The translations under genes and the position numbers were made by a program. This document shows, one piece after another, positions 1-64,000 of a DNA stretch of 64,000 bases (positions within the stretch are counted from its first letter, which is position 1; each line of letters starts with the position of its first letter). A model generated the notes under the pieces. The model saw only the letters and a program-made list of their open reading frames with translations. It was not told the DNA's origin and ran no database searches. Source of the stretch: Streptacidiphilus neutrinimicus (GTDB lineage: Bacteria > Actinomycetota > Actinomycetes > Streptomycetales > Streptomycetaceae); NCBI RefSeq assembly GCF_000787815.1, contig NZ_BBPO01000016.1, positions 1-64,000 on the forward strand, written 5' to 3'.

Positions 1-46
1 AGCGGGGGGTGTTCGCAGAGCGGAGGGAGGTGGAGCGGAGGGACAT
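1..46 (-). CDS. possible 5' end of a gene leaving the window
   Basis: An ATG on the minus strand at 46 opens a frame that runs off the left edge (about 15 codons, Ser/Arg-rich start). It lies about 180 bases downstream of the minus-strand Cys leader peptide at 224-307, so it is a candidate for the sulfur gene that the leader controls. No clear ribosome binding site is visible and the product cannot be named from this stub. Confidence 0.25.
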   Translation of the reverse strand, partial: MSLRSTSLRSANTPR

Positions 47-223
47 GGGTGGGGTCCTGACTGTGAGGTGGAGGGGTCCAGGGAAGAGGCAGCGGTGCAG
101 GAGGCAGGCATGAGCCCGCGTCGACGTGAGTGCTTGTCGTCGTCGTTCGAGGCCAGAGGCGGCTGTTGGCGCTCAACACTGTGCGGCCGGCTCAGGGATG
201 TCCGGCTGCTCAGGGTCCTGAGG

Positions 224-307
224 TCAGCTCGTCGGACAGATGGCGCTGCACATGCGTCCGAGGTCGACGTGGAGTCGACCGACCAGGGCTGTTCCGGCAC
301 CAGACAT
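224..307 (-). CDS. Cys-containing leader peptide (27 aa)
   Basis: A short frame from ATG at 307 to TGA at 224 ends RLHVDLGRMCSAIC followed by PTS. This matches the H-V-D-L-x-R-x-x-S-A-x-C pattern of peptides annotated as 'putative leader peptide' before sulfur genes in Streptomyces. It has two Cys codons near its 3' end. A small hairpin (CTCAG/CTGAG, 209-222) follows the stop codon. The family is thought to act in cis: ribosome stalling at Cys codons when cysteinyl-tRNA is scarce would open the downstream operon. The regulated gene lies to the left, mostly outside the window. Confidence 0.75.
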   Translation of the reverse strand: MSGAGTALVGRLHVDLGRMCSAICPTS

Positions 308-798
308 GGCAGGAGCGTCGCAGCTGGAACCTTTCACCGTCCAGCATCGTCCAGGATGCGGGAAAAATCGTCCTGAAATATGGGAATGCTGCTTCTCTCC
401 GAGCCGGTCATGGAACCCGCAGCGCTCGGTGCGGCTGCCTTTGCTCGATATGCAAGACGAGAGTGTCCACTATCCGGAAGCTGGGCGGAGCGCGGAACCA
501 GCAGTTGCTCCAGGCACGCGGCAGGGTCGGCCTCGGGGCATGACGGGCCGTTGCTGCCAGGGCGGCGAGGTCGACTGGACGAGCTGACCGCAGACCAGTC
601 AGAACGGTGAAACGGAAGCAAGGCACGCCGTCCGGCTCCACGACCACACATCCCACCAGCTCGAAAGACCGGGGCTACACAGGGTGCCGCCCTCGCTTTC
701 CATGGCCGTGGTGGGGGTGCTGCGCGAAGCCGGCGGGAGACCTCGGCGCTCGGCGCAGGCCTGTTGACGCGACGAAGGCCGGATGGTCAACTGGCGGC
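308..798. other. intergenic region between divergent leader peptides
   Basis: No convincing gene. Several open frames on both strands are Arg/Ser-rich, lack ribosome binding sites and resemble no family. The stretch separates the minus-strand leader (224-307) from the plus-strand leader (799-876), so it should hold two divergent promoters. A weak TTGACG (764-769) with TCAACT 17 bases further on (787-792) could drive the plus-strand leader. No SAM-IV motif is present here. Confidence 0.6.
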
Positions 799-876
799 GT
801 GAGCACTGAGCAGTTCCTGGTCATCCGCGGCCACATCGACTTCGGTCGGGTGTGGTCCGCCGCGTGTCCCCGGTAG
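799..876 (+). CDS. Cys-containing leader peptide (25 aa)
   Basis: GTG at 799 to TAG at 876 encodes a peptide with RGHIDFGRVWSAAC near its end, then PR. It is a variant of the H-[VI]-D-[LF]-x-R-x-x-[ST]-A-x-C leader family. There is no Shine-Dalgarno sequence in front; if the weak TTGACG/TCAACT pair is the promoter, transcription would start close to the GTG and the peptide would be leaderless, as reported for Cys-type uORFs of mycobacteria. A short GC hairpin (881-893) follows the stop. It lies 167 bases before the SsuD-like monooxygenase at 1044, which it probably controls. Confidence 0.75.
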   Translation: MSTEQFLVIRGHIDFGRVWSAACPR

Positions 877-1043
877 GAGTCGGCCTGCGGCCGCCGCTGC
901 TCGTTCCCCTTTTCGCCTCCGCCGCAGCACCTCGGACCGTTGAGTCCGCCTTGCAGCGGCGCGCGCCCAGCACGTCAGCAGGCCTGCGTGGCCGTGCCAG
1001 TGACGTGTCGTCGTGTTCACCCTCATGCCTGAAAGGCCTCGCC

Positions 1044-2189
1044 ATGCCCGTCGAGTTCCTCGGCATCGCCGCAACCAACGACGGAAGCGAGACGGCCGCG
1101 CGCAGCGGCTCCTCGTTCGACAAGCAGTACACCCTGCGGCTGGCCCGCGCCCACGAGGACCACGGCTGGGACCGGGTCCTGTTCGCCTACGGCTCCGGAT
1201 CGCCGGAGCCCGGCGTCGCTGCGGCCTGGGTCGCCGCTCACACCAGCAGCCTGCAACTGCTGCTCGCCCACCGCCCCAACGTGTCCTACCCCACCTTCGC
1301 CGCGCGGGAGTTCGCCACGCTGGACCAGATCAGCGACGGGCGGCTGGGCGTGCACTTCATCACCGGCGGCAACGACCACGAGCAGCAGCGCGAGGGGGAC
1401 CGGCTCCCCAAGGACGAGCGCTACGGGCGGACTCGCGAGTACATCGAGGTCGTGAAGCGTGTCTGGACCAGCCACGACCCCTTCGACCACGCCGGTGACC
1501 ACTACGCGTTCCAGGACTACCTCAGCGACGTTTTCCCGGTTCGGCAGCCGCACCCGACCGTGTCCTTCGGCGGATCCTCGCCCGCGGCCTACGCCGCCGG
1601 CGGCGCGGTCGCGGACGTCTACGCGTTGTGGGGCGAGCCACTGGAGCAGACCCGCGGACAGATCGAGGCGATCCACGACGCCGCCCGGGCTGCGGGCCGC
1701 ACGGCCCCACCGCGTATCCAGGTCGCCTTCCGCCCGATCATCGCGCCCACCGAGGCACTGGCCTGGGAGAAGGCGCATCGCACGGTCGCAGCGATCCGCG
1801 AGCTGCGCGCGACCAAGCCCTCCACGCGCCGACGTGGGAGCGGGCAGCCGGAGAACGCGGGCTCTCAGCGCCTGATCGCCGTCGCGGAACAGGGTGAGCG
1901 CTACGACCGCGCGCTGTGGACCCCGACAGCGGCGGCCACGGGCGGCGCAGGCAACTCCACCGCGCTGGTCGGCACCCCGGAGACGGTGGCCCAGGCACTG
2001 CTCGACTACTACGACCTGGGGGTGGAGATCTTCTCCGCGCGCGGCTACGACCTGCTCGGCGACGCGATCGACTTCGGCCGCCACGTCATCCCTCTGGTCC
2101 GCGCGGAGGTCGCCCGCCGGGAAGCGGAGCGTGGCCGGCGCGCGAGTGGGATCGCCGCAGCCGGCCAGTCTCCCGCAGTCGCCCGCTGA
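1044..2189 (+). CDS. SsuD-like LLM-class flavin monooxygenase
   Basis: A 381-residue protein of the bacterial luciferase-like (LLM) superfamily, close to FMNH2-dependent alkanesulfonate monooxygenases, which release sulfite from sulfonates. Family features are the DQISDGRLGVHFITGG stretch, the ERYGRTREYIEVVKRVW stretch and GGSSPAAY further on. The ATG at 1044 is chosen because GAAAGG lies 8 bases upstream (1031-1036) and homology starts there; the longer upstream frame overlaps the leader region. Expression is probably under the Cys leader peptide at 799-876. The nitroreductase 178 bases downstream may supply reduced flavin. The substrate is unknown. Confidence 0.88.
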   Translation: MPVEFLGIAATNDGSETAARSGSSFDKQYTLRLARAHEDHGWDRVLFAYGSGSPEPGVAAAWVAAHTSSLQLLLAHRPNVSYPTFAAREFATLDQISDGRLGVHFITGGNDHEQQREGDRLPKDERYGRTREYIEVVKRVWTSHDPFDHAGDHYAFQDYLSDVFPVRQPHPTVSFGGSSPAAYAAGGAVADVYALWGEPLEQTRGQIEAIHDAARAAGRTAPPRIQVAFRPIIAPTEALAWEKAHRTVAAIRELRATKPSTRRRGSGQPENAGSQRLIAVAEQGERYDRALWTPTAAATGGAGNSTALVGTPETVAQALLDYYDLGVEIFSARGYDLLGDAIDFGRHVIPLVRAEVARREAERGRRASGIAAAGQSPAVAR

Positions 2190-2367
2190 ATCCGGCACCA
2201 GCACGCACCACGTCGTCGCCCGCCCGGCGGCCTCCGCAGTCCGCGTGACCGGAGCCCAGTCGTCCCGGCGCGCACCGAGCAGGCGCGCGGCAGGACGCCC
2301 GGTCCCGCAGGACACCGACTTGCCCCCGGCTTACCCCAATCGCCCCGCCTTCCCAGGAGAGTGACCC

Positions 2368-2985
2368 TTGTCCGTACCCGTTGCCGAGGGAGACGCGTCC
2401 GTCACCCTCGTTCATCCCCTCCTGGCCGAGCGCTGGAGTCCGCGGTCGTTCGACCCCGAGCACGTCCTGTCCGAGGCCGAGCTCGCCTCGCTGGTCGAGG
2501 CCGCCCGGTGGGCGCCCTCGGCCAGGAACCGCCAGCCGTGGCGGTTCCTGGCCGGGCAGCGTGGCAGCGAGGCATTCAGGAAGATCTTCGCCTCGCTCAT
2601 GGACGCAAACCAGCTGTGGGCCGGACGCAGCTCTCTGCTGGTCGTCGCCGTCGCTGCAGAGCGTGATGCCGAGGGGCAGTCACTGACGGGGAGTGGCTAC
2701 GACACCGGCCTCGCCGTCGCCCAGCTCTCGGTGCAGGCCCACGCGCTGGGTCTGCACGCTCACCAGATGGGTGGCTTCCACGCGGACCGGATCCGAGAGG
2801 CGTTCGCGATCCCCGAGGGCCACATCCCGGTCTCCGTCACCGCGGTCGGCCAGGTGGCCCCCGCCGAGTTGTTGCCGCAGCCGCTGCGGGACCGGGAGCT
2901 CGCCAGTCGCGAACGGCGCCCGCGTGAGGAGACCTTCTTCTCGACCACCTGGGGACAGCCACTGCTCCTGCCTGTGCAGACGTGA
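2368..2985 (+). CDS. nitroreductase family protein
   Basis: A 205-residue FMN-dependent nitroreductase-like oxidoreductase. The N-terminal R-W-S-P-R-S-F and the E-A-A-R-W-A-P-S-A-R-N-R-Q-P-W-R segment are the usual FMN-binding signature, and G-Y-D-T-G-L-A-V-A-Q-L-S matches the later conserved helix. A TTG start at 2368 is supported by AGGAGA at 2355-2360, 7 bases upstream. It follows an SsuD-like monooxygenase on the same strand, so a role in supplying reduced flavin, or in reducing a product of desulfonation, is plausible but not shown. The 178 bases between the two genes hold nothing obvious. Confidence 0.85.
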   Translation: MSVPVAEGDASVTLVHPLLAERWSPRSFDPEHVLSEAELASLVEAARWAPSARNRQPWRFLAGQRGSEAFRKIFASLMDANQLWAGRSSLLVVAVAAERDAEGQSLTGSGYDTGLAVAQLSVQAHALGLHAHQMGGFHADRIREAFAIPEGHIPVSVTAVGQVAPAELLPQPLRDRELASRERRPREETFFSTTWGQPLLLPVQT

Positions 2986-3174
2986 CGGGCGGGTGAGGGC
3001 CGGGGCCTCACGGATGCGACCGGTCCGGCTGTCCCACCCAGGCCGGCCGCATCCGGCGGATGTGGCGATAGGTGACCGGTCAGCCGAGACAGCCGCATGA
3101 ACGCGGCGTGGCTGCGGGGCGTGAACGGCATCGACAGGACCGAACACGCGCAGTGTTTCGGATGGCGGACGCCA

Positions 3175-3203
3175 TTGTCCAAAGCGCGTTGAAGAGTTAG
3201 CGT
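3175..3203 (+). promoter_or_regulatory. candidate promoter of the 3.6-6.4 kb operon
   Basis: TTGTCC (3175-3180) and TAGCGT (3198-3203) are separated by 17 bases and stand immediately before the SAM-IV riboswitch. This is a reasonable housekeeping-sigma promoter for the transcript carrying riboswitch, leader peptide and ABC transporter. Confidence 0.4.
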
Positions 3204-3211
3204 AAGTCGCA

Positions 3212-3326
3212 GGTCATGAGTGTCAGCGTCAAGCCCTGGCTTGCTGGCCGGCAACCCTCCGCCGCGGTGGGGTGCCCCAGGTGATGACCCGACAGGACGG
3301 CGCCGTCGCCCTCCTGTAAGCGCGAG
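3212..3326 (+). promoter_or_regulatory. SAM-IV riboswitch
   Basis: The stretch matches the actinobacterial SAM-IV class: P1 pairs GGTCAT (3212-3217) with ATGACC (3284-3289), around the conserved core AAGCCCTGGCTTGCTGGCC, GGCAACCCTCC and GGTGGGGTGCCCCAGG. A further hairpin (ACAGGA/TCCTGT) and the conserved TAAGCGCGA (3317-3325) follow, as in the two other copies of this window. SAM-IV elements bind S-adenosylmethionine and repress sulfur and methionine genes. Here it precedes a Cys leader peptide (3440-3514) and an ABC transporter operon, so high SAM should shut off uptake. Confidence 0.92.
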
Positions 3327-3439
3327 GCCCAGGCTGGGGCCCTGAGGACTGCGAGGTGACCCGCGTGATCCGGACGGTGCAGGCACGGCGGTACCGCGGG
3401 GTCAGCTCGACGCGGCCCCGCGGAGCCTTCGAGTTCGGC

Positions 3440-3514
3440 GTGGCCCGCAGGCATGTCGACCTGTTGCGGGTGAGCAGCGCGCTGTGTTCGGGCGGCGCAG
3501 CCCTCTGCTGCTGA
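3440..3514 (+). CDS. Cys-containing leader peptide (24 aa)
   Basis: GTG at 3440 to TGA at 3514; the peptide reads ARRHVDLLRVSSALC and ends ALCC, so it has three Cys codons, two adjacent to the stop codon. It fits the H-V-D-L-x-R-V-x-S-A-L-C family. An in-frame GTG at 3365 would give a longer version, but the conserved part starts at 3440; GGAG lies at 3422-3425, a little far. It stands between a SAM-IV riboswitch and the ABC permease at 3624, so the operon has two sulfur sensors in series. TCCTGT (3571-3576) can pair with ACAGGA (3603-3608) just before the permease start. Confidence 0.78.
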   Translation: MARRHVDLLRVSSALCSGGAALCC

Positions 3515-3623
3515 CGAGACCTGTTCGACACCTCCAGTTCTCACCGCCCGCACGCGCTCGCCCCTGAACGTCCTGTCCAGCGGCGACTTTCGGCGTGCCT
3601 CCACAGGATGGGACACCTTCGCC

Positions 3624-4616
3624 ATGAGCAGTTCCGACACATCCGTCCGCCCTTCCACCGCCGTTCTGACCGCCCGTGAGGGTCCCAGCGACCAGGAGTT
3701 GCTCGCTGCACGACTGGTTCCGCTGCGCCGCCCGGGGCGGTGGGTCTCCGCCCTGGTCCTGCTGGTGCTGCTCGCGATGCTCGTCCACAGTGTGCTCACC
3801 AACCCCCGCTTCCAGTGGTCCGTGGTCGCCGACTACTTCCTGGACGGTGCGATCCTGCGCGGACTGGCCTTGACGCTGTGGCTGACGGCCGCGGTCATGG
3901 CCACCGGCTACCTGCTCGGCATCGGCGTCGCCGCGATGCGGCTTTCGCGCAACCCGGTTCTGGTCTCCCTCAGTTTCGGCTTCGTGTGGCTGCTGCGCTC
4001 CGTCCCTCCCCTGGTGCAGTTGCTCTTCTGGTATGAACTCGCCTCGCTGTACCCGCAGTTGTCGCTCGGCATCCCCTTCGGGCGCGAGTTCGTGACGGTG
4101 CGGACCGCGCACTTGTTCAGCGGGGTCCTCGCCGCCTACGTCGGGCTCAGTCTGGATGTGGCCGCGTTCTCCTCGGAGATCGTCCGAGGCGGTCTGCTCT
4201 CCGTCGACCAGGGCCAGACCGAGGCGGCGCAGGCGCTTGGGCTGGGCCGCGCAAAGATCTTCCGCAGGATCGTGCTGCCGCAGGCGATGCCCGCGATCGT
4301 GCCGGCCTCCGGCAACCTGCTGATCGGGATGCTCAAGGCGACCTCGATCGTCAGCGTCATCGCCGTCCAGGACCTGCTCTACTCGGCGCAGCTGATCTAC
4401 AACCAGAACTTCCTGATCGTCCCGCTGCTGTTGGTCGCCACCCTCTGGTACGTCCTGCTGACCACGCTGCTGTCGGTCGGCCAGTTCTTCGTCGAGCGCC
4501 GTTTCGCCCGCGGCAGCAGGCGCCGTGGTGGCGGCAGGGGATTCTGGGACCTGCTGCGCGGCAACGTTCCGCTGCTGGGCGGTTCGCTGCGCAACGGACT
4601 GGTGGGCCTGTCATGA
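3624..4616 (+). CDS. amino-acid-type ABC transporter permease
   Basis: A 330-residue inner-membrane permease of the polar amino acid (HisM/TcyB) type. A cytoplasmic N-terminus with a conserved R-P-G-R-W is followed by a first TM helix (about 40-60), then the core ending with the EAA loop (E-A-A-Q-A-L-G-L, residues about 200-207) that docks the ATPase. It is cotranscribed with an ATPase (4-base overlap) and a lipoprotein binding protein. The SAM-IV riboswitch and Cys leader in front argue for uptake of a sulfur compound such as cystine, a thioether or a sulfonate. The C-terminal tail is Arg/Gly-rich. Confidence 0.9.
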
Positions 4617-5392
4617 GCGGACGCACGCCGATGGAGCCTCTGGTGCGGATCAGGGGGCTGCGCAAGAGCTTCGGCCCCCACGTGGTCCTGGACGGTGTGG
4701 ACCTGGACGTGCGCGAGGGAGAGGTGACCGTGCTGCTCGGGCCCTCGGGTTCGGGCAAGTCCACCTTGCTGCGGTCCATCAACCACCTGGAACGGCCCGA
4801 CTCCGGATTCGTCGAGGTGGCCGGTGAGCTCGTCGGCTACCGCTACGACGGGAGCAAGCTGCGCGAGTTGGGCCCGCGCGCGATCACCCGGCAGCGGGCC
4901 GGGGTCGGCATGGTCTTCCAGCAGTTCAACCTCTTCCCGCACCTGACCGTGCTCGACAACCTCGTGGAGGCACCTGTCGCCGTGCACCGGGTCCCGCGCA
5001 ACCAGGCCGTGTCGAAGGCGCGGGAGCTGCTGGAGCTGGTGGGACTCGCCGGACGCGAAGGCGAGTACCCGGGCCGGCTGTCGGGTGGACAGCAGCAGCG
5101 CGTCGCGATCGCGAGGGCGCTCGCGATGGAGCCACGGCTGCTGCTCTTCGACGAGCCCACCAGCGCTCTGGACCCCGAACTGGTCGGCGAGGTCCTCGCT
5201 GTGATGAAGGACCTGGCCCACAGCGGCATGACGATGCTCGTGGTCACCCACGAGATCGGCTTCGCCCGTGAGGTCGCCGACACCGTCGTCTTCCTCGACG
5301 GCGGCCGGATCGTCGAATCCGGGACCCCGGCGGACGTGCTGACCCGGCCCCGCCACGAGCGCTCCCGCGCGTTCCTCGCCGCCGTTCTTTGA
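4613..5392 (+). CDS. amino-acid-type ABC transporter ATP-binding protein
   Basis: A 259-residue ABC ATPase of the GlnQ/HisP type. Walker [10 protein letters not shown] is at 43-51, the Q-loop ([12 protein letters not shown]) near 101-112, signature LSGGQ at 156-160, and Walker B with [16 protein letters not shown] near 180-195. All catalytic motifs are intact. ATG overlaps the permease stop codon (ATGA, 4613-4616), implying translational coupling. It energises uptake of the substrate bound by the lipoprotein encoded next. Confidence 0.93.
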
Positions 5393-5420
5393 CGCTCTTC
5401 CCCGATTGAAAGGTTCCTCT

Positions 5421-6416
5421 GTGTTGACCGAAGCGCGTTCGCGCCGCGTCTTCCCGCGCGTCCCTGTCGCCACGGCAGCCGCCGTTGGCGCTCTCGCCCT
5501 GACCCTGCTCACCGCCTGCGGGTCCGGTTCCACCGCAGCCACGACAGCGGCGGCGGCACCGGGTGAAGCAGCACCCTCCACGACGAATACGGTGTTCCCG
5601 ACCCAGGACGTCGTCTCGTCCGTCCAGACGGACCCCGCCCTGCACGCCGAACTGCCCAAGGCGGTCCAGAGCCGCGGCACCCTCGTCCTCGGAACCAGCC
5701 AGGCGATCGGCACCTCCGGCCTGCCGCACGCCGGGCAGGCGCCCGACGGCAGTACCGTCGGCCTCGACGTGGACCTGCGCAACGCGGTCGCCAAGGTGCT
5801 CGGCGTCAGCTGGGACATCCAGTACGGCACCTTCCCGACCGTCATCCCCGGCGTGCAGAACGGAAAGTTCGACGTCGGTCAGGACAACTTCGGCGCCACC
5901 AAGGCCCGCGAGCAGGTGGTCGACTTCGCGACCTACCTCAACGACGGCCAGTCCTTCCTCGGCTCCAAGGAGCTCGCGACGGATTCGGTGACCTCGCTGA
6001 CCGGCCTGTGCGGCTTCAACGTCGCGACGAGCCCGGGCTCGACCTTCCAGCAGATCCTGACCGCCGGCGCCTCGACATGCGCGGTCGCCGGAAAGAGCCC
6101 CTACCACGTGCAGTACTTCGCCGACACCGCGCCGATCTTCCTGGGCCTGGCCAACGGGAAAGTGGACATCTACTTCGGCCCGACACTGAGCCTGAAATAC
6201 GACGCGCTGCACCTGCCGGGCACCAAGTACCTCGGCCAGATCAGCAGCACACCGGTCGGCTTCGTGACCGCGAAGGGCTCGCCCCTCGCCAAGGCGATCA
6301 GTGACGCGGTCAACAAGCTCATCGCCACCGGCGACTATGCGAAGATCTTCGCCAAGTGGGGCGTGCCGGGCACCGAGGTCAGCACCTCGGTGGTGAACCC
6401 GACCGCGACGTTCTGA
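5421..6416 (+). CDS. ABC transporter substrate-binding lipoprotein
   Basis: A 331-residue family-3-type solute-binding protein. A signal peptide ends in the lipobox L-T-A-C (Cys33), so it is anchored to the outer face of the membrane. GTG at 5421 is preferred over the upstream TTG (5406) because GAAAGG at 5408-5413 is correctly spaced. The mature protein shows the usual pattern: R-G-T-L-V-L-G-T near the start, G-L-D-V-D-L-R-N-A, and G-K-F-D-V-G-Q-D-N-F. It is the third gene of the riboswitch-controlled operon, and a strong hairpin follows at 6428-6460. Confidence 0.9.
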   Translation: MLTEARSRRVFPRVPVATAAAVGALALTLLTACGSGSTAATTAAAAPGEAAPSTTNTVFPTQDVVSSVQTDPALHAELPKAVQSRGTLVLGTSQAIGTSGLPHAGQAPDGSTVGLDVDLRNAVAKVLGVSWDIQYGTFPTVIPGVQNGKFDVGQDNFGATKAREQVVDFATYLNDGQSFLGSKELATDSVTSLTGLCGFNVATSPGSTFQQILTAGASTCAVAGKSPYHVQYFADTAPIFLGLANGKVDIYFGPTLSLKYDALHLPGTKYLGQISSTPVGFVTAKGSPLAKAISDAVNKLIATGDYAKIFAKWGVPGTEVSTSVVNPTATF

Positions 6417-6427
6417 GACCGCTCGCG

Positions 6428-6460
6428 GGGCGGTGGTCCGGGGGCGCCGGACCACCGCCC
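6428..6460 (+). terminator. hairpin terminator after the ABC operon
   Basis: A perfect 13-bp stem (GGGCGGTGGTCCG with its complement) around a 7-base loop lies 12 bases after the stop codon of the binding protein. There is no U tract, as is common for streptomycete terminators. Confidence 0.7.
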
Positions 6461-6560
6461 GGCCCGCCCGGGCGATACCGCCCCAACTGATCATTCATGC
6501 CCGTTCGTGACGCACCAGGCCCTGTCAGCCTCCAACCGCTGCTGAGACGAGGAGTAACCC

Positions 6561-7373
6561 ATGGACGCCGCAACCGAGGCATGGAAGCACTGGCGGGACG
6601 AGCGCGTGGTGAGCGCCCGCGCCCTCTACGGGCCGCTGTCGCTCACCGGCACCCACTGGCTGGACGAACCCGCACGGGACGGCTGGGCTCTGCCCGGACG
6701 CTGGACCGTCGACCGGGCGGCCGGGAAGGTCAGCCTGACGGCCGCCCGGCACGACGGTGTCTCCGTGGACGACGTGCCGCTCTGCGCCACCGTCCGGCTC
6801 TGTCCGGACGACTGTCCCGACTGTCCGAACGTACTCCGGATCACCCACGGGGGCCGCCGACTCCAGCTGATCGTGCGCGAGGACCGCTACGCTGTGCGGG
6901 TCTTCGACCCGTCAGCGCCGGCGAGGACCGCGTTCGCGGGCATCGACGCGTACCCCTACGACCCGGACTGGGCCCGGCCCGCCACGTTCGTCCCGTTCCC
7001 GGCTGACCGCACGGTCACGGTTTCCCACAGCGACGGGCACAGGCGCCCGGTCCAGCTGGCCGGGACGCTGACGTTCGGCCGGGAGAGCGCGATCTACCGG
7101 CTCGATGTGCAGCGCACGGTCCAGGGCGGACTGAGCGTGAGCGTGGGCGATCCGAGCCGTGATGCGGAGCCGTGCGGCTTCCGCGTCGTCGACATCCCCG
7201 AACCCGACCGCACGGGCCGAACGGTCCTGGACTTCAACCGCGCGCAGTTGCCGCCTTCGGCGTTCGCCGAGCACTACCTCTGCCCGCTGCCGACCGTGGG
7301 CAACGCGCTGCCGTTCCCTGTTCCGGCGGGCGAGCGCGCCATCCTGAAGGCACGGGGTCTCGTGCTCCGCTGA
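6561..7373 (+). CDS. DUF1684 family protein
   Basis: A 270-residue protein recognised by the DUF1684 C-terminal signature, here VLDFNRAQLPPSAFAEHYL followed by CPLP, then N-A-L-P-F-P-V-P-A-G-E. An N-terminal W-R-D-E-R and G-x-H-W-L-D segment also matches. There is no signal peptide. A good ribosome binding site (AGGAG, 6550-6554) precedes the ATG. The function is unknown. It sits between the ABC operon and, tail to tail, a second DUF1684 gene at the end of the monooxygenase operon, so a role in organosulfur handling is inferred from context. Four extra Cys residues (C-P-D-D-C-P-D-C region) are unusual. Confidence 0.85.
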   Translation: MDAATEAWKHWRDERVVSARALYGPLSLTGTHWLDEPARDGWALPGRWTVDRAAGKVSLTAARHDGVSVDDVPLCATVRLCPDDCPDCPNVLRITHGGRRLQLIVREDRYAVRVFDPSAPARTAFAGIDAYPYDPDWARPATFVPFPADRTVTVSHSDGHRRPVQLAGTLTFGRESAIYRLDVQRTVQGGLSVSVGDPSRDAEPCGFRVVDIPEPDRTGRTVLDFNRAQLPPSAFAEHYLCPLPTVGNALPFPVPAGERAILKARGLVLR

Positions 7374-7385
7374 CCGTGCGCGAGA

Positions 7386-7427
7386 ATGCGTGTGCCCGAG
7401 CCGTCGTATCGGCTCGGGCACACGCAT
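7386..7427. terminator. bidirectional terminator between convergent DUF1684 genes
   Basis: A perfect 18-bp inverted repeat (ATGCGTGTGCCCGAGCCG and its complement) with a 6-base loop lies between two convergent genes, 13 bases after one stop codon and 20 bases from the other. It can serve both strands. Confidence 0.85.
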
Positions 7428-7446
7428 GCGCTCTTCATCGGGTTCG

Positions 7447-8262
7447 TCAGGCGCGCTCGTGCGGGATCTTCTCTCCGGCCTCGACCGCGGTCGGGAGGCG
7501 GTTCTCGGCGGGAGGCAGCGGGCAGGTGGCCAGGTCGGTGTAGGCGCAGGGCAGGTTGGTCGCCCGGTTGAAGTCGAGCACGACCCGGCCCTGCTCGTCC
7601 GGGGCCGGCACGGCGAGAGCGCGGTTGGCGGCGTAGGTGGTCACGCCGGAGGTGGCGTCGGTGAAGAGCACCAGCAGACTTCCCGGCCGACCGCCTTCGA
7701 ACGCGGTGAGGCGGTGCGTGGAGTCGTCGGGGGTTTTGAACTCGATCTCGCCGGGGGCGTCGTAGACGTGCTCCAGGCCTTCGACGGCCGCGCCGACGGT
7801 CACCGGGCGCGGCGCATCGAACGCCAGGTATCGGCCCGTCAGCGACCAGCGCGGATCCGGGGCGTAGGCCGGGGTGGGGGCGTGTTCGACGCGCAGCTTG
7901 TGGTCGGGGTGGCGCGGGCGAAGGATGTCATGTCCGCCGCGTTTGGCGATCTCGATCACCGCCTCGCCCGCGGTCGCGTACACGCTCGCCCGCTCCGCGA
8001 GGACGCCGAACCGGTGTTGGCCGCGCACCACGGTGCCGTCGACGACGAGCTCCTCGCCGTCGTCGAGTCGGACGCTGACGCCGTCTTCGTCAGCGGACCA
8101 GGTACCGGGGGCGTCGGGGAAGCGGGTGGGTTCGGCGTCCAGCCAGCGCAGGCTGGTGACGGCGAGGAACCCGTGCGGGTCCGTCAGGGCGCGCTCACGT
8201 TCGGCGTGCCACTGCTCCCAAGCATGGGCGAACGCGTCGGTCTCGGTCTCCTGGACGGTCAT
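7447..8262 (-). CDS. DUF1684 family protein
   Basis: A 271-residue DUF1684 protein with the hallmark VLDFNRATNLPCAYTDLATC and PLPPAENRLP followed by A-G-E near the C-terminus. It is the last of six genes in a minus-strand operon with four LLM flavin monooxygenases and a flavin reductase; its ATG overlaps the reductase stop (ATGA, 8259-8262). It is only distantly similar to the DUF1684 protein encoded at 6561-7373. Translational coupling to a flavin reductase suggests a role in the same desulfurisation chemistry, but no reaction is known. Confidence 0.88.
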   Translation of the reverse strand: MTVQETETDAFAHAWEQWHAERERALTDPHGFLAVTSLRWLDAEPTRFPDAPGTWSADEDGVSVRLDDGEELVVDGTVVRGQHRFGVLAERASVYATAGEAVIEIAKRGGHDILRPRHPDHKLRVEHAPTPAYAPDPRWSLTGRYLAFDAPRPVTVGAAVEGLEHVYDAPGEIEFKTPDDSTHRLTAFEGGRPGSLLVLFTDATSGVTTYAANRALAVPAPDEQGRVVLDFNRATNLPCAYTDLATCPLPPAENRLPTAVEAGEKIPHERA

Positions 8263-8786
8263 GGTGTCTCCGGAAGGGTGTCGGTGGTGGCGAGCCGGTG
8301 GAACCGGCTGGCGTGGAAGACCAGCGGCGCCACCGCATGGTCCGCGTCGAGTTCGTGGACGCGCAGCAGCACGATGTCGTGGTCGCCCGCCCGAACCAGG
8401 CGTTCGATGCCGCAGTCGAATCGGGCGCTCGCGCCGTCGATCAGCACGGCCCCGTCCGGGGCGGCGATCCAATTCAGGCCGGCAAACCGGTCGCCGTCCC
8501 GGGAGGCGAGCCGGCGGCAGGCGTCGGCCTGGTGCGCGCCGAGCACGCTGACGCCGATCCTGGCGCGATCGCGCAGCAGCGGCCAGGTGGTCGAGGTGTG
8601 GGCGACGCAGACGGAGACCAGGGGCGGGTCGAGCGACACGGAGGTGAAGGAGCTGGCGGCCATACCGACCGGCGTGCCGTCGTCGGCGAGCGCGGCGAGG
8701 GCGGTGACCCCGGAGGGGAAGGCGCCGAAGGCGTGCCGCAGTTCCTGCTGCCCCAGGGGCCGGAGCTCCGCCGGTGCCGCGGTCAT
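8259..8786 (-). CDS. flavin reductase family protein
   Basis: A 175-residue NAD(P)H:FMN reductase of the HpaC/flavin reductase-like type, the small partner that supplies reduced FMN to LLM monooxygenases. Family signs are F-G-A-F-P-S-G-V-T near the start, A-S-S-F-T-S-V-S-L-D-P-P-L-V-S-V-C, and R-A-G-D-H-D-I-V. The start at 8786 gives an ATGA overlap with the preceding monooxygenase; an in-frame ATG at 8798 would add four residues but sits too close to a Shine-Dalgarno. Its closest relative in the window is the reductase at 25477. Confidence 0.9.
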   Translation of the reverse strand: MTAAPAELRPLGQQELRHAFGAFPSGVTALAALADDGTPVGMAASSFTSVSLDPPLVSVCVAHTSTTWPLLRDRARIGVSVLGAHQADACRRLASRDGDRFAGLNWIAAPDGAVLIDGASARFDCGIERLVRAGDHDIVLLRVHELDADHAVAPLVFHASRFHRLATTDTLPETP

Positions 8787-9916
8787 CGGTTGTCCCATTC
8801 CTCGGCGAGCAGCTCGTAGGAGCGGAGCCGGTCGTCGTGCTGGTGCGTGATGGTGGTGATGATCAGCTCGTCCGCGCCGGTGGCGTCGCGCAACGTCTCC
8901 AGCTGATCGGCGACCTGGCGGGGCGAGCCGACGAACTGGGTCTCGACGCGGTCTGCGACCAGTGCCCGGTCGGCCTCGGTCCAGGTGTACTCGCGGGCCT
9001 CATCAGGGGTGGGGAAGGGGATGGCGCCATCGCCGCTGCGGATGCTGCGCACCCACAGGCCGTAGCCGGTGGCCAGCTCGCGGGCGGTGGCCTCGTCCTC
9101 GGCGACCACGACGTCGGCGGAGACGCTGACATACGGACGGTCCAGCTCGTCCGAGGGCTTGAACGCGGCGCGGTAGGCGTCCGCGGCCTCCAGCACGGTG
9201 GCCGGGCTGACGTGGTAGTTGGCGGCGAACCGCAGCCCGTGCTCGCCCGCGATCTCGGCGCTGATCCCGGCGCTGCTGCCGAGGATCCACACCTGCAGGT
9301 CCGCGCCCTCGCCGGGCACGACGTGCGCCTCGACGCCGTCCCCGGTGACGTACGTCCCCGACAGCAGGGCGAGGATGTCGGCGATCTGCTCGTCGTAGGG
9401 CTGGGACTCGGCGCCCGGCAGCTGCAGCAGCTGCCGGTGGAGGGCGAAGCGCGGGTGGCGCAGCAGGTGCTCGTAGGAGAACCGGCCCGGTATCCGCAGC
9501 CCGTTCGGCGTGTAGCCGCCGACCACGGCCGCCGCTCCGAGCAGGGCGGGCTCGCGAGCGGCCGACGGCACGGCCCTGCCGCCGGAGCGACCCAGCCCGA
9601 GGTCGAGCCGGCCCGGATGCAGCGCGTCGAGCAGCCCGAACTCCTCGACGGTGGCGAGCGCGGTGCGGTGGCCGAGCTGCACGGCTCCGGCGCCGAGGCG
9701 GATCGTCGAGGTCGCCGCGGCTGTCAGCGCCAGGACCACGGCTGGGGAGGTGCCCGCGACGCCTGGGTTGAGGTGGTGCTCGGCGAACCAGTAGCGCGCG
9801 TAGCCGAGGTCCTCGGCGTGCTGCGCCAGGTCGATGCTGTTGCGCAGGGCCTGCTTCGCGTCGGAGCCGGAGGAGATCGGCACGAGGTCCAGGACAGTGA
9901 GCGGGGTGTTGGCCAT
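8783..9916 (-). CDS. LLM-class flavin monooxygenase (MsnO8-like)
   Basis: A 377-residue luciferase-like monooxygenase. The N-terminus (L-T-V-L-D-L-V-P-I-S-S-G), A-E-D-L-G-Y-x-R-Y-W-F-A-E-H-H and the D-L-G-L-G-R-S-G-G motif are typical of the LLM class called MsnO8. ATG at 9916 is preceded by GAAGGA. It lies in the operon between another LLM enzyme and the flavin reductase. The substrate is unknown; a sulfur- or carbon-heteroatom bond is expected from context. Confidence 0.85.
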   Translation of the reverse strand: MANTPLTVLDLVPISSGSDAKQALRNSIDLAQHAEDLGYARYWFAEHHLNPGVAGTSPAVVLALTAAATSTIRLGAGAVQLGHRTALATVEEFGLLDALHPGRLDLGLGRSGGRAVPSAAREPALLGAAAVVGGYTPNGLRIPGRFSYEHLLRHPRFALHRQLLQLPGAESQPYDEQIADILALLSGTYVTGDGVEAHVVPGEGADLQVWILGSSAGISAEIAGEHGLRFAANYHVSPATVLEAADAYRAAFKPSDELDRPYVSVSADVVVAEDEATARELATGYGLWVRSIRSGDGAIPFPTPDEAREYTWTEADRALVADRVETQFVGSPRQVADQLETLRDATGADELIITTITHQHDDRLRSYELLAEEWDNR

Positions 9917-9935
9917 GTTGGTGATCCTTCGTGGG

Positions 9936-11039
9936 TCAGGGCGTCGTGGCGGCGGCCGGGACCGGCGCATCGGTTCCGGGTGCGCCGGTCACCGGGCCCC
10001 AGGGCCATGGCGGGTCGGGGATCTCGCGGCGCAGCGTAGGAGCGATGTCGGACTGGAACAGCTCCAGGCTGTCCCGATGCTGGGCGCGTGTGAGGCCGTC
10101 GGCGTCGGCGTGCAGGTGCAGCACGCTGTGGCCGAGCTGCTCGTGGTAGCGGTGCACCTTCTCGATCACCTGCTGCGGGCTGCCGATCAGCGCGGAGCTG
10201 CGCTCGACGAAGTCCTCCAGGGTGGAGAAGACCGGCTCCAGGCCGAGCCGCTTCTGGAAGGCCAACCGGCCCTCGAAGACCGGCCGGTAGGCGGCCAGTG
10301 CCTCCTGAGAGGTCCGTGCGGCGTAGTAGCCCGCCGTCCCCGCCCCCACGGTGGCCGACGCCGGGTCGTGGCCGTAGTGCTCCCACCGCTCGCGGTAGTG
10401 GCGCACGAGTTCGGCGTAGGGCTCCACCGGGTTGGTGACGTTGGCGGAGAACAGCGGGTCACCGTAGCGGGCGGCCAGGTCGACCGACTCGCGGCTGGTC
10501 GCGCTGCCGTGCCACACCCGGACGGGCTGCTGGAACGGGCGCGGCCACACCTCGGCCTCCGTCAGCTCGGGCCGGAATCGCGCCTTGAACGACACCTTGT
10601 CCTGCCGCCAGATGCGCCGGAACAGTTCGTAGGACTCGGCGTTTCGATCCCACTGGTCCTCGGGCGTGACCTGGAACAGATCCCGCTGGGCCGAGCCGTT
10701 GCCCTTGCCGATGATCAGCTCCAGGCGACCGCCGGAGAGATGGTCGAGGGTGGCGTAGTCCTCGTAGGCGCGCACCGGGTCGAGCAGGCTCAGCGTGGTG
10801 ACCGCCGTGAACAGCCGGATCCGGTGCGTGAGCGCGGCGATGTGGCTCAGCACCACCGGCGGCGAGGAGGAGATGAACGGCCGCTCGTGGCGCTCGCCGA
10901 CCCCGAACCCGTCGAAGCCCAGCTCCTCGGCGAACAGCGCGTTCTCCACGACCTCCTGGAAGCGCTCCTGCGTCGACGTCCGCGCCCCGGTGACCGGGTC
11001 GGGCGCGTGCACGATCAGCGTGATGGCGAGGAACTTCAT
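9936..11039 (-). CDS. LLM-class flavin monooxygenase
   Basis: A 367-residue luciferase-like monooxygenase, group with N-terminal M-K-F-L-A-I-T-L-I. Typical stretches are A-E-E-L-G-F-D-G-F-G-V-G-E-R-H, T-L-S-L-L-D-P-V-R and D-H-L-S-G-G-R-L-E-L-I-I-G-K-G. The ATG overlaps the stop codon of the upstream LLM gene (11036-11039). The C-terminal tail is Pro/Ala-rich. It is part of the minus-strand sulfur operon that starts with a SAM-IV riboswitch. Confidence 0.85.
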   Translation of the reverse strand: MKFLAITLIVHAPDPVTGARTSTQERFQEVVENALFAEELGFDGFGVGERHERPFISSSPPVVLSHIAALTHRIRLFTAVTTLSLLDPVRAYEDYATLDHLSGGRLELIIGKGNGSAQRDLFQVTPEDQWDRNAESYELFRRIWRQDKVSFKARFRPELTEAEVWPRPFQQPVRVWHGSATSRESVDLAARYGDPLFSANVTNPVEPYAELVRHYRERWEHYGHDPASATVGAGTAGYYAARTSQEALAAYRPVFEGRLAFQKRLGLEPVFSTLEDFVERSSALIGSPQQVIEKVHRYHEQLGHSVLHLHADADGLTRAQHRDSLELFQSDIAPTLRREIPDPPWPWGPVTGAPGTDAPVPAAATTP

Positions 11040-12406
11040 GAGGCCGCCGCCGCTCGGACGGAGAGAGGGGCCAGGCCCAGGTGGTCGCGCAGCGTCTCGC
11101 CCGCGTACTCGGTGCGGAACACGCCGCGCTCTTGGAGCAGCGGGACGACTCGGTCGGCGAACTCGTCCAGGCCGCCCGGGGTCAGGTGCGGCACCAAGAT
11201 GAACCCGTCGCTCGCATCGGTCTGCACGAACTCGTTCAGTTGCTCGGCGACATGGGCGGGGGTCCCGATGAACGACTGACGTCCGGTCACCTCCACGATC
11301 AGGTCACGGATGGAGAGCTTCTTGGCGTCCGCCAGGGCGCGCCACTCGGAAGCCACGGTCAGCGGGTCGCGGTGCATCCGCACCGAAGCCCGGCCCTGGG
11401 CCACGGTGTGTTCGCCGACCAGCGGGTCCACCTCGGGGAGAGGACCGTCCGGGTCGTAGGCGGACAGGTCACGGTTCCACAGCTGCTCCAACAGCTTGAT
11501 CGCGGTCTGGCCGCTCACCTGCTGACGGCGGATCACCAGCGCTCTCTCCTGGGCCTCGGCGTCGGTTTCGCCGAGGACGAAGGTGACGCCGGGCAGGATC
11601 TTCAGCTCGTCGGGGGAGCGGCCGTAGCGGGCGAGGCGTCCCTTGACGTCGCCGTAGAAGGCGCGACCCGCCTCCAGGGTGCCGTGGCGGGTGAAGATCG
11701 CGTCGGCGGCGGAGGCGGCGAACTCGCGGCCGGCCTCGGAGTCTCCGGCCTGGAAGATCACCGGGCGCCCCTGCGGGCTGCGCGGGACGTCGAAGCGGCC
11801 GGAGATGTCGAACTCGCCGACGTGGTGGTCGAACCGGCCCGGATTCGGGTCGCGCAGGAAGACCCCGGACTCCTTGTCCGCGACGATCTCGTTGCCGCGC
11901 CAGGAGTCGAACAGCTCCCAGGTAGCGTTCAGGAACTGCCGGGCGCGCTCGTAGCGGTCCTCCTGTGCCAGGAACCCGCCGCGGCGGAAGTTCTCGCCGG
12001 TGAACGCGTCCCAGGAGGTGACCACATTCCAGGCGGCACGCCCGGCGGAGAGGTGGTCGAGCGAGGCGAACTGCCGTGCCACCTCGTAGGGTTCGTTGAA
12101 GGTGGAGTTGATGGTCCCGGCCAGGCCGAGCCGGTCGGTGACGGCGGCGAGTGCGGCCAGTACGGTGAAGGTGTCGGGTCGTCCCACCACGTCGAGGTCG
12201 TAGATCTCGCCGTTCTGCTCGCGCAGTCGCAACCCCTCGGCCAGGAAGAGGAAGTCGAACTTGGCGCGCTCGGCGGTCCGCGCGAGGTGGACGAAGGAGC
12301 TGAAGTCGATCTGGCTGCCGGCGGCCGGGTCGCTCCAGACGGTGGTGTTGTTGACGCCGGGGAAGTGCGCGGCGAGGTGGATCTGCTTGAGCGGCTTGCT
12401 GCTCAT
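11036..12406 (-). CDS. NtaA/SnaA/DszA-type flavin monooxygenase
   Basis: A 456-residue LLM enzyme of the nitrilotriacetate/pristinamycin IIA/dibenzothiophene-sulfone monooxygenase group. Signs are L-A-A-H-F-P-G-V-N-N-T-T-V-W near the start, F-L-A-E-G-L-R-L-R, S-T-F-N-E-P-Y-E-V-A-R, the A-A-W-N-V-V-T-S motif, and the end R-G-V-F-R-T-E-Y-A-G-E-T-L-R-D-H-L-G-L. Length is normal for the group. It depends on FMNH2 from a partner reductase, probably the one encoded at 8259-8786. Confidence 0.88.
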   Translation of the reverse strand: MSSKPLKQIHLAAHFPGVNNTTVWSDPAAGSQIDFSSFVHLARTAERAKFDFLFLAEGLRLREQNGEIYDLDVVGRPDTFTVLAALAAVTDRLGLAGTINSTFNEPYEVARQFASLDHLSAGRAAWNVVTSWDAFTGENFRRGGFLAQEDRYERARQFLNATWELFDSWRGNEIVADKESGVFLRDPNPGRFDHHVGEFDISGRFDVPRSPQGRPVIFQAGDSEAGREFAASAADAIFTRHGTLEAGRAFYGDVKGRLARYGRSPDELKILPGVTFVLGETDAEAQERALVIRRQQVSGQTAIKLLEQLWNRDLSAYDPDGPLPEVDPLVGEHTVAQGRASVRMHRDPLTVASEWRALADAKKLSIRDLIVEVTGRQSFIGTPAHVAEQLNEFVQTDASDGFILVPHLTPGGLDEFADRVVPLLQERGVFRTEYAGETLRDHLGLAPLSVRAAAAS

Positions 12407-12427
12407 GGTGCGTGGGGTCCTTCCGGC

Positions 12428-13690
12428 TCAGACGAGCGCTGCGGTGGCGTCAACGGCGCCCGCCGCGTAGCGGTTGGCGGGGCGCGGCAGGCCGAGCAGG
12501 CCGCGCAGGGTCGACGCCTCGTAGGCGGTGCGGAAGATTCCCCGGCGCTGCAGTTCGGGCACCAGGCCGCGGGTGATCTGTTCCAGGTCGTAGGGGAGCG
12601 TTCCGGGCCGCAGCCGGAAGCCGGTGAGCCCGGCGCGCTGCCACTCCTGCAGCAGGTCGGCGAGCTCCGCCGGGGTTCCGGTGAAGACGGCGGCGTCGCT
12701 GGTGAGCGCGGCGCCGGCCTTCCGGTCCAGGCGTGCCTTGCAGTCGGCTGCGGCACCGGGGTCCTCGTCGAGGAAGACCACCAGGTCCCCGAAGATGTGC
12801 ACGGTCTCGTCCGCGCGGCCCGCGGCCGCCTGGGCCGCACGGATCTCGGCGACGAGCTGCCGCGCGTGCTCGCTGTCGTGCGGAGTGACGAACCCCAGAT
12901 CGCCCGACCGGCCGACCAGACGGTAGGGCTCGCCACGGTGGGCGAGGGCGGCGACGACCGGCTGGCCCTGCGGCGGACGCGGGGTGATGGAGGGCCCGCG
13001 CACGCTGAACCGGCTGCCCTCGAAGTCGATGTAGTGCAGCTTCTTGCGGTCGATGAACCGGCCCGTGGCGACATCGCGGATCTCCGCGTCGTCCTCCCAG
13101 CTGTCCCACAGGCGCCGCAGCACCTCGACGTAGTCCTCCGCCTCGCCGAAGAGCTCCTCCAACGCCGCCTGCCCTGACGGCGAGTCGAAGTCCTCCGCAC
13201 TCACCCGGGGCGCCTCGCGCCGCCCGAAGTGCGCGAACTCGTCGGCGCGCCCGGAGACCTTCACCCGGATGCCGGCGCGGCCGTTGCTCACGTAGTCGAG
13301 GGTGGCGATCGCCTTGGACAGGTGGAACGGCTCGGTGTGGGTCACCACGGCGGTCGGCACCAGCCCGATGTGGCGGGTCAGCGGCGCGATCCGCGCGGCG
13401 ATCAGGACCGCGTCGAGTCGGCCGCGCACCTGGTCGGTCCGTTCGTCGGGCTCGAAGGGATGGGCGGACTGCAGGCTGAGCGAGTCCTCGATGGTGACCA
13501 GGTCCAGCAGGCCGCGCTCGGCCTCGGCGACCAGGTCGGCCCAGTAGCGGGCGGTGAACAGTTCCTCGGGCCGGGCGTCGTGCTCGCGCCAGGCGGCGGG
13601 GTGCCAGCCGGCGCCGTCGAGGGCGACGGCCAGGTGCAGGAGACCGCGCTCGTCGGGCAGGGGAGCGTCGGGCTGGGGGGATTCGGGCAT
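12428..13690 (-). CDS. LLM-class flavin monooxygenase (NtaA-type)
   Basis: A 420-residue LLM monooxygenase, first gene of the six-gene minus-strand operon. It has L-H-L-A-V-A-L-D-G-A-G-W-H-P near the start, V-T-I-E-D-S, A-T-L-D-Y-V-S-N-G-R-A-G, and the NtaA-type end R-G-I-F-R-T-A-Y-E-A-S-T-L-R-G. ATG at 13690 is supported by a GGAAGCGG sequence about 10 bases upstream and by the start of homology; the open frame continues upstream without family resemblance. A Cys leader peptide (13901-14011) and a SAM-IV riboswitch (14067-14177) precede it. Confidence 0.85.
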   Translation of the reverse strand: MPESPQPDAPLPDERGLLHLAVALDGAGWHPAAWREHDARPEELFTARYWADLVAEAERGLLDLVTIEDSLSLQSAHPFEPDERTDQVRGRLDAVLIAARIAPLTRHIGLVPTAVVTHTEPFHLSKAIATLDYVSNGRAGIRVKVSGRADEFAHFGRREAPRVSAEDFDSPSGQAALEELFGEAEDYVEVLRRLWDSWEDDAEIRDVATGRFIDRKKLHYIDFEGSRFSVRGPSITPRPPQGQPVVAALAHRGEPYRLVGRSGDLGFVTPHDSEHARQLVAEIRAAQAAAGRADETVHIFGDLVVFLDEDPGAAADCKARLDRKAGAALTSDAAVFTGTPAELADLLQEWQRAGLTGFRLRPGTLPYDLEQITRGLVPELQRRGIFRTAYEASTLRGLLGLPRPANRYAAGAVDATAALV

Positions 13691-13900
13691 GGGAGACCGC
13701 TTCCGGTTCGAAAGGGAGGTGTGGTCCGAAGGTGACGCCTGCCGAGACGCGCACCGCGCCACGGCAGGCGGCCCGCTGAGCGGAACCGGCCCCGCGGCGG
13801 ACAGCTGGGGACGGACGGCACGAACGGGGCGGGCGCCGAATGGCAAGCGCGGATCAGGCGGAGGAGGCGTGCGGCGCGACGGTGCGCGGCACGAGGCGTC

Positions 13901-14011
13901 CTAGGAGGCCGGACACAGCGCGGTGGTCACGCGCTGCAGATCGATGTGGAGCCGTGCGAACGTGGTGGTGACGCGGCAACGGGCCTTGACGGTGACGGCA
14001 GCGAACGGCAT
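13901..14011 (-). CDS. Cys-containing leader peptide (36 aa)
   Basis: ATG at 14011 to TAG at 13901 on the minus strand. The end reads FARLHIDLQRVTTALC followed by PAS, a clear member of the H-[VI]-D-L-x-R-V leader family; one further Cys codon lies upstream. A hairpin of CGTGC-C-GCGC with its near-complement (about 13866-13893) follows the stop. It stands between the minus-strand SAM-IV riboswitch and the first monooxygenase gene, so the same two-sensor order is present as in the two plus-strand ABC operons. Confidence 0.78.
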   Translation of the reverse strand: MPFAAVTVKARCRVTTTFARLHIDLQRVTTALCPAS

Positions 14012-14066
14012 ACGGGTCTGTCGCACTCTCGTCACCTCCGTCCCCGTCGGCTGGCACCGGTTCGAA

Positions 14067-14177
14067 CTCGCGCTTACGGCGCCGTCTTCGGCGTCGCCGG
14101 GTCATCACCTGGGGCACCCCGCCGCGTGGGAGGGTTGCCGGTCAGCAAGCCAGGGCTTGATGCTGACACTCGTGACC
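14067..14177 (-). promoter_or_regulatory. SAM-IV riboswitch (minus strand)
   Basis: Reverse-complement copy of the SAM-IV core, including AAGCCCTGGCTTGCTGACC, GGCAACCCTCC and GGGGTGCCCCAGGTGATGAC, with P1 closed by GGTCAC and the ATGACC side. The TAAGCGCGAG tail (14067-14076) is also conserved. It controls the minus-strand operon of four LLM monooxygenases, a flavin reductase and a DUF1684 protein. Confidence 0.9.
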
Positions 14178-14185
14178 TGGCAGAA

Positions 14186-14214
14186 CCGTAACCCGACAGC
14201 GGCCCCCGACACAA
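14186..14214 (-). promoter_or_regulatory. candidate promoter of the minus-strand monooxygenase operon
   Basis: On the minus strand TTGTGT (14209-14214) and TTACGG (14186-14191) are 17 bases apart, ending 9 bases before the SAM-IV element. Position and spacing fit a housekeeping promoter; the -10 box is a weak match. Confidence 0.4.
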
Positions 14215-14349
14215 TCCCGTTGAAATCCCAACGATCACCGGCGCCGCCGGAGCTTGCCGGATCCCGGGGCGCCCCCAACCGGCGGCCATGCGCGGGTGTT
14301 TGACGCACCTGTCGCGTATCCCAACCGGATCTCACGCCTCGGTCCGGCG

Positions 14350-14379
14350 TTGACATCTGCCGGACCAGGCTTCTAGCTT
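14350..14379 (+). promoter_or_regulatory. candidate promoter of the second ABC operon
   Basis: A perfect TTGACA (14350-14355) and TAGCTT (14374-14379) are 18 bases apart and end 13 bases before the plus-strand SAM-IV element. This is the best housekeeping-type promoter among the riboswitch operons. Confidence 0.55.
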
Positions 14380-14392
14380 TGCCGACCAGAAC

Positions 14393-14495
14393 GGTCATGA
14401 GCGTCAGCGACAAGCCCTGGCTTGCTGACCGGCAACCCTCCCCACGCGGCGGGGTGCCCCAGGTGAGGACCGGACCGAACTCTCGGTAAGCGCGA
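14393..14495 (+). promoter_or_regulatory. SAM-IV riboswitch
   Basis: The third SAM-IV copy: P1 GGTC/GACC, core AAGCCCTGGCTTGCTGACC, GGCAACCCTCC, GGGGTGCCCCAGGTGAGGAC, a small CCGA/TCGG hairpin and the conserved TAAGCGCGA at 14487-14495. It precedes the leader peptide at 14530-14664 and the ABC operon at 14838-17757. It lies about 215 bases from the divergent minus-strand copy. Confidence 0.92.
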
Positions 14496-14529
14496 TGCCC
14501 CTCGGGGCGGAATGGCACAGGTGACGGCG

Positions 14530-14664
14530 ATGCACGCAGCTCCGGGGACGGCCGCAGGCCGCCACCGCGGTCGTGCTGCCGCGTTCCTGAACCGTGCCGT
14601 CGACCTGCTGCGGGTCAACAGCGCCCTGTGTACGGGCGCCGACTGTCCTCTTCAGCAGAGCTGA
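14530..14664 (+). CDS. Cys-containing leader peptide (44 aa)
   Basis: The conserved part reads [15 protein letters not shown] followed by T-G-A-D-C, with two Cys codons, stopping at TGA 14664. His of the usual H-V-D-L is replaced by Ala. In-frame starts at 14512 (ATG), 14521 (GTG) and 14530 (ATG) are possible; none has a strong Shine-Dalgarno. A 7-bp GC hairpin with a 3-base loop (14673-14689) begins 9 bases after the stop codon, well placed to respond to ribosome release or stalling. The ABC permease starts at 14838. Confidence 0.72.
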
Positions 14665-14837
14665 CAGCCTCCCCCGGCCTTCGGCCGGGACGTACATCTC
14701 GCACGCCCGGCGCGGCGTGCACCCCTGCCTCCCGCCCTCGCGTGGCGCGCTGCGGCGCGCCCCGGGGCGGCATCCCCCGCCGTGTGGCGGTGCCCGTCGG
14801 CACGGGCGCCGGCACCCGCCTTCGCCGGAGTTCACCC

Positions 14838-15863
14838 ATGAGCGACGCTCTCGTCCCCGCCGTTCCCCCGGACACGGCGCGCCCCCGGGACACCGACCCG
14901 CCGCCCCAAGCCGCCGCGGCGCCGGCCGAGACCACCTCCACCGCCGACGCGCGGTCCGCGCAGCGGGTGATCCCGCTGCGCCACCCGGGCCGCTGGATCG
15001 TCAGCGTGGGCGTGCTGGTCCTGGTCGCCCAGATCGTCCACGGGCTCGCGACCAACCCCTTCTACCAGTGGGACCGGTTCCAGTACTGGTTCGCCCGACC
15101 CGTCCTGATGAACGGGCTGGTCATCACCCTGGAGGTCACCGCCTACAGCGCCCTGCTCGGGCTCGCGGGCGGCATCGTCCTCGCCCTGGCCAGGCTCTCC
15201 CGCAGCCCGGTGCTGCGCGCGATCAGCTGGGTCTACGTCTGGCTGTTCCGCTCGGTGCCGCTGATCGTGGTGCTTCTCTTCCTCTACAACTTCAGCGCCC
15301 TGTACCGAACGCTCAGCGTCGGCGTGCCGTTCGGGCCGGCGTTCTGGCACTTCGACGAGTCGAAACTGGCGACCGACATGGTGATCGCGGTCGTCGGGCT
15401 GAGCCTCAACGAGGCCGCCTACGCCGCCGAGGTCGTGCGCGCCGGCATCCTCTCGGTCGACCAGGGCCAGCACGAGGCCGCAGCGGCGCTCGGACTGCCC
15501 AGGCGCTACCAGTTCGCCCGGATCGTCTTCCCGCAGGCGCTGCGCGCCATCGTCCCTTCCTACGTCAACCAGCTGATCGGCCTGGTGAAGGGCACCTCGC
15601 TGGTCTTCTACGTGTCGCTGCTGGACCTGTTCGGCTCGGTCCAGAGCATGGGCAGCACCTACCCGGGCGACATCGTGCCGCTGCTGCTGGTCGCCACCGT
15701 CTGGTACGTGATCCTCACCAGCGTCGTCTCCGTGGTCCAGTTCTACGTCGAACGCCACTACTCGCGCGGCGCCCTGAGGACCCTGCCGCCGACCCCGGTG
15801 CAACGCCTGCGCCACGGACTGTCCACCCTCATCGTCCGCGTCCGGAAGGAGACCGCGTCATGA
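14838..15863 (+). CDS. amino-acid-type ABC transporter permease
   Basis: A 341-residue permease of the same type as that at 3624, with a long Pro/Ala-rich cytoplasmic N-terminus, R-H-P-G-R-W before the first TM helix, and the EAA loop [11 protein letters not shown] at 14838 follows CCGGAG (14825-14830); the frame is open further upstream but that part shows no family resemblance. It is cotranscribed with an ATPase and a binding protein behind a SAM-IV riboswitch and Cys leader, so import of a sulfur compound is inferred. Confidence 0.9.
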
Positions 15864-16669
15864 GCGTCCTGAACCCCGAGCTGGACAGCCCCGTGGATGC
15901 GGACACCGTACCCGTCGCGGTCGAGGTCCACGATGTCCACAAGTGGTACGGGGCCCACCGGGTCCTGGACGGAATCGACCTGACCGTGGCTCCGGGCGAG
16001 GTGACGGCCATCATCGGCCCGTCCGGCTCAGGCAAGTCGACCCTGCTTCGGGTGATCAACCACCTGGAGCAGCCGCAGCTCGGCCACGTGAGCCTGGGCG
16101 GCGAACCGGTCGGTGTCCGGTGGCACCGGGGCAGGCTGAAGGAGTTGAGCGAGCGCCAGATCCTGGCCCAGCGCGGCCGGATCGGTTTCGTCTTCCAGAA
16201 CTTCAACCTCTTTCCGCACCTGACCGTCCTGGACAACGTGGCCGCCGCGCCCGTCGCGACCGGCCAACTGCGCAAGCCCGAGGCCCAGCGCTGGGCACGC
16301 GAGCTGCTGGACCGGGTAGGGATGGGGGAGAAGGCCGCCGCCTACCCGCGGCAGCTGTCCGGCGGTCAGCAGCAGCGGGTCGCGATCGCCCGCGCGCTCG
16401 CGCTGCGGCCGGGCGTCATCCTCTTCGACGAACCCACCTCCGCCCTCGACCCGGAACTGGTCGGCGAGGTGCTCGCCGTCATCAAGGACCTGGCCGCGAG
16501 TGGCACCACCCTCGTCATCGTCACCCACGAGATCGGCTTCGCCCGCGAGGTCGCCGACCGCGTCGTCTTCATGGACGGCGGTCGGATTCTCGAACAAGGC
16601 AGCCCGGCCGAAGTGCTGGACCAGCCGCGGCATCCGCGCACCAGGGAGTTCCTGAGCCGCGTCCTCTGA
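15860..16669 (+). CDS. amino-acid-type ABC transporter ATP-binding protein
   Basis: A 269-residue ABC ATPase with Walker [10 protein letters not shown] at 53-61, Q-loop [12 protein letters not shown] near 111-122, LSGGQ at 166-170 and [16 protein letters not shown] shortly after. All motifs are intact. The ATG overlaps the permease stop codon (15860-15863), with AAGGAG in front. It is closely similar to the ATPase at 4613, so the two transporters are probably paralogous systems for related substrates. Confidence 0.93.
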
Positions 16670-16728
16670 GCCCCGTCCACTGCGACCCGACCAACCCATC
16701 ACCGGCACCGAACAAGCAAGGAACAGCC

Positions 16729-17757
16729 ATGACCGGCATCCGCACCAGCAGAGTCCTCCGCAGCCTGTCCGCAGGCACTGCCGCCGCCACGCTCACCGTC
16801 GGCCTCGCCGCCTGCGGAAGCGCCGCCTCTTCCTCTGCCGCCACCTCCGCGGACCACGCATCGACCGGCGCGGTCACCGTCGCCGCCCTCGCCAACGGCG
16901 CGGGCACCGAGACCGACATCAAGGTCGCCGAAGTCACCTCCCTGCACGCCGAGCTGCCGGCCTCGATCGCCAAGAGCGGCCAGCTGGTCATCGGCGTCGG
17001 CGCGTTGCCCGCCGGCTTCCCGCCCCTCGCCTTCGTCGGCAGCGACCAGCAGACCCTCACCGGCGCCGAACCCGACTTCGGCCGCCTGGTCGCCGCCGCC
17101 CTCGGCCTCAAGCCCGTCGTGCAGAACTCCACGTGGGAGAACCTCTTCGTCGGCATCGACAGCGGCCGCACCGATGTCGGCTTCTCCAACATCACCGACA
17201 CCGAGGAGCGCAAGAAGAAGTACGACTTCGCCTCCTACCGCGAGGACAACCTCGCCTTCGAGGTCACCAAGTCCAGCACCTGGAACTTCAACGGCGACTA
17301 CACCACCCTCGCGGGCAGGACCGTCGCGGTCAGCGCCGGCACCAACCAGGAGAAGATCCTCCTGGAGTGGCAGGCCAAGCTGAAGGCCGCCGGCAAGCAG
17401 CTCACGGTCAAGTACTTCCCCGACAACAACGCCACCCACCTCGCGCTGGTCGGCGGCAAGATCGACGCCTACTTCGGCCCGAACCCCGGCATCGCCTACC
17501 AGATCGCCCAGGACGCCAAGACTCCCAACCCCACCCGCAACGCCGGCACCTACTCCGGCGCGGGCGCCTCCTTGCAGGGGCTCATCGCGGCGACGACGAA
17601 GAAGGACAGCGGGCTCGTCAAGCCGATCGCCGACGCCATCAACTACCTCATCAAGAACGGCCAGTACGCCAAGTGGCTCGCCGCCTGGAACCTGTCCAAC
17701 GAGGCCGTCCCCACCTCCGAGATCAACCCGCCCGGCCTGCCGCTCACCAACTCCTGA
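16729..17757 (+). CDS. ABC transporter substrate-binding lipoprotein
   Basis: A 342-residue family-3-type binding protein with a signal peptide ending in L-A-A-C (Cys29). The mature part carries S-G-Q-L-V-I-G-V-G, the ligand-pocket region T-E-E-R-K-K-K-Y-D-F-A-S-Y and V-G-G-K-I-D-A-Y-F-G-P-N. AAGGA lies 6 bases before the ATG. It shares the D-x-x-L-H-A-E-L-P segment after the lipobox with the protein at 5421, showing the two are related. A strong terminator follows at 17791-17820. Confidence 0.9.
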   Translation: MTGIRTSRVLRSLSAGTAAATLTVGLAACGSAASSSAATSADHASTGAVTVAALANGAGTETDIKVAEVTSLHAELPASIAKSGQLVIGVGALPAGFPPLAFVGSDQQTLTGAEPDFGRLVAAALGLKPVVQNSTWENLFVGIDSGRTDVGFSNITDTEERKKKYDFASYREDNLAFEVTKSSTWNFNGDYTTLAGRTVAVSAGTNQEKILLEWQAKLKAAGKQLTVKYFPDNNATHLALVGGKIDAYFGPNPGIAYQIAQDAKTPNPTRNAGTYSGAGASLQGLIAATTKKDSGLVKPIADAINYLIKNGQYAKWLAAWNLSNEAVPTSEINPPGLPLTNS

Positions 17758-17790
17758 TCGTCCGCGCCCCGCTGCGCGCCGACTCCGACA

Positions 17791-17820
17791 GGCGGACCCC
17801 GGCACCCGCCGGGGTCCGCC
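17791..17820 (+). terminator. hairpin terminator after the second ABC operon
   Basis: A perfect 13-bp stem (GGCGGACCCCGGC and its complement) with a 4-base loop lies 33 bases after the binding-protein stop codon. It separates the ABC genes from the GNAT gene, which could still be read through. Confidence 0.75.
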
Positions 17821-17855
17821 CCTCGACCCCTTGCGTGAGGGAGAACCGCACCATC

Positions 17856-18623
17856 GTGTCCACCAGCGTCCACTCGCCGCAGTCACCGGAGCGCCTCGGC
17901 GCGCCACCGCATCCCCTCGACAACCCCGCCTGGGCCGCCCTCACCGGCCCGCACGCCCACCTCGCCGAACGCCTCGGCCGCGCCGCCCGCTACCCCGTCG
18001 ACGTCTCCCCGTTCACCGCCCTTGCCGACCCGGCCGACCCCAGCGCCTGGCGCGACCTCGCCACCCTGGTCGGGCAGGGGAACGTGACCGCCGTGAACGG
18101 GGCGATCACCGCACCCCCCGAGGGCTGGGAGATCGTGGAGTCCGGGCAGGGCGTGCAACTCGTGGACACCGCGCTCCGGGTGGAACCGGCCCCCGAGGCG
18201 ATCCGCCTCGGCCCCGACGACGTGCCCGAGATGCTCGCTCTCGTGGCCCGTACCAAGCCGGGGCCGTTCCTGCCCCGCACCGTCGAACTGGGCACCTACC
18301 TCGGCATCCGACGCGACGGCCGCCTTGTCGCCATGGCCGGCGAACGCCTGCACCCGCCCGGCTGGACCGAGATCAGCGCCGTGTGCACCGACCCGGACCA
18401 CCGCGGCCAGGGACTGGCGACCCGCTTGGTCCGCGCCGTCGCCGCCGGAATCAGGCAACGAGGGGAGACGCCGTTCCTGCATGCCGCCGCCGCGAACACC
18501 AGCGCCATCCGCCTCTACGAGTCCATCGGCTTCACCCTGCGGCGCCGCACCTCTTTCCTCCTCGTCCGCGCGCCGCAGCCGCAGGGAGCATCCGAATCCG
18601 TCCGCCACGCGGACCGTGCCTGA
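17856..18623 (+). CDS. GNAT family N-acetyltransferase
   Basis: A 255-residue protein with a C-terminal GNAT fold: acetyl-CoA binding D-H-R-G-Q-G-L-A-T-R-L (about residues 182-192), then F-L-H-A-A-A-A-N-T-S-A-I-R-L-Y-E-S-I-G-F. The N-terminal 100 residues are a family-specific extension. GTG at 17856 follows GAGGGAGA at 17837-17844. It lies downstream of the riboswitch-controlled ABC operon but after a terminator. Acetylation of an imported amino compound or a sulfur metabolite is possible; the substrate is unknown. Confidence 0.85.
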   Translation: MSTSVHSPQSPERLGAPPHPLDNPAWAALTGPHAHLAERLGRAARYPVDVSPFTALADPADPSAWRDLATLVGQGNVTAVNGAITAPPEGWEIVESGQGVQLVDTALRVEPAPEAIRLGPDDVPEMLALVARTKPGPFLPRTVELGTYLGIRRDGRLVAMAGERLHPPGWTEISAVCTDPDHRGQGLATRLVRAVAAGIRQRGETPFLHAAAANTSAIRLYESIGFTLRRRTSFLLVRAPQPQGASESVRHADRA

Positions 18624-18665
18624 CAGGGCGTCAAGCCGCCGTGGACGATCTGCGGCCACATCGGT

Positions 18666-18857
18666 GACGGTCGGACCGTCGACGTCCACATCGCCCGCTT
18701 GCGCCGCAAGCTCGGACCGAGGTACCGAGAAAGCATCGTGAGGGTTCGCCGGGTCGGCCACACGTACCGGCCGAGCACGGAGGCGGCTCGGGTCGTCGCG
18801 GTCTCGAGCGTTCGACACACCACGTCGTCGAACGCTCGCGCTGGCGGGAGCTCGTGA
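18666..18857 (+). pseudogene. remnant of an OmpR-type response regulator (C-terminus only)
   Basis: In the same frame as the GNAT gene, after its stop codon, the sequence encodes R-T-V-D-V-H-I-A-R-L-R-R-K-L-G and then V-R-R-V-G-H-T-Y-R-P, the unmistakable recognition helix and wing of the winged-helix DNA-binding domain. No receiver domain, start codon or first half of the domain is present. The frame runs to a stop at 18857. It is a decayed piece of a two-component regulator. Confidence 0.75.
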
Positions 18858-18906
18858 CACGCGGGCCACCACGCCGCTCCGTGCCGACCCCGAACAAGGG
18901 GATCTC

Positions 18907-20097
18907 ATGCTGCCAACACTGTTCGCGCCGACTCCGGTCCCGCGGGAGCCCGGCCCCGACCGGACGGACGGCGCGGCCGCCGTCCTGCGGACCGTCCTGG
19001 ATCGGGGACCGCTGGCCCGCACCGCCATCGTCAGCGAGACGCGACTGAGTGCTGCCGCCGTGTCGCGGCACGCGGCGGACCTGCTCGCCATGGGACTGGT
19101 CTGGCAACCCCCGGACCCCGGGCAGCAGCCCCGCCCGGGACGCCCGCGCATCCCGCTCGACATCGACACTTCGCACCACGTAGCGGCCGGCGTGCACATC
19201 GCCGTACCACGGCTCACCTTCTCGCTCACGGATCTGCGCGGCCGCGTCATCGCGTCCGAGCACATGCCGCGAGCGGAGCATCCAGGCACGGTACTGGACG
19301 AGGTCGCCGTGCAGGTGCCCCGATTCCTGCGGCGACACGCGAACGGATTCTCCGTCCTGGGGTTGGGCCTGGTCACCGGCGGCTGGGTGGACCCCGAGAA
19401 GGGGGTCCTCGTCGAGAACACCGCGCTCGGCTGGCGCGACGTGCCGTTTCGGCGCGCGCTGCGCCAAGCGGTCCGGCTGCCCGTCCATGTGGAAGGCCAT
19501 GCGCGGGCCTTGGCCCGAGCGGAGCTGCTCTTCGGCACCGTGGGCGACGGCGTCCTGCTGCACCTGTTCGTGGGCAACGCCGTGGACGCGGCGATCGCCA
19601 CCGGCGGAACCCTGCTGCGGGGCCGTCGGCACGGCGCGGGCGGTATCGCCCACCTGGCCGTTCCCGGATCGACCCAGCCGTGCCCGTGCGGTCGTACCGG
19701 CTGCCTGCAGGCCACCGTGGCCGACCGCACGATCGCCGCACACGCCGTCGCTGACGGCATCATTGCGCAACCCGATCTGCCCCTGCTGCTCCAGGCCGCG
19801 CGCACGGGCGACGCGCGCGCCCTGGATCTTTGCCGTACCCGGCTTCGCATGGTGGCCCGCGCCGTTCGGCCGGTCCTCGACGTGATCCAGCCGGACGTCG
19901 TGGTCCTTACCGAGGCGGTCACCCTCCATCTCCCGCACCTGCTGCCCGAACTGAGCCGCGAACTGACCGGCGCCGCCGACATGGTGCGGGCCGGCTCTTT
20001 CGGGACGGACACGCTCGCGGTGGCGGCCGCTGTGCCCGTGCTCGCGTCCGTCTATCGGGACCCGTTGGGGCTGCGTACGGCTGGAGCGGCGGGGTGA
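18907..20097 (+). CDS. ROK family transcriptional regulator
   Basis: A 396-residue ROK protein: an N-terminal winged HTH (about 22-70), then the actin-like ROK fold with the zinc motif CPCGRTGCLQ at 259-268. The kinase signature that is normally E-N-D-A-N reads V-E-G-H-A-R here and the catalytic Asp is missing, and G-E-x-G-H is degenerate (G-I-A-H), so this is a sugar- or ligand-sensing regulator rather than a kinase. It stands between two sulfur operons and could regulate either. Confidence 0.85.
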   Translation: MLPTLFAPTPVPREPGPDRTDGAAAVLRTVLDRGPLARTAIVSETRLSAAAVSRHAADLLAMGLVWQPPDPGQQPRPGRPRIPLDIDTSHHVAAGVHIAVPRLTFSLTDLRGRVIASEHMPRAEHPGTVLDEVAVQVPRFLRRHANGFSVLGLGLVTGGWVDPEKGVLVENTALGWRDVPFRRALRQAVRLPVHVEGHARALARAELLFGTVGDGVLLHLFVGNAVDAAIATGGTLLRGRRHGAGGIAHLAVPGSTQPCPCGRTGCLQATVADRTIAAHAVADGIIAQPDLPLLLQAARTGDARALDLCRTRLRMVARAVRPVLDVIQPDVVVLTEAVTLHLPHLLPELSRELTGAADMVRAGSFGTDTLAVAAAVPVLASVYRDPLGLRTAGAAG

Positions 20098-20174
20098 GTC
20101 ACGATCCCGCGGCATTTCTTCCACGCCGCCAGAAACCGTTGCCCCAGGCGGCGTCGCGGCGGCAGACTGGATCC

Positions 20175-20279
20175 ATGGACGCGCAGCACAAGGCCACGAT
20201 CCGGGCAGCCGCACAGCGGCTCCCCGTGAACGCCTTCCGCGCGCACCACTTCGCCGGCCTGCGCTGTCGCGCCTGCTGA
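20175..20279 (+). CDS. small Cys-ending ORF, possible divergent leader peptide
   Basis: ATG at 20175 to TGA at 20279 gives 34 residues ending AHHFAGLRCRAC, with the last Cys codon directly before the stop. It does not have the H-V-D-L motif and has no clear Shine-Dalgarno sequence. Its place, about 290 bases before the taurine dioxygenase operon, is where a Cys-responsive leader would be expected, because that operon lacks both a SAM-IV element and a canonical leader. The assignment is speculative. The rest of 20098-20566 shows no gene. Confidence 0.3.
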   Translation: MDAQHKATIRAAAQRLPVNAFRAHHFAGLRCRAC

Positions 20280-20566
20280 CCGGCCTGCCGCAGACGCACT
20301 CCTGCGCACGCGCCACGCGGCGCTGACTGCCGCGCTTCCGCGCCTGCCTTCTTCGCGTTGACGCCGGCCGGCGCCTTCCACATCCGCGAGCCACGGGCGT
20401 CACCGCGTCATGCCCTGACGTAACGCCAGGCCTCGCCATCGCCACGCCTCTCGTCCGTCATGCGCACGTTCGTCGTCTCCTGGCGCCGTCATGCCGTTGC
20501 TCCGCCTGGCGTGCCGCCTCGTCGCCGCCCGTGCACACCGTCCGTCACCGGAAGGAAACCGCCCCC

Positions 20567-21520
20567 ATGAGCAGCACGCCCACCGTCCGTCCCGTCGCCG
20601 GTCACATCGGCGCCGACATCGACGGCGTCGATCTCGCGCAGCCGCTGTCGGCCGAGGCCGTCGACATCGTCAAGCAGGCCCTGCACCGCCACAAGGTCGT
20701 CTTCTTCCGGGGCCAGAGCCTCGACCACGGCACCCAGATCGCCTTCGCGCGCCAGTTCGGCGAGCTGACCTACGCCCACCCGCACGACGACGCCCCGCCG
20801 GCGGACCACCCGGAGATCTTCACGGTCGACCCGCGCCGCTTCGAGGAGCGCTACGGCAAGGGCTTCCGCGACGAGTACCGCAAGCGTCAGTACAGCTACA
20901 CCGACGGCTGGCACACCGACGTCACGGCCGCGGTGAACCCGCCGTCCGGGTCCATCCTGCGCGCCGAGACCGTTCCCGAGGTCGGTGGCGACACCCAGTG
21001 GACCAACCTCGTCGCCGCGTACGAGGGGCTGTCCGCTCCCGTCCGTGCCTTCGTGGACACCCTGCGGGCCGAGCACCGCTACGGCGGCGGTCGGGCGGCC
21101 GACGGGGACAGCGAGTACGCCCGCCGGATCAACGACAACCTGCTGGTGGCCGTCCACCCCGTGGTGCGGGTGCACCCCGAGACCGGGGAGCGCGCGCTGT
21201 TCGTGAACCCGGTCTTCACCAGCCACATCGTCGACGTCACCCCGACCGAGAGCAAGCGCATCCTCGACCTGCTCTACGCGGAGATCACCCGGCCCGAGTA
21301 CACGGTGCGCTTCCGCTGGGAGACCGGACACGTCGCCTTCTGGGACAACCGCGCCACTGCGCACCTGGCCCCGCGCGACCTGGAGCACCTCGACGTGGAG
21401 CGCCGCCTGCACCGGGTCACCCTGATCGGCGAGGTGCCCGTCGGACCGGACGGACGTGAGTCCGAGCTCCTCGCCGGACGCCCCTTCACGGCCGACCACC
21501 GCGTCGCCGTCGCCTCCTGA
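20567..21520 (+). CDS. tauD: TauD/TfdA-family dioxygenase (taurine dioxygenase)
   Basis: A 317-residue Fe(II)/2-oxoglutarate-dependent dioxygenase. The metal triad is visible as H116-x-D118 (in W-H-T-D-V-T) and H266 (in N-R-A-T-A-H), with the 2-oxoglutarate arginine near R283. G-A-D-I-D-G-V-D-L near the start is typical. Such enzymes oxidise taurine or related sulfonates (some act on alkyl sulfates) to release sulfite or sulfate. GAAGGA at 20551-20556 precedes the ATG. It is the first gene of a seven-gene sulfonate operon. Confidence 0.88.
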   Translation: MSSTPTVRPVAGHIGADIDGVDLAQPLSAEAVDIVKQALHRHKVVFFRGQSLDHGTQIAFARQFGELTYAHPHDDAPPADHPEIFTVDPRRFEERYGKGFRDEYRKRQYSYTDGWHTDVTAAVNPPSGSILRAETVPEVGGDTQWTNLVAAYEGLSAPVRAFVDTLRAEHRYGGGRAADGDSEYARRINDNLLVAVHPVVRVHPETGERALFVNPVFTSHIVDVTPTESKRILDLLYAEITRPEYTVRFRWETGHVAFWDNRATAHLAPRDLEHLDVERRLHRVTLIGEVPVGPDGRESELLAGRPFTADHRVAVAS

Positions 21521-21596
21521 CACCACCCCACCGACATCGCGCCGCGCACCAGAGCGCAACCGACCCGCGCGTCCGACCGGAAGGATCAGTACGTCC

Positions 21597-22664
21597 GTGT
21601 CCACACCCCAGGGCGTCTCCGCCCCGAACCGAAGACTGTTCCTGCAGACCCTCCTCGGCGCCGGTGCGGCGCTCGGCCTGAGCGCCTGCACCAGTGCGGC
21701 CGCCAGTGGTCCGGCGCTGGCGAGCAGCGCCGCACTGCCCACGGCGGTGCCCACCGGCACCGGCCTGCGCATCGCCTCCGCACTCGGCGCCGAGCAGCTC
21801 CAGCTCCAGCTCTCGGGTCTGATCAAGCAGATCCCGTTCACCGTCTCCTCCTGGCCGAACATCGCCGCCGGACCGGACGTCATCAACGCCTTCCGGGCCA
21901 ACTCGCTCGACCTGGCCAACAACGCCGGCATCCCGCCGATCCAGGCGCACTTCCAGGGCTACGACGCCCGCATCGTGGCCCTCGACCTGACCCGCAAGCC
22001 GAACTACCTGTTCGCGACCAAACCGCACAGCGACATCCAGTCGGTGGCGCAGTTCGCGGGCAAGAAGCTGGCCTTCTCCCAGGGACAGGCTCAGGGCGTG
22101 GTGCTGCTGCGGGCGCTGCGCGAGGCCGGGCTCAAGGACTCCGACGTGCAGCTCGTTCCGCTGACCAGCAACCAGTTCCTGACCGCGCTGGAGGCCGGCC
22201 AGGTGGACATCGCGCCGCTGGCGATCTCCCAGGCCCCCGCCTATCTCAACCGCTACGGCTCCGACGGCGCGCACACCATCACCACCGATGTGGTGGACCT
22301 GCTCAACCTGCTGTGGGCCCCGGCCCAGGTGCTGGCGGACGCCGACAAGGCGGCGGCGGTCGCGGCCTTCATTCCCATCTGGGCCAAGGGCCTGGTCTGG
22401 GTCTACGAGAACCCCACCGTGTGGGAGCAGGAGTACTACGTCAAGACGCAGAACATCAGCCTCACTCAGGCCCAGCAGGTGACCGCGCTGAGCAACAAGC
22501 CTCTGCTGCCCCCGAGTTGGGATGAGGCGATCGCCTGGGAGCAGCAGACCGTCGACCTGTTGGCGCAGGGCGGCTACGTGAAGTCCTTCCAGGCCGAGAC
22601 GCTCTTCGACCGCAGGTTCGAGCATCTGGCGGCTGCCGCCGTCCCCGCCCAGTACCGGAGCTGA
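21597..22664 (+). CDS. sulfonate-type ABC transporter substrate-binding lipoprotein
   Basis: A 355-residue SsuA/TauA-like binding protein. The N-terminus has twin Arg (R12-R13, P-N-R-R-L-F-L-Q) and a lipobox L-S-A-C (Cys31), so it is a Tat-exported lipoprotein. The mature part shows the NMT1/SsuA pattern: N-A-F-R-A-N-S-L-D-L-A-N-N-A-G-I-P-P, then K-K-L-A-F-S-Q-G-Q-A-Q-G. GTG at 21597 follows GGAAGGA. The permease gene begins two bases after its stop codon. Confidence 0.88.
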   Translation: MSTPQGVSAPNRRLFLQTLLGAGAALGLSACTSAAASGPALASSAALPTAVPTGTGLRIASALGAEQLQLQLSGLIKQIPFTVSSWPNIAAGPDVINAFRANSLDLANNAGIPPIQAHFQGYDARIVALDLTRKPNYLFATKPHSDIQSVAQFAGKKLAFSQGQAQGVVLLRALREAGLKDSDVQLVPLTSNQFLTALEAGQVDIAPLAISQAPAYLNRYGSDGAHTITTDVVDLLNLLWAPAQVLADADKAAAVAAFIPIWAKGLVWVYENPTVWEQEYYVKTQNISLTQAQQVTALSNKPLLPPSWDEAIAWEQQTVDLLAQGGYVKSFQAETLFDRRFEHLAAAAVPAQYRS

Positions 22665-22666
22665 CC

Positions 22667-23569
22667 ATGGCCGACCACGTATCCTCCACCGCCGTGGTGA
22701 CAGCGCCCGAGCGCACCGTCACCCGGCCGGCTCCCGGCCCGGTACCCGAATCCGGGCCGGTCCGGAGGGCGACGGCGACCGGACGCCCCCGGACGCGCCG
22801 GCTCTCCCCGGGCAAGCGCCGTCCCTATGCCCGACTGCTGGGCCCGCTGCTCCTGCTGGCCGTGTGGGCGGTGGCCAGCGCGGCCGGGCTGCTGGACCCG
22901 CGGGTCCTGCCCGCGCCTTGGACCGTCCTGCACACGGGCGCGCATCTGTGGACAACAGGAACGCTGCGCACCGATCTGGGCACCTCCCTGTGGCGTGCGG
23001 CCCAGGGCTTCGCCATCGGCCTGGTCGCGGGCGTGGCGCTGGCACTGTTGGCCGGCCTGAGCCGGATCGGCGAGGCACTGATCGACGGCACGGTGCAGGT
23101 CAACCGCGCGGTGCCGACGCTCGGCCTGATCCCGCTGTTCATCCTGTGGCTGGGCATCGGCGAGACGTTCAAGATCGTCATCATCGCGATCGTCGTCTAC
23201 ATCCCGGTCTACCTCAACCTGCACGCCGCCCTGGCCGGGATCGACGCCCGCTACGTCGAACTCGCCGAGACCCTTCGGCTGAGCCGCTGGCAGTTCGTCC
23301 GACAGGTCGTCATCCCCGGTGCCCTGCCCGGCTTCTTCGTCGGACTGCGCCTGGCCGTCACCGGCTCCTGGCTCTCCCTGGTCGTCCTGGAGCAGATCAA
23401 CGCCACCGACGGCCTCGGCTACATGATGTTCCAGGCGCAGAACTACGGCCAGACCGACGTCATCGTCCTCGGACTGCTCATCTACGGAGTCTTCGGATTC
23501 GCCTCCGACTCCGCCGTCCGTCTCCTGGAAAGGAGGGTCCTGACATGGCGCCGATCGCTCAGCAGCTGA
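22667..23569 (+). CDS. ssuC: sulfonate-type ABC transporter permease
   Basis: A 300-residue permease of the SsuC/TauC family. A long basic N-terminus precedes TM helices; P-T-L-G-L-I-P-L-F-I-L-W-L-G-I-G-E is a family hallmark, and the E-A-A-like loop is Y-V-E-L-A-E-T-L-R-L-S. ATG is 2 bases after the binding-protein stop codon. It forms the taurine/alkanesulfonate importer with the neighbouring lipoprotein and ATPase. Confidence 0.92.
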   Translation: MADHVSSTAVVTAPERTVTRPAPGPVPESGPVRRATATGRPRTRRLSPGKRRPYARLLGPLLLLAVWAVASAAGLLDPRVLPAPWTVLHTGAHLWTTGTLRTDLGTSLWRAAQGFAIGLVAGVALALLAGLSRIGEALIDGTVQVNRAVPTLGLIPLFILWLGIGETFKIVIIAIVVYIPVYLNLHAALAGIDARYVELAETLRLSRWQFVRQVVIPGALPGFFVGLRLAVTGSWLSLVVLEQINATDGLGYMMFQAQNYGQTDVIVLGLLIYGVFGFASDSAVRLLERRVLTWRRSLSS

Positions 23570-24369
23570 ACGCTCAGCAGGTGACAGCCCAACAGTCGAC
23601 CCCGTCGCCCGTCCCGCCCGCGTCCGCTGTAAGCCTCACCGGCCTGACCCGCTCCTTCGGCGCGCGCACCGTGCTGGACGGCATCGACCTGGAGTTCCCG
23701 CCCGGTCAGTTCGTCGCCCTCCTGGGCCACTCGGGCTCCGGCAAGAGCACCCTGTTGCGTGCCGTCGCCGGACTCGACCACGACACCGTCGGCACCGGTG
23801 AACTCGCCACCCCCGAACGCGTTTCGGTGGTCTTCCAGGACTCCCGCCTGCTGCCCTGGCGGCGCGTGCTGGACAACGTCCTGCTCGGCGCGCCCGGACG
23901 CGAGGCCGACGGTCGCGACCCGGCCGAGCGCGCACGGGCGGCGCTCGCCGAGGTCGGCCTGGCAGGCCGGGAGAACGCCTGGCCCGGTGAGCTCTCCGGC
24001 GGCGAGCAGCAGCGCGCGGCGCTGGCCCGCGCCCTGGTACGCGAGCCCGAACTCCTGCTCGCCGACGAGCCGTTCGGGGCACTCGACGCGCTCACCCGGA
24101 TCCGCATGCACACCCTGCTGCGCGAACTGTGGCAGCGCCACCACCCGTCCGTGCTGCTGGTCACCCACGACGTCGACGAGGCCGTCGCCCTCGCCGACCG
24201 CGTGCTGGTCCTCGACCACGGGCGGCTCGCCGTCGACCTGGGCGTCGACCTGCCCCACCCCCGCGTCTACCGTGACCCGCAGCTGGGCGAGCACCGCGAG
24301 CGGCTCCTGGCCGCCCTCGGGGTGCGGCCCGACGGCGGACCGGCCGGCGCCGGCCCGCAGGAGGACTGA
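23545..24369 (+). CDS. ssuB: sulfonate-type ABC transporter ATP-binding protein
   Basis: A 274-residue ATPase of the SsuB/TauB/NrtD group: Walker A GHSGSGKST at 61-69, VFQDSRLLPWRRVLDNV near 96-112 (the R-L-L-P-W signature of this group), LSGGE at 150-154, Walker B L-L-L-A-D-E-P-F-G-A-L-D. ATG at 23545 follows AAGGAGG and overlaps the permease gene by 25 bases. Confidence 0.93.
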   Translation: MAPIAQQLNAQQVTAQQSTPSPVPPASAVSLTGLTRSFGARTVLDGIDLEFPPGQFVALLGHSGSGKSTLLRAVAGLDHDTVGTGELATPERVSVVFQDSRLLPWRRVLDNVLLGAPGREADGRDPAERARAALAEVGLAGRENAWPGELSGGEQQRAALARALVREPELLLADEPFGALDALTRIRMHTLLRELWQRHHPSVLLVTHDVDEAVALADRVLVLDHGRLAVDLGVDLPHPRVYRDPQLGEHRERLLAALGVRPDGGPAGAGPQED

Positions 24370-24370
24370 A

Positions 24371-25480
24371 GTGGGCGAGTACCTCTGGTACATCCCGAAC
24401 ACCGTCGAACCCGGGCATCGCGGCGACGACGCCCACGAAGGCTGGGGCACCCTCGAACACTCCACCGAACTCGCCCACGCGGTCGAGGACCACGGCTGGG
24501 CCGGAGCGCTCCTGGGCACCGGTTGGGGTCGACCGGACACCTTCACCGTCGCGGCCTCTCTCGCGGCCCGCACCACGACCTTCAAGCCGCTCATCGCGAT
24601 CAGGCCCGGCTACTGGCACCCGGCGAACTTCGCCTCCGCCGCCGCCACGCTCGACCAGCTCAGCCGGGGCCGGGTCCTGGTCAACATCGTCAGCGGCCTG
24701 GACGACCCCGGCGCCTACGGCGACGGCGAGTTCGACCCCTCCCGCCGCTACGACCGCACCCTGGAGTTCCTCCGTCTGGTGCGACGCCTGTGGAGCGAGG
24801 AGCAGGTGACCTTCCACGGCGAGCACTACCGGGTGGACGACTCCACCGTCCGGCCCCGGCCGTGGGGCGCCGAGGAGGGACGGCACCCACGGCTGTACTT
24901 CGGCGGCGCGAGCGAGGCCGCCGAGAAGGTCGCCGCGCAGGAGGCCGACGTCCAACTGTTCTGGGGCGAACCCCTGGACGGCGTCGCCGAGCGGATCGAG
25001 CGGCTGCGCGGGCTCAGCGCGGGCGTCGAACGCGGCCATCGGCCGCTGGAGTTCGGTCTGCGCGTGACCACCGTCGTGCGGGACACGACCGAGGAGGCGT
25101 GGCTCGCCGCCGAGGAGAAGGTCGCCCACATGGCCCGGCAGGGTGCCCACGACCCCGAGGCGCGCCAACGCCGGACCGCCGTCGGTCAGCGCCGCCTGCT
25201 CGACCTGCAGGAGCGCGGCGAGGTCCTGGACAGCTGCCTCTACACGACGCCGGGCCGTTACGGGGGCGGAGGAGCCGGAACCACGTGGCTGGTCGGCTCC
25301 GCGCAGGACGTCGCCGACGCCCTGAACCGGTACCGCGCGCTCGGGGTGACGCACTTCGTGCTGTCCGACACCCCGTACCGCGAGGAGATCGCCCGCGTCG
25401 GCGACCGGCTCCTCCCACTGCTGCGACAGACCGAACCGGGCACCACGCAGCCGATCACTCGCACGGAGGTCCCAGCATGA
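24371..25480 (+). CDS. ssuD: alkanesulfonate monooxygenase, SsuD type
   Basis: A 369-residue FMNH2-dependent monooxygenase. W-Y-I-P-N-T-V-E near the start, A-I-R-P-G-Y-W-H-P, G-R-V-L-V-N-I-V-S-G-L and the R-Y-D-R-T-L-E-F-L-R pattern are those of SsuD. It converts alkanesulfonates to aldehyde and sulfite in the cytoplasm. GTG at 24371 lies right after the ATPase stop codon with AGGAGG upstream. Its flavin partner is encoded next (4-base overlap). Confidence 0.9.
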   Translation: MGEYLWYIPNTVEPGHRGDDAHEGWGTLEHSTELAHAVEDHGWAGALLGTGWGRPDTFTVAASLAARTTTFKPLIAIRPGYWHPANFASAAATLDQLSRGRVLVNIVSGLDDPGAYGDGEFDPSRRYDRTLEFLRLVRRLWSEEQVTFHGEHYRVDDSTVRPRPWGAEEGRHPRLYFGGASEAAEKVAAQEADVQLFWGEPLDGVAERIERLRGLSAGVERGHRPLEFGLRVTTVVRDTTEEAWLAAEEKVAHMARQGAHDPEARQRRTAVGQRRLLDLQERGEVLDSCLYTTPGRYGGGGAGTTWLVGSAQDVADALNRYRALGVTHFVLSDTPYREEIARVGDRLLPLLRQTEPGTTQPITRTEVPA

Positions 25481-25983
25481 CCGCCCTCGCCCACGACAGC
25501 ACCTCACTGCGGGCTGTCTTCGCCGCGTTCCCCACCGGCGTCACGGCCCTCGCCGCCCTCGTCGACGGAAAACCCGCCGGGGTCGCGGCCAGTTCGTTCA
25601 CCTCGGTGTCGCTCACGCCCCCGCTCGTCTCCGTCTGCATGGCTCACAGCTCCAGCACCTGGCCGGCGCTGCGCCGAGCCGAACGCCTGGGCATCAGCGT
25701 CCTCGGCACGGACCACGCGGCCGTGTGCCGACGCCTCGCGGGGCCGAGCGGCGAGCGGTTCACCGGCGTCGCCTGGCGAGCCACACCCGACGGCGCCGTG
25801 CTGCTGGACGGCGCGAGCGCCTGGTTCGACTGCTCACTCGAACAGGTGGTCCGCGCCGGAGACCACGACATCGTCGTCCTGCGCGTCCACGACCTGCACG
25901 CCGAACCGGCCGTGGAGCCGCTGGTCTTCCACGCGAGCGTGTTCCGCTCGCTCAACCCCGGCGCCCTGCGCCCCATCCGCTGA
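25477..25983 (+). CDS. flavin reductase family protein
   Basis: A 168-residue NAD(P)H:FMN reductase, paralogue of that at 8259 (shared F-P-T/S-G-V-T-A-L-A-A-L and A-S-S-F-T-S-V-S-L). ATG overlaps the ssuD stop codon by 4 bases with GGAGG in front, so it is coupled to the monooxygenase that needs its FMNH2. It replaces the unrelated SsuE reductase found in enteric sulfonate operons. Confidence 0.9.
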   Translation: MTALAHDSTSLRAVFAAFPTGVTALAALVDGKPAGVAASSFTSVSLTPPLVSVCMAHSSSTWPALRRAERLGISVLGTDHAAVCRRLAGPSGERFTGVAWRATPDGAVLLDGASAWFDCSLEQVVRAGDHDIVVLRVHDLHAEPAVEPLVFHASVFRSLNPGALRPIR

Positions 25984-26006
25984 GACCACGAAGGAACCAC
26001 ACACCC

Positions 26007-27350
26007 ATGGGCAAGCAACTGCACTTCAACCTGTTCATCCACGACACCGGGCATCATGAGGCCTCCTGGCGGCTGCCGGAGTCCGACCCTTCTGCCGACC
26101 TGGACCTCGCCTTCCACCAGCGGTTGGCCCGCATCGCGGAGGACGCGAAGTTCGACTCGGTCTTCCTCGCCGACAGCCCGGTGCTGTGGGGCGACCCGGC
26201 CCGCCGGCCCTCCGCCAGGTTGGAACCGACGGTGCTGCTGGCCGCCCTTGCGGCCGGGACCACGCACATCGGGCTCATCGCCACCGCGTCCACCAGTTAC
26301 AACGAGCCGTACAACCTGGCCCGCCGGTTCGCCTCCCTCGACCACCTCTCCGGTGGCCGCGCCGGCTGGAACATCGTCACCACGGCCGGTGACGCGGCGG
26401 CGCGCAACTTCGGCCTGGAGGGCCAGCCGCTGCACCGCGTCCGCTACGAGCGGGCCGCGGAGTTCCTGGAGGTCTCCACCAAGCTGTGGGACAGCTGGGC
26501 CGACGACGCGCTGGTGGCCGACAAGGAGTCCGGCGTGCACGCGCTCGCCGACAAGGTCCGCCCCGCCGACCACCTGGGCCGCTTCTTCCGGGTGGAGGGC
26601 GCGCTGAACGTGCGCCGGTCCCCGCAGGGACACCCGCTGCTCGTCCAGGCCGGCTCGTCTCAGAACGGCCGGGAGTTCGCCGCCCGCTGGGCCGAGGCCG
26701 TCTTCACCGCTCAGCCGACGCTGGAGGAGGGGCGGGCCTTCTACACCGACGTCAAGCGCCGCGCCGCGGCCGCCGGACGCGATCCCGACCACGTCAAGAT
26801 TCTGCCTGGCATCGTCCCCGTCATCGGCGCGACCGAGGCGGAGGCTCGCGAGCTCGAAGCCGAACTGGACCGACTGATCCGGCCGGAGTACGCACGGGAG
26901 CAGCTGGCCACGCTGCTCAGGGTGGAGCCGGAGCGGCTGCCGTTCGACCAGGAGCTCCCCGACGACCTGCCGACCGAGGACGAGGTCGAGGGCTCCAAGA
27001 GCCGCTACACCCTCATCGTCGAACTGGCCCGGCGGGAACACCTGACGGTCCGGCAGCTCATCGGCCGACTCGGCGGCGGCCGCGGCCACCGCACCTTCAC
27101 CGGGACGCCCGTCCAGGTGGCCGACACGATCCAGCACTGGTTCGAGCACGGCGCGGCCGACGGCTTCAACGTGATGCCCGCGGTGCTGCCCTCCGGGCTG
27201 GAGGTCTTCGTCGCCGAGGTGCTGCCGATCCTGCGCGAGCGCGGCCTGTTCCGCACGGAGTACCAGGGCGCCACCCTGCGCGAGCACTACGGCCTGCCCC
27301 GCCCGGTGAACCAGTACGCCACCGCTGCTGCCGCCGGTGTGTCCGCGTGA
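26007..27350 (+). CDS. NtaA/SnaA/DszA-type flavin monooxygenase
   Basis: A 447-residue LLM enzyme of the NtaA group, last gene of the sulfonate operon. It has F-N-L-F-I-H-D-T-G-H-H near the start, F-L-A-D-S-P-V-L-W, S-Y-N-E-P-Y-N-L-A-R, the A-G-W-N-I-V-T-T motif and the end R-G-L-F-R-T-E-Y-Q-G-A-T-L-R-E. AAGGA precedes the ATG, 23 bases after the reductase stop codon. It is the seventh LLM monooxygenase in the first 27 kb. Confidence 0.87.
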   Translation: MGKQLHFNLFIHDTGHHEASWRLPESDPSADLDLAFHQRLARIAEDAKFDSVFLADSPVLWGDPARRPSARLEPTVLLAALAAGTTHIGLIATASTSYNEPYNLARRFASLDHLSGGRAGWNIVTTAGDAAARNFGLEGQPLHRVRYERAAEFLEVSTKLWDSWADDALVADKESGVHALADKVRPADHLGRFFRVEGALNVRRSPQGHPLLVQAGSSQNGREFAARWAEAVFTAQPTLEEGRAFYTDVKRRAAAAGRDPDHVKILPGIVPVIGATEAEARELEAELDRLIRPEYAREQLATLLRVEPERLPFDQELPDDLPTEDEVEGSKSRYTLIVELARREHLTVRQLIGRLGGGRGHRTFTGTPVQVADTIQHWFEHGAADGFNVMPAVLPSGLEVFVAEVLPILRERGLFRTEYQGATLREHYGLPRPVNQYATAAAAGVSA

Positions 27351-27522
27351 CCCAGGCCTCCCGGTACGACGTCCCGGACGACCGCCGGCCCGGCGTCGTG
27401 CCCGCCCCGCCGCCCGCGCCCGGCAGGCGGGCACCCTATCGGCCTTCAAACGGTCCGTGTGCTTTCTGCCATCGCGGGCAGGCGAACCGGCAGAGAGGTT
27501 CCCGCCATGGAAGGAGCACACC

Positions 27523-27972
27523 ATGAGCAAGGTCCAGGAGTCGATCGACGTCGACGTGCCGATCACCACCGCGTACAACCAGTGGACGCAGTTCGAGGAC
27601 TTCCCGAACTTCATGGACGGCGTCGAGGAGATCACCCAGATCGACGACCGGCACAACCACTGGAGGACGAAGGTCGCCGGCGCCACTCGTGAGTTCGACA
27701 CCGAGATCGTCGACCAGGTCCCGGACGACCACGTCACCTGGCGCACCACCAGCGGGGACGTGAAGCAGACCGGCATGGTGTCCTTCCAGCCGATCGACGC
27801 CACCCACACCCGCGTCATGCTGGCCATGGACTTCCAGCCCGAGGGCATCACCGAGAAGGCCGCAGACCTGACCGGCATGCTGGACCGTCAGGTCAAGGGC
27901 GACCTCAAGCGCTTCAAGCACTTCATCGAGGAGCGCGGCATGGAGACCGGCGGCTACCGCGGCCACCTGTGA
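27523..27972 (+). CDS. SRPBCC family protein
   Basis: A 149-residue START/polyketide-cyclase-like (SRPBCC) protein: V-D-V-D-V-P-I-T-T-A-Y-N-Q-W-T-Q-F-E-D-F-P-N-F-M near the start is the canonical opening of this family. It forms a hydrophobic ligand cavity; its ligand is unknown. AAGGAG precedes the ATG by 6 bases. In actinomycetes such proteins often accompany osmotic and desiccation stress genes, as here. A strong terminator follows. Confidence 0.85.
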   Translation: MSKVQESIDVDVPITTAYNQWTQFEDFPNFMDGVEEITQIDDRHNHWRTKVAGATREFDTEIVDQVPDDHVTWRTTSGDVKQTGMVSFQPIDATHTRVMLAMDFQPEGITEKAADLTGMLDRQVKGDLKRFKHFIEERGMETGGYRGHL

Positions 27973-27990
27973 CGCACGGGTGCAGACGTG

Positions 27991-28022
27991 CGAAGGGCCC
28001 CGGCGCTTGCCGGGGCCCTTCG
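27991..28022. terminator. terminator between convergent stress genes
   Basis: A perfect 14-bp stem (CGAAGGGCCCCGGC and its complement) with a GCTT loop, followed by a T-rich stretch GTCTTTCT. It lies between the SRPBCC gene and the convergent DUF3618 gene. Confidence 0.9.
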
Positions 28023-28034
28023 GTCTTTCTACCG

Positions 28035-28484
28035 TCAGTCCTTTCGACGGCGGCAGGCGAGCCACATCACGACGCAGACGCCCGCGGCAGCCAGGAGGAG
28101 TCCGCGGTTGTCCCGCGCCGTCCGCGCGGCCCTGGCAGTGGTGTGCCGCACCGGCTCGGGTGTCTTCGCCTCCCACAGCCGGCCGGCCTCGGTAGCCTTG
28201 GCCCGTGCCTGTCCGGCGGCCTGGTGAGCCGTTTCCTTGACGGGGTCGGGCAGCTTGCCCTGAGCCTGGTGCGCCAGGTCGGTGGCCTTCTCCTTCAACT
28301 CGCCGGCCTTGGCGGCGGCCTGTTCCTTGACGGTGGCGGCCTTTTCCCGTGCACGGGCCTTGACGTCGGTCTTGGCCGTGAGCGCCTCGATCGTCTCGCC
28401 GAGTTCGGCGCGGGTCTGCTCGACCTGTTCGCGCAGTTCCTCGGGGCTTGAGGCAAACGGCTCGTCGTGGGGCGGCTGGGTCAT
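28035..28484 (-). CDS. DUF3618 domain-containing membrane protein
   Basis: A 149-residue protein. The N-terminal S-S-P-E-E-L-R-E-Q-V-E-Q-T-R-A-E-L-G-E-T-I-E-A-L segment is the DUF3618 signature; a long Ala/Lys-rich helical stalk follows, and one TM helix (about 123-141) ends in a Cys-Arg-Arg-Arg tail. It overlaps the upstream holin-like gene by 4 bases. Such pairs are common in stress-induced clusters of actinomycetes; the function is unknown. Confidence 0.85.
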   Translation of the reverse strand: MTQPPHDEPFASSPEELREQVEQTRAELGETIEALTAKTDVKARAREKAATVKEQAAAKAGELKEKATDLAHQAQGKLPDPVKETAHQAAGQARAKATEAGRLWEAKTPEPVRHTTARAARTARDNRGLLLAAAGVCVVMWLACRRRKD

Positions 28485-28918
28485 CGTTGCGCGCTCTCCT
28501 TGATCTCGGCCACGTCGGCCTTCACGTTCTCGATCGTCTGCTCGGGTGTGGGCGATCCAGCCCGGTTGACCTGCTTCTTCCCGCCCAGGGCCAGCACTGC
28601 AGCGACCACACCCAGCACCGCGGCGGCGACCAGCGCGGCCGCCCATACCGGCAGGACCACCGCCAGCGCAGCGATCACGGCGGCCACCAGGGCCTGCAGC
28701 ATAAGGAAGGCGACGACCCCGGCGCCGCCCACCAGCCCGCCGCCCAGGCCGTAACGCTTGCCCTTCTGTCTCATCTCCGCCTGCGCCAGGGCAAGCTCAC
28801 CGCGCACCAGCTCCGTCATCTGCTGCGAGGCGCGCTGCACCAGCTCAGCTACTGGTTCCTGACCGGCACCGCCCGCCTGGCGGTTGGCGGCGCTGGATTG
28901 CGGCTGCATGCTCGACAC
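28481..28918 (-). CDS. phage-holin-family (superfamily III) membrane protein
   Basis: A 145-residue protein with an N-terminal helical domain (V-A-E-L-V-Q-R-A-S-Q-Q-M-T-E-L-V-R-G-E-L) and two adjacent TM helices, typical of the actinobacterial 'phage holin family' proteins that are not phage-borne. GTG at 28918 is chosen because GGGAGG lies 9 bases upstream. It is the first gene of a two-gene operon with DUF3618. Confidence 0.82.
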   Translation of the reverse strand: MSSMQPQSSAANRQAGGAGQEPVAELVQRASQQMTELVRGELALAQAEMRQKGKRYGLGGGLVGGAGVVAFLMLQALVAAVIAALAVVLPVWAAALVAAAVLGVVAAVLALGGKKQVNRAGSPTPEQTIENVKADVAEIKESAQR

Positions 28919-28993
28919 GGCCCATCACCTCCCTTTTCCATCCGATGACCGGTTTTCGTCCCGGCCTTCCGGTCGTCTGCTCGTTCGAGCGTG

Positions 28994-29017
28994 TACCCCG
29001 GGCCTCGCGGTTCAGAG
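28994..29017 (-). promoter_or_regulatory. candidate SigB-type promoter of the holin/DUF3618 operon
   Basis: On the minus strand GGGGTA(C) at 28994-28999 is a good SigB-type -10 box. The -35 side at 14-base spacing reads CTCT, which is a poor match to GNNT. The site is about 75 bases upstream of the operon. Confidence 0.4.
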
Positions 29018-29044
29018 GGACGGGCGCAGCGCCGGGATTGCCGG

Positions 29045-29533
29045 TCAGCTGAGGACCGCGTCGGCTGCCTTGCGCAGCGCACTGGGCTGGGAGGGCTCGC
29101 GCGGCGCCTTCTCCTTGGCCGCCAGCAGCTGCTCACCGATCTCCTGCAGTTCCTTGCGGCCCAGGGCCTCGCGGACCTTGGGGAACCACTCGCCTTCCTC
29201 TTCGTCGATGTGGTGGTCGACGTTCTCGATCAGGACGGTGGCCTTGGCGGTGAAGTGCTCGTCGTCCGGGTCCATGGCGGCGAGCTCCGCGCACAGCACG
29301 TCGGCGACGTGGTGCTCCTCGAACGACTCCAGGATGTCCTGCTCCAGGTCCGGAACGAGCTCGCGCACCCGCGGGTACATGACCTCGTTCTCGATGTAGG
29401 TGTGGACGGTCAGCTCCTCGAGGATCTTAGAGACGATCTGGCTCTGGTCGGCGCCCTTGGTGTGGAACTCGCGGAACAGCTTCCGCACGTTCTTGTGGTC
29501 CTCTTTGAGCAGCACGATCGCGTCGGTCGACAC
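29045..29533 (-). CDS. hemerythrin domain-containing protein
   Basis: A 162-residue cytoplasmic protein with a hemerythrin-like four-helix bundle. Metal-ligand pattern: E-D-H-K-N-V-R near the start, H-T-Y-I-E-N-E-V-M-Y, F-E-E-H-H-V-A-D and H-H-I-D-E-E-E-G-E-W-F-P, all present. It probably binds a di-iron centre and senses or buffers oxygen or nitric oxide. GTG start with GAAGGGAAG upstream. It is a paralogue of the gene at 50421, and both have GGTTAG-type stress promoters. Confidence 0.88.
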   Translation of the reverse strand: MSTDAIVLLKEDHKNVRKLFREFHTKGADQSQIVSKILEELTVHTYIENEVMYPRVRELVPDLEQDILESFEEHHVADVLCAELAAMDPDDEHFTAKATVLIENVDHHIDEEEGEWFPKVREALGRKELQEIGEQLLAAKEKAPREPSQPSALRKAADAVLS

Positions 29534-29781
29534 GGGACTTCCCTTCTGCGTCAGGGGATTGGTTTCGTTGTGTCAGGACAGCACGTCCGGCCTGTCCGTG
29601 CACGGTGGCGCGGCTCAGCCGGCCCCGGCGCGGGCTGTGAGCGTTCCTGCCGTGTGTCGTGCACACGCTCCTGGAAGGTCCGGATCCCAGCGACGGCGGT
29701 CGCGCGCCCTGTGCGAGCTGTGTCCCTGCCCACGAGGTCCCCTTTCCTTTCCATCGGAGCTTGGTGTCGGTCCCTTGTCGT
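29534..29781. other. long 5' leader of the hemerythrin gene
   Basis: No gene seen. The stretch lies between the promoter-like site at 29782-29806 and the hemerythrin start, so it would be a 5' untranslated region of about 240 bases, unlike the short one in the paralogous locus at 51 kb. Confidence 0.4.
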
Positions 29782-29806
29782 CTAACCGTTCCGCCGGAGT
29801 GCACGC
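29782..29806 (-). promoter_or_regulatory. candidate SigB-type promoter
   Basis: Minus strand GCGT (29803-29806), 14-base spacer, CGGTTAG (29782-29788), continuing ACGAC. The same GCGT-N14-GGTTAGACG arrangement is found at 51044-51069, before the paralogous hemerythrin gene, which supports its function. Confidence 0.5.
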
Positions 29807-29843
29807 ACCCGGGCTGGGCCGGATGTGTCGCCTCGTGCCGCGA

Positions 29844-29955
29844 CATCGTGCGCATGGCGGGGGTGTTCGGGGGCACATGCGGTCTCAGGGAGTTGGCTGT
29901 CATGTCGCCGGTTTCTTCTTCCCCGGCGCGGGCGAGTCCCGCGGCCGCTGGTAGC
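29844..29955 (+). pseudogene. deleted copy of a small hydrophobic membrane protein gene
   Basis: The last 17 codons (V-A-G-F-F-F-P-G-A-G-E-S-R-G-R-W, then TAG) match the C-terminus of the small membrane protein at 51167-51331 almost exactly, and the preceding bases resemble the 5' flank of that gene (CGGGGGCACA and a GGGAG). The start codon and both hydrophobic segments are missing, so an internal deletion of roughly 100 bases has removed most of the gene. Confidence 0.7.
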
Positions 29956-30011
29956 AGCAGAGCCGCGGGGAGGGGCAGGGGCGGGACGGCGCGGTTTTCC
30001 GTCCCGTCCGC

Positions 30012-30055
30012 TCCGGCCCGAATCCGGCCCGAATCCGGCCCGAATCCGGCCCGAA
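30012..30055 (+). repeat. 11-bp tandem repeat before the DUF4235 gene
   Basis: Four perfect copies of TCCGGCCCGAA in a row. They end 6 bases before the GGAGGAGAGG ribosome binding site of the gene at 30074. The 11-base period is close to one helical turn. Confidence 0.95.
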
Positions 30056-30073
30056 GGAGAGGAGGAGAGGGGT

Positions 30074-30340
30074 GTGAACGCGACCAAGCTGGCCTACAAG
30101 CCGGTCGGGGTGCTCCTGAGCGCCGCCGCCGGTGCCGCTGCGGGCGCGGTGACCAGGCAGGTGTGGCGCGCCGCCTCCGGCGAGGCGGAGCCGCCGAAGG
30201 CAACGGAACGCGACCGTTCCTGGGGCGAGGTGCTGGCTGCCGCGGCCTTGCAAGGCGCGGTGTTCGCCCTGGCCAAGGCAACCGTTGACCGCGCCGGAGC
30301 CGCCACCGTCAAGAAGCTGACCGGCGCCTGGCCCGAATAG
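30074..30340 (+). CDS. DUF4235 domain-containing protein
   Basis: An 88-residue membrane-associated protein: A-Y-K-P-V-G-V-L-L-S-A-A-A-G-A-A-A-G near the start and A-A-L-Q-G-A-V-F-A-L-A-K-A-x-V-D-R-A-G-A later are the two hydrophobic parts of DUF4235. GTG at 30074 with a strong GGAGGAGAGG. Its function is unknown; it commonly occurs with DUF3618 and holin-like genes in stress clusters. Confidence 0.85.
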   Translation: MNATKLAYKPVGVLLSAAAGAAAGAVTRQVWRAASGEAEPPKATERDRSWGEVLAAAALQGAVFALAKATVDRAGAATVKKLTGAWPE

Positions 30341-30389
30341 CTTCGCCGACCCGGGTCTGCCCCGCGCCCCAAAAGAACAGGAGTTGCCG

Positions 30390-30491
30390 ATGACCGTCGC
30401 CGAGATCCTGCTCCTGGCCCCACCGGTGCTCGCCGCCCTGCTCGCCGTAACGCACAGGAGCGCCGCGGGACGCCACCGCCGCACCCGCTGA
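30390..30491 (+). CDS. small membrane peptide (33 aa)
   Basis: ATG at 30390 with AGGAG 6 bases upstream, ending TGA 30491. A single hydrophobic helix (A-E-I-L-L-L-A-P-P-V-L-A-A-L-L-A-V) is followed by a basic tail of His and Arg. It lies 49 bases after the DUF4235 gene on the same strand. No family is recognised. Confidence 0.5.
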   Translation: MTVAEILLLAPPVLAALLAVTHRSAAGRHRRTR

Positions 30492-30639
30492 CCGTCGCCG
30501 CGCTCGCAGTCAGCAGGTCCCCGGTGCGGATCTTCCGGTGCTCCGCGCCGGGGAAGCGACATCGTCCGATGCGTCCAGGCGGTGAAGGGAACAAGGAGCC
30601 GCGGGCGTGGTGTCCGCCGCGGAGTGGGGCTCAAGGCCG

Positions 30640-31836
30640 TCAGGACCAGGCCTCTCCGGCCTCGGGGTGCCATTCGGCCAAGACGATGGTGGCGTCGTCC
30701 TGCAGGCGGCCGTGGTGATGGTCGAGGATGGCGTGGATGAGGCGGCGCAGGGCTTCGGGGGCGGGTTCGCCGGCGGCGAGGGCTCGGGTGACGAAGTCGA
30801 CGAGCTGGTCCTCGCCGAACTGCCCTCCGTCGGCGGAGCGGGCTTCGGTGACGCCGTCGGTGTGGATCAGGACGCGGTCGCCGGGTTCCAACTGGCCCTC
30901 GTGCATCGTGCGGGAGGGCGTGTAGCCCGGGCCGAGTCCCAAGGGGAGCTCGCCCGGGGCCTCCAGGGCCCCCGGCACGACGTGGTGGGCGCGGATCAGC
31001 AGCGGCGGCGGATGCCCGGCGTTGACCCAGGCCAGGCGCCCGGTGACAAGGTCCAGGTGCGCGAAGACGCCGGTGAGCAGGCCGCCGGGCTGCCAACGGT
31101 GCAGGTCGTGGTCGATCCGGTCGGCGATGTCGGTGAGGGTGCCGCCCGCCCGGCGGGTGGAGCGGCAGCCGGCCAGCGCGACCGCGGAGGCCAGCCCGGC
31201 GGCCAGGTCGTGCCCCATGGCGTCGACGACGGTCAGGTGCAGACGCCCGTCGTCCAGGCCGTGGTCGAAGGCGTCGCCGCCGATCTCGTAGGCGGGCTCC
31301 AGGGCGGCCGTGGAGGTGACCCGGCTGGTGCCCAGCGTGCGCGGCGGCAGGAACGCCCACACCATTTCCGCCGCGGTGGTCATCGGGCGCTGGCGCGAGA
31401 CCCGGCTGAACAGGTCGCTGAATCCGCTCTTGGACACGATCGTCAGCGCGGTCACCGCCGCGAGCTGGGTGGCGCTGTCCAGCATCGCGGGCGTGATCTG
31501 GTCGGCGGTGATGTGCAGGACGCCGATCCGGGCGATGCCGTCGACCAGGGGTAGCCACACCGCCAGCGGCCGGCGGCGCGACAGCCGCAGCGACATCGTC
31601 CGGTACGCCCACCCCGCCACCGTCCCCTCGATCGCCAGCGCGTCCCCGTCATCGCCCTCGCCAGGGCCGAGCAGGGGCACCAGCTGGTCCTCCTGCACGT
31701 CCGCCAGGTATACGGTCGCCGACGCCATCCCCAGATGGCGGGCCGCCTCGTCGACCAGCTGCGCCACTTGCAGCGGGGCCGCGGTATGCGTTCGCTCCAG
31801 AAACCGGGCCAGTGCGGCCCCCAGCTCCTCCGCCAT
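30640..31836 (-). CDS. PP2C (SpoIIE/RsbU-type) serine phosphatase with GAF-like sensor
   Basis: A 398-residue protein with an N-terminal GAF-like sensor domain (about 10-160) and a C-terminal PP2C-SpoIIE domain (about 185-390): Y-E-I-G-G-D-A-F-D, V-V-D-A-M-G-H-D and H-T-D-G-V-T-E-A-R are the metal-binding motifs, and W-V-N-A-G-H-P-P is present. Such phosphatases dephosphorylate STAS antagonists and so free a SigB/F-type sigma factor. ATG 31836 has AGAGGG upstream. It neighbours a STAS gene at 32065. Confidence 0.88.
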   Translation of the reverse strand: MAEELGAALARFLERTHTAAPLQVAQLVDEAARHLGMASATVYLADVQEDQLVPLLGPGEGDDGDALAIEGTVAGWAYRTMSLRLSRRRPLAVWLPLVDGIARIGVLHITADQITPAMLDSATQLAAVTALTIVSKSGFSDLFSRVSRQRPMTTAAEMVWAFLPPRTLGTSRVTSTAALEPAYEIGGDAFDHGLDDGRLHLTVVDAMGHDLAAGLASAVALAGCRSTRRAGGTLTDIADRIDHDLHRWQPGGLLTGVFAHLDLVTGRLAWVNAGHPPPLLIRAHHVVPGALEAPGELPLGLGPGYTPSRTMHEGQLEPGDRVLIHTDGVTEARSADGGQFGEDQLVDFVTRALAAGEPAPEALRRLIHAILDHHHGRLQDDATIVLAEWHPEAGEAWS

Positions 31837-32064
31837 CGCGCACCGGCCCTCTCGCCGTCTGGGCTCCTCTTTCGAGTTTGAGCCCGGGCCCACCTCGGCG
31901 CGCGGCCGATGTGGGCCCATGGGAGCAACGAGTCTTGGCGGTAGACCGGATCTCGGTACCGGGTCGGTGGCTCGTCCGGGCGACGCAATCGAGCGCGATG
32001 ACCACGCAGTCGAGGTCCGGAAGGTCGAAGCGGGCAAACCTCCCAGCGTGCTCCACCCTCGGTG

Positions 32065-32445
32065 TCACAAGCGCTGGGCCGGTGGTGGCTGGGCCGCAGC
32101 GAGTGCGGCCTCCAGATCCGGGTGGATCTGGAAGAGGCAGGTGGCTTCGGTGACCTCCAGCACCCGGGCGGTGGCCGCGGGCAGTTTGCACAGGTGGACC
32201 GGCATGCCCAGGGGTTCGGCGCGGAGCCGCAGCCCGAGCAGGGCGTTGAGGCCGGTGGAGGTGAAGAAGGTGACGTCCGTGAGGTCGACCACGACGGCGT
32301 GGAAGTCCGCCAGCGGCTTGTCGAACGCGAGCGTGTCCTTCGCGCCGTGGTCCAGGTCTCCGAAGAGGCGGTAGACCAGCACGTCGTCCACGGACTCGGC
32401 GGTGCAGCGCGCCCGCCAGGAGGACAAGTCGGCTGAGCCGGACAT
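32065..32445 (-). CDS. STAS domain anti-sigma factor antagonist
   Basis: A 126-residue STAS protein. V-Y-R-L-F-G-D-L-D is the first strand; V-V-V-D-L-T-D-V-T-F-F-T-S-T-G-L-N-A-L is the phosphorylation helix, with the Ser/Thr pair in T-S-T-G. ATG at 32445 overlaps the upstream stop by one base (TGATG). It should bind an RsbW-like kinase, for instance the one at 33426, in its unphosphorylated state. Confidence 0.88.
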   Translation of the reverse strand: MSGSADLSSWRARCTAESVDDVLVYRLFGDLDHGAKDTLAFDKPLADFHAVVVDLTDVTFFTSTGLNALLGLRLRAEPLGMPVHLCKLPAATARVLEVTEATCLFQIHPDLEAALAAAQPPPAQRL

Positions 32446-32690
32446 CAGGCGGCCTCCGTCGGTGCCGGCGTCACGGCGAGGGGGCTGTAGGCCAGGGCCG
32501 CGGCCTGCAGCGCGTCCCACAGATCCGCCACGCGACTGCGCTCCATCGCCAGGCCCGCGTCCTCGGGATGGCTCTCCGCAAGGGCCACGTAGGCGTCCAG
32601 CGCCGTCAACGCCTGTTCGACCGCGCGCGGCACCCCGCCCGGGTGCGCGTGCAGCCGCGCGGCCAGCGCGTTCAGTTCATCGCGGGTCAC
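32445..32690 (-). CDS. small conserved protein (81 aa), paralogue of 50028
   Basis: GTG at 32690 with GGGAGGT upstream. It begins TRDELNALAARLHAHPGG and has A-L-D-A-Y-V-A-L-A-E-S-H-P. It is mostly helical and carries no known motif. A close paralogue lies at 50028-50288; in both loci the gene is divergent from a MarR-like regulator across a shared palindromic region. Function unknown. Confidence 0.75.
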   Translation of the reverse strand: MTRDELNALAARLHAHPGGVPRAVEQALTALDAYVALAESHPEDAGLAMERSRVADLWDALQAAALAYSPLAVTPAPTEAA

Positions 32691-32791
32691 AGTGCTACCT
32701 CCCGCGGTGCGGAGGGCCGGGGCCGCGAGGGCGGCCTGCTGGCGTCTGTCCCCCTAAGACTCACCCACCCGGCCGAGCGTGTCAACCATGA

Positions 32792-32827
32792 CATGAAACC
32801 AACGTCATGTTTGTGCTGTCACGACAG
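32792..32827. promoter_or_regulatory. candidate operator of the MarR-like regulator (copy 1)
   Basis: Two palindromes are conserved in both copies of this divergon although the flanks have drifted: CATGA-N8-TCATG (32792-32809) and CTGTC-AC-GACAG (32816-32827). They lie between the divergent genes, partly inside the possible N-terminal extension of the regulator. Autoregulation is inferred. Confidence 0.55.
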
Positions 32828-32845
32828 TACCGTCATGCTGGAGGA

Positions 32846-33169
32846 ATGGACCACGCTCCCGCCTCGCCCGGATGGACCTTCCTGACCAACCACGCCCGGG
32901 TGCTGGTCCAGGTCGCCCGCGACCCCGGCATCCGGGTTCGCGACATCGCCGCGCACTGCCTGCTGACCGAGCGCGCGGTCATGCGGATCATCGCCGACCT
33001 GGAGCAGGACGGCTACCTCACCCACACCCGCGAAGGACGCACCAACCACTACCGCGTGCTGCCCGGTACCCACCTGCGGCACCCCGCCGACGCCGGGCCG
33101 CCCGTTTCCGACCTCCTCGCCGTCCTCACCCAAGCGCCCGACGGGACCGCCTCCCCGACGGTCGCCTGA
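32846..33169 (+). CDS. winged-helix (MarR-like) transcriptional regulator
   Basis: A 107-residue single-domain wHTH protein: W-T-F-L-T-N-H-A-R-V-L-V-Q-V-A, I-R-V-R-D-I-A-A-H-C-L-L-T-E-R-A-V-M-R-I-I-A-D-L-E, then the wing R-E-G-R-T-N-H-Y-R-V. The GGAGG before ATG 32846 is only 2 bases away; an in-frame ATG at 32807 is conserved in the paralogue and may be the real start. The paralogue is at 49519-49869. Confidence 0.82.
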   Translation: MDHAPASPGWTFLTNHARVLVQVARDPGIRVRDIAAHCLLTERAVMRIIADLEQDGYLTHTREGRTNHYRVLPGTHLRHPADAGPPVSDLLAVLTQAPDGTASPTVA

Positions 33170-33425
33170 CCGTCACCGGCGCGCACTCTACCCGCCCGGA
33201 CTGACAGGTGATCACTCATCTGGGCCACGCCGGACAGCGGAAGCCGCGCTGCTCCGGGGACCCGCGGGGGAGGGCGGGCCCCCGACCCCGCTCGGCCCGT
33301 TCCTGCGGGGTGGGGTGCGCGTTCTGGGTTCACCGGGCCGGCCGCGCGTCGGCTTCGCTGTTGGGCGCGCAACGCCGCGGACGGCTCAGCCGGTGTGCCG
33401 GTCCGGTGGGGGCCCGGGCCGACCG

Positions 33426-33848
33426 TCAGAAAGTGGCCCAGACCGTCTTGCCGTGGGGTCCTGGCGTCGTCCCCCAGACGGTGGCGAGGAGTTCGACGAC
33501 GTGCAGTCCGTGACCGCCCGGTTGAGACGGCTCGACCGGGCGAACCCGAGGCAGCCGCGATTCGGCATCGGCGACCGACACCGTCAACCGCAGGCCGTTG
33601 ATCACGACAGCGATCTCGGCAGCGCCCCCACCGTGGGAGCTGGCGTTGGCGACGAGCTCGGACACCACCAGCAGCACGTCCTCGACGGCCTCGTCACCCG
33701 CCGCGTCGTCCGCCCGCCAGTGCCAGTCGGCGAGGACCTCGCGGATGAAGTCCCGTGCCCGCCCGACCGGCCGCCGGACCTCGCGGAGCGACAGGCGGCG
33801 AACCTGCTGCGCGGGCACGACGGGCCGGTCCGTCTCCGGCGCGCTCAT
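33426..33848 (-). CDS. ATP-binding protein, RsbW-like anti-sigma kinase
   Basis: A 140-residue HATPase_c protein: V-S-E-L-V-A-N-A-S-S-H-G is the N box and G-G-H-G-L-H-V-V-E-L-L the G2 region. GGAGG precedes the ATG. Proteins of this size bind and inhibit SigB/F-type sigma factors and phosphorylate STAS antagonists. The nearest sigma factor is at 34535. Confidence 0.82.
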   Translation of the reverse strand: MSAPETDRPVVPAQQVRRLSLREVRRPVGRARDFIREVLADWHWRADDAAGDEAVEDVLLVVSELVANASSHGGGAAEIAVVINGLRLTVSVADAESRLPRVRPVEPSQPGGHGLHVVELLATVWGTTPGPHGKTVWATF

Positions 33849-34094
33849 AGCGGCCTCCCTCCGGTGCAGGAGGAAGACCGCGTGTCGCCGGTGGCCGAGG
33901 TCGGCAGTGCGGCGGCAGGCGCGGTCGGCTTTCGGACACCTGTCGTCGAGGGCCGGGTGGTGTCGGCTGTCCGCTCGTTCATGGGCAGCGTCTCCCCTTG
34001 CGGTCGGGCGGTCATTCGTCAGCAACGGGAGCATAGCCCCATGCCTCCAGGGGTAGCCGGGCTTCGGACAGCCGGGGGTTGGACGGTGGACGTG

Positions 34095-34520
34095 TCAGCG
34101 GGTGGGGCTGCACAGCCTGCGGGCGAGGAGGTCCCAGTCGACCAGCCACGCCTCCGCTCCGGCTGGAACGCACTGCCAGGTGCGCTCCAGGAACTGGCGC
34201 AACTGTTCGGTGCGGAACACCAGGGTCACGTGGTCGTGGCGTCCGCGCAGCGTCAACGCGCTGCGGCGGCGACCGCGCGGAGACCACACGACGTCTCCCT
34301 CTCCCGCCGGGCGGGACAGGCCCGCGGCCAGCAGCTCCCGCGACAACGACCACATCGGCGGGTCGCCCTGCGCCCCCAGTTCGGGGAAGCACAGTTGCAC
34401 CGCGTAGGGGTCCGCGGCCGTGTAGCGCAGGGTGCAGCGCAGCCGCGGCCGGGCCCACCCTCCACCGGCGACCGTGACCGTCACCGGGGCGTGCAGGTCC
34501 GCTGGAACTCCGGGAGGCAT
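34095..34520 (-). CDS. SsgA family sporulation/cell-division regulator
   Basis: A 141-residue SsgA-like protein. The family motif Y-T-A-A-D-P-Y-A-V, W-S-L-S-R-E-L-L-A-A-G-L, G-E-G-D-V and the C-terminal F-L-E-R-T are all present. SsgA-like proteins steer septation and peptidoglycan processes in sporulating actinomycetes, which places the organism near Streptomycetaceae. It starts 14 bases after the sigma-factor gene, so the two are probably cotranscribed. A second, diverged copy is at 48481. Confidence 0.85.
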   Translation of the reverse strand: MPPGVPADLHAPVTVTVAGGGWARPRLRCTLRYTAADPYAVQLCFPELGAQGDPPMWSLSRELLAAGLSRPAGEGDVVWSPRGRRRSALTLRGRHDHVTLVFRTEQLRQFLERTWQCVPAGAEAWLVDWDLLARRLCSPTR

Positions 34521-34534
34521 CACCGCTGTGGCTT

Positions 34535-35398
34535 TCAGGCGGTGGTGAGGGCGTGGCGGAGGGTGGCCAGGATGCCGGTGAGGAGTCGGGAGACCTGCAT
34601 CTGGGAGACGCCGATCTGCTTGCCGATCTGGGCCTGGGTCAGTTCCTCGACGAACCTCAGGCGCAGGATGGTGCGCTCGCGCTCGGACAGGCTGTTGACG
34701 GCCTCCTTGAGGGACAGGACGTTCTCGATCGTCTCCAGTGCGGGTTCGACCTCGCCGAGGCGCTCGTGCAGGGAGTGGTCGTCCTCGTCGGTGCCTGGGG
34801 TCTCCAGGGTGCCGGCGGTGTAGGCGTTCGCGGCGATCTGGGCTTGGACGACGTCGGCGGGGGTGACGCCCATGCGGTCGGCGAGCTCCGCGGTGGTGGG
34901 CTCGCGTCCGAGTTCGCTGTGCAGTGCCTCGCCGGCGCGGGCCAGTTCGATGCGCAGTTCCTGCAGTCGGCGCGGCACGTGCACGGCCCAGCTGGTGTCG
35001 CGGAAGTGGCGCTTGATCTCGCCGGTGATCGTCGGCAGCGCGTAGGTGACGAACTCCAGTCCCCGTTCGGGTTCGAAGCGGTTGATCGCCTTGATCAGGC
35101 CGATCACGCCGACCTGCACGATGTCGTCCAGCGACTCGCTGCGGTGCGCGAACCGCGCGGCCGCGTGCCGGACCAGGGCCATGTTCAGCTCGACCAGCGT
35201 GTTGCGTACGTAGGAGTACTCGCTGGTGCCCTCCTCCAGGCTTCGCAGCCGGACGAACAACAGGTCCGTCATCTCCCGGACCTCGCCCACCGTCGGGCTC
35301 GACGGCTCCTTCGGCGTCGGCCGCTGCGAGGTCGTGATCCGATCCTCGAGGGTCTCGCGGGCGTCGGGTCGGGTCCGCCGGGTGGCTTCGACAGGCAC
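34535..35398 (-). CDS. SigB/SigF/SigG-type RNA polymerase sigma factor
   Basis: A 287-residue group 3 sigma factor. Region 2 has L-V-E-L-N-M-A-L-V-R-H-A-A-A-R-F and D-D-I-V-Q-V-G-V-I-G-L-I-K-A-I-N-R-F-E-P; region 3 R-R-L-Q-E-L-R; region 4 E-R-E-R-T-I-L-R-L-R-F then Q-A-Q-I-G-K-Q-I-G-V-S-Q-M-Q-V-S-R. GTG at 35398 follows GGAGGGGAAG. A site that perfectly fits GNNT-N15-GGGTAT lies upstream (35446-35470), so it probably activates itself. Confidence 0.92.
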   Translation of the reverse strand: MPVEATRRTRPDARETLEDRITTSQRPTPKEPSSPTVGEVREMTDLLFVRLRSLEEGTSEYSYVRNTLVELNMALVRHAAARFAHRSESLDDIVQVGVIGLIKAINRFEPERGLEFVTYALPTITGEIKRHFRDTSWAVHVPRRLQELRIELARAGEALHSELGREPTTAELADRMGVTPADVVQAQIAANAYTAGTLETPGTDEDDHSLHERLGEVEPALETIENVLSLKEAVNSLSERERTILRLRFVEELTQAQIGKQIGVSQMQVSRLLTGILATLRHALTTA

Positions 35399-35445
35399 GG
35401 TACTTCCCCTCCAAGATCCAAAACCGCACACGACAGAAGCCGCGT

Positions 35446-35470
35446 ATACCCGGCCTCCCGCCATCCATGC
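35446..35470 (-). promoter_or_regulatory. SigB-type promoter of the sigma-factor gene
   Basis: Minus strand GCAT (35467-35470), 15-base spacer, GGGTAT (35446-35451). This matches the published SigB consensus of Streptomyces (GNNT-N14-16-GGGTAC/T) at every specified position. It lies about 48 bases before the GTG start. Confidence 0.7.
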
Positions 35471-35632
35471 ACACCCGATTCGATCAGAATCGACTGACGC
35501 TCGGCTCCCCGGTCGCTGGCCGCTGAGCAGCCAGAAGGCCGAAATCGGGTCTGGCTTCCGTGGGCGGTCCCCCGCGTACAGTGAGGGGCCGAGTCGGATT
35601 CAGGAACTGTTGCCACGCTGCGGAAGGCCCCT

Positions 35633-36001
35633 ATGGACACCCCCGTCTTCGCTGATCCTCAGCGGCTCACCATTGACGTGACCGAGCATCCGGGCGGCAC
35701 CGTCGTTCACGTCCTCGGCGAACTCGACCACGACACCACCGAGGAACTCCAGGAAGCCCTGGGCCAGGTCCTGGAGCGGCGCGGTGGCGGGCATCTCGTC
35801 ATCGACTGTGCCGCCATCGCCTTCTGCGACTCCAGCGGCCTCAACACCCTGTTGAGAACACGCCACCGGGCACACGAACAGCAACGCCCACTGACCCTGG
35901 CGGCCCCCAGCCGCGCCATGCTCCGGCTCCTGCAGATCACCGGTGCGGACGCGGCCCTCGACACCACCCCCACCGTGGCAGAGGCACTCACGACGCTTTG
36001 A
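35633..36001 (+). CDS. STAS domain anti-sigma factor antagonist
   Basis: A 122-residue STAS protein: V-H-V-L-G-E-L-D-H-D-T as first strand, L-V-I-D-C-A-A-I-A-F-C-D-S-S-G-L-N-T-L-L with the phosphorylatable Ser pair. It is divergent from the sigma-factor gene. It should be the antagonist partner of an RsbW-like kinase. Confidence 0.88.
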   Translation: MDTPVFADPQRLTIDVTEHPGGTVVHVLGELDHDTTEELQEALGQVLERRGGGHLVIDCAAIAFCDSSGLNTLLRTRHRAHEQQRPLTLAAPSRAMLRLLQITGADAALDTTPTVAEALTTL

Positions 36002-36170
36002 GACTCAGACCTGCTGTGAGCCTCCCTGGGCTGTCGCCCTGCCGGGTCTTGGCGCTTTGGCAGTGAGGTCCAAGGCACCCTCGGCGACCACGCGTGGCTG
36101 GTGCCCCGCCGGAGGCCGGCGGCGGGGTCCAGCACGGGAAACTCCGCCGGTTGATGTAAGACTGGCCGGC

Positions 36171-36974
36171 ATGGATATACGGCGGAGGAACAACGTCACG
36201 GTCACCGGTCGTGCGGACGGTCCGGTGGTGCTGCTGGCCCACGGCTTCGGCTGTGACCAGAACATGTGGCGGCTGGTGCTCCCCGCCCTGGCCGAGGCAT
36301 GCCGGGTGGTGCTCTTCGACTACGTCGGCTCGGGCCGCGCGGACCCTTCGGCCTGGGACGAAAAGCGCTACAGCTCGCTCGAGGGCTACGCACTGGACGC
36401 GGCGGAGGTCTGCGAGGAACTGGACCTGCGGGAGGTGACCTTCGTCGGGCATTCGGTCAGCGCGATGGTCGGCGTGCTCGCGGCGGCGAAGGCGCCACAG
36501 CGCCTCTCCCGCCTGGTCATGGTCGCCCCCTCGCCCCGCTACATCGACGACGTCGGGTACCGGGGCGGCTTCAGCGCCGACGACATCGACGAGCTGCTGG
36601 AGTCACTGGAGTCGAACTACCTGGGCTGGTCTGCGGCGATGGCCCCGGTCATCATGGGCAACGCGGACCGGCCGGAACTCGGTCAGGAACTGACCGCCTC
36701 GTTCTGCGCGACCGACCCGGACATGGCCCGTGTCTTCGCCCGGACGACGTTCCTGTCCGACAGCCGTGAGGACCTCAAGACGGTCACGCTCCCGACGCTG
36801 GTGCTGGAATGCGCACACGATGCGATCGCTCCCCGTGAGGTCGGCGCCTACGTCCACGCCGCGATCCCCGGCAGCCGCCTGGTGACGCTTCAGGCGACCG
36901 GGCACTGCCCCCAACTGAGCGCCCCGCAGGCCACCGCCGGCGCCATCCTCGACTTCCTCGGAACGACCCAATGA
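36171..36974 (+). CDS. rsbQ: RsbQ-like alpha/beta hydrolase
   Basis: A 267-residue alpha/beta hydrolase with catalytic Ser95 (G-H-S-V-S-A-M), Asp217 and His245 (G-H-C-P-Q), almost the same positions as S96, D219 and H247 of Bacillus subtilis RsbQ. Q-N-M-W and F-D-Y-V-G-S-G-R are also RsbQ-like. It overlaps the PAS-PP2C gene by 4 bases. In B. subtilis RsbQ is needed for the RsbP phosphatase to sense energy stress; the same pairing is kept here. Confidence 0.88.
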   Translation: MDIRRRNNVTVTGRADGPVVLLAHGFGCDQNMWRLVLPALAEACRVVLFDYVGSGRADPSAWDEKRYSSLEGYALDAAEVCEELDLREVTFVGHSVSAMVGVLAAAKAPQRLSRLVMVAPSPRYIDDVGYRGGFSADDIDELLESLESNYLGWSAAMAPVIMGNADRPELGQELTASFCATDPDMARVFARTTFLSDSREDLKTVTLPTLVLECAHDAIAPREVGAYVHAAIPGSRLVTLQATGHCPQLSAPQATAGAILDFLGTTQ

Positions 36975-38257
36975 TGTGCCGTGCCGCCGAGGAGTCGGAG
37001 AACGAACCGGAGACGGACGCCACCGACGCCGTGTTCACCTCGCTGCTGGAAGACAGCGCCGAGGAACTCTACGAGCACGCTCCGTGCGGATACCTGTCGA
37101 CGCTGATGGACGGCACCATAGCGAAGATCAACACCACCCTGCTCGACTGGCTGGGCCTGTCGCGCCCCCAGGTGGTGGGGCGGATGCGGTTCACCGACCT
37201 GCTCACCGTCGGCGGCAAGCTCTACCACGAAACGCACTTCGCTCCGCTGCTGCAGATGAAGGGCGACGTGAGCGGCATCGCCCTGGACCTCAAAGCCGCC
37301 GAGGGCCGGCTGCCGGTGCTCGTCACCTCGAAAGTGAAGACCACTGAGGACGGGCAGCCGCTGCTGATCCGCACCACCGTGTTCGACGCGCGCGACCGAC
37401 GCGCCTACGAGACCGAGCTGCTGCGCCGACGACGCGAGGCCGAGGAAGCCCGTCGCCGGGCCGAGGCGGACCGTGAGCGCCTCCAGGAGGCCCTTGCCGT
37501 CCTGCAACAGAACCTGCTGCCCCCGCAACTGCCCACCATCGCGGGCATGGAGGGTCAGGCCCACTACCACACGGCCTCCCCGGATCTGCTCGGCGGAGAC
37601 TTCTACGACCTCTTCCCCCTGGACGCCGGCCGGTGGGCGTTCTTCCTGGGCGACGTGTGCGGCAAGGGCCCCCAGGCCGCGGCGGTCACCTCGCTCACCC
37701 GCTACACCCTGCGCGCGGCCGCCTTGCACGACCCGGATCCGACCACCGTGCTGACCACCTTGAACACCGTGCTGCACGACCGCTACTCCAGCGGCGACAC
37801 CCGCTACTGCACCGCGATCTTCGGCGTCCTGGAACCCGTTGCCGGCCACGTCGACGTGCACATGGCCTCCGGTGGCCACCCGTCCGCTCTGATCCACCGC
37901 GGCGACGGCACCGCCGACTTCCTCCCCACCCCCGGGGGCATGCTGATCGGCGTCCTGCCCCAGGTACAGTTCACCGCCGCCCACACCCGACTGCATCCCG
38001 GCGACACCCTGCTCCTGTACACCGACGGCCTGACCGAGGCCCGCACCGGGCCCCAGCGCGAGCTGTACGGCGAGGACGCCCTGCGCGCCTTCGTCGCCAG
38101 CCACCCCCCGACAGGTCCCAAGGCTCTGATCAAAGCCTTGACTGCGCTCCTCACCGGTTTCGGCGACGGGCTCGACGACGACACCGCACTGCTCGCCCTG
38201 GGCGTGCCGGCGGTGCCGGAGGTCTGCGATCGCGTCCCCGGCGGCGGGACCCGATGA
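36971..38257 (+). CDS. rsbP: RsbP-like PAS-PP2C serine phosphatase
   Basis: A 428-residue protein: PAS domain (about 28-140; A-P-C-G-Y-L-S-T, V-V-G-R), a charged coiled coil (about 143-175), and a PP2C-SpoIIE domain (about 190-415) with L-L-G-G-D-F-Y-D, L-G-D-V-C-G-K-G, A-S-G-G-H-P and Y-T-D-G-L-T-E-A-R. It is coupled to rsbQ upstream and a STAS gene downstream by 4-base overlaps. It should dephosphorylate the STAS antagonist when activated through RsbQ. Confidence 0.9.
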   Translation: MMCRAAEESENEPETDATDAVFTSLLEDSAEELYEHAPCGYLSTLMDGTIAKINTTLLDWLGLSRPQVVGRMRFTDLLTVGGKLYHETHFAPLLQMKGDVSGIALDLKAAEGRLPVLVTSKVKTTEDGQPLLIRTTVFDARDRRAYETELLRRRREAEEARRRAEADRERLQEALAVLQQNLLPPQLPTIAGMEGQAHYHTASPDLLGGDFYDLFPLDAGRWAFFLGDVCGKGPQAAAVTSLTRYTLRAAALHDPDPTTVLTTLNTVLHDRYSSGDTRYCTAIFGVLEPVAGHVDVHMASGGHPSALIHRGDGTADFLPTPGGMLIGVLPQVQFTAAHTRLHPGDTLLLYTDGLTEARTGPQRELYGEDALRAFVASHPPTGPKALIKALTALLTGFGDGLDDDTALLALGVPAVPEVCDRVPGGGTR

Positions 38258-38580
38258 TTCCGCTGACGATCACCACTCGTCAGGCAGCCACAGGGCCCGT
38301 CCTGGAGGTCGCCGGCGACCTCGACCATGCCACGGCCCCCGCCCTGCGCCGGGCCGTCGAGGCCCTCGGTCTGACGGCAGGGCAGGTCCTGGTGGTGGAT
38401 CTGGCCGGTCTCGACTTCTGCGACTCGAGCGGCATCACCGCGCTGCTGGCGGCCCGGAACCTGACCAGCGAGCAAGGCACCGGAATGGTCCTGGCTTCGG
38501 TTCCCGAGAACACCGCCCGCATCCTGGGCATCGTCGGCTTGGACCGGGTCTTCACGATCCTCCCCAGCGCCCCGGCGTGA
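38254..38580 (+). CDS. STAS domain anti-sigma factor antagonist
   Basis: A 108-residue STAS protein: L-E-V-A-G-D-L-D-H-A-T and V-V-D-L-A-G-L-D-F-C-D-S-S-G-I-T-A-L-L, with the conserved phosphorylation Ser. ATGA overlap with rsbP makes it the likely direct substrate of that phosphatase. It completes a hydrolase-phosphatase-antagonist operon. Confidence 0.9.
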   Translation: MIPLTITTRQAATGPVLEVAGDLDHATAPALRRAVEALGLTAGQVLVVDLAGLDFCDSSGITALLAARNLTSEQGTGMVLASVPENTARILGIVGLDRVFTILPSAPA

Positions 38581-39055
38581 CGTCCGCGACCGGGCCCGGA
38601 TGCCCGCCGGGCTCGGTGCGGGGCTGAGGAGTGTCGACCAGCCCCACCGTGTGCCTGTCCAGCGACGCCGAGGTCACCGACACCCATCTGTGGCCGGAGT
38701 TCCTCGTCGCCTCCGGCCTGACCCTCGTTTGCCGGGCCGGCGCCACTCACTGACTGCCTGTTTCCAGTCCCAGGAGCCGCACGCCGATCCATGGATGTCC
38801 GAAATCGGAGTGTGGCGGAGGCGTTCGGCGAACGGTCACGGTGACCGTTCGCCGAACGGAACTGCTGGGGTGGGTGGGACGTGGGGGCCTCGAGGGAGGC
38901 CCTCATGCCGAGGCCGACGAACTCGGTCGGCGGCCCGACTCGGCCTTGATCGTTCTCAAGTACGTGGCCACCAACTTGTCCTGGGGGCGCACCTGATGCG
39001 AGGCTGTCGAGTCCCCGGTCCGGGGGCTTGGGACAGGTTCAGGCCGACCGGGCGG
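38581..39055. other. intergenic region, no intact gene
   Basis: No convincing gene on either strand; the open frames lack ribosome binding sites and family resemblance. The main structure is the long palindrome at 38822-38858. The region lies between the end of the rsbQP operon and the end of the ricin-type lectin gene (convergent). Confidence 0.6.
38822..38858. repeat. 37-bp perfect palindrome
   Basis: Two 18-base arms (CGTTCGGCGAACGGTCAC and its complement) are separated by one G. Each arm contains the smaller palindrome TTCGGCGAA. With no loop it is a poor terminator; it could form a cruciform or be a double operator. It lies between convergent genes. Confidence 0.9.
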
Positions 39056-39565
39056 TTACTTGATCCAGAAGCGCTGGTTGTACGCGTCGGTGCACGCATA
39101 CTGCTGGATCCGTGCGCCGTTTTGGCTGTTGAAGCCCGTCACGTCGAGGCACTTGTCGGAGAAGGTCCGGAACTCGACCTGCCCGTCGGGCAGCGGGTTG
39201 ATGGTGAAGCGCTGGTTGTACCCGCCGGTACATGTCCACTGCTGGATCGGCACCCCGTTCCCGCTGTTCCCGTTGGGTACGTCGAGGCACTTGTTCGCGA
39301 AGGTCATGATCTCGTACTGGCCATCACCGACGTCCTCGATCCGGAACTGCTGGTTGGCCGCACCGGTGCAGATCCACTGCTGGATCGCAGCCCCATTGGC
39401 GAGACTGCCGCTGGCCACGTCGAAGCACCTGTCGGCAAAGGTCACGATGTGGACCGTTCCGTTGGCGGACGCGGCCACGCCGGTGCCTGGCACCCCCGCC
39501 CCGGCGCCCAGGGCAAGCGCTAGCACGGTCAGGCAGCGCCAACCGGCCCTGAGGGAAGCACGCAT
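39056..39565 (-). CDS. secreted ricin-type beta-trefoil lectin
   Basis: A 169-residue protein with a signal peptide (about 1-33) and a single RICIN/CBM13 domain made of three repeats; each has a C-L-D/C-F-D-V motif and a Q-Q-W or Q-Q-Y motif (I-Q-Q-W-I-C, I-Q-Q-W-T-C, I-Q-Q-Y-A-C) with N-Q-R/Q-F. No catalytic domain. It probably binds plant or microbial polysaccharides outside the cell. GGAGA precedes the ATG. Confidence 0.88.
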   Translation of the reverse strand: MRASLRAGWRCLTVLALALGAGAGVPGTGVAASANGTVHIVTFADRCFDVASGSLANGAAIQQWICTGAANQQFRIEDVGDGQYEIMTFANKCLDVPNGNSGNGVPIQQWTCTGGYNQRFTINPLPDGQVEFRTFSDKCLDVTGFNSQNGARIQQYACTDAYNQRFWIK

Positions 39566-40227
39566 GTCGAATCTCCTATTCTCCGGAGCCCTTGTCCGGG
39601 TCACCTCAGCCTGAGGCTGCGGGCCGCCGGGCGGCCGGGATTACTCCAGCAGCAGCGTGTCGTGTACGTTCCAATTCGGTCGAGCTTCCGGCCCCTCCTT
39701 CCAGGCCGGGCACTCGACTCCGTGCCGATGGGTTCGTGGGCTCGCAGCTGCGGGCCCGTCGCGGAGCGTCGGCGACACGGCTTTCTGCGGGCCACCGCGT
39801 GTCGGCCTTGATTGGAGGCATCCGCTCCGCCAAGATCCGAGCGATGGTCCTGTCGGCATCCCCCCGTCCGGCAGGGCCATCACTACGTCGGGGGTCCCCC
39901 CAAACGTCGGAGCCGCAGTCGAGCCACTCGACCCTGTCGCCGGCCCTCAAATCGAGCTCCTCCAGGACGACCAGCCGGATCAGTCGCGCGGCCACGATCC
40001 GGCTGTTCGAGGCTGATGTCCGGGGCGAGCCGTCCACCGATTCCACCTGCTTGTCGGCCGTGGGACATCGGATGCCGTGCGAGCCGCACCGGACCCGCGG
40101 CGCGTTCGGCGTGCCGGCCGGGGATCCGTGGCGGTGGCAACCGGCTGCGCTGCGGCCGGACCGGCTCCGGCGGCCGAACGCGACGTCTAATTCCGCCGGA
40201 CCCGGAGGCGTTCCGGTTGAGGATGTG
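39566..40227. other. intergenic region, no intact gene
   Basis: Nothing recognisable. Open frames on both strands are low in complexity and lack start signals. The right part leads into the heptamer repeats at 40228. Confidence 0.5.
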
Positions 40228-40297
40228 CCCGAGGCCCGAGGCCCGAGGCCCGAGGCCCGAGGCCCGAGGCAGGAGTCAGGAGTCAGGAGTCAGGAGT
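40228..40297 (+). repeat. two adjacent heptanucleotide tandem repeats
   Basis: Six perfect copies of CCCGAGG (40228-40269), one base, then nearly four copies of AGGAGTC (40271-40297). They end 9 bases before the start of the SDR remnant. Such unit sizes are prone to slippage. Confidence 0.95.
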
Positions 40298-40306
40298 TCT
40301 CCGCAG

Positions 40307-40450
40307 ATGACGACGAGCGGCGGGGCGGCAGCCCTCGACGGCAGGGTGGCGCTGGTAACCGGAGGAAGCAGGGGGATCGGGGCGGCGGTGGCGCTGCGCT
40401 GGCCGGGGACGGTGCGGACGTGGCTCACTGTGCGCAGGGGCGGATCCGTC
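40307..40450 (+). pseudogene. remnant of an SDR oxidoreductase (N-terminus)
   Basis: The first 30 codons read as a perfect SDR opening: L-D-G-R-V-A-L-V-T-G-G-S-R-G-I-G-A-A-V-A-L-R, the NAD(P)-binding site. After a one-base frameshift the next segment continues L-A-G-D-G-A-D-V-A in another frame, as expected for an SDR. Nothing of the rest remains before the convergent TetR gene. It is a truncated, frameshifted remnant. Confidence 0.7.
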
Positions 40451-40486
40451 GGGTGCGCTGCGCATGGGCGGCCGTGTGGACGTGTG

Positions 40487-41116
40487 TCACAGGCCTCGGC
40501 TGACGACGGTCAGGACGGTTTCGGTGATGTCGAGGGCGCGTGAATCGGCGAGCTCGGCCAGGGGGCCTTCGACCAGGAGGACCGAGAGGCCGTGCACCGC
40601 GGACCATGCGGCGTACTCCGCGTCCGGGCGCCGCTCTGCGCTCAGGGCGCCGACGGCGACGAGGTCGTCCAGGCATGCGGCGAGTTGGGCGAAGGGATGG
40701 TCGGCGGCCAGATCGTCGGCGGACCTCCCCCGTGCGTTGGGCGCGGGGACGGCGGCGGGCCGGAATGCGGTGCGGAACCATCCTGGCTCGGCGCGGGCGA
40801 AATCCACGTAGGCCCGGCCGATGGCCCCCAGGCGGGCCCAGGCGCGCTCGACCGGGTCCTCGTGGCGTTCGGCCTGCGCGCGTTCGCGCATGAGTGCCCC
40901 GAGGCGGTCCAGGCAGCGGGCCGACACGGCCGCCAGGAGGTCCTCGTGGTCGGCGAAGTGCCGGTACGCGGCATTGTGGGACACCCCGGCCGAGCGGCTG
41001 ACCGCGCGCAAGACCACGGCGTCGGGACCGCCGGTGCGGGCCATCTCCAGGCCGGTCTCGATCAGGGCGTTGCGCAGGTCGCCGTGGTGGTATCGGTCGG
41101 CGGGGCGGGTGGGCAT
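40487..41116 (-). CDS. TetR family transcriptional regulator
   Basis: A 209-residue repressor: HTH D-A-V-V-L-R-A-V-S-R-S-A-G-V-S-H-N-A-A-Y-R-H-F (about 28-50), then a WHG-type ligand-binding domain. AAGGAGG precedes ATG 41116. It is divergent from an MFS exporter across an inverted repeat, so it likely represses the exporter until a toxic ligand binds. Confidence 0.88.
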   Translation of the reverse strand: MPTRPADRYHHGDLRNALIETGLEMARTGGPDAVVLRAVSRSAGVSHNAAYRHFADHEDLLAAVSARCLDRLGALMRERAQAERHEDPVERAWARLGAIGRAYVDFARAEPGWFRTAFRPAAVPAPNARGRSADDLAADHPFAQLAACLDDLVAVGALSAERRPDAEYAAWSAVHGLSVLLVEGPLAELADSRALDITETVLTVVSRGL

Positions 41117-41128
41117 GCGGCCTCCTTC

Positions 41129-41182
41129 TGTTGACAGTGTCCACTTTGAGGCGGATAGTCGCACATGTACCCACTGTCAACA
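41129..41182. promoter_or_regulatory. divergent promoters and operator of the TetR/MFS pair
   Basis: A perfect 11-bp inverted repeat TGTTGACAGTG (41129-41139) / CACTGTCAACA (41172-41182) carries a TTGACA -35 box on each strand. On plus, TTGACA is 17 bases from GATAGT (41154-41159); on minus, TTGACA is 17 bases from TATCCG. TetR bound to these arms would block both promoters. Confidence 0.75.
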
Positions 41183-41208
41183 TTTCGCCTGAGCGACAGG
41201 GGGCAGCG

Positions 41209-42798
41209 ATGCTCTCGATCCACCCCTCCCGTCGGTACCTGGTCCTGATCACGGCGTGCCTCGCGGCCTTCTCGATCAACCTCGACACCACGATCGTCAA
41301 CGTGGCCCTACCGGGCCTGGCTCGGCAACTCCACGCAGGCACCAGCGATCTGCAGTGGGTCGTCGACGGCTACAACCTCGCCTTCGCCACCCTGGTGCTC
41401 GCTGCCGGCTCCCTTGGGGACCGATTCGGGCGCCGTCCCGCGCTGCTGACCGGCCTGGCCGGATTCGGCCTGACCGCCGCCGCGGCCTCCCTCGTCGACA
41501 CCCCCGGCGCCCTGGTGACACTGCGCTTCGCGATGGGCGCATGCGCGGCGCTGATCTTCCCCACCACGCTCTCCGTCATCACCAACAGCTTCCCGGACCG
41601 CCGGGAACGGGCCCGCGCGATCGGGGTGTGGGGCGCCGTCACCGGCCTTGGCGTCGCAGTCGGCCCGGTGTGCGGCGGCCTGCTGCTGGCCCACTTCGGC
41701 TGGCAATCGGTCTTCCTCGCCCTGGTGCCGGCCAGCGCGGTAGCGCTGGCCGCGACCTGGCGCTGGGTTCCGGAGTCGAGCAGCCCAAGCCAGGCGCGAC
41801 TTGACCCACCCGGCCTCCTCGCCTCCTCGGCGGCGATCGGCATCCTCGTCTACACCCTGATCGAAGCCCCCGGCCGGGGATGGACCTCGCCCGCCACGTT
41901 CGCGGGCTTCGCGAGCGCGACGCTGCTCACCGCGGTGTTCGTGGCCATCGAACGCCACCGCGCCCGGCCCATGATCGACCTGAGGCTGTTCAGAACACCC
42001 GCCTTCTCGGCGGCGAGCGGCTCGGTGACGGTCGCGTTCTTCGCCCTGTTCGGCTTCATCTTCCTGGTCACCCAGTACTTCCAGTTCATCCGCGGTTACG
42101 GACCCCTGTCCACCGGCGTGCGGATCCTGCCCGTGGCCGTCACCATCGCCGCGGGATCGGTCGGCGGCGTGCTGCTGGCCGGCCGCCTGGGAACCCGCGC
42201 GGTGGTGGTCACCGGACTGCTGCTGCTCGCGTCGTCGTTCGCCTGGATCGCCGCGTCACCGACGTTCACCCCCTACACCGCCGTGGTCGGTCAGATGGTG
42301 CTCATGGGCCTGGGACTGGGCATGACCACCGCGCCGGCGACGGAGTCGATCCTCAGCGTGCTGCCCCCGGCCAAGGCAGGCCTGGGCTCGGCGGTCAACG
42401 ACGCCACCCGCGAAACCGGCGGCACTCTCGGCGTCGCCGTCCTGGGGAGCATCTTCACCTCCCTGTACGCGAGCCGCCTCAGCACCCTGCTGACCGGTCA
42501 CCTTCCCCCGCAGCAACTGCACGGCGCGAAGGAGTCCGTTGCCACGGCCCTGGCCACCGCCCGGTCCGCAGGCGTCGGCGCACAGACGCTGCTCGGCTCG
42601 GTGCAGAGCGCCTTCATGACCGGATTCCACACCGCCTGCGTGGTAGCCGCAGCAATCTGCGCAGCAGGTTCACTGTGCGCCCTCGCCCTGCCCTCCGTCC
42701 CGCTGGGTACCCGGCCCACACCACAGCCGACCCAGGACCGCCGACGGCCTTCCCTCACACAGCAAGGACCTGCCAGTCCGACGCGAGCCGCACGCTGA
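41209..42798 (+). CDS. MFS drug exporter (DHA2, 14-TM)
   Basis: A 529-residue EmrB/QacA-type transporter. Motif A appears as G-S-L-G-D-R-F-G-R-R; the D-T-T-I-V-N-V-A-L-P motif in TM1 and G-P-V-C-G-G-L-L-L motif C are present; about 14 hydrophobic segments. It is under the divergent TetR regulator. The substrate is probably a lipophilic toxin or antibiotic. GGGGGC lies before the ATG. Confidence 0.9.
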   Translation: MLSIHPSRRYLVLITACLAAFSINLDTTIVNVALPGLARQLHAGTSDLQWVVDGYNLAFATLVLAAGSLGDRFGRRPALLTGLAGFGLTAAAASLVDTPGALVTLRFAMGACAALIFPTTLSVITNSFPDRRERARAIGVWGAVTGLGVAVGPVCGGLLLAHFGWQSVFLALVPASAVALAATWRWVPESSSPSQARLDPPGLLASSAAIGILVYTLIEAPGRGWTSPATFAGFASATLLTAVFVAIERHRARPMIDLRLFRTPAFSAASGSVTVAFFALFGFIFLVTQYFQFIRGYGPLSTGVRILPVAVTIAAGSVGGVLLAGRLGTRAVVVTGLLLLASSFAWIAASPTFTPYTAVVGQMVLMGLGLGMTTAPATESILSVLPPAKAGLGSAVNDATRETGGTLGVAVLGSIFTSLYASRLSTLLTGHLPPQQLHGAKESVATALATARSAGVGAQTLLGSVQSAFMTGFHTACVVAAAICAAGSLCALALPSVPLGTRPTPQPTQDRRRPSLTQQGPASPTRAAR

Positions 42799-43232
42799 AC
42801 CGGAAGGCATCCGGAACACCCAGCAGATCAGCCCCTCGCGATCGAAGACCCTCGACATCTCCGGCTCCGCTGCATTCGCCGTAGACCCGGCCCCCGGGAC
42901 CCCGCCGGCTGAACAGGTCGACCGCTCCGTCTTCGTGCCCCCCGCAGTCGTGCGGCGGGCATGTGGCGTTCCAGGGGGTGGGGCGGGGTCATGTGCGAGG
43001 CGCACCGTGTCTCTACGCGGAGATCCCCGGGCCGGGGGAGTCCGGTCCGCACGGCGCGGTTGCCAATCATCTCAGGGGCTGGAGGTCAAGCCGCCTGCTC
43101 GGTCGGGGGTGCCGGGGGCGGGGCTGTCAGCGGTCAGCAACTTTTGGTTCTGGCGCGAGTTCCGTGAAAGGCATGGTCAGCCCCGCGAGGGCGCTGGCTG
43201 GCCGAACCGGCCTCTGCAGGAGCGTGACTGCG
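42799..43232. other. intergenic region, nothing recognised
   Basis: No gene, repeat or clear terminator is seen between the convergent ends of the MFS gene and the unknown gene at 43233. Confidence 0.5.
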
Positions 43233-43913
43233 CTAGAACGCGACAGCCGACAGGTCGGTAGCGACTTCGACGGCCTGGTAGCCGTAGGTATCCGCCGCAT
43301 CGACGCGCAGCATGAGACAGAATCGATCGAGGGACTCGACCTCCCTTGCGAGACTCTTGTAGTCGCGCTTGAGCAGGTGCACCGCCGCGCGGTTGGCGAT
43401 CGCCGACTGCCCCATGATCATGAGGACCGGCCGTTCCGACTGGGGAGGGGTGAATTTCGCGACCAGTGCATGGTCCGTTCGTCCCTGTTTGTGGATGAAG
43501 CGCTGACCATCAACCGTGAAGTCGCCACGCTGGTTGACCTTCACACCAGGCAGGTGCCTCGCCAAGTACTCGACGTTGCGCCGGTTCGATCCCAGGCCAC
43601 CGATGCTGAGTTCGGTGCGATCCCCGTTCAGCTCAGGCGCTTCTGCGGCAACGAGGGAGAATCCGCACCCTGACTCCTCGGCGAGCATCGCAAGTTCGAT
43701 GATCGCGTAGACGTCACCGTGCTCGGTGACGGTGGGCATCTCCCAGTGGCTGTTCAGGATGATGACGCACGGTGCACCGGGCCGCAGGCCGAGCAGTGCC
43801 TGCCTCCGATGCAGGATGCGAGCGGTGCTCACACGCTTCCAGGCCCATACGGACCCGCCGCTGACGACGCTCGTGATCAGCCCGATCACGACATTCAGCA
43901 TTGCATCCGACAC
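43233..43913 (-). CDS. membrane-anchored protein of unknown function
   Basis: A 226-residue protein. One N-terminal TM helix (about 6-24, V-V-I-G-L-I-T-S-V-V-S-G-G) is followed by a cytoplasmic alpha/beta domain: P-C-V-I-I-L-N-S, G-D-V-Y-A-I-I-E-L-A-M-L-A-E-E-S-G, I-G-G-L-G-S-N-R-R-N-V-E-Y-L, and G-Q-S-A-I-A-N-R-A-A-V-H-L-L. The G-G-x-x-S-N-R-R turn resembles a nucleotide- or ligand-binding loop, but I do not recognise the family. A TTGACA-like box sits about 100 bases upstream on the minus strand. Confidence 0.7.
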   Translation of the reverse strand: MSDAMLNVVIGLITSVVSGGSVWAWKRVSTARILHRRQALLGLRPGAPCVIILNSHWEMPTVTEHGDVYAIIELAMLAEESGCGFSLVAAEAPELNGDRTELSIGGLGSNRRNVEYLARHLPGVKVNQRGDFTVDGQRFIHKQGRTDHALVAKFTPPQSERPVLMIMGQSAIANRAAVHLLKRDYKSLAREVESLDRFCLMLRVDAADTYGYQAVEVATDLSAVAF

Positions 43914-44283
43914 GGAGCCCCCGCCCTCGCCGTGGCAAAACGATCTGATGGTCGGTGAGCCAGCGTACTGATCAACGCCCCGTGGGGCGTAGTGATTGGC
44001 CCTCGCCGGGGAGTGTCAACGAGGGCTCGTCGCATCTCGCGTGTTCAGCCTGCCGCGAGCGAGCGATCCAGGTGAAGCACTTGAGTGAGATCTGAGCCTA
44101 GGTCCGCTACCCCTTGGAATTGATCACCCCGTGCTGGGTCGGGTGCGGCGAGGCCGACGGCGACGCGGCTCACGGCGGACGCTGGCTGACTCAGCCGGGC
44201 TGAGCGCTGGCCGCCTTCTTGCGCACCCCGATTCGCGCCCGCGTACGATCACCAGCCGTCGCCGATGAAGTGAGGCTGGATCG
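43914..44283. other. divergent intergenic region
   Basis: No gene. On the minus strand TTGACA (44014-44019) stands 18 bases before a weak -10 near 43990-43996, a plausible promoter for the gene at 43233. A short palindrome (CGCCCCGTGGGGCG, 43977-43990) overlaps it. Confidence 0.4.
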
Positions 44284-44871
44284 ATGCCCCGTACCCCAAC
44301 GCGGATACACCTGACTGCTGTCAGTCTGGCCTTGACCGCTTTGCTGGCTTGCGCAGCCTGCGCTGAACAGACCAGTGTCGTGCCGTCCGCTCCCGCGCCG
44401 ACGAGTGCCGCCGGGTCCGCCGTCCCCGCAAGCCCTCCTCCGAGCCCGGGTCGACCGAACCAGCAGCAGTTGGACACGGCAGCGGACGCGGTCTCACGCC
44501 TGGGCGGCTCCTACCAGGACGTCTTTACGGGCCTGATGGTGGACGTTCCGGACGGTCGCGTCATCGTCTAACGGAAGCCGGGGGGTGGCGGCTTCGACGC
44601 CGCCCTCGCACACCTGGGTCTGAGCGTCCGCGTGGCCCTGCGCGACGCGCCGCGTTCGATCAGCGAGCTGGCGGCCACCCGCCACCGTGTCGTGGCACTG
44701 ATGGGGCACACGAGTGGCTACAGCATCGTCATGGTGGGCGACGGATCAGCGGTGAGCTTCGCCCGCGGCGTGGTGGAGGTAGGCGTCAGCGGAAACCTGG
44801 CCCGCGCCCAGGACGACCTGCGTGCCCGCTTCGGCCACTGGGTCACCGTCTCAGTCGCCCAACCGCTCTGA
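44284..44871 (+). pseudogene. lipoprotein gene interrupted by one in-frame stop
   Basis: A signal peptide with lipobox (L-A-C-A-A-C), a Pro/Ala/Ser linker and a domain start are followed by TAA at 44569-44571. Reading on in the same frame continues R-K-P-G-G-G-G-F-D-A-A-L without a break to TGA at 44871, giving a coherent 195-residue lipoprotein. The stop reads as a single-base change from a Tyr codon (V-I-V-Y-R). Either a recent nonsense mutation or read-through. The conserved domain is not recognised. Confidence 0.75.
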
Positions 44872-44989
44872 GGCTGACCGGATTCTCCACCCCGTGTTCG
44901 GCTGCTCATGGTGCACACCTCGACCCTCCGGCGATCACAGACCGGACGCAATCCGACTACGCCGAAGCCCACTACGCCGAAGCCCTGGT

Positions 44990-45054
44990 CAGCAGGTCGG
45001 CGAGCACGCCAAGGATGCGGTAAGGACGCGGTCAAGGACACCTTCAAGCACTGA
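44990..45054 (+). pseudogene. remnant of a CsbD-like stress protein (C-terminus)
   Basis: The end of a CsbD-type protein is visible across two frames: Q-Q-V-G-E-H-A-K-D-A-V, then K-D-A-V-K-D-T-F-K-H before a TGA. A small duplication of AAGGAxGCGGT caused the frame change. The first two thirds of the gene are missing. CsbD proteins are typical members of SigB regulons. Confidence 0.5.
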
Positions 45055-45183
45055 TCGCGACGCAACGGGTGCGGGGTGGGGCGGCCTAGCCCCGACCCCA
45101 GCGGGTTGCCGAAGCCGATGAAGCCCCCGCCCTGCTGTGCGCCCTACCGGGGCAGATCGAAGCCCCGCCGCCAAGGCGAGAGG

Positions 45184-45444
45184 TCAGGAGCCGACGGGCA
45201 GGACGGTCTCCTGCTGCCGGGTGGTCAGTGGGGAGTCGTCCAGCGTGCGGGCGTCCGGGAGGCGGTGGCGGGCGGCAGCCAGGGCGCTGTCGATGTCGCG
45301 GGTGCCGGTGGCCACGCACAGCGTGTAGGTGACGTCCTCCAGGCGCCGGCGTGTCTGCTCATCGCCGAGCTCAGCACCCAGAGCGGCAAGCGCCGCGTAC
45401 TTCTCGACCAGCGTGTTCAGCACCGACGGATGCGCCATCAGCAC
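45184..45444 (-). CDS. DUF5133 domain-containing protein
   Basis: An 86-residue helical protein, M-L-M-A-H-P-S-V-L-N-T-L-V-E-K-Y, R-R-R-L-E-D-V-T-Y-T-L-C-V and T-G-T-R-D-I-D-S-A-L-x-A-A-R-H-R-L-P, all typical of DUF5133. The frame is open upstream to 45543, but GTG at 45444 with GGAGGGG 9 bases before it gives the usual family start. Function unknown; it occurs widely in streptomycetes. Confidence 0.82.
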   Translation of the reverse strand: MLMAHPSVLNTLVEKYAALAALGAELGDEQTRRRLEDVTYTLCVATGTRDIDSALAAARHRLPDARTLDDSPLTTRQQETVLPVGS

Positions 45445-45668
45445 GTGGACCAACCCCTCCGATTGCTCAGCCTGCGCGGCGGTTCGGATCACCGCCCGAA
45501 CGGCCGTGTGCCCCGGGCCGGTGCTGCGCATGCGCACCAACACTGAGGACTTGGTGCGGTCCTGGACACCTCACGGTTGCGTGTGGAGTGCCGGGTGGCC
45601 GGGCAGGCGCGCGGTGGGCGCCCCTGACGCCCGATCAACGCACAGCACTGGAGCAGGAGGATCACCTC

Positions 45669-46031
45669 GTGGAAGCGACGGGCATCTGGGCCTACCGACA
45701 GGACTGCGGCTATGAGGCGGGCATGGACCTGTCCGGGTTCGCGGTCGAGGCCGTCGACGGCCGGATCGGGAAAGTCGACAAGCACACGGATGAGGATGAG
45801 GCGGAGGCCGGGCAGATCGTGGTCGACACCGGCGTGTGGATCTTCGGCAAGCACGTCCTGCTGCCGGCCGGCACCATCGCCTCCATCGACGCGGACGAGA
45901 AGGTCGTGCACGTGACCCGGCGCCAGGACGAGATCAAGAACGCCCCTGAGTTCCACCGCGACCGCCACGAGAACGACCCGGAGTACCACCGGCAGATCGG
46001 CGCCTACTACCGCGCCCTCCCCCTGCACTGA
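45669..46031 (+). CDS. PRC-barrel domain-containing protein
   Basis: A 120-residue protein with one PRC-barrel: F-A-V-E-A-V-D-G-R-I-G-K-V-D, I-V-V-D-T-G-V-W-I-F-G-K-H-V-L-L-P-A, then V-H-V-T-R-R-Q-D-E-I-K-N-A-P. GTG at 45669 follows AGGAGG. Such proteins are common in stress clusters of actinomycetes. The stop codon lies in the first copy of a 34-bp tandem repeat. Confidence 0.85.
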   Translation: MEATGIWAYRQDCGYEAGMDLSGFAVEAVDGRIGKVDKHTDEDEAEAGQIVVDTGVWIFGKHVLLPAGTIASIDADEKVVHVTRRQDEIKNAPEFHRDRHENDPEYHRQIGAYYRALPLH

Positions 46032-46094
46032 CAAGGCAACCGAGGGGATCGCATCTCATGACTGACAAGGCAACCGAGGGGATCGCATCTCATG
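46027..46094 (+). repeat. perfect 34-bp tandem duplication
   Basis: The unit runs 46027-46060 and is repeated exactly at 46061-46094. Each copy contains a TGAC, a GAGGGG that could act as ribosome binding site, and ATG at its end. The first copy includes the PRC gene stop codon; the ATG at 46058 opens a 20-codon frame through the second copy. Confidence 0.95.
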
Positions 46095-46739
46095 GGGGCG
46101 TCAGCCGTGAGAACTACTGACGGGCCCGGCTGCTCGCCGCGTCTGACGCGGCGGGCAGCCGACTGCCACCAGCCGCCTGTCGCTCCGCCTTCGGGCTGAG
46201 GCAGTGACGCGGCGTTCGGTATCTCCCGGTTGCGCCGTGGCCAGAAGGTGGGCTACACCGCCGGCAGCTGAATCGGCCCCTGCATTGGGAGGCGCCACGG
46301 GTCCGGCTGTGGTTCGTCGCCGCCCTTCCGGCGGCCCCGCTGGCGTGGGCGGTCCGGGCGCGGGGCGGTCGCGGCCTCTCACGTAGGGGGACTGGTGAGC
46401 AGGACGGCGTAGGGGCTGACATGCGGAGGGTGACCGGCCTTCCTTGCCCGGCCCGCCTCGTCGCGACGAGCACAACGGTCTGGCCCCGTGCCACAGGGGT
46501 TGGCACGGGGCCCGACCCGGGAGGGCGGGCGCGGCCTCGGGGGAGGGGCCGGCCCGGCCCTCGGCGTCGGCGGGCTGTCCGCGAAACCGCCGACAGGGTG
46601 CGCTTGACCGGGATGACGCTCGGGCAAACGTACGAGAGATCGCGCTGTGTACAGGGGTGTCAGCGCCCTGTGTGCTCGTCGGCGCTGCTACATGAGTGGC
46701 GACTGACGGTCCGTCGGCGGCCCGAGGGGAGGAGCGGGG
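46095..46739. other. intergenic region, no intact gene
   Basis: No convincing gene. Frames are Arg/Pro-rich and lack start signals. It may hold the promoter for the YihY operon starting at 46740. Confidence 0.5.
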
Positions 46740-47564
46740 GTGCGTACGGTGGTGGCCCGGCTGGGTGAGGTGTGGCGTCGGGGGCGGGAGGTGGAGTTGC
46801 TGGAGCGGTCAATGGCGTTCGGCGCGCTGTTCCTGGTGACGTTGATGCCGCTGCTGGTGATCATCGCGGCGGCGTCGGCCACTCGCGGCGCGGGGCTGGC
46901 GCAGTGGATCACCGACGCGATGGGACTGACCGGGCAGGGCGCGCAGGCGGTGCGGCAGTTGTTCACCAGCAGCGGCCGCACCTTGAGCACGACTACCGCG
47001 GGCAGTGTGGCGGCGGTGACGGTGTTCGGGGTGTCGCTGATGGCCGCGGTCCAGGGCGCGTTCGAGCGCATCTGGGACCTGGCCCGCGGGCCGTGGCACA
47101 GCGCCGCTCGTCAGGCCGTCGCACTGGCAGGCCTTGTGGGCTACCTCCTCGCGGCGGCGTGGAGCGGCAGCCCGGGCCGGGGCACGGCGTTGCAGCCGGG
47201 GCTGCGGATCGCGGTCACCGTGGTGGGCGGGGTGCTGGTGTTCTGGTGGTTGCAGTGGCTCCTCCTCGCCTCACGCGTGGAGTGGCGACTGCTGTTGGCC
47301 GGAGCGGTCGCGACCGTGCTGGCTCAGGTCGGCTTGTGGTTCTTCTCCACCTGGGTGCTGGCCCCTTTGCTGGTCGCCAACGCCGTCTCCTACGGCACCA
47401 TCGGCACGGTCCTGGTCGTGGTGTCCTGGCTCGTCGGCGTCGGCTACACGATCTACGCCGGCGCCCTGTTCGGCCGCGTCCTCACCCACCCCGACCCGCG
47501 GACAGCGGCGCCTGAAGGAGATGCCGGCCCCGAGATCACCGTGCCACCTGGGCGGACCGAATGA
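46740..47564 (+). CDS. YihY/virulence factor BrkB family membrane protein
   Basis: A 274-residue inner-membrane protein with about six TM helices: L-F-L-V-T-L-M-P-L-L-V-I-I-A-A-A, a periplasmic-side segment, then V-L-V-F-W-W-L-Q-W-L-L-L, and V-A-T-V-L-A-Q-V-G-L-W-F-F. The order fits the YihY family, once misnamed RNase BN. GTG start after a purine-rich GAGGAGCGGGG. Its stop codon overlaps the RsbW-like gene by 4 bases. Confidence 0.82.
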   Translation: MRTVVARLGEVWRRGREVELLERSMAFGALFLVTLMPLLVIIAAASATRGAGLAQWITDAMGLTGQGAQAVRQLFTSSGRTLSTTTAGSVAAVTVFGVSLMAAVQGAFERIWDLARGPWHSAARQAVALAGLVGYLLAAAWSGSPGRGTALQPGLRIAVTVVGGVLVFWWLQWLLLASRVEWRLLLAGAVATVLAQVGLWFFSTWVLAPLLVANAVSYGTIGTVLVVVSWLVGVGYTIYAGALFGRVLTHPDPRTAAPEGDAGPEITVPPGRTE

Positions 47565-48079
47565 TGGCGCATCGGCTCTTGTCCGAGTGCCCGCATGTGT
47601 TCGGAGCCGCGGGGGCAGACGCCCGCCGAGCGCAGCGGCGGGCGGAAGGAGACCAGGTGGCCGAGGTCGGGGCCGTGGGATGGGCGCGTAGGTTCCCCGT
47701 GCGAGGCGGGATCCGCGCCGGGCGGGCGTGGGCGGGCGACCACCTGTCGGCCTTGGGCTGGGACCAGAGCGCTCCGCAGATCGTGGACGCGGTGGTGCTG
47801 GCGGTGTCAGAGCTGCTCACGAACGCGCACGTGCACGCGCGCAGCGACGCGGAACTGGTCCTGACCTGGGACGGGCAGTGCCTGCACCTGAGCGTGCATG
47901 ACCACGATCCTGGTTTGCCGCGGCCACGTGAGTCGGGTCCGGAGGAGCTCGGGGGGCGGGGTTTGGCATTGGTGGAGGCGGTGGCCGACCACTGGCACAC
48001 CTCCCCGGAGCCGGACGGCAAGACGGTCACCGCCTGTTTCCACCCGCCCTCCGCGGTCTCCGGGCCGCTTCCGTCGTAG
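47561..48079 (+). CDS. ATP-binding protein, RsbW-like anti-sigma kinase
   Basis: A 172-residue HATPase_c protein with N box V-S-E-L-L-T-N-A-H-V-H-A and G-G-R-G-L-A-L-V-E-A-V; P-D-G-K-T-V near the end. ATG at 47561 overlaps the YihY stop codon; a GTG at 47657 with GGAAGGA upstream would give a shorter 140-residue form like the one at 33426. Probable partner switch for a sigma factor. Confidence 0.82.
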   Translation: MMAHRLLSECPHVFGAAGADARRAQRRAEGDQVAEVGAVGWARRFPVRGGIRAGRAWAGDHLSALGWDQSAPQIVDAVVLAVSELLTNAHVHARSDAELVLTWDGQCLHLSVHDHDPGLPRPRESGPEELGGRGLALVEAVADHWHTSPEPDGKTVTACFHPPSAVSGPLPS

Positions 48080-48400
48080 GACGCGCGACAGCGCTCGCGG
48101 CCCGATGCCGAACCCCGATAGCCACCGCGCCGGGAGCGCCTGCCCGCTCGTGCCGTTGGCACGGGTCGGATTGGTGAGCGCGCTGCGGTTCCGCGTCGAG
48201 AACCAGGCCCGGGACGTGGCGGCGCAGTTCGGCACAGGCATTCGGCGGGTGGGGAACTGGCTGGAAGGTACCTCCTGCAAGGTGCCTCGTTCCATCGGAC
48301 AAGCCCAGCGTGCTGACCGGCCAGCAGGACGTACGTGACCGCCCAGCGCCCAGCGCGCCACCTTGCTGTGGATGGGGACCGCGTGCCGCCCAACAGCGCG
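48080..48400. other. intergenic region, possible CsbD-like debris
   Basis: No intact gene. One frame reads V-E-N-Q-A-R-D-V-A-A-Q-F and R-R-V-G-N-W-L-E-G, weakly reminiscent of a degraded CsbD protein; this is not secure. Confidence 0.25.
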
Positions 48401-48425
48401 GCGTGGATCACGGAATGCGGGGTAG
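48401..48425 (+). promoter_or_regulatory. candidate SigB-type promoter of the SsgA-like gene
   Basis: GCGT (48401-48404), 14-base spacer, GGGGTAG (48419-48425), followed by ACGG. It lies about 55 bases before the SsgA-like gene and fits GNNT-N14-GGGTA. Confidence 0.55.
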
Positions 48426-48480
48426 ACGGATGAAGCCGCCGGCTTCTCCCGGACGGACGAGCCTGGGAAGGAACCCTCCG

Positions 48481-48888
48481 ATGCCGCAGCTCCCCGCGAG
48501 AATCAGCCACTCTGCGCCGTTCTCCCTCGCCGGCCACACATCCCCTTACCCGCTGCAGTTGACGTACAGTAGCGAGACCCCCTGGCAGGTGGCGATCGAC
48601 TTCCCTCGCGAAGCGGTGACGGACCGACGACCTGCTCGCTGGGTGGTCGGCCGCGAGCTCCTACTCGACGGTCTGGCTGCTCCCTGCGGTGAGGGCGACG
48701 TGCGCGTGTGGCCACAGGGACGGTCGACGGTGCTCGAACTGCGCACCCGCACAGGTTCGGCGGTGCTGACCGTGCGTGCAGCCGCGCTGCGGGAATTTCT
48801 GAACGACACCTACGCGCTGGTCCCCGGCGGCCGCGAAGCGGACCATGTGGACTGGGACGCGGTGGTGACCCAACTGCAGGAGCGCTGA
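48481..48888 (+). CDS. SsgA family sporulation/cell-division regulator
   Basis: A 135-residue SsgA-like protein: L-T-Y-S-S-E-T-P-W-Q-V replaces the usual Y-x-x-x-D-P-Y-A-V, then V-V-G-R-E-L-L-L-D-G-L, C-G-E-G-D-V-R-V-W-P, F-L-N-D-T-Y-A-L-V-P and D-W-D-A-V. GGAAGGA precedes the ATG. It is a diverged second SsgA-like protein after the one at 34095. Confidence 0.82.
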   Translation: MPQLPARISHSAPFSLAGHTSPYPLQLTYSSETPWQVAIDFPREAVTDRRPARWVVGRELLLDGLAAPCGEGDVRVWPQGRSTVLELRTRTGSAVLTVRAAALREFLNDTYALVPGGREADHVDWDAVVTQLQER

Positions 48889-48900
48889 CGCGCTCCCGCC

Positions 48901-49281
48901 TCGTCCGACAGCAGCGCCCACGACGTCACCGCCCGCCTGCTGGGCACGTCGGGCGGGCGCGTCCTGCTGATCGCGCTGGCCCTCGTGGTGATCGGCCTCG
49001 GGCTGGCCATGATCGCCCGTGCGGCGAGCCGTCGATTCGCCGAGCGCCTGCGCACCGGCTGGATGACGCGGGCCACCCGCGAGGCCGTCCTGCGGCTGGG
49101 GCAGATCGGCCACCCCGCCCGAGGGGTGATCGTCACCGCGACTGGCCTCCTCGCCCTGGTGGCCGCGCTGACGGACAACCCGGCGCGGGCCAAGGGACTC
49201 GATGCCACCCTGCGCTCCTTCGCCCGGACGTCCTTCGGCCCCAGGGCGCTGGCCGTGGCCGGCGTTCGCCTGCTCCCCGCG
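48901..49281 (+). pseudogene. truncated DUF1206 membrane protein gene
   Basis: The frame encodes the second half of a DUF1206 protein: T-G-x-x-G-R-V-L-L-like T-S-G-G-R-V-L-L-I-A-L-A-L-V-V-I-G, W-M-T-R-A-T-R-E-A-V-L-R-L-G-Q-I-G-H-P-A-R-G-V, and A-R-A-K-G-L-D-A-T-L-R-S-F-A-R-T-S-F-G-P. The first half is absent (the SsgA-like stop codon is just upstream) and the last TM segment is scrambled. It is a remnant of a six-TM protein. Confidence 0.7.
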
Positions 49282-49518
49282 ACGGGCGAGACCAGGACGC
49301 CGCTTCGCCCTCCTGAGGCAGCTACCGGGACCGGCGCGATGACGACCGGTCAAATCTCTCCCTGCCACCCCTACCGCGTTCGCCCCGCGATGCGGGTATG
49401 ACGGCTGGACCGGGCGGCGGTCCCGCCTTGTCGTCTGCGCGCACCACAAGCCGTCACGGCGACCTGACCGGCCCCCGGCGGCTGGTCTGTGGCCTCTCGT
49501 GGGAACGGACGGCCGGCC

Positions 49519-49869
49519 TCACTGCCCGGCCGCGTCTCCTGCGTCTCGTTGCACTGCCGGCCCAGGCGCGGATCCGTTCGGCGTGGTGAGGACGGCGAGG
49601 AGATCGGCGACGCTCGGGCCGGTGTCGGCGGGGTGCCGCAACTGGGTGCCCGGCAGGAGCCGGTACTGGTTGGTGCGTCCTTCGCGGGTGTGGGTCAGGT
49701 ACCCGGCCCGCTCCAGGTCGGCGATGATCCGCATGACCGCGCGCTCGGTGAGCAGGCAGTGCGTGGCGATGTCGCGAACCCGCATGCCGGGGTCACGGGC
49801 GATCTGGACGAGCACCCGGGCGTGGTTGGTCAGAAAGGTCCATCCGGTCGAGGCGGGAGCGTGGTCCAT
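49519..49869 (-). CDS. winged-helix (MarR-like) transcriptional regulator
   Basis: A 116-residue wHTH protein, close paralogue of the one at 32846 (shared W-T-F-L-T-N-H-A-R-V-L-V-Q and H-C-L-L-T-E-R-A-V-M-R-I-I-A-D-L-E). Start uncertain: ATG 49869 or the in-frame ATG at 49908, which is also conserved in the other copy. It is divergent from the small protein at 50028. Confidence 0.8.
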   Translation of the reverse strand: MDHAPASTGWTFLTNHARVLVQIARDPGMRVRDIATHCLLTERAVMRIIADLERAGYLTHTREGRTNQYRLLPGTQLRHPADTGPSVADLLAVLTTPNGSAPGPAVQRDAGDAAGQ

Positions 49870-49887
49870 GGGTCCAGCATGACGCTG

Positions 49888-49923
49888 CTGTCGTGACAGC
49901 GCAAACATGACGCTGATTTCATG
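49888..49923. promoter_or_regulatory. candidate operator of the MarR-like regulator (copy 2)
   Basis: CTGTC-GT-GACAG (49888-49899) and CATGA-N8-TCATG (49906-49923) repeat the arrangement at 32792-32827 with the same spacing. Conservation across the duplicated divergon marks these as functional sites. Confidence 0.55.
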
Positions 49924-50027
49924 TCACGCTTGACACCTACGGGCGTGCGGGCGATCCTTTGGGTGACAAACGCAGGCAGGCCGTGGACGCCCCCGGCCCC
50001 GATCCCCGCCGCGCGGGAGGTGGCGCT

Positions 50028-50288
50028 GTGACCCGCGATGAACTGAACGCGCTGGCCGCGCGGCTGCACGCGCACCCGGGCGGGGCGCCGCGGGGGATCG
50101 AGCAGGCACTGAAGGCGCTGGACGCCTACCTGGCCCTCTCCGAGAGCCACCCCGAGTACGCCGGCCTGGCGGTGGAGCGAGGCCACGCGATCGATCTGTG
50201 GAACGCCCTGCAGGACACGGCAGAGGCCCTGGCGTACAGCCCCGCCGTCGCGGCGGGGACACCGACGGCGGCCGCGGCCGCCTCATGA
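50028..50288 (+). CDS. small conserved protein (86 aa), paralogue of 32445
   Basis: GTG at 50028 with GGGAGG 7 bases before it. It starts TRDELNALAARLHAHPGG as does the copy at 32445-32690 and ends in a low-complexity Ala/Thr tail. It is divergent from a MarR-like regulator. Function unknown. Confidence 0.75.
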   Translation: MTRDELNALAARLHAHPGGAPRGIEQALKALDAYLALSESHPEYAGLAVERGHAIDLWNALQDTAEALAYSPAVAAGTPTAAAAAS

Positions 50289-50420
50289 CCGGCCCCGGCG
50301 AAGGTGACCCGCCCCGCGACGGTGACCGGCCCCGCGATGGGGACCGGCCCCGGGCGGACGGCCACGATTCCCGCGGCGACGGGCACCCCGCAGCGTCCGC
50401 CCGGACGACTGGTGCCGGCT

Positions 50421-50981
50421 TCAGTGGCGCCCGCGGCCGCTGAGCAGGTCGCGGGCACGGTCGACCAGACCCGCGCCGGGAGCGAGGATCTTGTTCATGG
50501 GCGGGGTGTCCGGAGCGCTTGGGTGGGGCCGGGTGGGCGCCTTGTCCTTCGCGGAGCGGACCTTGTCCCCGAGCTCGGCCAGCTCCGGGCCGGTGCAGGC
50601 GGCGGCAAGCGCCGGGAAGAGGTTCTCCTCCTCGTCGGCGACGTGCGCGCTCACCTCGGTCATGAGCTGCGCGGCCGTGGCGTCGAACTCCGGCTGGTGG
50701 ATGTCCAGGTCCTCAAGTTTCTTCAGCAGCTCCTCGACCCTGGCGTGGTCGGCGATCTCCCGGTCCGCAAGCTGGTCGCCCCCGGCGACGTGCTCACGCA
50801 CCGCCGGGTACAGGTGCATCTCCTCAGCCACCGAATGGCGCACAAGCTCGATGGTGAACTCGTCCGCGATGTCCTTGCGCCCGGGGTGGCCGGGCGGCAG
50901 CGCGTTGAAGCGGTCGAACATCTCCTCGACCTCGCGGTGGTCCACCAGAAGTTCGTCGATCACGTTCCCACCGTGTCCCAC
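50421..50981 (-). CDS. hemerythrin domain-containing protein
   Basis: A 186-residue hemerythrin-like protein: L-L-V-D-H-R-E-V-E-E-M-F, L-V-R-H-S-V-A-E-E-M-H-L-Y-P, I-A-D-H-A-R-V-E-E and V-S-A-H-V-A-D-E-E-E-N-L-F-P hold the metal ligands. GTG at 50981 is chosen because AGGAG lies 7 bases upstream; GTG 51005 is also in frame. It is a paralogue of the gene at 29045. Confidence 0.86.
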   Translation of the reverse strand: MGHGGNVIDELLVDHREVEEMFDRFNALPPGHPGRKDIADEFTIELVRHSVAEEMHLYPAVREHVAGGDQLADREIADHARVEELLKKLEDLDIHQPEFDATAAQLMTEVSAHVADEEENLFPALAAACTGPELAELGDKVRSAKDKAPTRPHPSAPDTPPMNKILAPGAGLVDRARDLLSGRGRH

Positions 50982-51043
50982 GGTCACGCTCCTGTCGTTA
51001 GGCACTCATGTGATGCGAGGACCTGATCGGTCCTCCTGCTCGT

Positions 51044-51069
51044 CTAACCCCGGCCGGCGGAGGTCACGC
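51044..51069 (-). promoter_or_regulatory. candidate SigB-type promoter of the hemerythrin gene
   Basis: Minus strand GCGT (51066-51069), 14-base spacer, GGGGTTAG (51044-51051), then ACGAG. It lies 63 bases upstream of the GTG. The -35 tetramer is part of ACGCGT, shared with a plus-strand site. Confidence 0.55.
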
Positions 51070-51092
51070 GTCCGGCTGGGCCGAACGGGTCA
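51068..51092 (+). promoter_or_regulatory. possible divergent SigB-type promoter
   Basis: GCGT (51068-51071), 15-base spacer, GGGTCA (51087-51092), about 75 bases before the small membrane protein gene. It shares ACGCGT with the minus-strand promoter. The -10 box is less typical. Confidence 0.35.
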
Positions 51093-51166
51093 TCCGCGTG
51101 CCGGGGAACGAGGCGCATGCCGGGCGGCTCCGGGGGCACACGCGCTTCAAGGAGGTGGGATAAACC

Positions 51167-51331
51167 ATGGGTCCCTTGCTGTTGGTTCTTCTGCTCGCCC
51201 TGCTGCTGGGCGGAGTCGGGTTCGCGGTGCACATCCTTTGGTGGGTCGCGATCGTGGTGCTGGTGCTGTGGGTCGCCGGTTTCTTCTTCCGCGGCGCGGG
51301 TGAATCCCGCGGCCGCTGGTATCGCTGGTAG
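51167..51331 (+). CDS. small hydrophobic membrane protein (54 aa; lmo0937-like)
   Basis: Two TM segments (L-L-L-V-L-L-L-A-L-L-L-G-G-V-G-F and W-W-V-A-I-V-V-L-V-L-W-V-A-G-F-F) and the C-terminal tail R-G-A-G-E-S-R-G-R-W-Y. AAGGAGGT precedes the ATG. It resembles the small 'lmo0937/DUF5670' membrane proteins found in stress clusters. A deleted copy is at 29844. Confidence 0.75.
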   Translation: MGPLLLVLLLALLLGGVGFAVHILWWVAIVVLVLWVAGFFFRGAGESRGRWYRW

Positions 51332-51391
51332 CCGACGGAACCCAGGAGCGGGGCGGAAGCCGACACCGGTGCGGCTTCCGCCCCGCATCGC

Positions 51392-51490
51392 TTGCCCCAC
51401 GGCGAAGGGCGGTTCGGACGCCTGGACGTGGTCGTCAACAATGCGGGCAGCATCCGGGTCGGCCCGCTGGCGACGATGGACTCGGCGGAG
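51392..51490 (+). pseudogene. remnant of an SDR oxidoreductase (middle part)
   Basis: The frame reads F-G-R-L-D-V-V-V-N-N-A-G-S-I-R-V-G-P-L, the N-N-A-G region of an SDR protein, with no nucleotide-binding start and no catalytic Tyr-Lys part. The remaining bases to 51974 contain no recognisable gene. It might be another piece of the gene whose start is left at 40307. Confidence 0.65.
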
Positions 51491-51974
51491 CGAAGCAGGC
51501 CTGATGCGCACCGGATCGCACCAAGCGGCCCGGTTCCGCGGCGACCACCGACGACGCGAGGACGCCTGGTTCGCTGCCTCCGCGTGCCTGTCGGCTCGGT
51601 CGATGAGCGCCGAACGCGCCCGCGCCAGCGATCGTCGACAGCGATCGTCGACGCCGCACTGGCACGGCGCCCCGAGCCGGTGCTGACCCCGGCCGCGAAA
51701 CACTGGTCCGGCTGCACGGCCTCCGCCCGTCACGACGGGCCGTGCCCTGTCCCTGGTCAGTCGCCTCCTGCCCGACACCCCGGACCCGGCACAGCCCCGC
51801 TGGAGCAGCGGGGGCCGAAGCCCGACTGCGGTTGGGCACAGACTTCTTGGACCGGCTCACCACCCTCGACCCTCGGCGACCGCGCGGGGCTCAGGTTCAA
51901 CCAGACCGTGCCTCTCGCCGACGCGGGTGGCGAGAGGGGCGCGTGACGCTCGGGCTGTCCCGGCTCACGGGAAG

Positions 51975-52167
51975 TCAGCTCACCTCGTGCAGGTAGGTCG
52001 AGCCGCAACGGCGGCAGAACGGGGTCGCTTCCGGGCTTCCCCAGTCGTCCGGCGGCAGCTCGCGGCCGGTCGCGTCGATCGGGCGGCCGCACATCGTCGC
52101 CGCGGACCATGTGCCAGTCGCCGTGCTCGCCCGGCCCCGCCTTTTCCTCGACCATACGGAACTGCAT
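51975..52167 (-). pseudogene. frameshifted small Cys-rich protein gene
   Basis: ATG at 52167 with GGAGGAG opens V-E-E-K-A-G-P-G-E-H-G-D-W-H-M-V-R-G; the continuation M-C-G-R-P-I-D-A-T-G-R-E-L-P-P-D-D-W-G, then C-R-R-C-G-S-T-Y to TGA 51975, lies in another frame. The span of 193 bases is one more than a multiple of three, so one base was inserted (or two lost) near 52085-52095. The intact product would be about 63 residues with Cys pairs that could bind zinc. A sequencing error is not excluded. Confidence 0.55.
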
Positions 52168-52793
52168 CCCTCGCTCCTCCCGTGCGGCGTGTACCGAGGC
52201 GGTGCTCCCGGCCCGGCCGCCCCAGGAGCTTCTGCCCTGCCCTGAGCGCGACTCGCCCCCTCTCGGACGACGGCGTGCAGGGCGGCGGTCCCCGCGCGGG
52301 TCGATGCCCACCGGCGTGGCCGACGTGCCGCCGGGCGTCGGGGTCCGGCACGGGGTGTGCCGTCGCGGTGGGGCGTCGTCGCTGGTCGGCCCGGATTCGC
52401 CAGCGCCTGAAACCGCTCGAACGCGGTGATGATCACCCTGCACAGGGCCAGTGGCGAGCCGGGCGGAGGCGCGACGCCGGCCAGGTGGTGACCACCTGGG
52501 CCGCGGATGGAGAAGAGCCGCAGCCGTATGTGCTCACCTTCCCGGTCGCCGTCGCCGTCGCCGTCGCCGTGGCACTCGCACTCGACTCCGACTGACGCCC
52601 GCTCACCCTCACCTCTGCCGGTGCTGCCCAACCTCAGACCTTTTGCATGCTCACGCAAAAGCCTGGTCGCCGGGGTGCCCTCAGTCGATCGTGGAACCAC
52701 GGCGTCAGTTGCTGGTCGTCGGGCCCCGGCAGGGGCGCGATCGCGGCTCGGCCCCTGTGCACTCACGCACCGTAATCTCCGAGGGGAAGCTCT
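52168..52793. other. intergenic region with a GTCGCC repeat
   Basis: No convincing gene. Four perfect GTCGCC units lie at 52545-52568. The right end should hold the promoter of the I36 gene cluster; GAGGGGAAG precedes the first gene. Confidence 0.5.
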
Positions 52794-53204
52794 ATGCGCG
52801 CAAGGATCGGACGTCTTTCGGCGAGGCTCGCGACGGTAGGTGCACTGGCTCTCGGTGCGATGGGCATGGCGACGGGGGGCGCATTCGCCGCCGGCCCAGG
52901 TGGCGTTGAGACGTGCCCGAGCGGGAGCGTGTGCCTGTACTACAACTCGCCGGGAAACGGCTGGGGCTCGTTCGAGAACTGGACGCTTCCTGTCGACACC
53001 GACCTGTCCGGCAAGTTGTTCGCTCACTGGGCCAACGGTTCGGGCTACGGCCAGGTGGTCGCCGACAACGCCGCTTCGATCGTCAACAACACCGGCCAAT
53101 ACGTGCAGGTCACCACGGACACGGGCGGGCACGTCAACTTCGTCCCGGGCTATGCGGGATCGCTCAACGAGGCAGCGAACCACGATACGCACCTCTGGGG
53201 CTGA
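52794..53204 (+). CDS. secreted peptidase-inhibitor-family-I36-like protein
   Basis: A 136-residue protein with a signal peptide cleaved near A-F-A-A-G-P-G-G. The mature domain has C-P-S-G-S-V-C-L-Y-Y-N-S, G-W-G-S-F-E and N-G-S-G-Y-G-Q, which fit the I36 (SMPI-like) family. Streptomyces SMPI inhibits metalloproteinases; here the target is unknown. It is the first of three tandem paralogues. Confidence 0.85.
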   Translation: MRARIGRLSARLATVGALALGAMGMATGGAFAAGPGGVETCPSGSVCLYYNSPGNGWGSFENWTLPVDTDLSGKLFAHWANGSGYGQVVADNAASIVNNTGQYVQVTTDTGGHVNFVPGYAGSLNEAANHDTHLWG

Positions 53205-53257
53205 CGCGCTCTCACACGCGGTCCAGCAGGTCATCAGCACCGACCACGGGAGACCCC

Positions 53258-53674
53258 ATGAAACGAACGTTCTCGATCGGCATCGCCTCAACCGGTGTGG
53301 CGGCGGCCGTGCTCCTCGCAACGTCGGGTGCGGCCTACGCCGCCGGCCCCGGCGGTGCCGAGTCCTGCCCCAGCGGCAGCATCTGCCTGTACTTCAACTC
53401 CCCCCAGTACGGCTGGGGCTCCTTCGAGCATTGGAGCCCCGGCCGATACGACGACCTGGGCCAGTTCGCCTTCAGCAACTGGGGCAACGGATCCGGGTAC
53501 GGCGTCCGGGTCGGCGGCAACGCCGCGTCCGTTGTCAACAACACCGCCACCACACTCACCATCTACAACGCCACAAGCGCCCACGGAACCGTCCTTGACA
53601 CCGTTGCTTCGGGCTACGCGGGCGTCCTCCCGAGCGGCATCGCCAACGCCGAGTGGTCGATGTACAGCTCGTGA
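53258..53674 (+). CDS. secreted peptidase-inhibitor-family-I36-like protein
   Basis: A 138-residue paralogue of its neighbours. Signal peptide ends A-A-Y-A-A-G-P-G-G; the mature part has C-P-S-G-S-I-C-L-Y-F-N-S, G-W-G-S-F-E-H-W and G-N-G-S-G-Y-G. GGGAGA precedes the ATG, and only 53 bases separate it from the first copy, so they probably form one transcript. Confidence 0.85.
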   Translation: MKRTFSIGIASTGVAAAVLLATSGAAYAAGPGGAESCPSGSICLYFNSPQYGWGSFEHWSPGRYDDLGQFAFSNWGNGSGYGVRVGGNAASVVNNTATTLTIYNATSAHGTVLDTVASGYAGVLPSGIANAEWSMYSS

Positions 53675-53723
53675 ATCAGCACGACTGCTGCCACCCGCGC
53701 AATGCCACAGAACCGGAGGAGAC

Positions 53724-54164
53724 ATGCGCACCATCAAACTGAGCCGCCGCACCACCGGGTTTGCCTCGGCCCTCGCCGTCGCGGCGGCCGTGACGCTGCT
53801 CGGCACGACCACGCCCGCCTACGCCGCCGGGCCAGGCGGCGCAGAGGCCTGCCCGTCCGGATCGTTCTGCCTGTACTACAACTCTCCCGGCGTGGGCTGG
53901 GGATCGTTCGAGCACTGGAGCCCTGGCTCGTTCAGCGACCTGAGCCAGTACTTCTTCCGGGACTGGGGCAACGGCTCGGGCTACGGCCAGACCGTCTACA
54001 AGAACGCGGCCTCGGTCGTGAACAACACCTCCCTATCGTGGAACATCTGTGTCCCCGCGCCCCCGCCGGACAACATGAACTGCGGGATACCCATCGCCCC
54101 GGGATACGCCGGCAGCCTGCCCAGCGCCGCGCACAACGAAGACGTCGCGATGTTCATCAACTGA
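53724..54164 (+). CDS. secreted peptidase-inhibitor-family-I36-like protein
   Basis: A 146-residue third paralogue. Signal peptide ends A-Y-A-A-G-P-G-G; C-P-S-G-S-F-C-L-Y-Y-N-S and G-W-G-S-F-E-H-W follow. It carries an extra loop with two additional Cys residues (N-I-C-V-P-A-P-P-P-D-N-M-N-C-G) that the others lack, suggesting a second disulfide and another target. GGAGGAG precedes the ATG. Confidence 0.85.
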   Translation: MRTIKLSRRTTGFASALAVAAAVTLLGTTTPAYAAGPGGAEACPSGSFCLYYNSPGVGWGSFEHWSPGSFSDLSQYFFRDWGNGSGYGQTVYKNAASVVNNTSLSWNICVPAPPPDNMNCGIPIAPGYAGSLPSAAHNEDVAMFIN

Positions 54165-54460
54165 GGGACCCGTTGGATCCAACGCCCCCTACCGGGCCAC
54201 CGCAAGGCCGGGGACGTGAGGATCGCCATAGGTCACACCCCAAGTCCCCGCCGTGGCCGAGCATTTGGGATTCGACCTGCGGTGTCACCCAACACTGCCG
54301 TGCGGCGGCGGATCGCTGACACACGGCAGCGGCTCCGGGGCAGCTCTGACTGACCAGGAGCCGCCCGACCTCGCAGTCGAGCGCGCTCCTGGAGGCCGAC
54401 CACTCCTGACGGTTCACTGTCGGACCTCCGTGCCGTCGTCTCCTTCGAGACGCTGGGGGC
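54165..54460. other. intergenic region after the I36 cluster
   Basis: No gene. A 14-bp palindrome (CGTTGGATCCAACG) just after the last I36 gene might form a weak hairpin. Confidence 0.4.
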
Positions 54461-54590
54461 ATGGCGTTCACCGCGTTACGTCTGGACCGCGGACGGCTCG
54501 AAGCGACGGCGGACGCCCCGGTGCTGCGACTTGTCCTGGGAGGCTGTGCGCCGAGCAGTCGCCGCACGGGCTTGGAGCGCGATCTGAGGC
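54461..54590 (+). pseudogene. possible remnant of a CoiA-like protein (N-terminus)
   Basis: M-A-F-T-A-L-R-L-D-R-G-R-L-E-A-T-A-D begins like actinobacterial competence CoiA-like proteins, and a second frame continues C-D-L-S-W-E-A-V-R-R-A-V. The rest is absent. This is an uncertain reading of a short frameshifted fragment. Confidence 0.3.
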
Positions 54591-54768
54591 GACGGCCGTG
54601 TGACCGGGCCAGCCACCGACGGGCGGCTGAGCGGTCACCTGAACGCGCAGTTTTTCGGAATGAGCTGATGCACCGGGTGTGCGCGGGGGGTATGGAACGA
54701 GTGCCCGGTAAGGACCTTCACGAGCCGGTAGTCGTGATCATGAACAACGTCACACGTCTGTGCCGTCC

Positions 54769-54792
54769 GCGTGGGACCACGACACCGGGGTA
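54769..54792 (+). promoter_or_regulatory. candidate SigB-type promoter, near-leaderless gene
   Basis: GCGT (54769-54772), 14-base spacer, GGGGTA (54787-54792), followed by ACGG. Transcription would start about 54799, only a few bases before ATG 54803, so the mRNA would be nearly leaderless. Confidence 0.6.
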
Positions 54793-54802
54793 ACGGCGTG
54801 CC

Positions 54803-55171
54803 ATGTATGTCAAACATCCATCGGACCGGGACGGCCGGAACGGAGCCGGCTTCGAGAAATTCGCGGAACACGCCTCCAACTTCACTGCCTCTCGCCTGTT
54901 CTCCGCATTCTGCGTACTGCTGGTCGCGGCGTTCGTCGCCGTCCACGCGCTGGGCATGTCGCTCGCGGCGCAACTCGCCGCGGGCGACGTCATGACCGCT
55001 GTCACCCTGCTGCTCCTCGCGCTGCTGAAGAATTCCGAACGCCGGGCCGAGTACGCGATCCAACGCAAGCTCGACGCGCTCGCCACGGCGATGCTTGAAG
55101 AGAAGGAAGGAAGAGACCGCGACGCACGCACGGCCTTGGAAGAGGCCATCCGCGCGGAAGAGGACCTGTAG
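54803..55171 (+). CDS. small two-TM membrane protein (low-affinity iron permease-like)
   Basis: A 122-residue protein: F-E-K-F-A-E-H-A-S-N-F before a first TM (about 34-52), a second TM (about 60-75), then N-S-E-R-R-A-E-Y-A-I-Q-R-K-L-D-A-L and an acidic helix. The pattern resembles small bacterial members of the low-affinity iron permease family. No Shine-Dalgarno is needed if the mRNA is leaderless from the promoter at 54769-54792. Confidence 0.6.
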   Translation: MYVKHPSDRDGRNGAGFEKFAEHASNFTASRLFSAFCVLLVAAFVAVHALGMSLAAQLAAGDVMTAVTLLLLALLKNSERRAEYAIQRKLDALATAMLEEKEGRDRDARTALEEAIRAEEDL

Positions 55172-55406
55172 ACGCAGCCACGCTCGGGCCGACGGCCGGC
55201 GGGGTCGCTCTGGACCCGCCCACCGCTGAGGCGCTGCCGGTGAGGGCCTGACCTGCCGGGGTGCGGTGGCCGCTTCTCCGGCCATCGCCCCTCATGCAGG
55301 CGAGCTTTTGGGGCCTGGTGCGGTCGCCAAGAGGCTGCAAGCGAGAACAAGGTCAGCACGTGACGAGCCGCTGGATACGCGCTTGTCGGCGGGGGACTCC
55401 GTTGGA

Positions 55407-56000
55407 TCAAGTGCCCTTGGGCTGGCGCCATTGGTTCGCGCGTCGTCCGACGGCGGCTTCGGCGACGGTCTGCTGGATGCGGCGTTCGCGGGTCGCCGGT
55501 GTCTTGGCCGCCGTGATCCATTCGAGGATGGCGCGTCTGGTGGAGCGCGGGAAGCTGTTCCAGTTGGCGCGTGCGGCGGCCTCGGCGTCGAGGAGAGTGC
55601 GCAGGTCGTCGGGTTCGAGGAGGTTTTCGACCGCGTCGAGGGCGGTCCAGGTTCCGTCCTTTTTGGCGCGGTCGACCGCCGCGGTCCCTGCGGGCTGCAT
55701 CAGCCCCTGCGCACTCAGGAGTTCGATGCGGCGCTTGTTGACGCGCGACCAGTTGCTGCCCGCCCTTCGCGGGGTCAGCAGCAGCTGGGAGCGCTGGTCG
55801 TCGAGAGCTCGCGGGCGGCTGTCGACCCAGCCCTGGCACAGGGCTTCCTCCACGATGTCGGCGTAGGGGACCCGAGGGTGGCCGCTGCCGGCTTTCCAGG
55901 TGACCAGCCACACGCCCGGTGAGGTGGCGTGGTGGGCCGCGAGCCAGGACCGAAGTTCCTGACGGGAGGTCACGGTCAGGTGCTCGTAGCTGTCGCTCAT
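55407..56000 (-). CDS. YdeI/OmpD-associated family protein
   Basis: A 197-residue protein: E-L-R-S-W-L-A-A-H-H-A-T-S-P-G-V-W-L-V, A-L-C-Q-G-W-V-D-S-R-P, R-R-A-G-S-N-W-S-R-V-N-K-R-R-I-E-L-L, then E-W-I-T-A-A-K-T-P-A-T-R-E-R-R-I. These fit the YdeI (bacteriocin-protection) family. ATGA overlap with the upstream TetR gene. Reported roles concern resistance to antimicrobial peptides in enterics; here unknown. Confidence 0.85.
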   Translation of the reverse strand: MSDSYEHLTVTSRQELRSWLAAHHATSPGVWLVTWKAGSGHPRVPYADIVEEALCQGWVDSRPRALDDQRSQLLLTPRRAGSNWSRVNKRRIELLSAQGLMQPAGTAAVDRAKKDGTWTALDAVENLLEPDDLRTLLDAEAAARANWNSFPRSTRRAILEWITAAKTPATRERRIQQTVAEAAVGRRANQWRQPKGT

Positions 56001-56599
56001 GGTGTCGTCGGTCCGCTCGCGTGGTCGTCGATGAGCCGGTGCGCCAGACGCAGGCCGGCCGCGGCCGGCCCGTCGGGGCCGAGGTGGGCCGCGCTGGTGT
56101 AGCAACCGTCGATGAGGACGGCCAGCTCGTCGCCCAGTGCCCGCCCCGTTTCGTCGTCCGTGCAGCGGGCGGCCAGGCTCTGAAGCCGCTCGCGAAGCCG
56201 GGCACGGTAGTCGCGGGCGGCCCGCCGAGCCGGATGGCCCGGCTCGGGGAACTCGATACTCGCGTTGTTGAATGGGCACCCGCGAAACCCGGGCTGTCCG
56301 AGGTCCTGTGCGATCGCGTCGACGACCGCGTGCAAGGCCGCCGCGGGGTCGTGGCGGGCCGCTTCGTCGTCGATCAACGCGAGGATCGTGTCGGACAGGC
56401 GGTCCAGGTAGGCGCCGATCAGCTCCGCCTTGGTCGGGTAAAGCCGGTACACACTCGCCTTGCCCACACCGCTGGAGCCGATCAACTCGTCCATCCCGAC
56501 CTCGTGCACGCCGCGCTCGTAGAACAACCGCTGCGCAGCGTCGAGCACCATCTGCTCGCGCTCCTCCCGGCTGCGCCGGACCCGCGTCTGTGTGACCAT
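55997..56599 (-). CDS. TetR family transcriptional regulator
   Basis: A 200-residue repressor: R-E-E-R-E-Q-M-V-L-D-A-A-Q-R-L-F-Y-E-R-G, HTH G-M-D-E-L-I-G-S-S-G-V-G-K-A-S-V-Y-R-L-Y-P-T-K. It is divergent from an SDR gene across 43 bases containing an ACCGTACCGTACC stretch, a likely operator. No Shine-Dalgarno is seen for ATG 56599. Confidence 0.88.
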   Translation of the reverse strand: MVTQTRVRRSREEREQMVLDAAQRLFYERGVHEVGMDELIGSSGVGKASVYRLYPTKAELIGAYLDRLSDTILALIDDEAARHDPAAALHAVVDAIAQDLGQPGFRGCPFNNASIEFPEPGHPARRAARDYRARLRERLQSLAARCTDDETGRALGDELAVLIDGCYTSAAHLGPDGPAAAGLRLAHRLIDDHASGPTTP

Positions 56600-56642
56600 G
56601 AAGCTAATGATACGGACCGTACCGTACCAAAGGGAGCCGGTC

Positions 56643-57377
56643 ATGAACCCTGACGATGCCGACGCACCCGTCGCCCTGATCACCGGGGCAGCCCGAGGCC
56701 TCGGCCTCGAAGTCGCCTGCCAGCTGGCCGACACCGGTGCCCAGGTCTGGATCGCCTCACGCAAACCCGAGCACGCGACCGAAGCCGCCCAACACCACCC
56801 CGGGCTGCACGCGCTGCCCCACGGCCTGGACCTGACCGCCCCCGACACCGTTGACGTCTGCGCTGCGGCTCTCGCCGACAATCCAGGCCGCCTCGACATC
56901 CTGGTCAACAACGCCGCCGCCTACGTCGACTGGACCGAACAGGCCACCAGCGCCGACCTGGACGCCGCCCGAAGAGTGTTCGACGTCAACCTGTTCGGAA
57001 CCTGGCGCCTCACCCAGGCCCTCCTGCCCCTGCTGCGCCGAAGTCCCCACCCGCGCATCGTGAACATCTCCAGCGGCGCCGGCTCCCACGCCGATCCGCA
57101 GTTCGGTCTCACTGCACGCAAGGGCGCTGCGGCCTCGTACGGCATCAGCAAGGCCGCAGTCAATGCTCTCACCGCCACACTCGCCGCCGAGTTGGCCGAC
57201 ACCTCTGTGGTGGTCAACGCGGTCTGCCCCGACCTGACCGCCACCTGGCCGGGGGCGGAAACCATGGGCGCCCGGTCGGTCCAGGACAGCGCCCAGGGGG
57301 TCGTTTGGGCCGCCACCCTCCCCGACAACGGACCACGCGGCGGCTTCTTCCGCGACACCGCGCCGCTCGCCTGGTAG
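56643..57377 (+). CDS. SDR family oxidoreductase
   Basis: A 244-residue short-chain dehydrogenase: T-G-A-A-R-G-L-G (14-21), N-N-A-A (89-92), Ser144 region N-I-S-S-G and Y166-x-x-x-K170. All catalytic residues are present. GGGAG precedes the ATG. Probably NADP(H)-dependent reduction of a carbonyl compound, regulated by the divergent TetR. Confidence 0.9.
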   Translation: MNPDDADAPVALITGAARGLGLEVACQLADTGAQVWIASRKPEHATEAAQHHPGLHALPHGLDLTAPDTVDVCAAALADNPGRLDILVNNAAAYVDWTEQATSADLDAARRVFDVNLFGTWRLTQALLPLLRRSPHPRIVNISSGAGSHADPQFGLTARKGAAASYGISKAAVNALTATLAAELADTSVVVNAVCPDLTATWPGAETMGARSVQDSAQGVVWAATLPDNGPRGGFFRDTAPLAW

Positions 57378-57391
57378 ACGCGGACCCTCCG

Positions 57392-57418
57392 GGTGCGGGG
57401 TGCGGGGTGCGGGGTGCG
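57392..57418 (+). repeat. heptanucleotide tandem repeat
   Basis: Nearly four copies of GGTGCGG in a row just after the SDR gene, in the short gap before the convergent hydrolase gene. Confidence 0.9.
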
Positions 57419-57459
57419 CTGTCAGCGCCGGGTTCTGCGGGCGTGGTCGAGGCGGTCGG

Positions 57460-58377
57460 TCAACTCGGTGAACGCGGCGAGGGGTTGCTGAAGAAGTCGG
57501 TGAGGGCGGCGACGACGGCCTCGGGCTGCTCTTCGGGGATGTAGTGACCGGCGTCGGGCACGATGACGCCGGTCACGTTCTCGGCCCACGGGCTGATGGA
57601 CGCCGCCATGTCCGGGATCGAACCGTGGCTGCTGGAGATTCCGAGGACGGGCGCGGTCAGTCGCCGTTGCTCGAGTGCCGCGCGGTTCTTGCGCGCGGAC
57701 TCGGCGGCGTCGCGGTAGTAGGCGAGGCCGGCGCGCAGGCCGCCATCGACGGCCAGGGCTGCGCCGTAGTGGTCGAGCTCTGCTTCCTCGAACGCGTCGG
57801 GCGCGAGGGACTTGGTCTTCAGGAACCAGCTGATGTACTCCCGCTCGCGGCCGGCTATCAGCGTCTCGGGAAGATCGGGCACCGCGTGGAACGCGAAGTG
57901 CCAGGTCTTGAACGCCACGGTCGGGTCGAGAGGGATCGCTTCCGGCATGGTGATACCGGGAATTCCGGCGTCGAGCAGCGCGACCCCGTGCAGTCGGCTC
58001 TCGTAGTTCAGGGCGAGGGAGAAGGCCACCCAGGCGCCGATGTCATGCCCGGCGAGCCAGTAGTCCCGCACGCCGAGAGCGTGCACGGCGGCCTGGATGA
58101 GCGCGGCGACCTTGTGCGTGTCGTAGCTGAGCTCTGGGTGCTCGGAATTGCCCTGGCCCGGCCGGTCGATCGCAATGACCCGAAACCGATCGGCGAGAGC
58201 AGGCATGACCTTTCTCCAGGCCCACCACGTCTGCGGGAACCCGGTGAGCAGGACGACGGCCGGTCCATCCGGCCGGCCGCCTTCGACGGCGTGCAGGCGG
58301 ACGCCGTCGGCGTCGACCCAGCGGTGCGTGAATCCGGCCAGGTCTTGCAGGGGCAGGGCGGGGACGGGGTTGGTCAT
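57460..58377 (-). CDS. alpha/beta hydrolase (epoxide hydrolase/dehalogenase type)
   Basis: A 305-residue hydrolase with G-F-P-Q-T-W-W-A-W (oxyanion region), D-R-P-G-Q-G-N-S, nucleophile Asp112 in A-G-H-D-I-G-A-W, and the His of D-A-G-H-Y-I-P-E-E. An Asp nucleophile places it with epoxide hydrolases and haloacetate dehalogenases rather than esterases. It is divergent from a TetR gene. Confidence 0.86.
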   Translation of the reverse strand: MTNPVPALPLQDLAGFTHRWVDADGVRLHAVEGGRPDGPAVVLLTGFPQTWWAWRKVMPALADRFRVIAIDRPGQGNSEHPELSYDTHKVAALIQAAVHALGVRDYWLAGHDIGAWVAFSLALNYESRLHGVALLDAGIPGITMPEAIPLDPTVAFKTWHFAFHAVPDLPETLIAGREREYISWFLKTKSLAPDAFEEAELDHYGAALAVDGGLRAGLAYYRDAAESARKNRAALEQRRLTAPVLGISSSHGSIPDMAASISPWAENVTGVIVPDAGHYIPEEQPEAVVAALTDFFSNPSPRSPS

Positions 58378-58425
58378 GGGAATCCTCCATCGAGGCGGCT
58401 GGACCGTGATTCGACGCTAGCACGT

Positions 58426-58445
58426 CTTGAACTGATCAGTCCAAG
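58426..58445. promoter_or_regulatory. candidate TetR operator
   Basis: CTTGAACTGATCAGTCCAAG is a near-perfect 20-bp palindrome (one mismatched pair), centred on TGATCA, 8 bases before the TetR start codon and 48 bases from the divergent hydrolase gene. It probably binds the TetR encoded at 58454. Confidence 0.7.
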
Positions 58446-58453
58446 ATGGGAGG

Positions 58454-59053
58454 ATGGGTCGCATGGCAGGCAAGAAGCAGTTCGACATGGACACGGTGCT
58501 CGACGCCGCGATGATCCAGTTCTGGCGCTCCGGCTACGCTGACACCTCGCTCGACGACCTGTCCCGGGCGACCGGCCTGAACCGCAGCTCGATCTACTCC
58601 TCGCTCGGCGACAAGGACGCGCTTTTCCTTCGTTGCCTGGATCGCTACGCCACGCGCTACGGCGACAAGTTCGATGCCGCCCTCTCGTGCGCGGCCGAGG
58701 ACCCCGTCGCCGCCGTCCGTGCGTTTTTCGACGTCACCCTGGGGCGCATCGCCGACCCCGCCGTTCCCGACGGATGCCTGATGGCCCAGTCGGTCATGGC
58801 GAGTCCGGCGCTGAGCCCGAGCGTCGCAGAGCGCGTCAAAGAGTTGTTCGGCCTCCAGCGCCCGCGCCTGCGCACCGCACTGAAGGCCGGCGGAATGTCC
58901 GACGAGAACGCCGAGGACTTCGCCGTACATGTAGCGGCCGTGAACCAGTCTCTCGCGGTGATGGGCAGGGCCGGATCGAGCCCGGAGCAACTCCGGGCGA
59001 TCGTCGGTGTGACCGTCGACGCGCTCGCGCGGGCGCTGAGACCGGTCGGATAG
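58454..59053 (+). CDS. TetR family transcriptional regulator
   Basis: A 199-residue repressor: F-D-M-D-T-V-L-D-A-A-M-I-Q-F-W-R-S-G-Y, then HTH S-L-D-D-L-S-R-A-T-G-L-N-R-S-S-I-Y-S-S-L-G-D-K. GGGAGG lies directly before ATG 58454, so the second ATG at 58463 may be used. It is likely autoregulated and controls the divergent hydrolase gene. Confidence 0.88.
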   Translation: MGRMAGKKQFDMDTVLDAAMIQFWRSGYADTSLDDLSRATGLNRSSIYSSLGDKDALFLRCLDRYATRYGDKFDAALSCAAEDPVAAVRAFFDVTLGRIADPAVPDGCLMAQSVMASPALSPSVAERVKELFGLQRPRLRTALKAGGMSDENAEDFAVHVAAVNQSLAVMGRAGSSPEQLRAIVGVTVDALARALRPVG

Positions 59054-59369
59054 CCGGCATATCAGCCCACCATCGCCCGCTACGCCGCCGATACCGACTC
59101 GAGCCTGCGCGGACAGCTCGGGCTGGCCTCCAGCTCGCCGAACGCCTCCACGCTGGGACGACTTCCTCGCACGTCCGGGCGGCCACGCCGTGGGCGCCTG
59201 GCTCGGCCGGTACTCCGCCGACCCGGTGGACGAACCCGGCGAGGCACTGACCCGCTTGGCCGTCAACGGCAAGGCTGCGCGCAGATCCCGCACGGACGCA
59301 TCGGCCATCCTGCCCGCCGCCGCGCTGCGCGGCTGCCAGGCCGTGATCGTCCAGCATCAAGTCGCGGGC
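59054..59369 (+). pseudogene. remnant of an ISAs1-type transposase
   Basis: Across frames one reads S-P-N-A-S-T-L-G-R, then V-G-A-W-L-G-R-Y, L-T-R-L-A-V-N-G-K-A-A-R-R-S-R and then G-C-Q-A-V-I-V-Q-H-Q-V-A. These match the P-S-E-A-T-x-R-R, A-I-D-G-K-x-x-R-G-S and L-A-Q-x-x-V segments of ISAs1-family (H-repeat) transposases. The reading frame is broken and both ends are lost. No terminal repeats were identified. Confidence 0.6.
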
Positions 59370-59828
59370 TCACAGGGGGCGGGCAGTGTGCTGGGGATGG
59401 CCGGCGGTGCGCCGGCCCTCTTTCATCTCGGCTTCGTACACGTGGGTGCGGCCCGGGGCGATCTCTTCGCGGATGGTGCGTTCGGCCTGGACGAAGGGCT
59501 CGTAGTAGGTCTGGTCGTACTCTTCGACGATCTGGAAGGTCCAGCGCCCGTCGAGGACGTTGCGCCCGATGATCTCTTCTTCCAGCAGGTCGGCCAGGTC
59601 CTGGTGGCCGGCCTCGCGCAGCTCGCTCACGGCCTGGTCCAGCAGCAGGTCGGCATGACCGGTCAGCTGATGGAACGAGTAAAGGTGCCCCCGGGCCCGG
59701 ATCGTGGTTTCCAGGGCTTCGGACACCTTGCCCAGGGCGCTCACCTGCGTGTCGTTGACTCCCTCGGGCCGCTGATGCCTCACGGCCGGCCGCTGACGGG
59801 CGCCAGCGTCCGTTGCCTTGTCCGTCAT
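59370..59828 (-). CDS. conserved protein of unknown function
   Basis: A 152-residue soluble helical protein: N-D-T-Q-V-S-A-L-G-K-V-S-E-A-L-E-T, G-H-L-Y-S-F-H-Q-L-T-G-H-A-D, I-G-R-N-V-L-D-G-R-W-T-F-Q-I-V-E-E-Y-D-Q-T-Y-Y, H-V-Y-E-A-E-M-K-E-G-R-R-T. I believe it belongs to a family common in streptomycetes but cannot name it. ATG 59828 is preferred (AGGG upstream); ATG 59837 is also in frame. Confidence 0.7.
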   Translation of the reverse strand: MTDKATDAGARQRPAVRHQRPEGVNDTQVSALGKVSEALETTIRARGHLYSFHQLTGHADLLLDQAVSELREAGHQDLADLLEEEIIGRNVLDGRWTFQIVEEYDQTYYEPFVQAERTIREEIAPGRTHVYEAEMKEGRRTAGHPQHTARPL

Positions 59829-59936
59829 GATGATCACCCTTTTCGGCTTGGGTCGGTCGGCCGCCCAGAACGCGGGCTCGGGCCCGCACGGGCGGCGCGG
59901 CGCAACGCGTTCCGGACTCTGTGTCAGGCCGCACCG

Positions 59937-60174
59937 GTCAGGCGCTGTCGGAGTGGCCTGCTCGTACGGGAACAGCGCCAGGTCCAGGCACAGGACTGTG
60001 GGTTCCTACTCGCCCACGAAGATCTCCCACCTGTCGGCCCGATCCGTCCCGGCGGCCTCGGCCTTGACCGACGCCATCCAGGACGGACGTGAACGACAAG
60101 CCGATCGAGGCCAGGCCCGCGTTGTAGGCGCGTTCGGACTTCAACCCCATCTCGTGCAGCTTCTTGATCACCAT
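59937..60174 (-). pseudogene. small conserved protein gene broken twice
   Basis: ATG at 60174 begins V-I-K-K-L-H-E-M-G-L-K-S-E-R-A-Y-N-A-G. After S-F the reading must change frame to continue W-M-A-S-V-K-A-E-A-A-G-T-D-R-A-D-R-W-E-I-F-V-G-E, then a TAG (60006-60008) stands where a Trp codon would fit, followed by E-P-T-V-L-C. So one indel and one nonsense change are seen. The promoter-like site at 60228 still looks intact. Confidence 0.5.
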
Positions 60175-60227
60175 GCGGATGCACCTCACCGTCAAAGTCA
60201 CACGAGCGGAATGCCAGCGACAAGCGT

Positions 60228-60252
60228 CTAACCCGTGACCGCAGCCCAACCC
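60228..60252 (-). promoter_or_regulatory. candidate SigB-type promoter
   Basis: Minus strand GGGT (60249-60252), 14-base spacer, GGGTTAG (60228-60234), then ACGC. It lies about 55 bases before the start of the broken small gene at 60174 and has the same GGTTAGACG core as the two hemerythrin promoters. Confidence 0.55.
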
Positions 60253-60339
60253 TCACCGGCGGCCAAGGCCTCACCTGCAACGTCCCCGCATCGCCTCCCT
60301 GTCTCGGTCCACCGTTCGCCCCTGTGCGGGGCGATCGGG

Positions 60340-60830
60340 TCATCGTGCGGCGTGAAGGAGCGCCCCGCCCGCATAGGTGATGCCCATCGCGATGGCCTCG
60401 CCGAGCACGTTCCGGCCCACCGCCGGCCCCACTTTGGCCCCGCCCAGCCGCGCGCTGAGCCACCCCGGCAGCACGAGTGCGGCAATCACTGCGGCCATCG
60501 TCACCTGCACCCGCACGGACGAGGGCGGCAGGACGATCGCCAGGAGCGGCAGCAACGCCCCCACGGTGAAAGCGAGGAACGAGGCGCCGGCGGCATGCCA
60601 CGGATCGGTCAGTTCCTCCGGGTCGATGCCGAGTACCGTTTCCGCGTGCGCGGCCAGCGCGTCGTGCTTCGTCAGCTGCACTGCGACTGCGCGCGCGAGC
60701 TCACCAGTCAGTCGCTTTGCCACGTAGAGGCCGGTGAGCTCTTCCAGTTCAGCCTCCGGAGTCGCTGCCAACTCACTACGTTCCAGGGCCAGCGCGGCCG
60801 GCTCAGCCCCCTTCCCTTCGGGGACGAAGG
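60340..60830 (-). pseudogene. truncated VIT1/CCC1-family metal transporter
   Basis: The frame encodes the C-terminal half of a VIT1-family transporter: L-A-L-E-R-S-E-L-A-A-T-P-E-A-E-L-E-E-L, A-V-Q-L-T-K-H-D-A-L-A-A-H-A-E, then two TM pairs (A-S-F-L-A-F-T-V-G-A-L-L-P-L-L, V-G-R-N-V-L-G-E-A-I-A-M-G-I-T-Y). The N-terminal TM region is missing; the sequence upstream of about 60830 is unrelated. An ATG at 60771 could still give a 143-residue product. A short frame at 60803-60931 resembles a TetR C-terminus, so two fragments seem fused here. Confidence 0.6.
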
Positions 60831-60954
60831 CCGTCGAGGAGGATGTCCAGGAGGCGGTCGGCGGTCACCGCGGTGCCGGCCGGCCAGGGCCCCGACCACC
60901 GCGCGGCCGGGGCCCTCGGCGCGGCATGATGACAGCAGAAAGCTGTCGGGACCG

Positions 60955-63471
<2,517 letters not shown>

Positions 63472-63621
63472 TCAAGGTTGCCGAGTTCTGGGAGAAACCC
63501 GTTGTCGGGTGGGAAATGGGGGCGAGCACAGTGGTCTGCTGCGTCACGTCCGCTCCGGCCGTGGTCCACTGACGACAGCGCTGGACACCGGCCGAGCAGT
63601 CCTCGGCCTGACGAAGTGAAC

Positions 63622-63659
63622 GGACCCGGCCCCGTCAAAGCGGGCGAGGCCGGGTCCGC
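63622..63659 (-). terminator. hairpin terminator after the partial right-end gene
   Basis: A perfect 11-bp stem (CGGACCCGGCC and its complement) with a 16-base loop lies 9 bases after the stop codon of the minus-strand gene at 63669. The stretch 63403-63621 shows no gene and should hold the xylanase promoter. Confidence 0.65.
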
Positions 63660-63668
63660 ACCGCACCC

Positions 63669-64000
63669 CTACTTGAGGGCCACACCGCCCGAGTTGTCGT
63701 AGGCGATCGTCTTCCTGATCAGGTTTCCGCCGTCGGTCTCGACCGAGGTCTGTTCCTGCTGTCCTGGACCGAACAGCAGACCGGCGATGTGCGCGTTGGC
63801 CACCTGGTCCATGTGCGCGAAGAACCAGTCCACCTTGTCGTCCTGGTAGTGGTTGAGAGTGTTGTTCTGCGCCATGTTGCCCACGGGGATCTGCCACAGG
63901 ACCACCGGCTTGCCCACGGACTCGGCCATCGTCTTGTAGAACGCCAGCTGGGCGGCGGCCTTCTGGTCGTTCCAGAACTTGTCGAGGCCACCGTGGGCGG
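63669..64000 (-). CDS. C-terminus of a secreted glycoside-hydrolase-like protein (partial)
   Basis: About 110 residues visible; the gene continues beyond the right edge. K-P-V-V-L-W-Q-I-P-V-G-N, N-H-Y-Q-D-D-K-V-D-W-F-F-A-H and G-L-L-F-G-P-G are reminiscent of the catalytic domains of actinobacterial cellulose-binding secreted proteins, with a family barrel end. The specificity cannot be told. It neighbours the xylanase on the same strand. Confidence 0.6.
   Translation of the reverse strand, partial: AHGGLDKFWNDQKAAAQLAFYKTMAESVGKPVVLWQIPVGNMAQNNTLNHYQDDKVDWFFAHMDQVANAHIAGLLFGPGQQEQTSVETDGGNLIRKTIAYDNSGGVALK

Follow-up and report, generated by a model that had tools for sequence, protein, structure and literature searches.

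Two divergent operons and the region between them

The window, i.e., the whole 64,000-nucleotide stretch analyzed here, comes from contig NZ_BBPO01000016.1 of Streptacidiphilus neutrinimicus. It contains two divergent operons, separated by a region in which the same elements occur on both strands. An earlier note on this DNA had read the order as promoter, SAM-IV riboswitch, cysteine leader, and operon, with a monooxygenase operon to the left and an ABC import operon to the right. The order was borne out on both strands by Rfam matches and the sequence, and the operon assignments by NCBIfam and Pfam, which identify luciferase-like (LLM) monooxygenases with a flavin reductase on the left and a polar-amino-acid-type importer on the right. 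The features are listed below, together with those of a third SAM-IV/leader unit.

3212-3328, plus strand: third SAM-IV aptamer (RF00634, 106.6 bits)
3365-3514, plus strand: third Cys leader, 49 aa, GTG at 3365, RRHVDLLRVSSALCSGGAALCC (NF042934, 30.4 bits, cut-off 27; sequence)
3624-4616, plus strand: permease of the ABC importer behind the third unit (3212-3514), with the ATPase at 4613 and the binding protein at 5406
8259-12406, minus strand: left operon after its first gene, full span (NCBIfam)
8259-8798, minus strand: flavin reductase (NCBIfam)
8783-9970, minus strand: MsnO8 family LLM gene (NCBIfam)
9936-11039, minus strand: CE1758-like LLM gene (NCBIfam)
11036-12406, minus strand: NtaA/DmoA-type LLM gene (NCBIfam)
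12428-13690, minus strand: first left gene, NtaA/DmoA-like LLM monooxygenase (TIGR03860, 265 bits, cut-off 279.7)
13691-13900, minus strand: spacer behind the left leader, rich in C on the transcribed strand and proposed to load Rho (C 0.49 and G 0.28 as group means; no fold conserved)
13901-14026, minus strand: left Cys leader, 41 aa, GTG at 14026, C-terminus ARLHIDLQRVTTALCPAS (NF042934, 29 bits, cut-off 27; core pN/pS 0.39)
13913-13915, minus strand: TGT, the conserved Cys codon in the left leader (present in 21/21 leaders of the LLM type)
14032-14039, minus strand: left leader Shine-Dalgarno (SD), GGAGGTGA (sequence; same motif in relatives)
14065-14177, minus strand: left SAM-IV aptamer (RF00634, 107.1 bits, full model 1-116)
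14185-14214, minus strand: putative left promoter, -35 TTGTGT at 14214-14209, -10 TACGGT at 14190-14185 (sequence and relatives' spacing)
14350-14379, plus strand: putative right promoter, -35 TTGACA at 14350-14355, -10 TAGCTT at 14374-14379 (sequence and relatives)
14393-14498, plus strand: right SAM-IV aptamer (RF00634, 102.4 bits, full model 1-116)
14519-14524, plus strand: right leader SD, AGGTGA (GGTGA or AGGTGA in 67/77 relatives)
14530-14664, plus strand: right Cys leader, 44 aa, ATG at 14530 (NF042934, 19 bits, below the cut-off of 27; 77 homologous leaders in the same place in relatives)
14629-14631, plus strand: TGT, the conserved Cys codon in the right leader (present in 77/77 leaders of the PermR type)
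14665-14837, plus strand: spacer behind the right leader, likewise rich in C and proposed to load Rho (C 0.49 and G 0.26 as group means)
14838-15863, plus strand: first right gene, polar amino acid type ABC permease (TIGR01726, 57.9 bits, cut-off 42.2)
15864-18623, plus strand: right operon after its first gene, full span (Pfam, ORFs)
ending at 16669, plus strand: ABC ATPase (Pfam, ORFs)
16729-17757, plus strand: SBP_bac_3 binding protein (Pfam)
ending at 18623, plus strand: GNAT acetyltransferase (Pfam, ORFs)

SAM-IV is a proven aptamer class and, by all precedent, an OFF switch. Aptamers were identified with the Rfam covariance model RF00634 (gathering score, 38 bits). The left (14065-14177, minus) and right (14393-14498, plus) copies are full-length and lie far above the gathering score, which confirms the two mirror-image SAM-IV riboswitches of the earlier note, and from this class membership both are predicted to bind SAM. 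The long inverted repeat between the arms (50 and 31 nt) exists because the two aptamers are homologous; the repeats are the aptamers themselves. According to Rfam, the genome carries the three copies of the window and a fourth elsewhere. At three other divergent pairs (L088, L089, and L094), the opposite arm carries a longer SAM-IV variant of up to ~147 nt with an enlarged first hairpin. For a SAM-IV leader of S. clavuligerus, strong premature termination has been observed by RNA-seq (PMC8269248).

Each of the two mirror aptamers is preceded by a promoter-like pair. On the left, TTGTGT-18-TACGGT ends 7 nt ahead of the aptamer, and on the right, TTGACA-18-TAGCTT ends 13 nt ahead of it. The gap from the -10 to SAM-IV is 7 nt in 17/21 LLM-type relatives; in PermL types the -10 box lies mostly 7 nt ahead of aptamer nucleotide 1, and in PermR types mostly 12-13 nt ahead, with a very regular TTGACA-18-TA..T. 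A generic sigma-70 scan of the window region reported no promoter, owing to the stricter rule that it applies. On both arms, transcription very probably begins at, or immediately ahead of, the first SAM-IV nucleotide, and the constant distance makes transcripts starting downstream of SAM-IV unlikely.

A strong SD and a short ORF come within ~5-50 nt after the aptamer. We assigned leader starts by the conserved SD (GGAGGTGA on the left, AGGTGA on the right, and GAGGTGA in the third unit), and the 44 aa previously given for the right leader stood, whereas the 36 aa given for the left became 41 aa from the GTG at 14026. The right copy (N-R-A-V-D-L-L-R-V) departs from the R-x-x-x-D-L-x-R-V core that the two were said to share; the ending common to all three window leaders is D-L-x-R-V-x-x-A-L-C. 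The right leader, although below the NF042934 threshold, matches its homologues in core, place, and codon pattern. Against the Ms4527A Cys-rich leader model NF042936 (cut-off, 45 bits), the window leaders reach 14.8 and 23.9 bits, and they differ from the leaderless polycysteine uORFs of mycobacteria in that window-type leaders are SD-led, start well behind the aptamer, and have 1-4 Cys codons. A further sub-threshold NF042934 match (24.4 bits) lies at 236-289 of the window, minus strand, with no adjoining SAM-IV. Many PermR, PermL, and LLM types, also those lacking SAM-IV, have a GC-rich hairpin (GGCCC..GGGCC or GGC-GNRA-GCC) directly 5' of the leader SD.

Regarding the operons, S-alkyl-cysteine salvage in B. 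subtilis comprises acetylation, two flavoenzymes, and a flavin reductase (PMC10863075). The importer, acetyltransferase, LLM monooxygenases, and flavin reductase of the window resemble such a set, and if they serve this role, cysteine would be the pathway product. On a Streptomyces plasmid, the permease, ATPase, binding protein, GNAT, leader, LLM, and NtaA follow one another in one row. A PGAP “putative leader peptide” between GNAT and LLM (L267:10446-10607) is a second leader inside the operon. Near the mirror pair, at 20531-23569 of the window, lies a further organosulfur set of a TauD-type dioxygenase, an NMT1-like binding protein, and an ABC permease.

The leader recurs with and without SAM-IV

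From GTDB genomes, we took the 80 relatives closest to the right permease and looked for SAM-IV within 900 nt upstream. SAM-IV was present in 52/80, and the leader lies between it and the gene in all 52; the leader is also kept in 25 of the 28 relatives without SAM-IV. The pairing of SAM-IV and leader, counted here over related and so not independent sequences, is not due to chance. At 11 permease loci lacking SAM-IV, Rfam found none ahead of the leader, and the only two matches were both on the opposite arm. Replacement by another riboswitch was rejected for the same 11 loci, as Rfam reported none ahead of the leader. Between promoter and leader, five loci with SAM-IV missing (L133, with CAAGCGCGAGGCCC, L147, L161, L171, and L177) contain a scrap resembling the SAM-IV 3' end. 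Together, the leader-only loci and the scraps indicate that SAM-IV and the leader are separate modules in series. Since the leader is retained without SAM-IV, the constant element is the leader with its promoter, and it is SAM-IV that is gained or lost.

All 14 Streptacidiphilus genomes have SAM-IV, and five of the 14 have a divergent SAM-IV pair. Nine more genomes with such a pair were found among 103 other Streptomycetaceae with at least two SAM-IV matches, which brings the Streptomycetaceae total to 14 genomes. The divergent leader pairs of Streptacidiphilus come with two, one, or no SAM-IV. The suggestion that both arms obey identical signals therefore holds for this genome but not as a fixed feature, and the mirror arrangement is one case of a widespread module. 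In the SAM-IV tree, an arm tends to cluster with its counterpart at the corresponding operon of other species rather than with the partner arm, although most forks are weakly supported. Consequently, each leader seems to have moved along with its operon, and the grouping, weak as its support is, does not favor an origin of one arm by recent duplication of the other. Among 30 core SAM-IV copies examined in the family (L032-L061), no such leader was found within 450 nt, except at one accessory copy (L053).

The outside-family sample comprised 62 SAM-IV-bearing loci with 63 SAM-IV matches, mostly from other Actinomycetes families, with gene names read from translations alone. A D-L-x-R-V leader follows SAM-IV in 4/62 of these loci, ahead of the following genes:

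L234: FMN-reductase-like gene
L240: PAPS-reductase/CysD-like gene
L241: SBP_bac_3 gene
L253: MsnO8-type LLM gene

The last locus, from another actinobacterial family, has a divergent SAM-IV pair (L253:959-1287), of which the class V aminotransferase arm has no leader. Mycobacteria-like loci (L212, L218, and L252) have Cys-rich short ORFs (LTRCCCR, IVCRC) between SAM-IV and an O-acetylhomoserine sulfhydrylase.

Selection on the leader core and its cysteine codon

We computed pN/pS over a 19-codon segment including the core, for 70 PermR-type, 20 LLM-type, and 10 PermL-type leaders. In frame, the ratios were 0.38, 0.39, and 0.31, respectively, compared with 1.4-4.0 in the other frames. The earlier proposal that the leaders are under selection is thus upheld, and by this measure the selection on the core is at the protein level; the N-terminal parts gave no such pN/pS signal.

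In A-L-C, the Cys is encoded by TGT in 108/108 leaders (77/77 PermR-type, 21/21 LLM-type, and 10/10 PermL-type), a count over related sequences, which are not independent events. For comparison, TGT accounts for 22% of the Cys codons in 636 genes of the same loci, and at Cys positions closer to the N-terminus of these leaders, TGC outnumbers TGT by 71 to 5. Unlike TGT, the other conserved leader codons vary synonymously. TGT also stands at the aligned Cys in the other readable NF042934 leaders of the genus, this being the last Cys in the TKRRAVDLCRVAACLC type. Most LLM-type leaders have only one Cys codon from the core onward.

Composition and folding of the post-leader spacers

From leader stop to gene start, the distance is 139-468 nt. 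In all three types, these spacers have C at 0.49 and G at 0.26-0.28, compared with C at 0.41 and G at 0.31 in the controls, i.e., the stretches upstream of the other genes at these loci. The difference in C-richness, itself a weak proxy for Rho, has p from 1e-3 to 3e-20 across types. The spacers show little or no excess folding, with mean z-scores of -0.69 (PermR-type), -0.13 (LLM), and 0.25 (PermL). We found no intrinsic terminator with a U-tract in the window region and no conserved alternative pairings in PermR-type spacers (RNAalifold, ~ -3 kcal/mol), so that both elements of a trp-type attenuator, the U-tract terminator and the competing antiterminator, were missing. Masking of the leader SD by SAM-IV was considered and rejected, as the unpaired probability of the SD is about the same with the aptamer folded away or partly open (0.37/0.37 for PermR, 0.24/0.29 for LLM, and 0.19/0.29 for PermL).

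A proposed two-sensor model for each arm

We propose that each arm is a two-sensor 5' leader, in which two OFF signals, SAM and charged Cys-tRNA, would act serially on one transcript; we assign this reading a probability of roughly 0.6. SAM bound to SAM-IV would turn expression off, either by cutting transcription short or by blocking initiation on the leader ORF, and at low SAM the leader ORF would be translated. With charged Cys-tRNA, the ribosome would complete the leader and depart, Rho would load on the C-rich spacer, and transcription would stop. With scarce Cys-tRNA, a ribosome stalled at UGU would shield the spacer, and the operon would be made. With such serial gates, the importer and oxygenase operons would be switched on jointly, and only at low levels of both SAM and cysteine.

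For the final step, Rho-dependent termination relieved by the UGU-stalled ribosome appears to fit best, as judged only from the C-rich composition and the missing terminators. Rho was earlier suggested for mycobacterial cys leaders (PMC1262725), and for the M. tuberculosis Mbox a riboswitch acting via a uORF and Rho has been shown (PMC12810186). A tentative extension of the model, which we regard as possible but not probable, is that D-L-x-R-V-x-x-A-L-UGU serves to arrest the ribosome and is poised on a Cys codon read by wobble, such that a small drop in Cys-tRNA would stall the ribosome and SAM-IV would decide ribosome access. If so, a single transcript would carry a hard-wired gate for two sulfur end products, a modular part used across actinobacteria to which SAM-IV is freely added and from which it is freely lost.

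The chief rival is translational attenuation, in which the leader ribosome would unmask the SD of the first gene or couple translation to it, with no premature stop of transcription. Mycobacterial cysteine uORFs are reported to work in this way (Canestrari 2020, cited by PMC9094748 and PMC13236596), and in many PermR-type leaders the GCTCCGC of the DLLRV codons could pair, as an anti-SD, with the CGGAG of the permease SD. However, a CTG as second Leu codon (15 of the 76 leaders with Leu there) breaks this pairing, which was rejected as a candidate; the RNAalifold result gives no conserved fold, and the stop-to-start distance is long and variable for coupling. We consider this rival unlikely. 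More doubtful is a nascent-chain arrest peptide that would sense something besides Cys-tRNA charging, with the Cys merely part of the arrest sequence. The conservation of D-L-x-R-V-x-x-A-L over about ten residues ahead of the Cys, beyond what codon sensing would need, and the use of as few as one Cys codon, few for a codon-count attenuator, both speak for this reading and appear to count against a Cys-tRNA model; it does not fit well with a Cys codon frozen as TGT among free neighbors, or with targets that are sulfur genes throughout.

Attenuation of the classical type, in which the leader would be followed by an intrinsic terminator and its antiterminator, is improbable: many PermR-type spacers have a GC hairpin ~20-45 nt past the leader stop and their mean z-score is negative, but the U-tract terminator and conserved competing pairings are missing, and the LLM and PermL types have no extra folding. 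Finally, that SAM-IV is the sole working sensor and the short ORF a passenger would agree with the proven aptamer class and with the lack of a leader at most core SAM-IV copies, but is very improbable given that the leader outlasts SAM-IV in 25 permease loci and is under selection.

Relation to known systems and significance

The two-sensor reading can be set beside several known systems. The SAM-IV copies described here are like others of RF00634 in being full-length (102-107 bits) with a promoter directly upstream, but they are followed by a Cys leader, whereas the core streptomycete copies examined have none within 450 nt. In Firmicutes, ubiG-type operons combine an S-box with a Cys T-box, and SAM and Cys-tRNA jointly control a sulfur operon. 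There, the sensors are two RNAs, one of them antisense; here, they would be an aptamer and a leader peptide in series. With the “putative leader peptide” of NF042934 and the mycobacterial polycysteine uORFs (Ms4527A type; Canestrari 2020, as cited by others), the leaders share a short ORF with a RHVDLLRVSSALC-like conserved end ahead of sulfur genes; unlike these, they are SD-led, have one to four Cys codons instead of a Cys run, and lie behind a SAM aptamer. The M. tuberculosis Mbox-uORF-Rho leader (PMC12810186) and the B12 riboswitch-uORF (PMC11260477) also place a translated uORF after a riboswitch, with Rho proposed or shown, but their uORFs are not reported as amino acid sensors, whereas the uORF here is probably a second sensor. 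Contiguous (tandem) riboswitches likewise put two sensors on one transcript; the survey of these (PMC12452182) covers aptamer pairs, and its text does not mention leader peptides.

SAM-IV and the Cys leader are thus each already known singly, and riboswitch-uORF-Rho leaders are already known in mycobacteria. In the literature searched, we found no description of a Cys leader placed in series behind a SAM aptamer, a search that was incomplete and leaves the absence unproven. The relatives in which SAM-IV is cleanly missing are ready-made controls for the contribution of each sensor, and the frozen TGT codon offers a one-base handle on cysteine sensing in a leader family that NCBI annotates as “putative” only. 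If the two-sensor reading is true, these arms would represent a naturally occurring gate with two inputs, one from a metabolite aptamer and the next from an amino-acid leader peptide, that act serially on the same sulfur operons and recur in several actinobacterial families.
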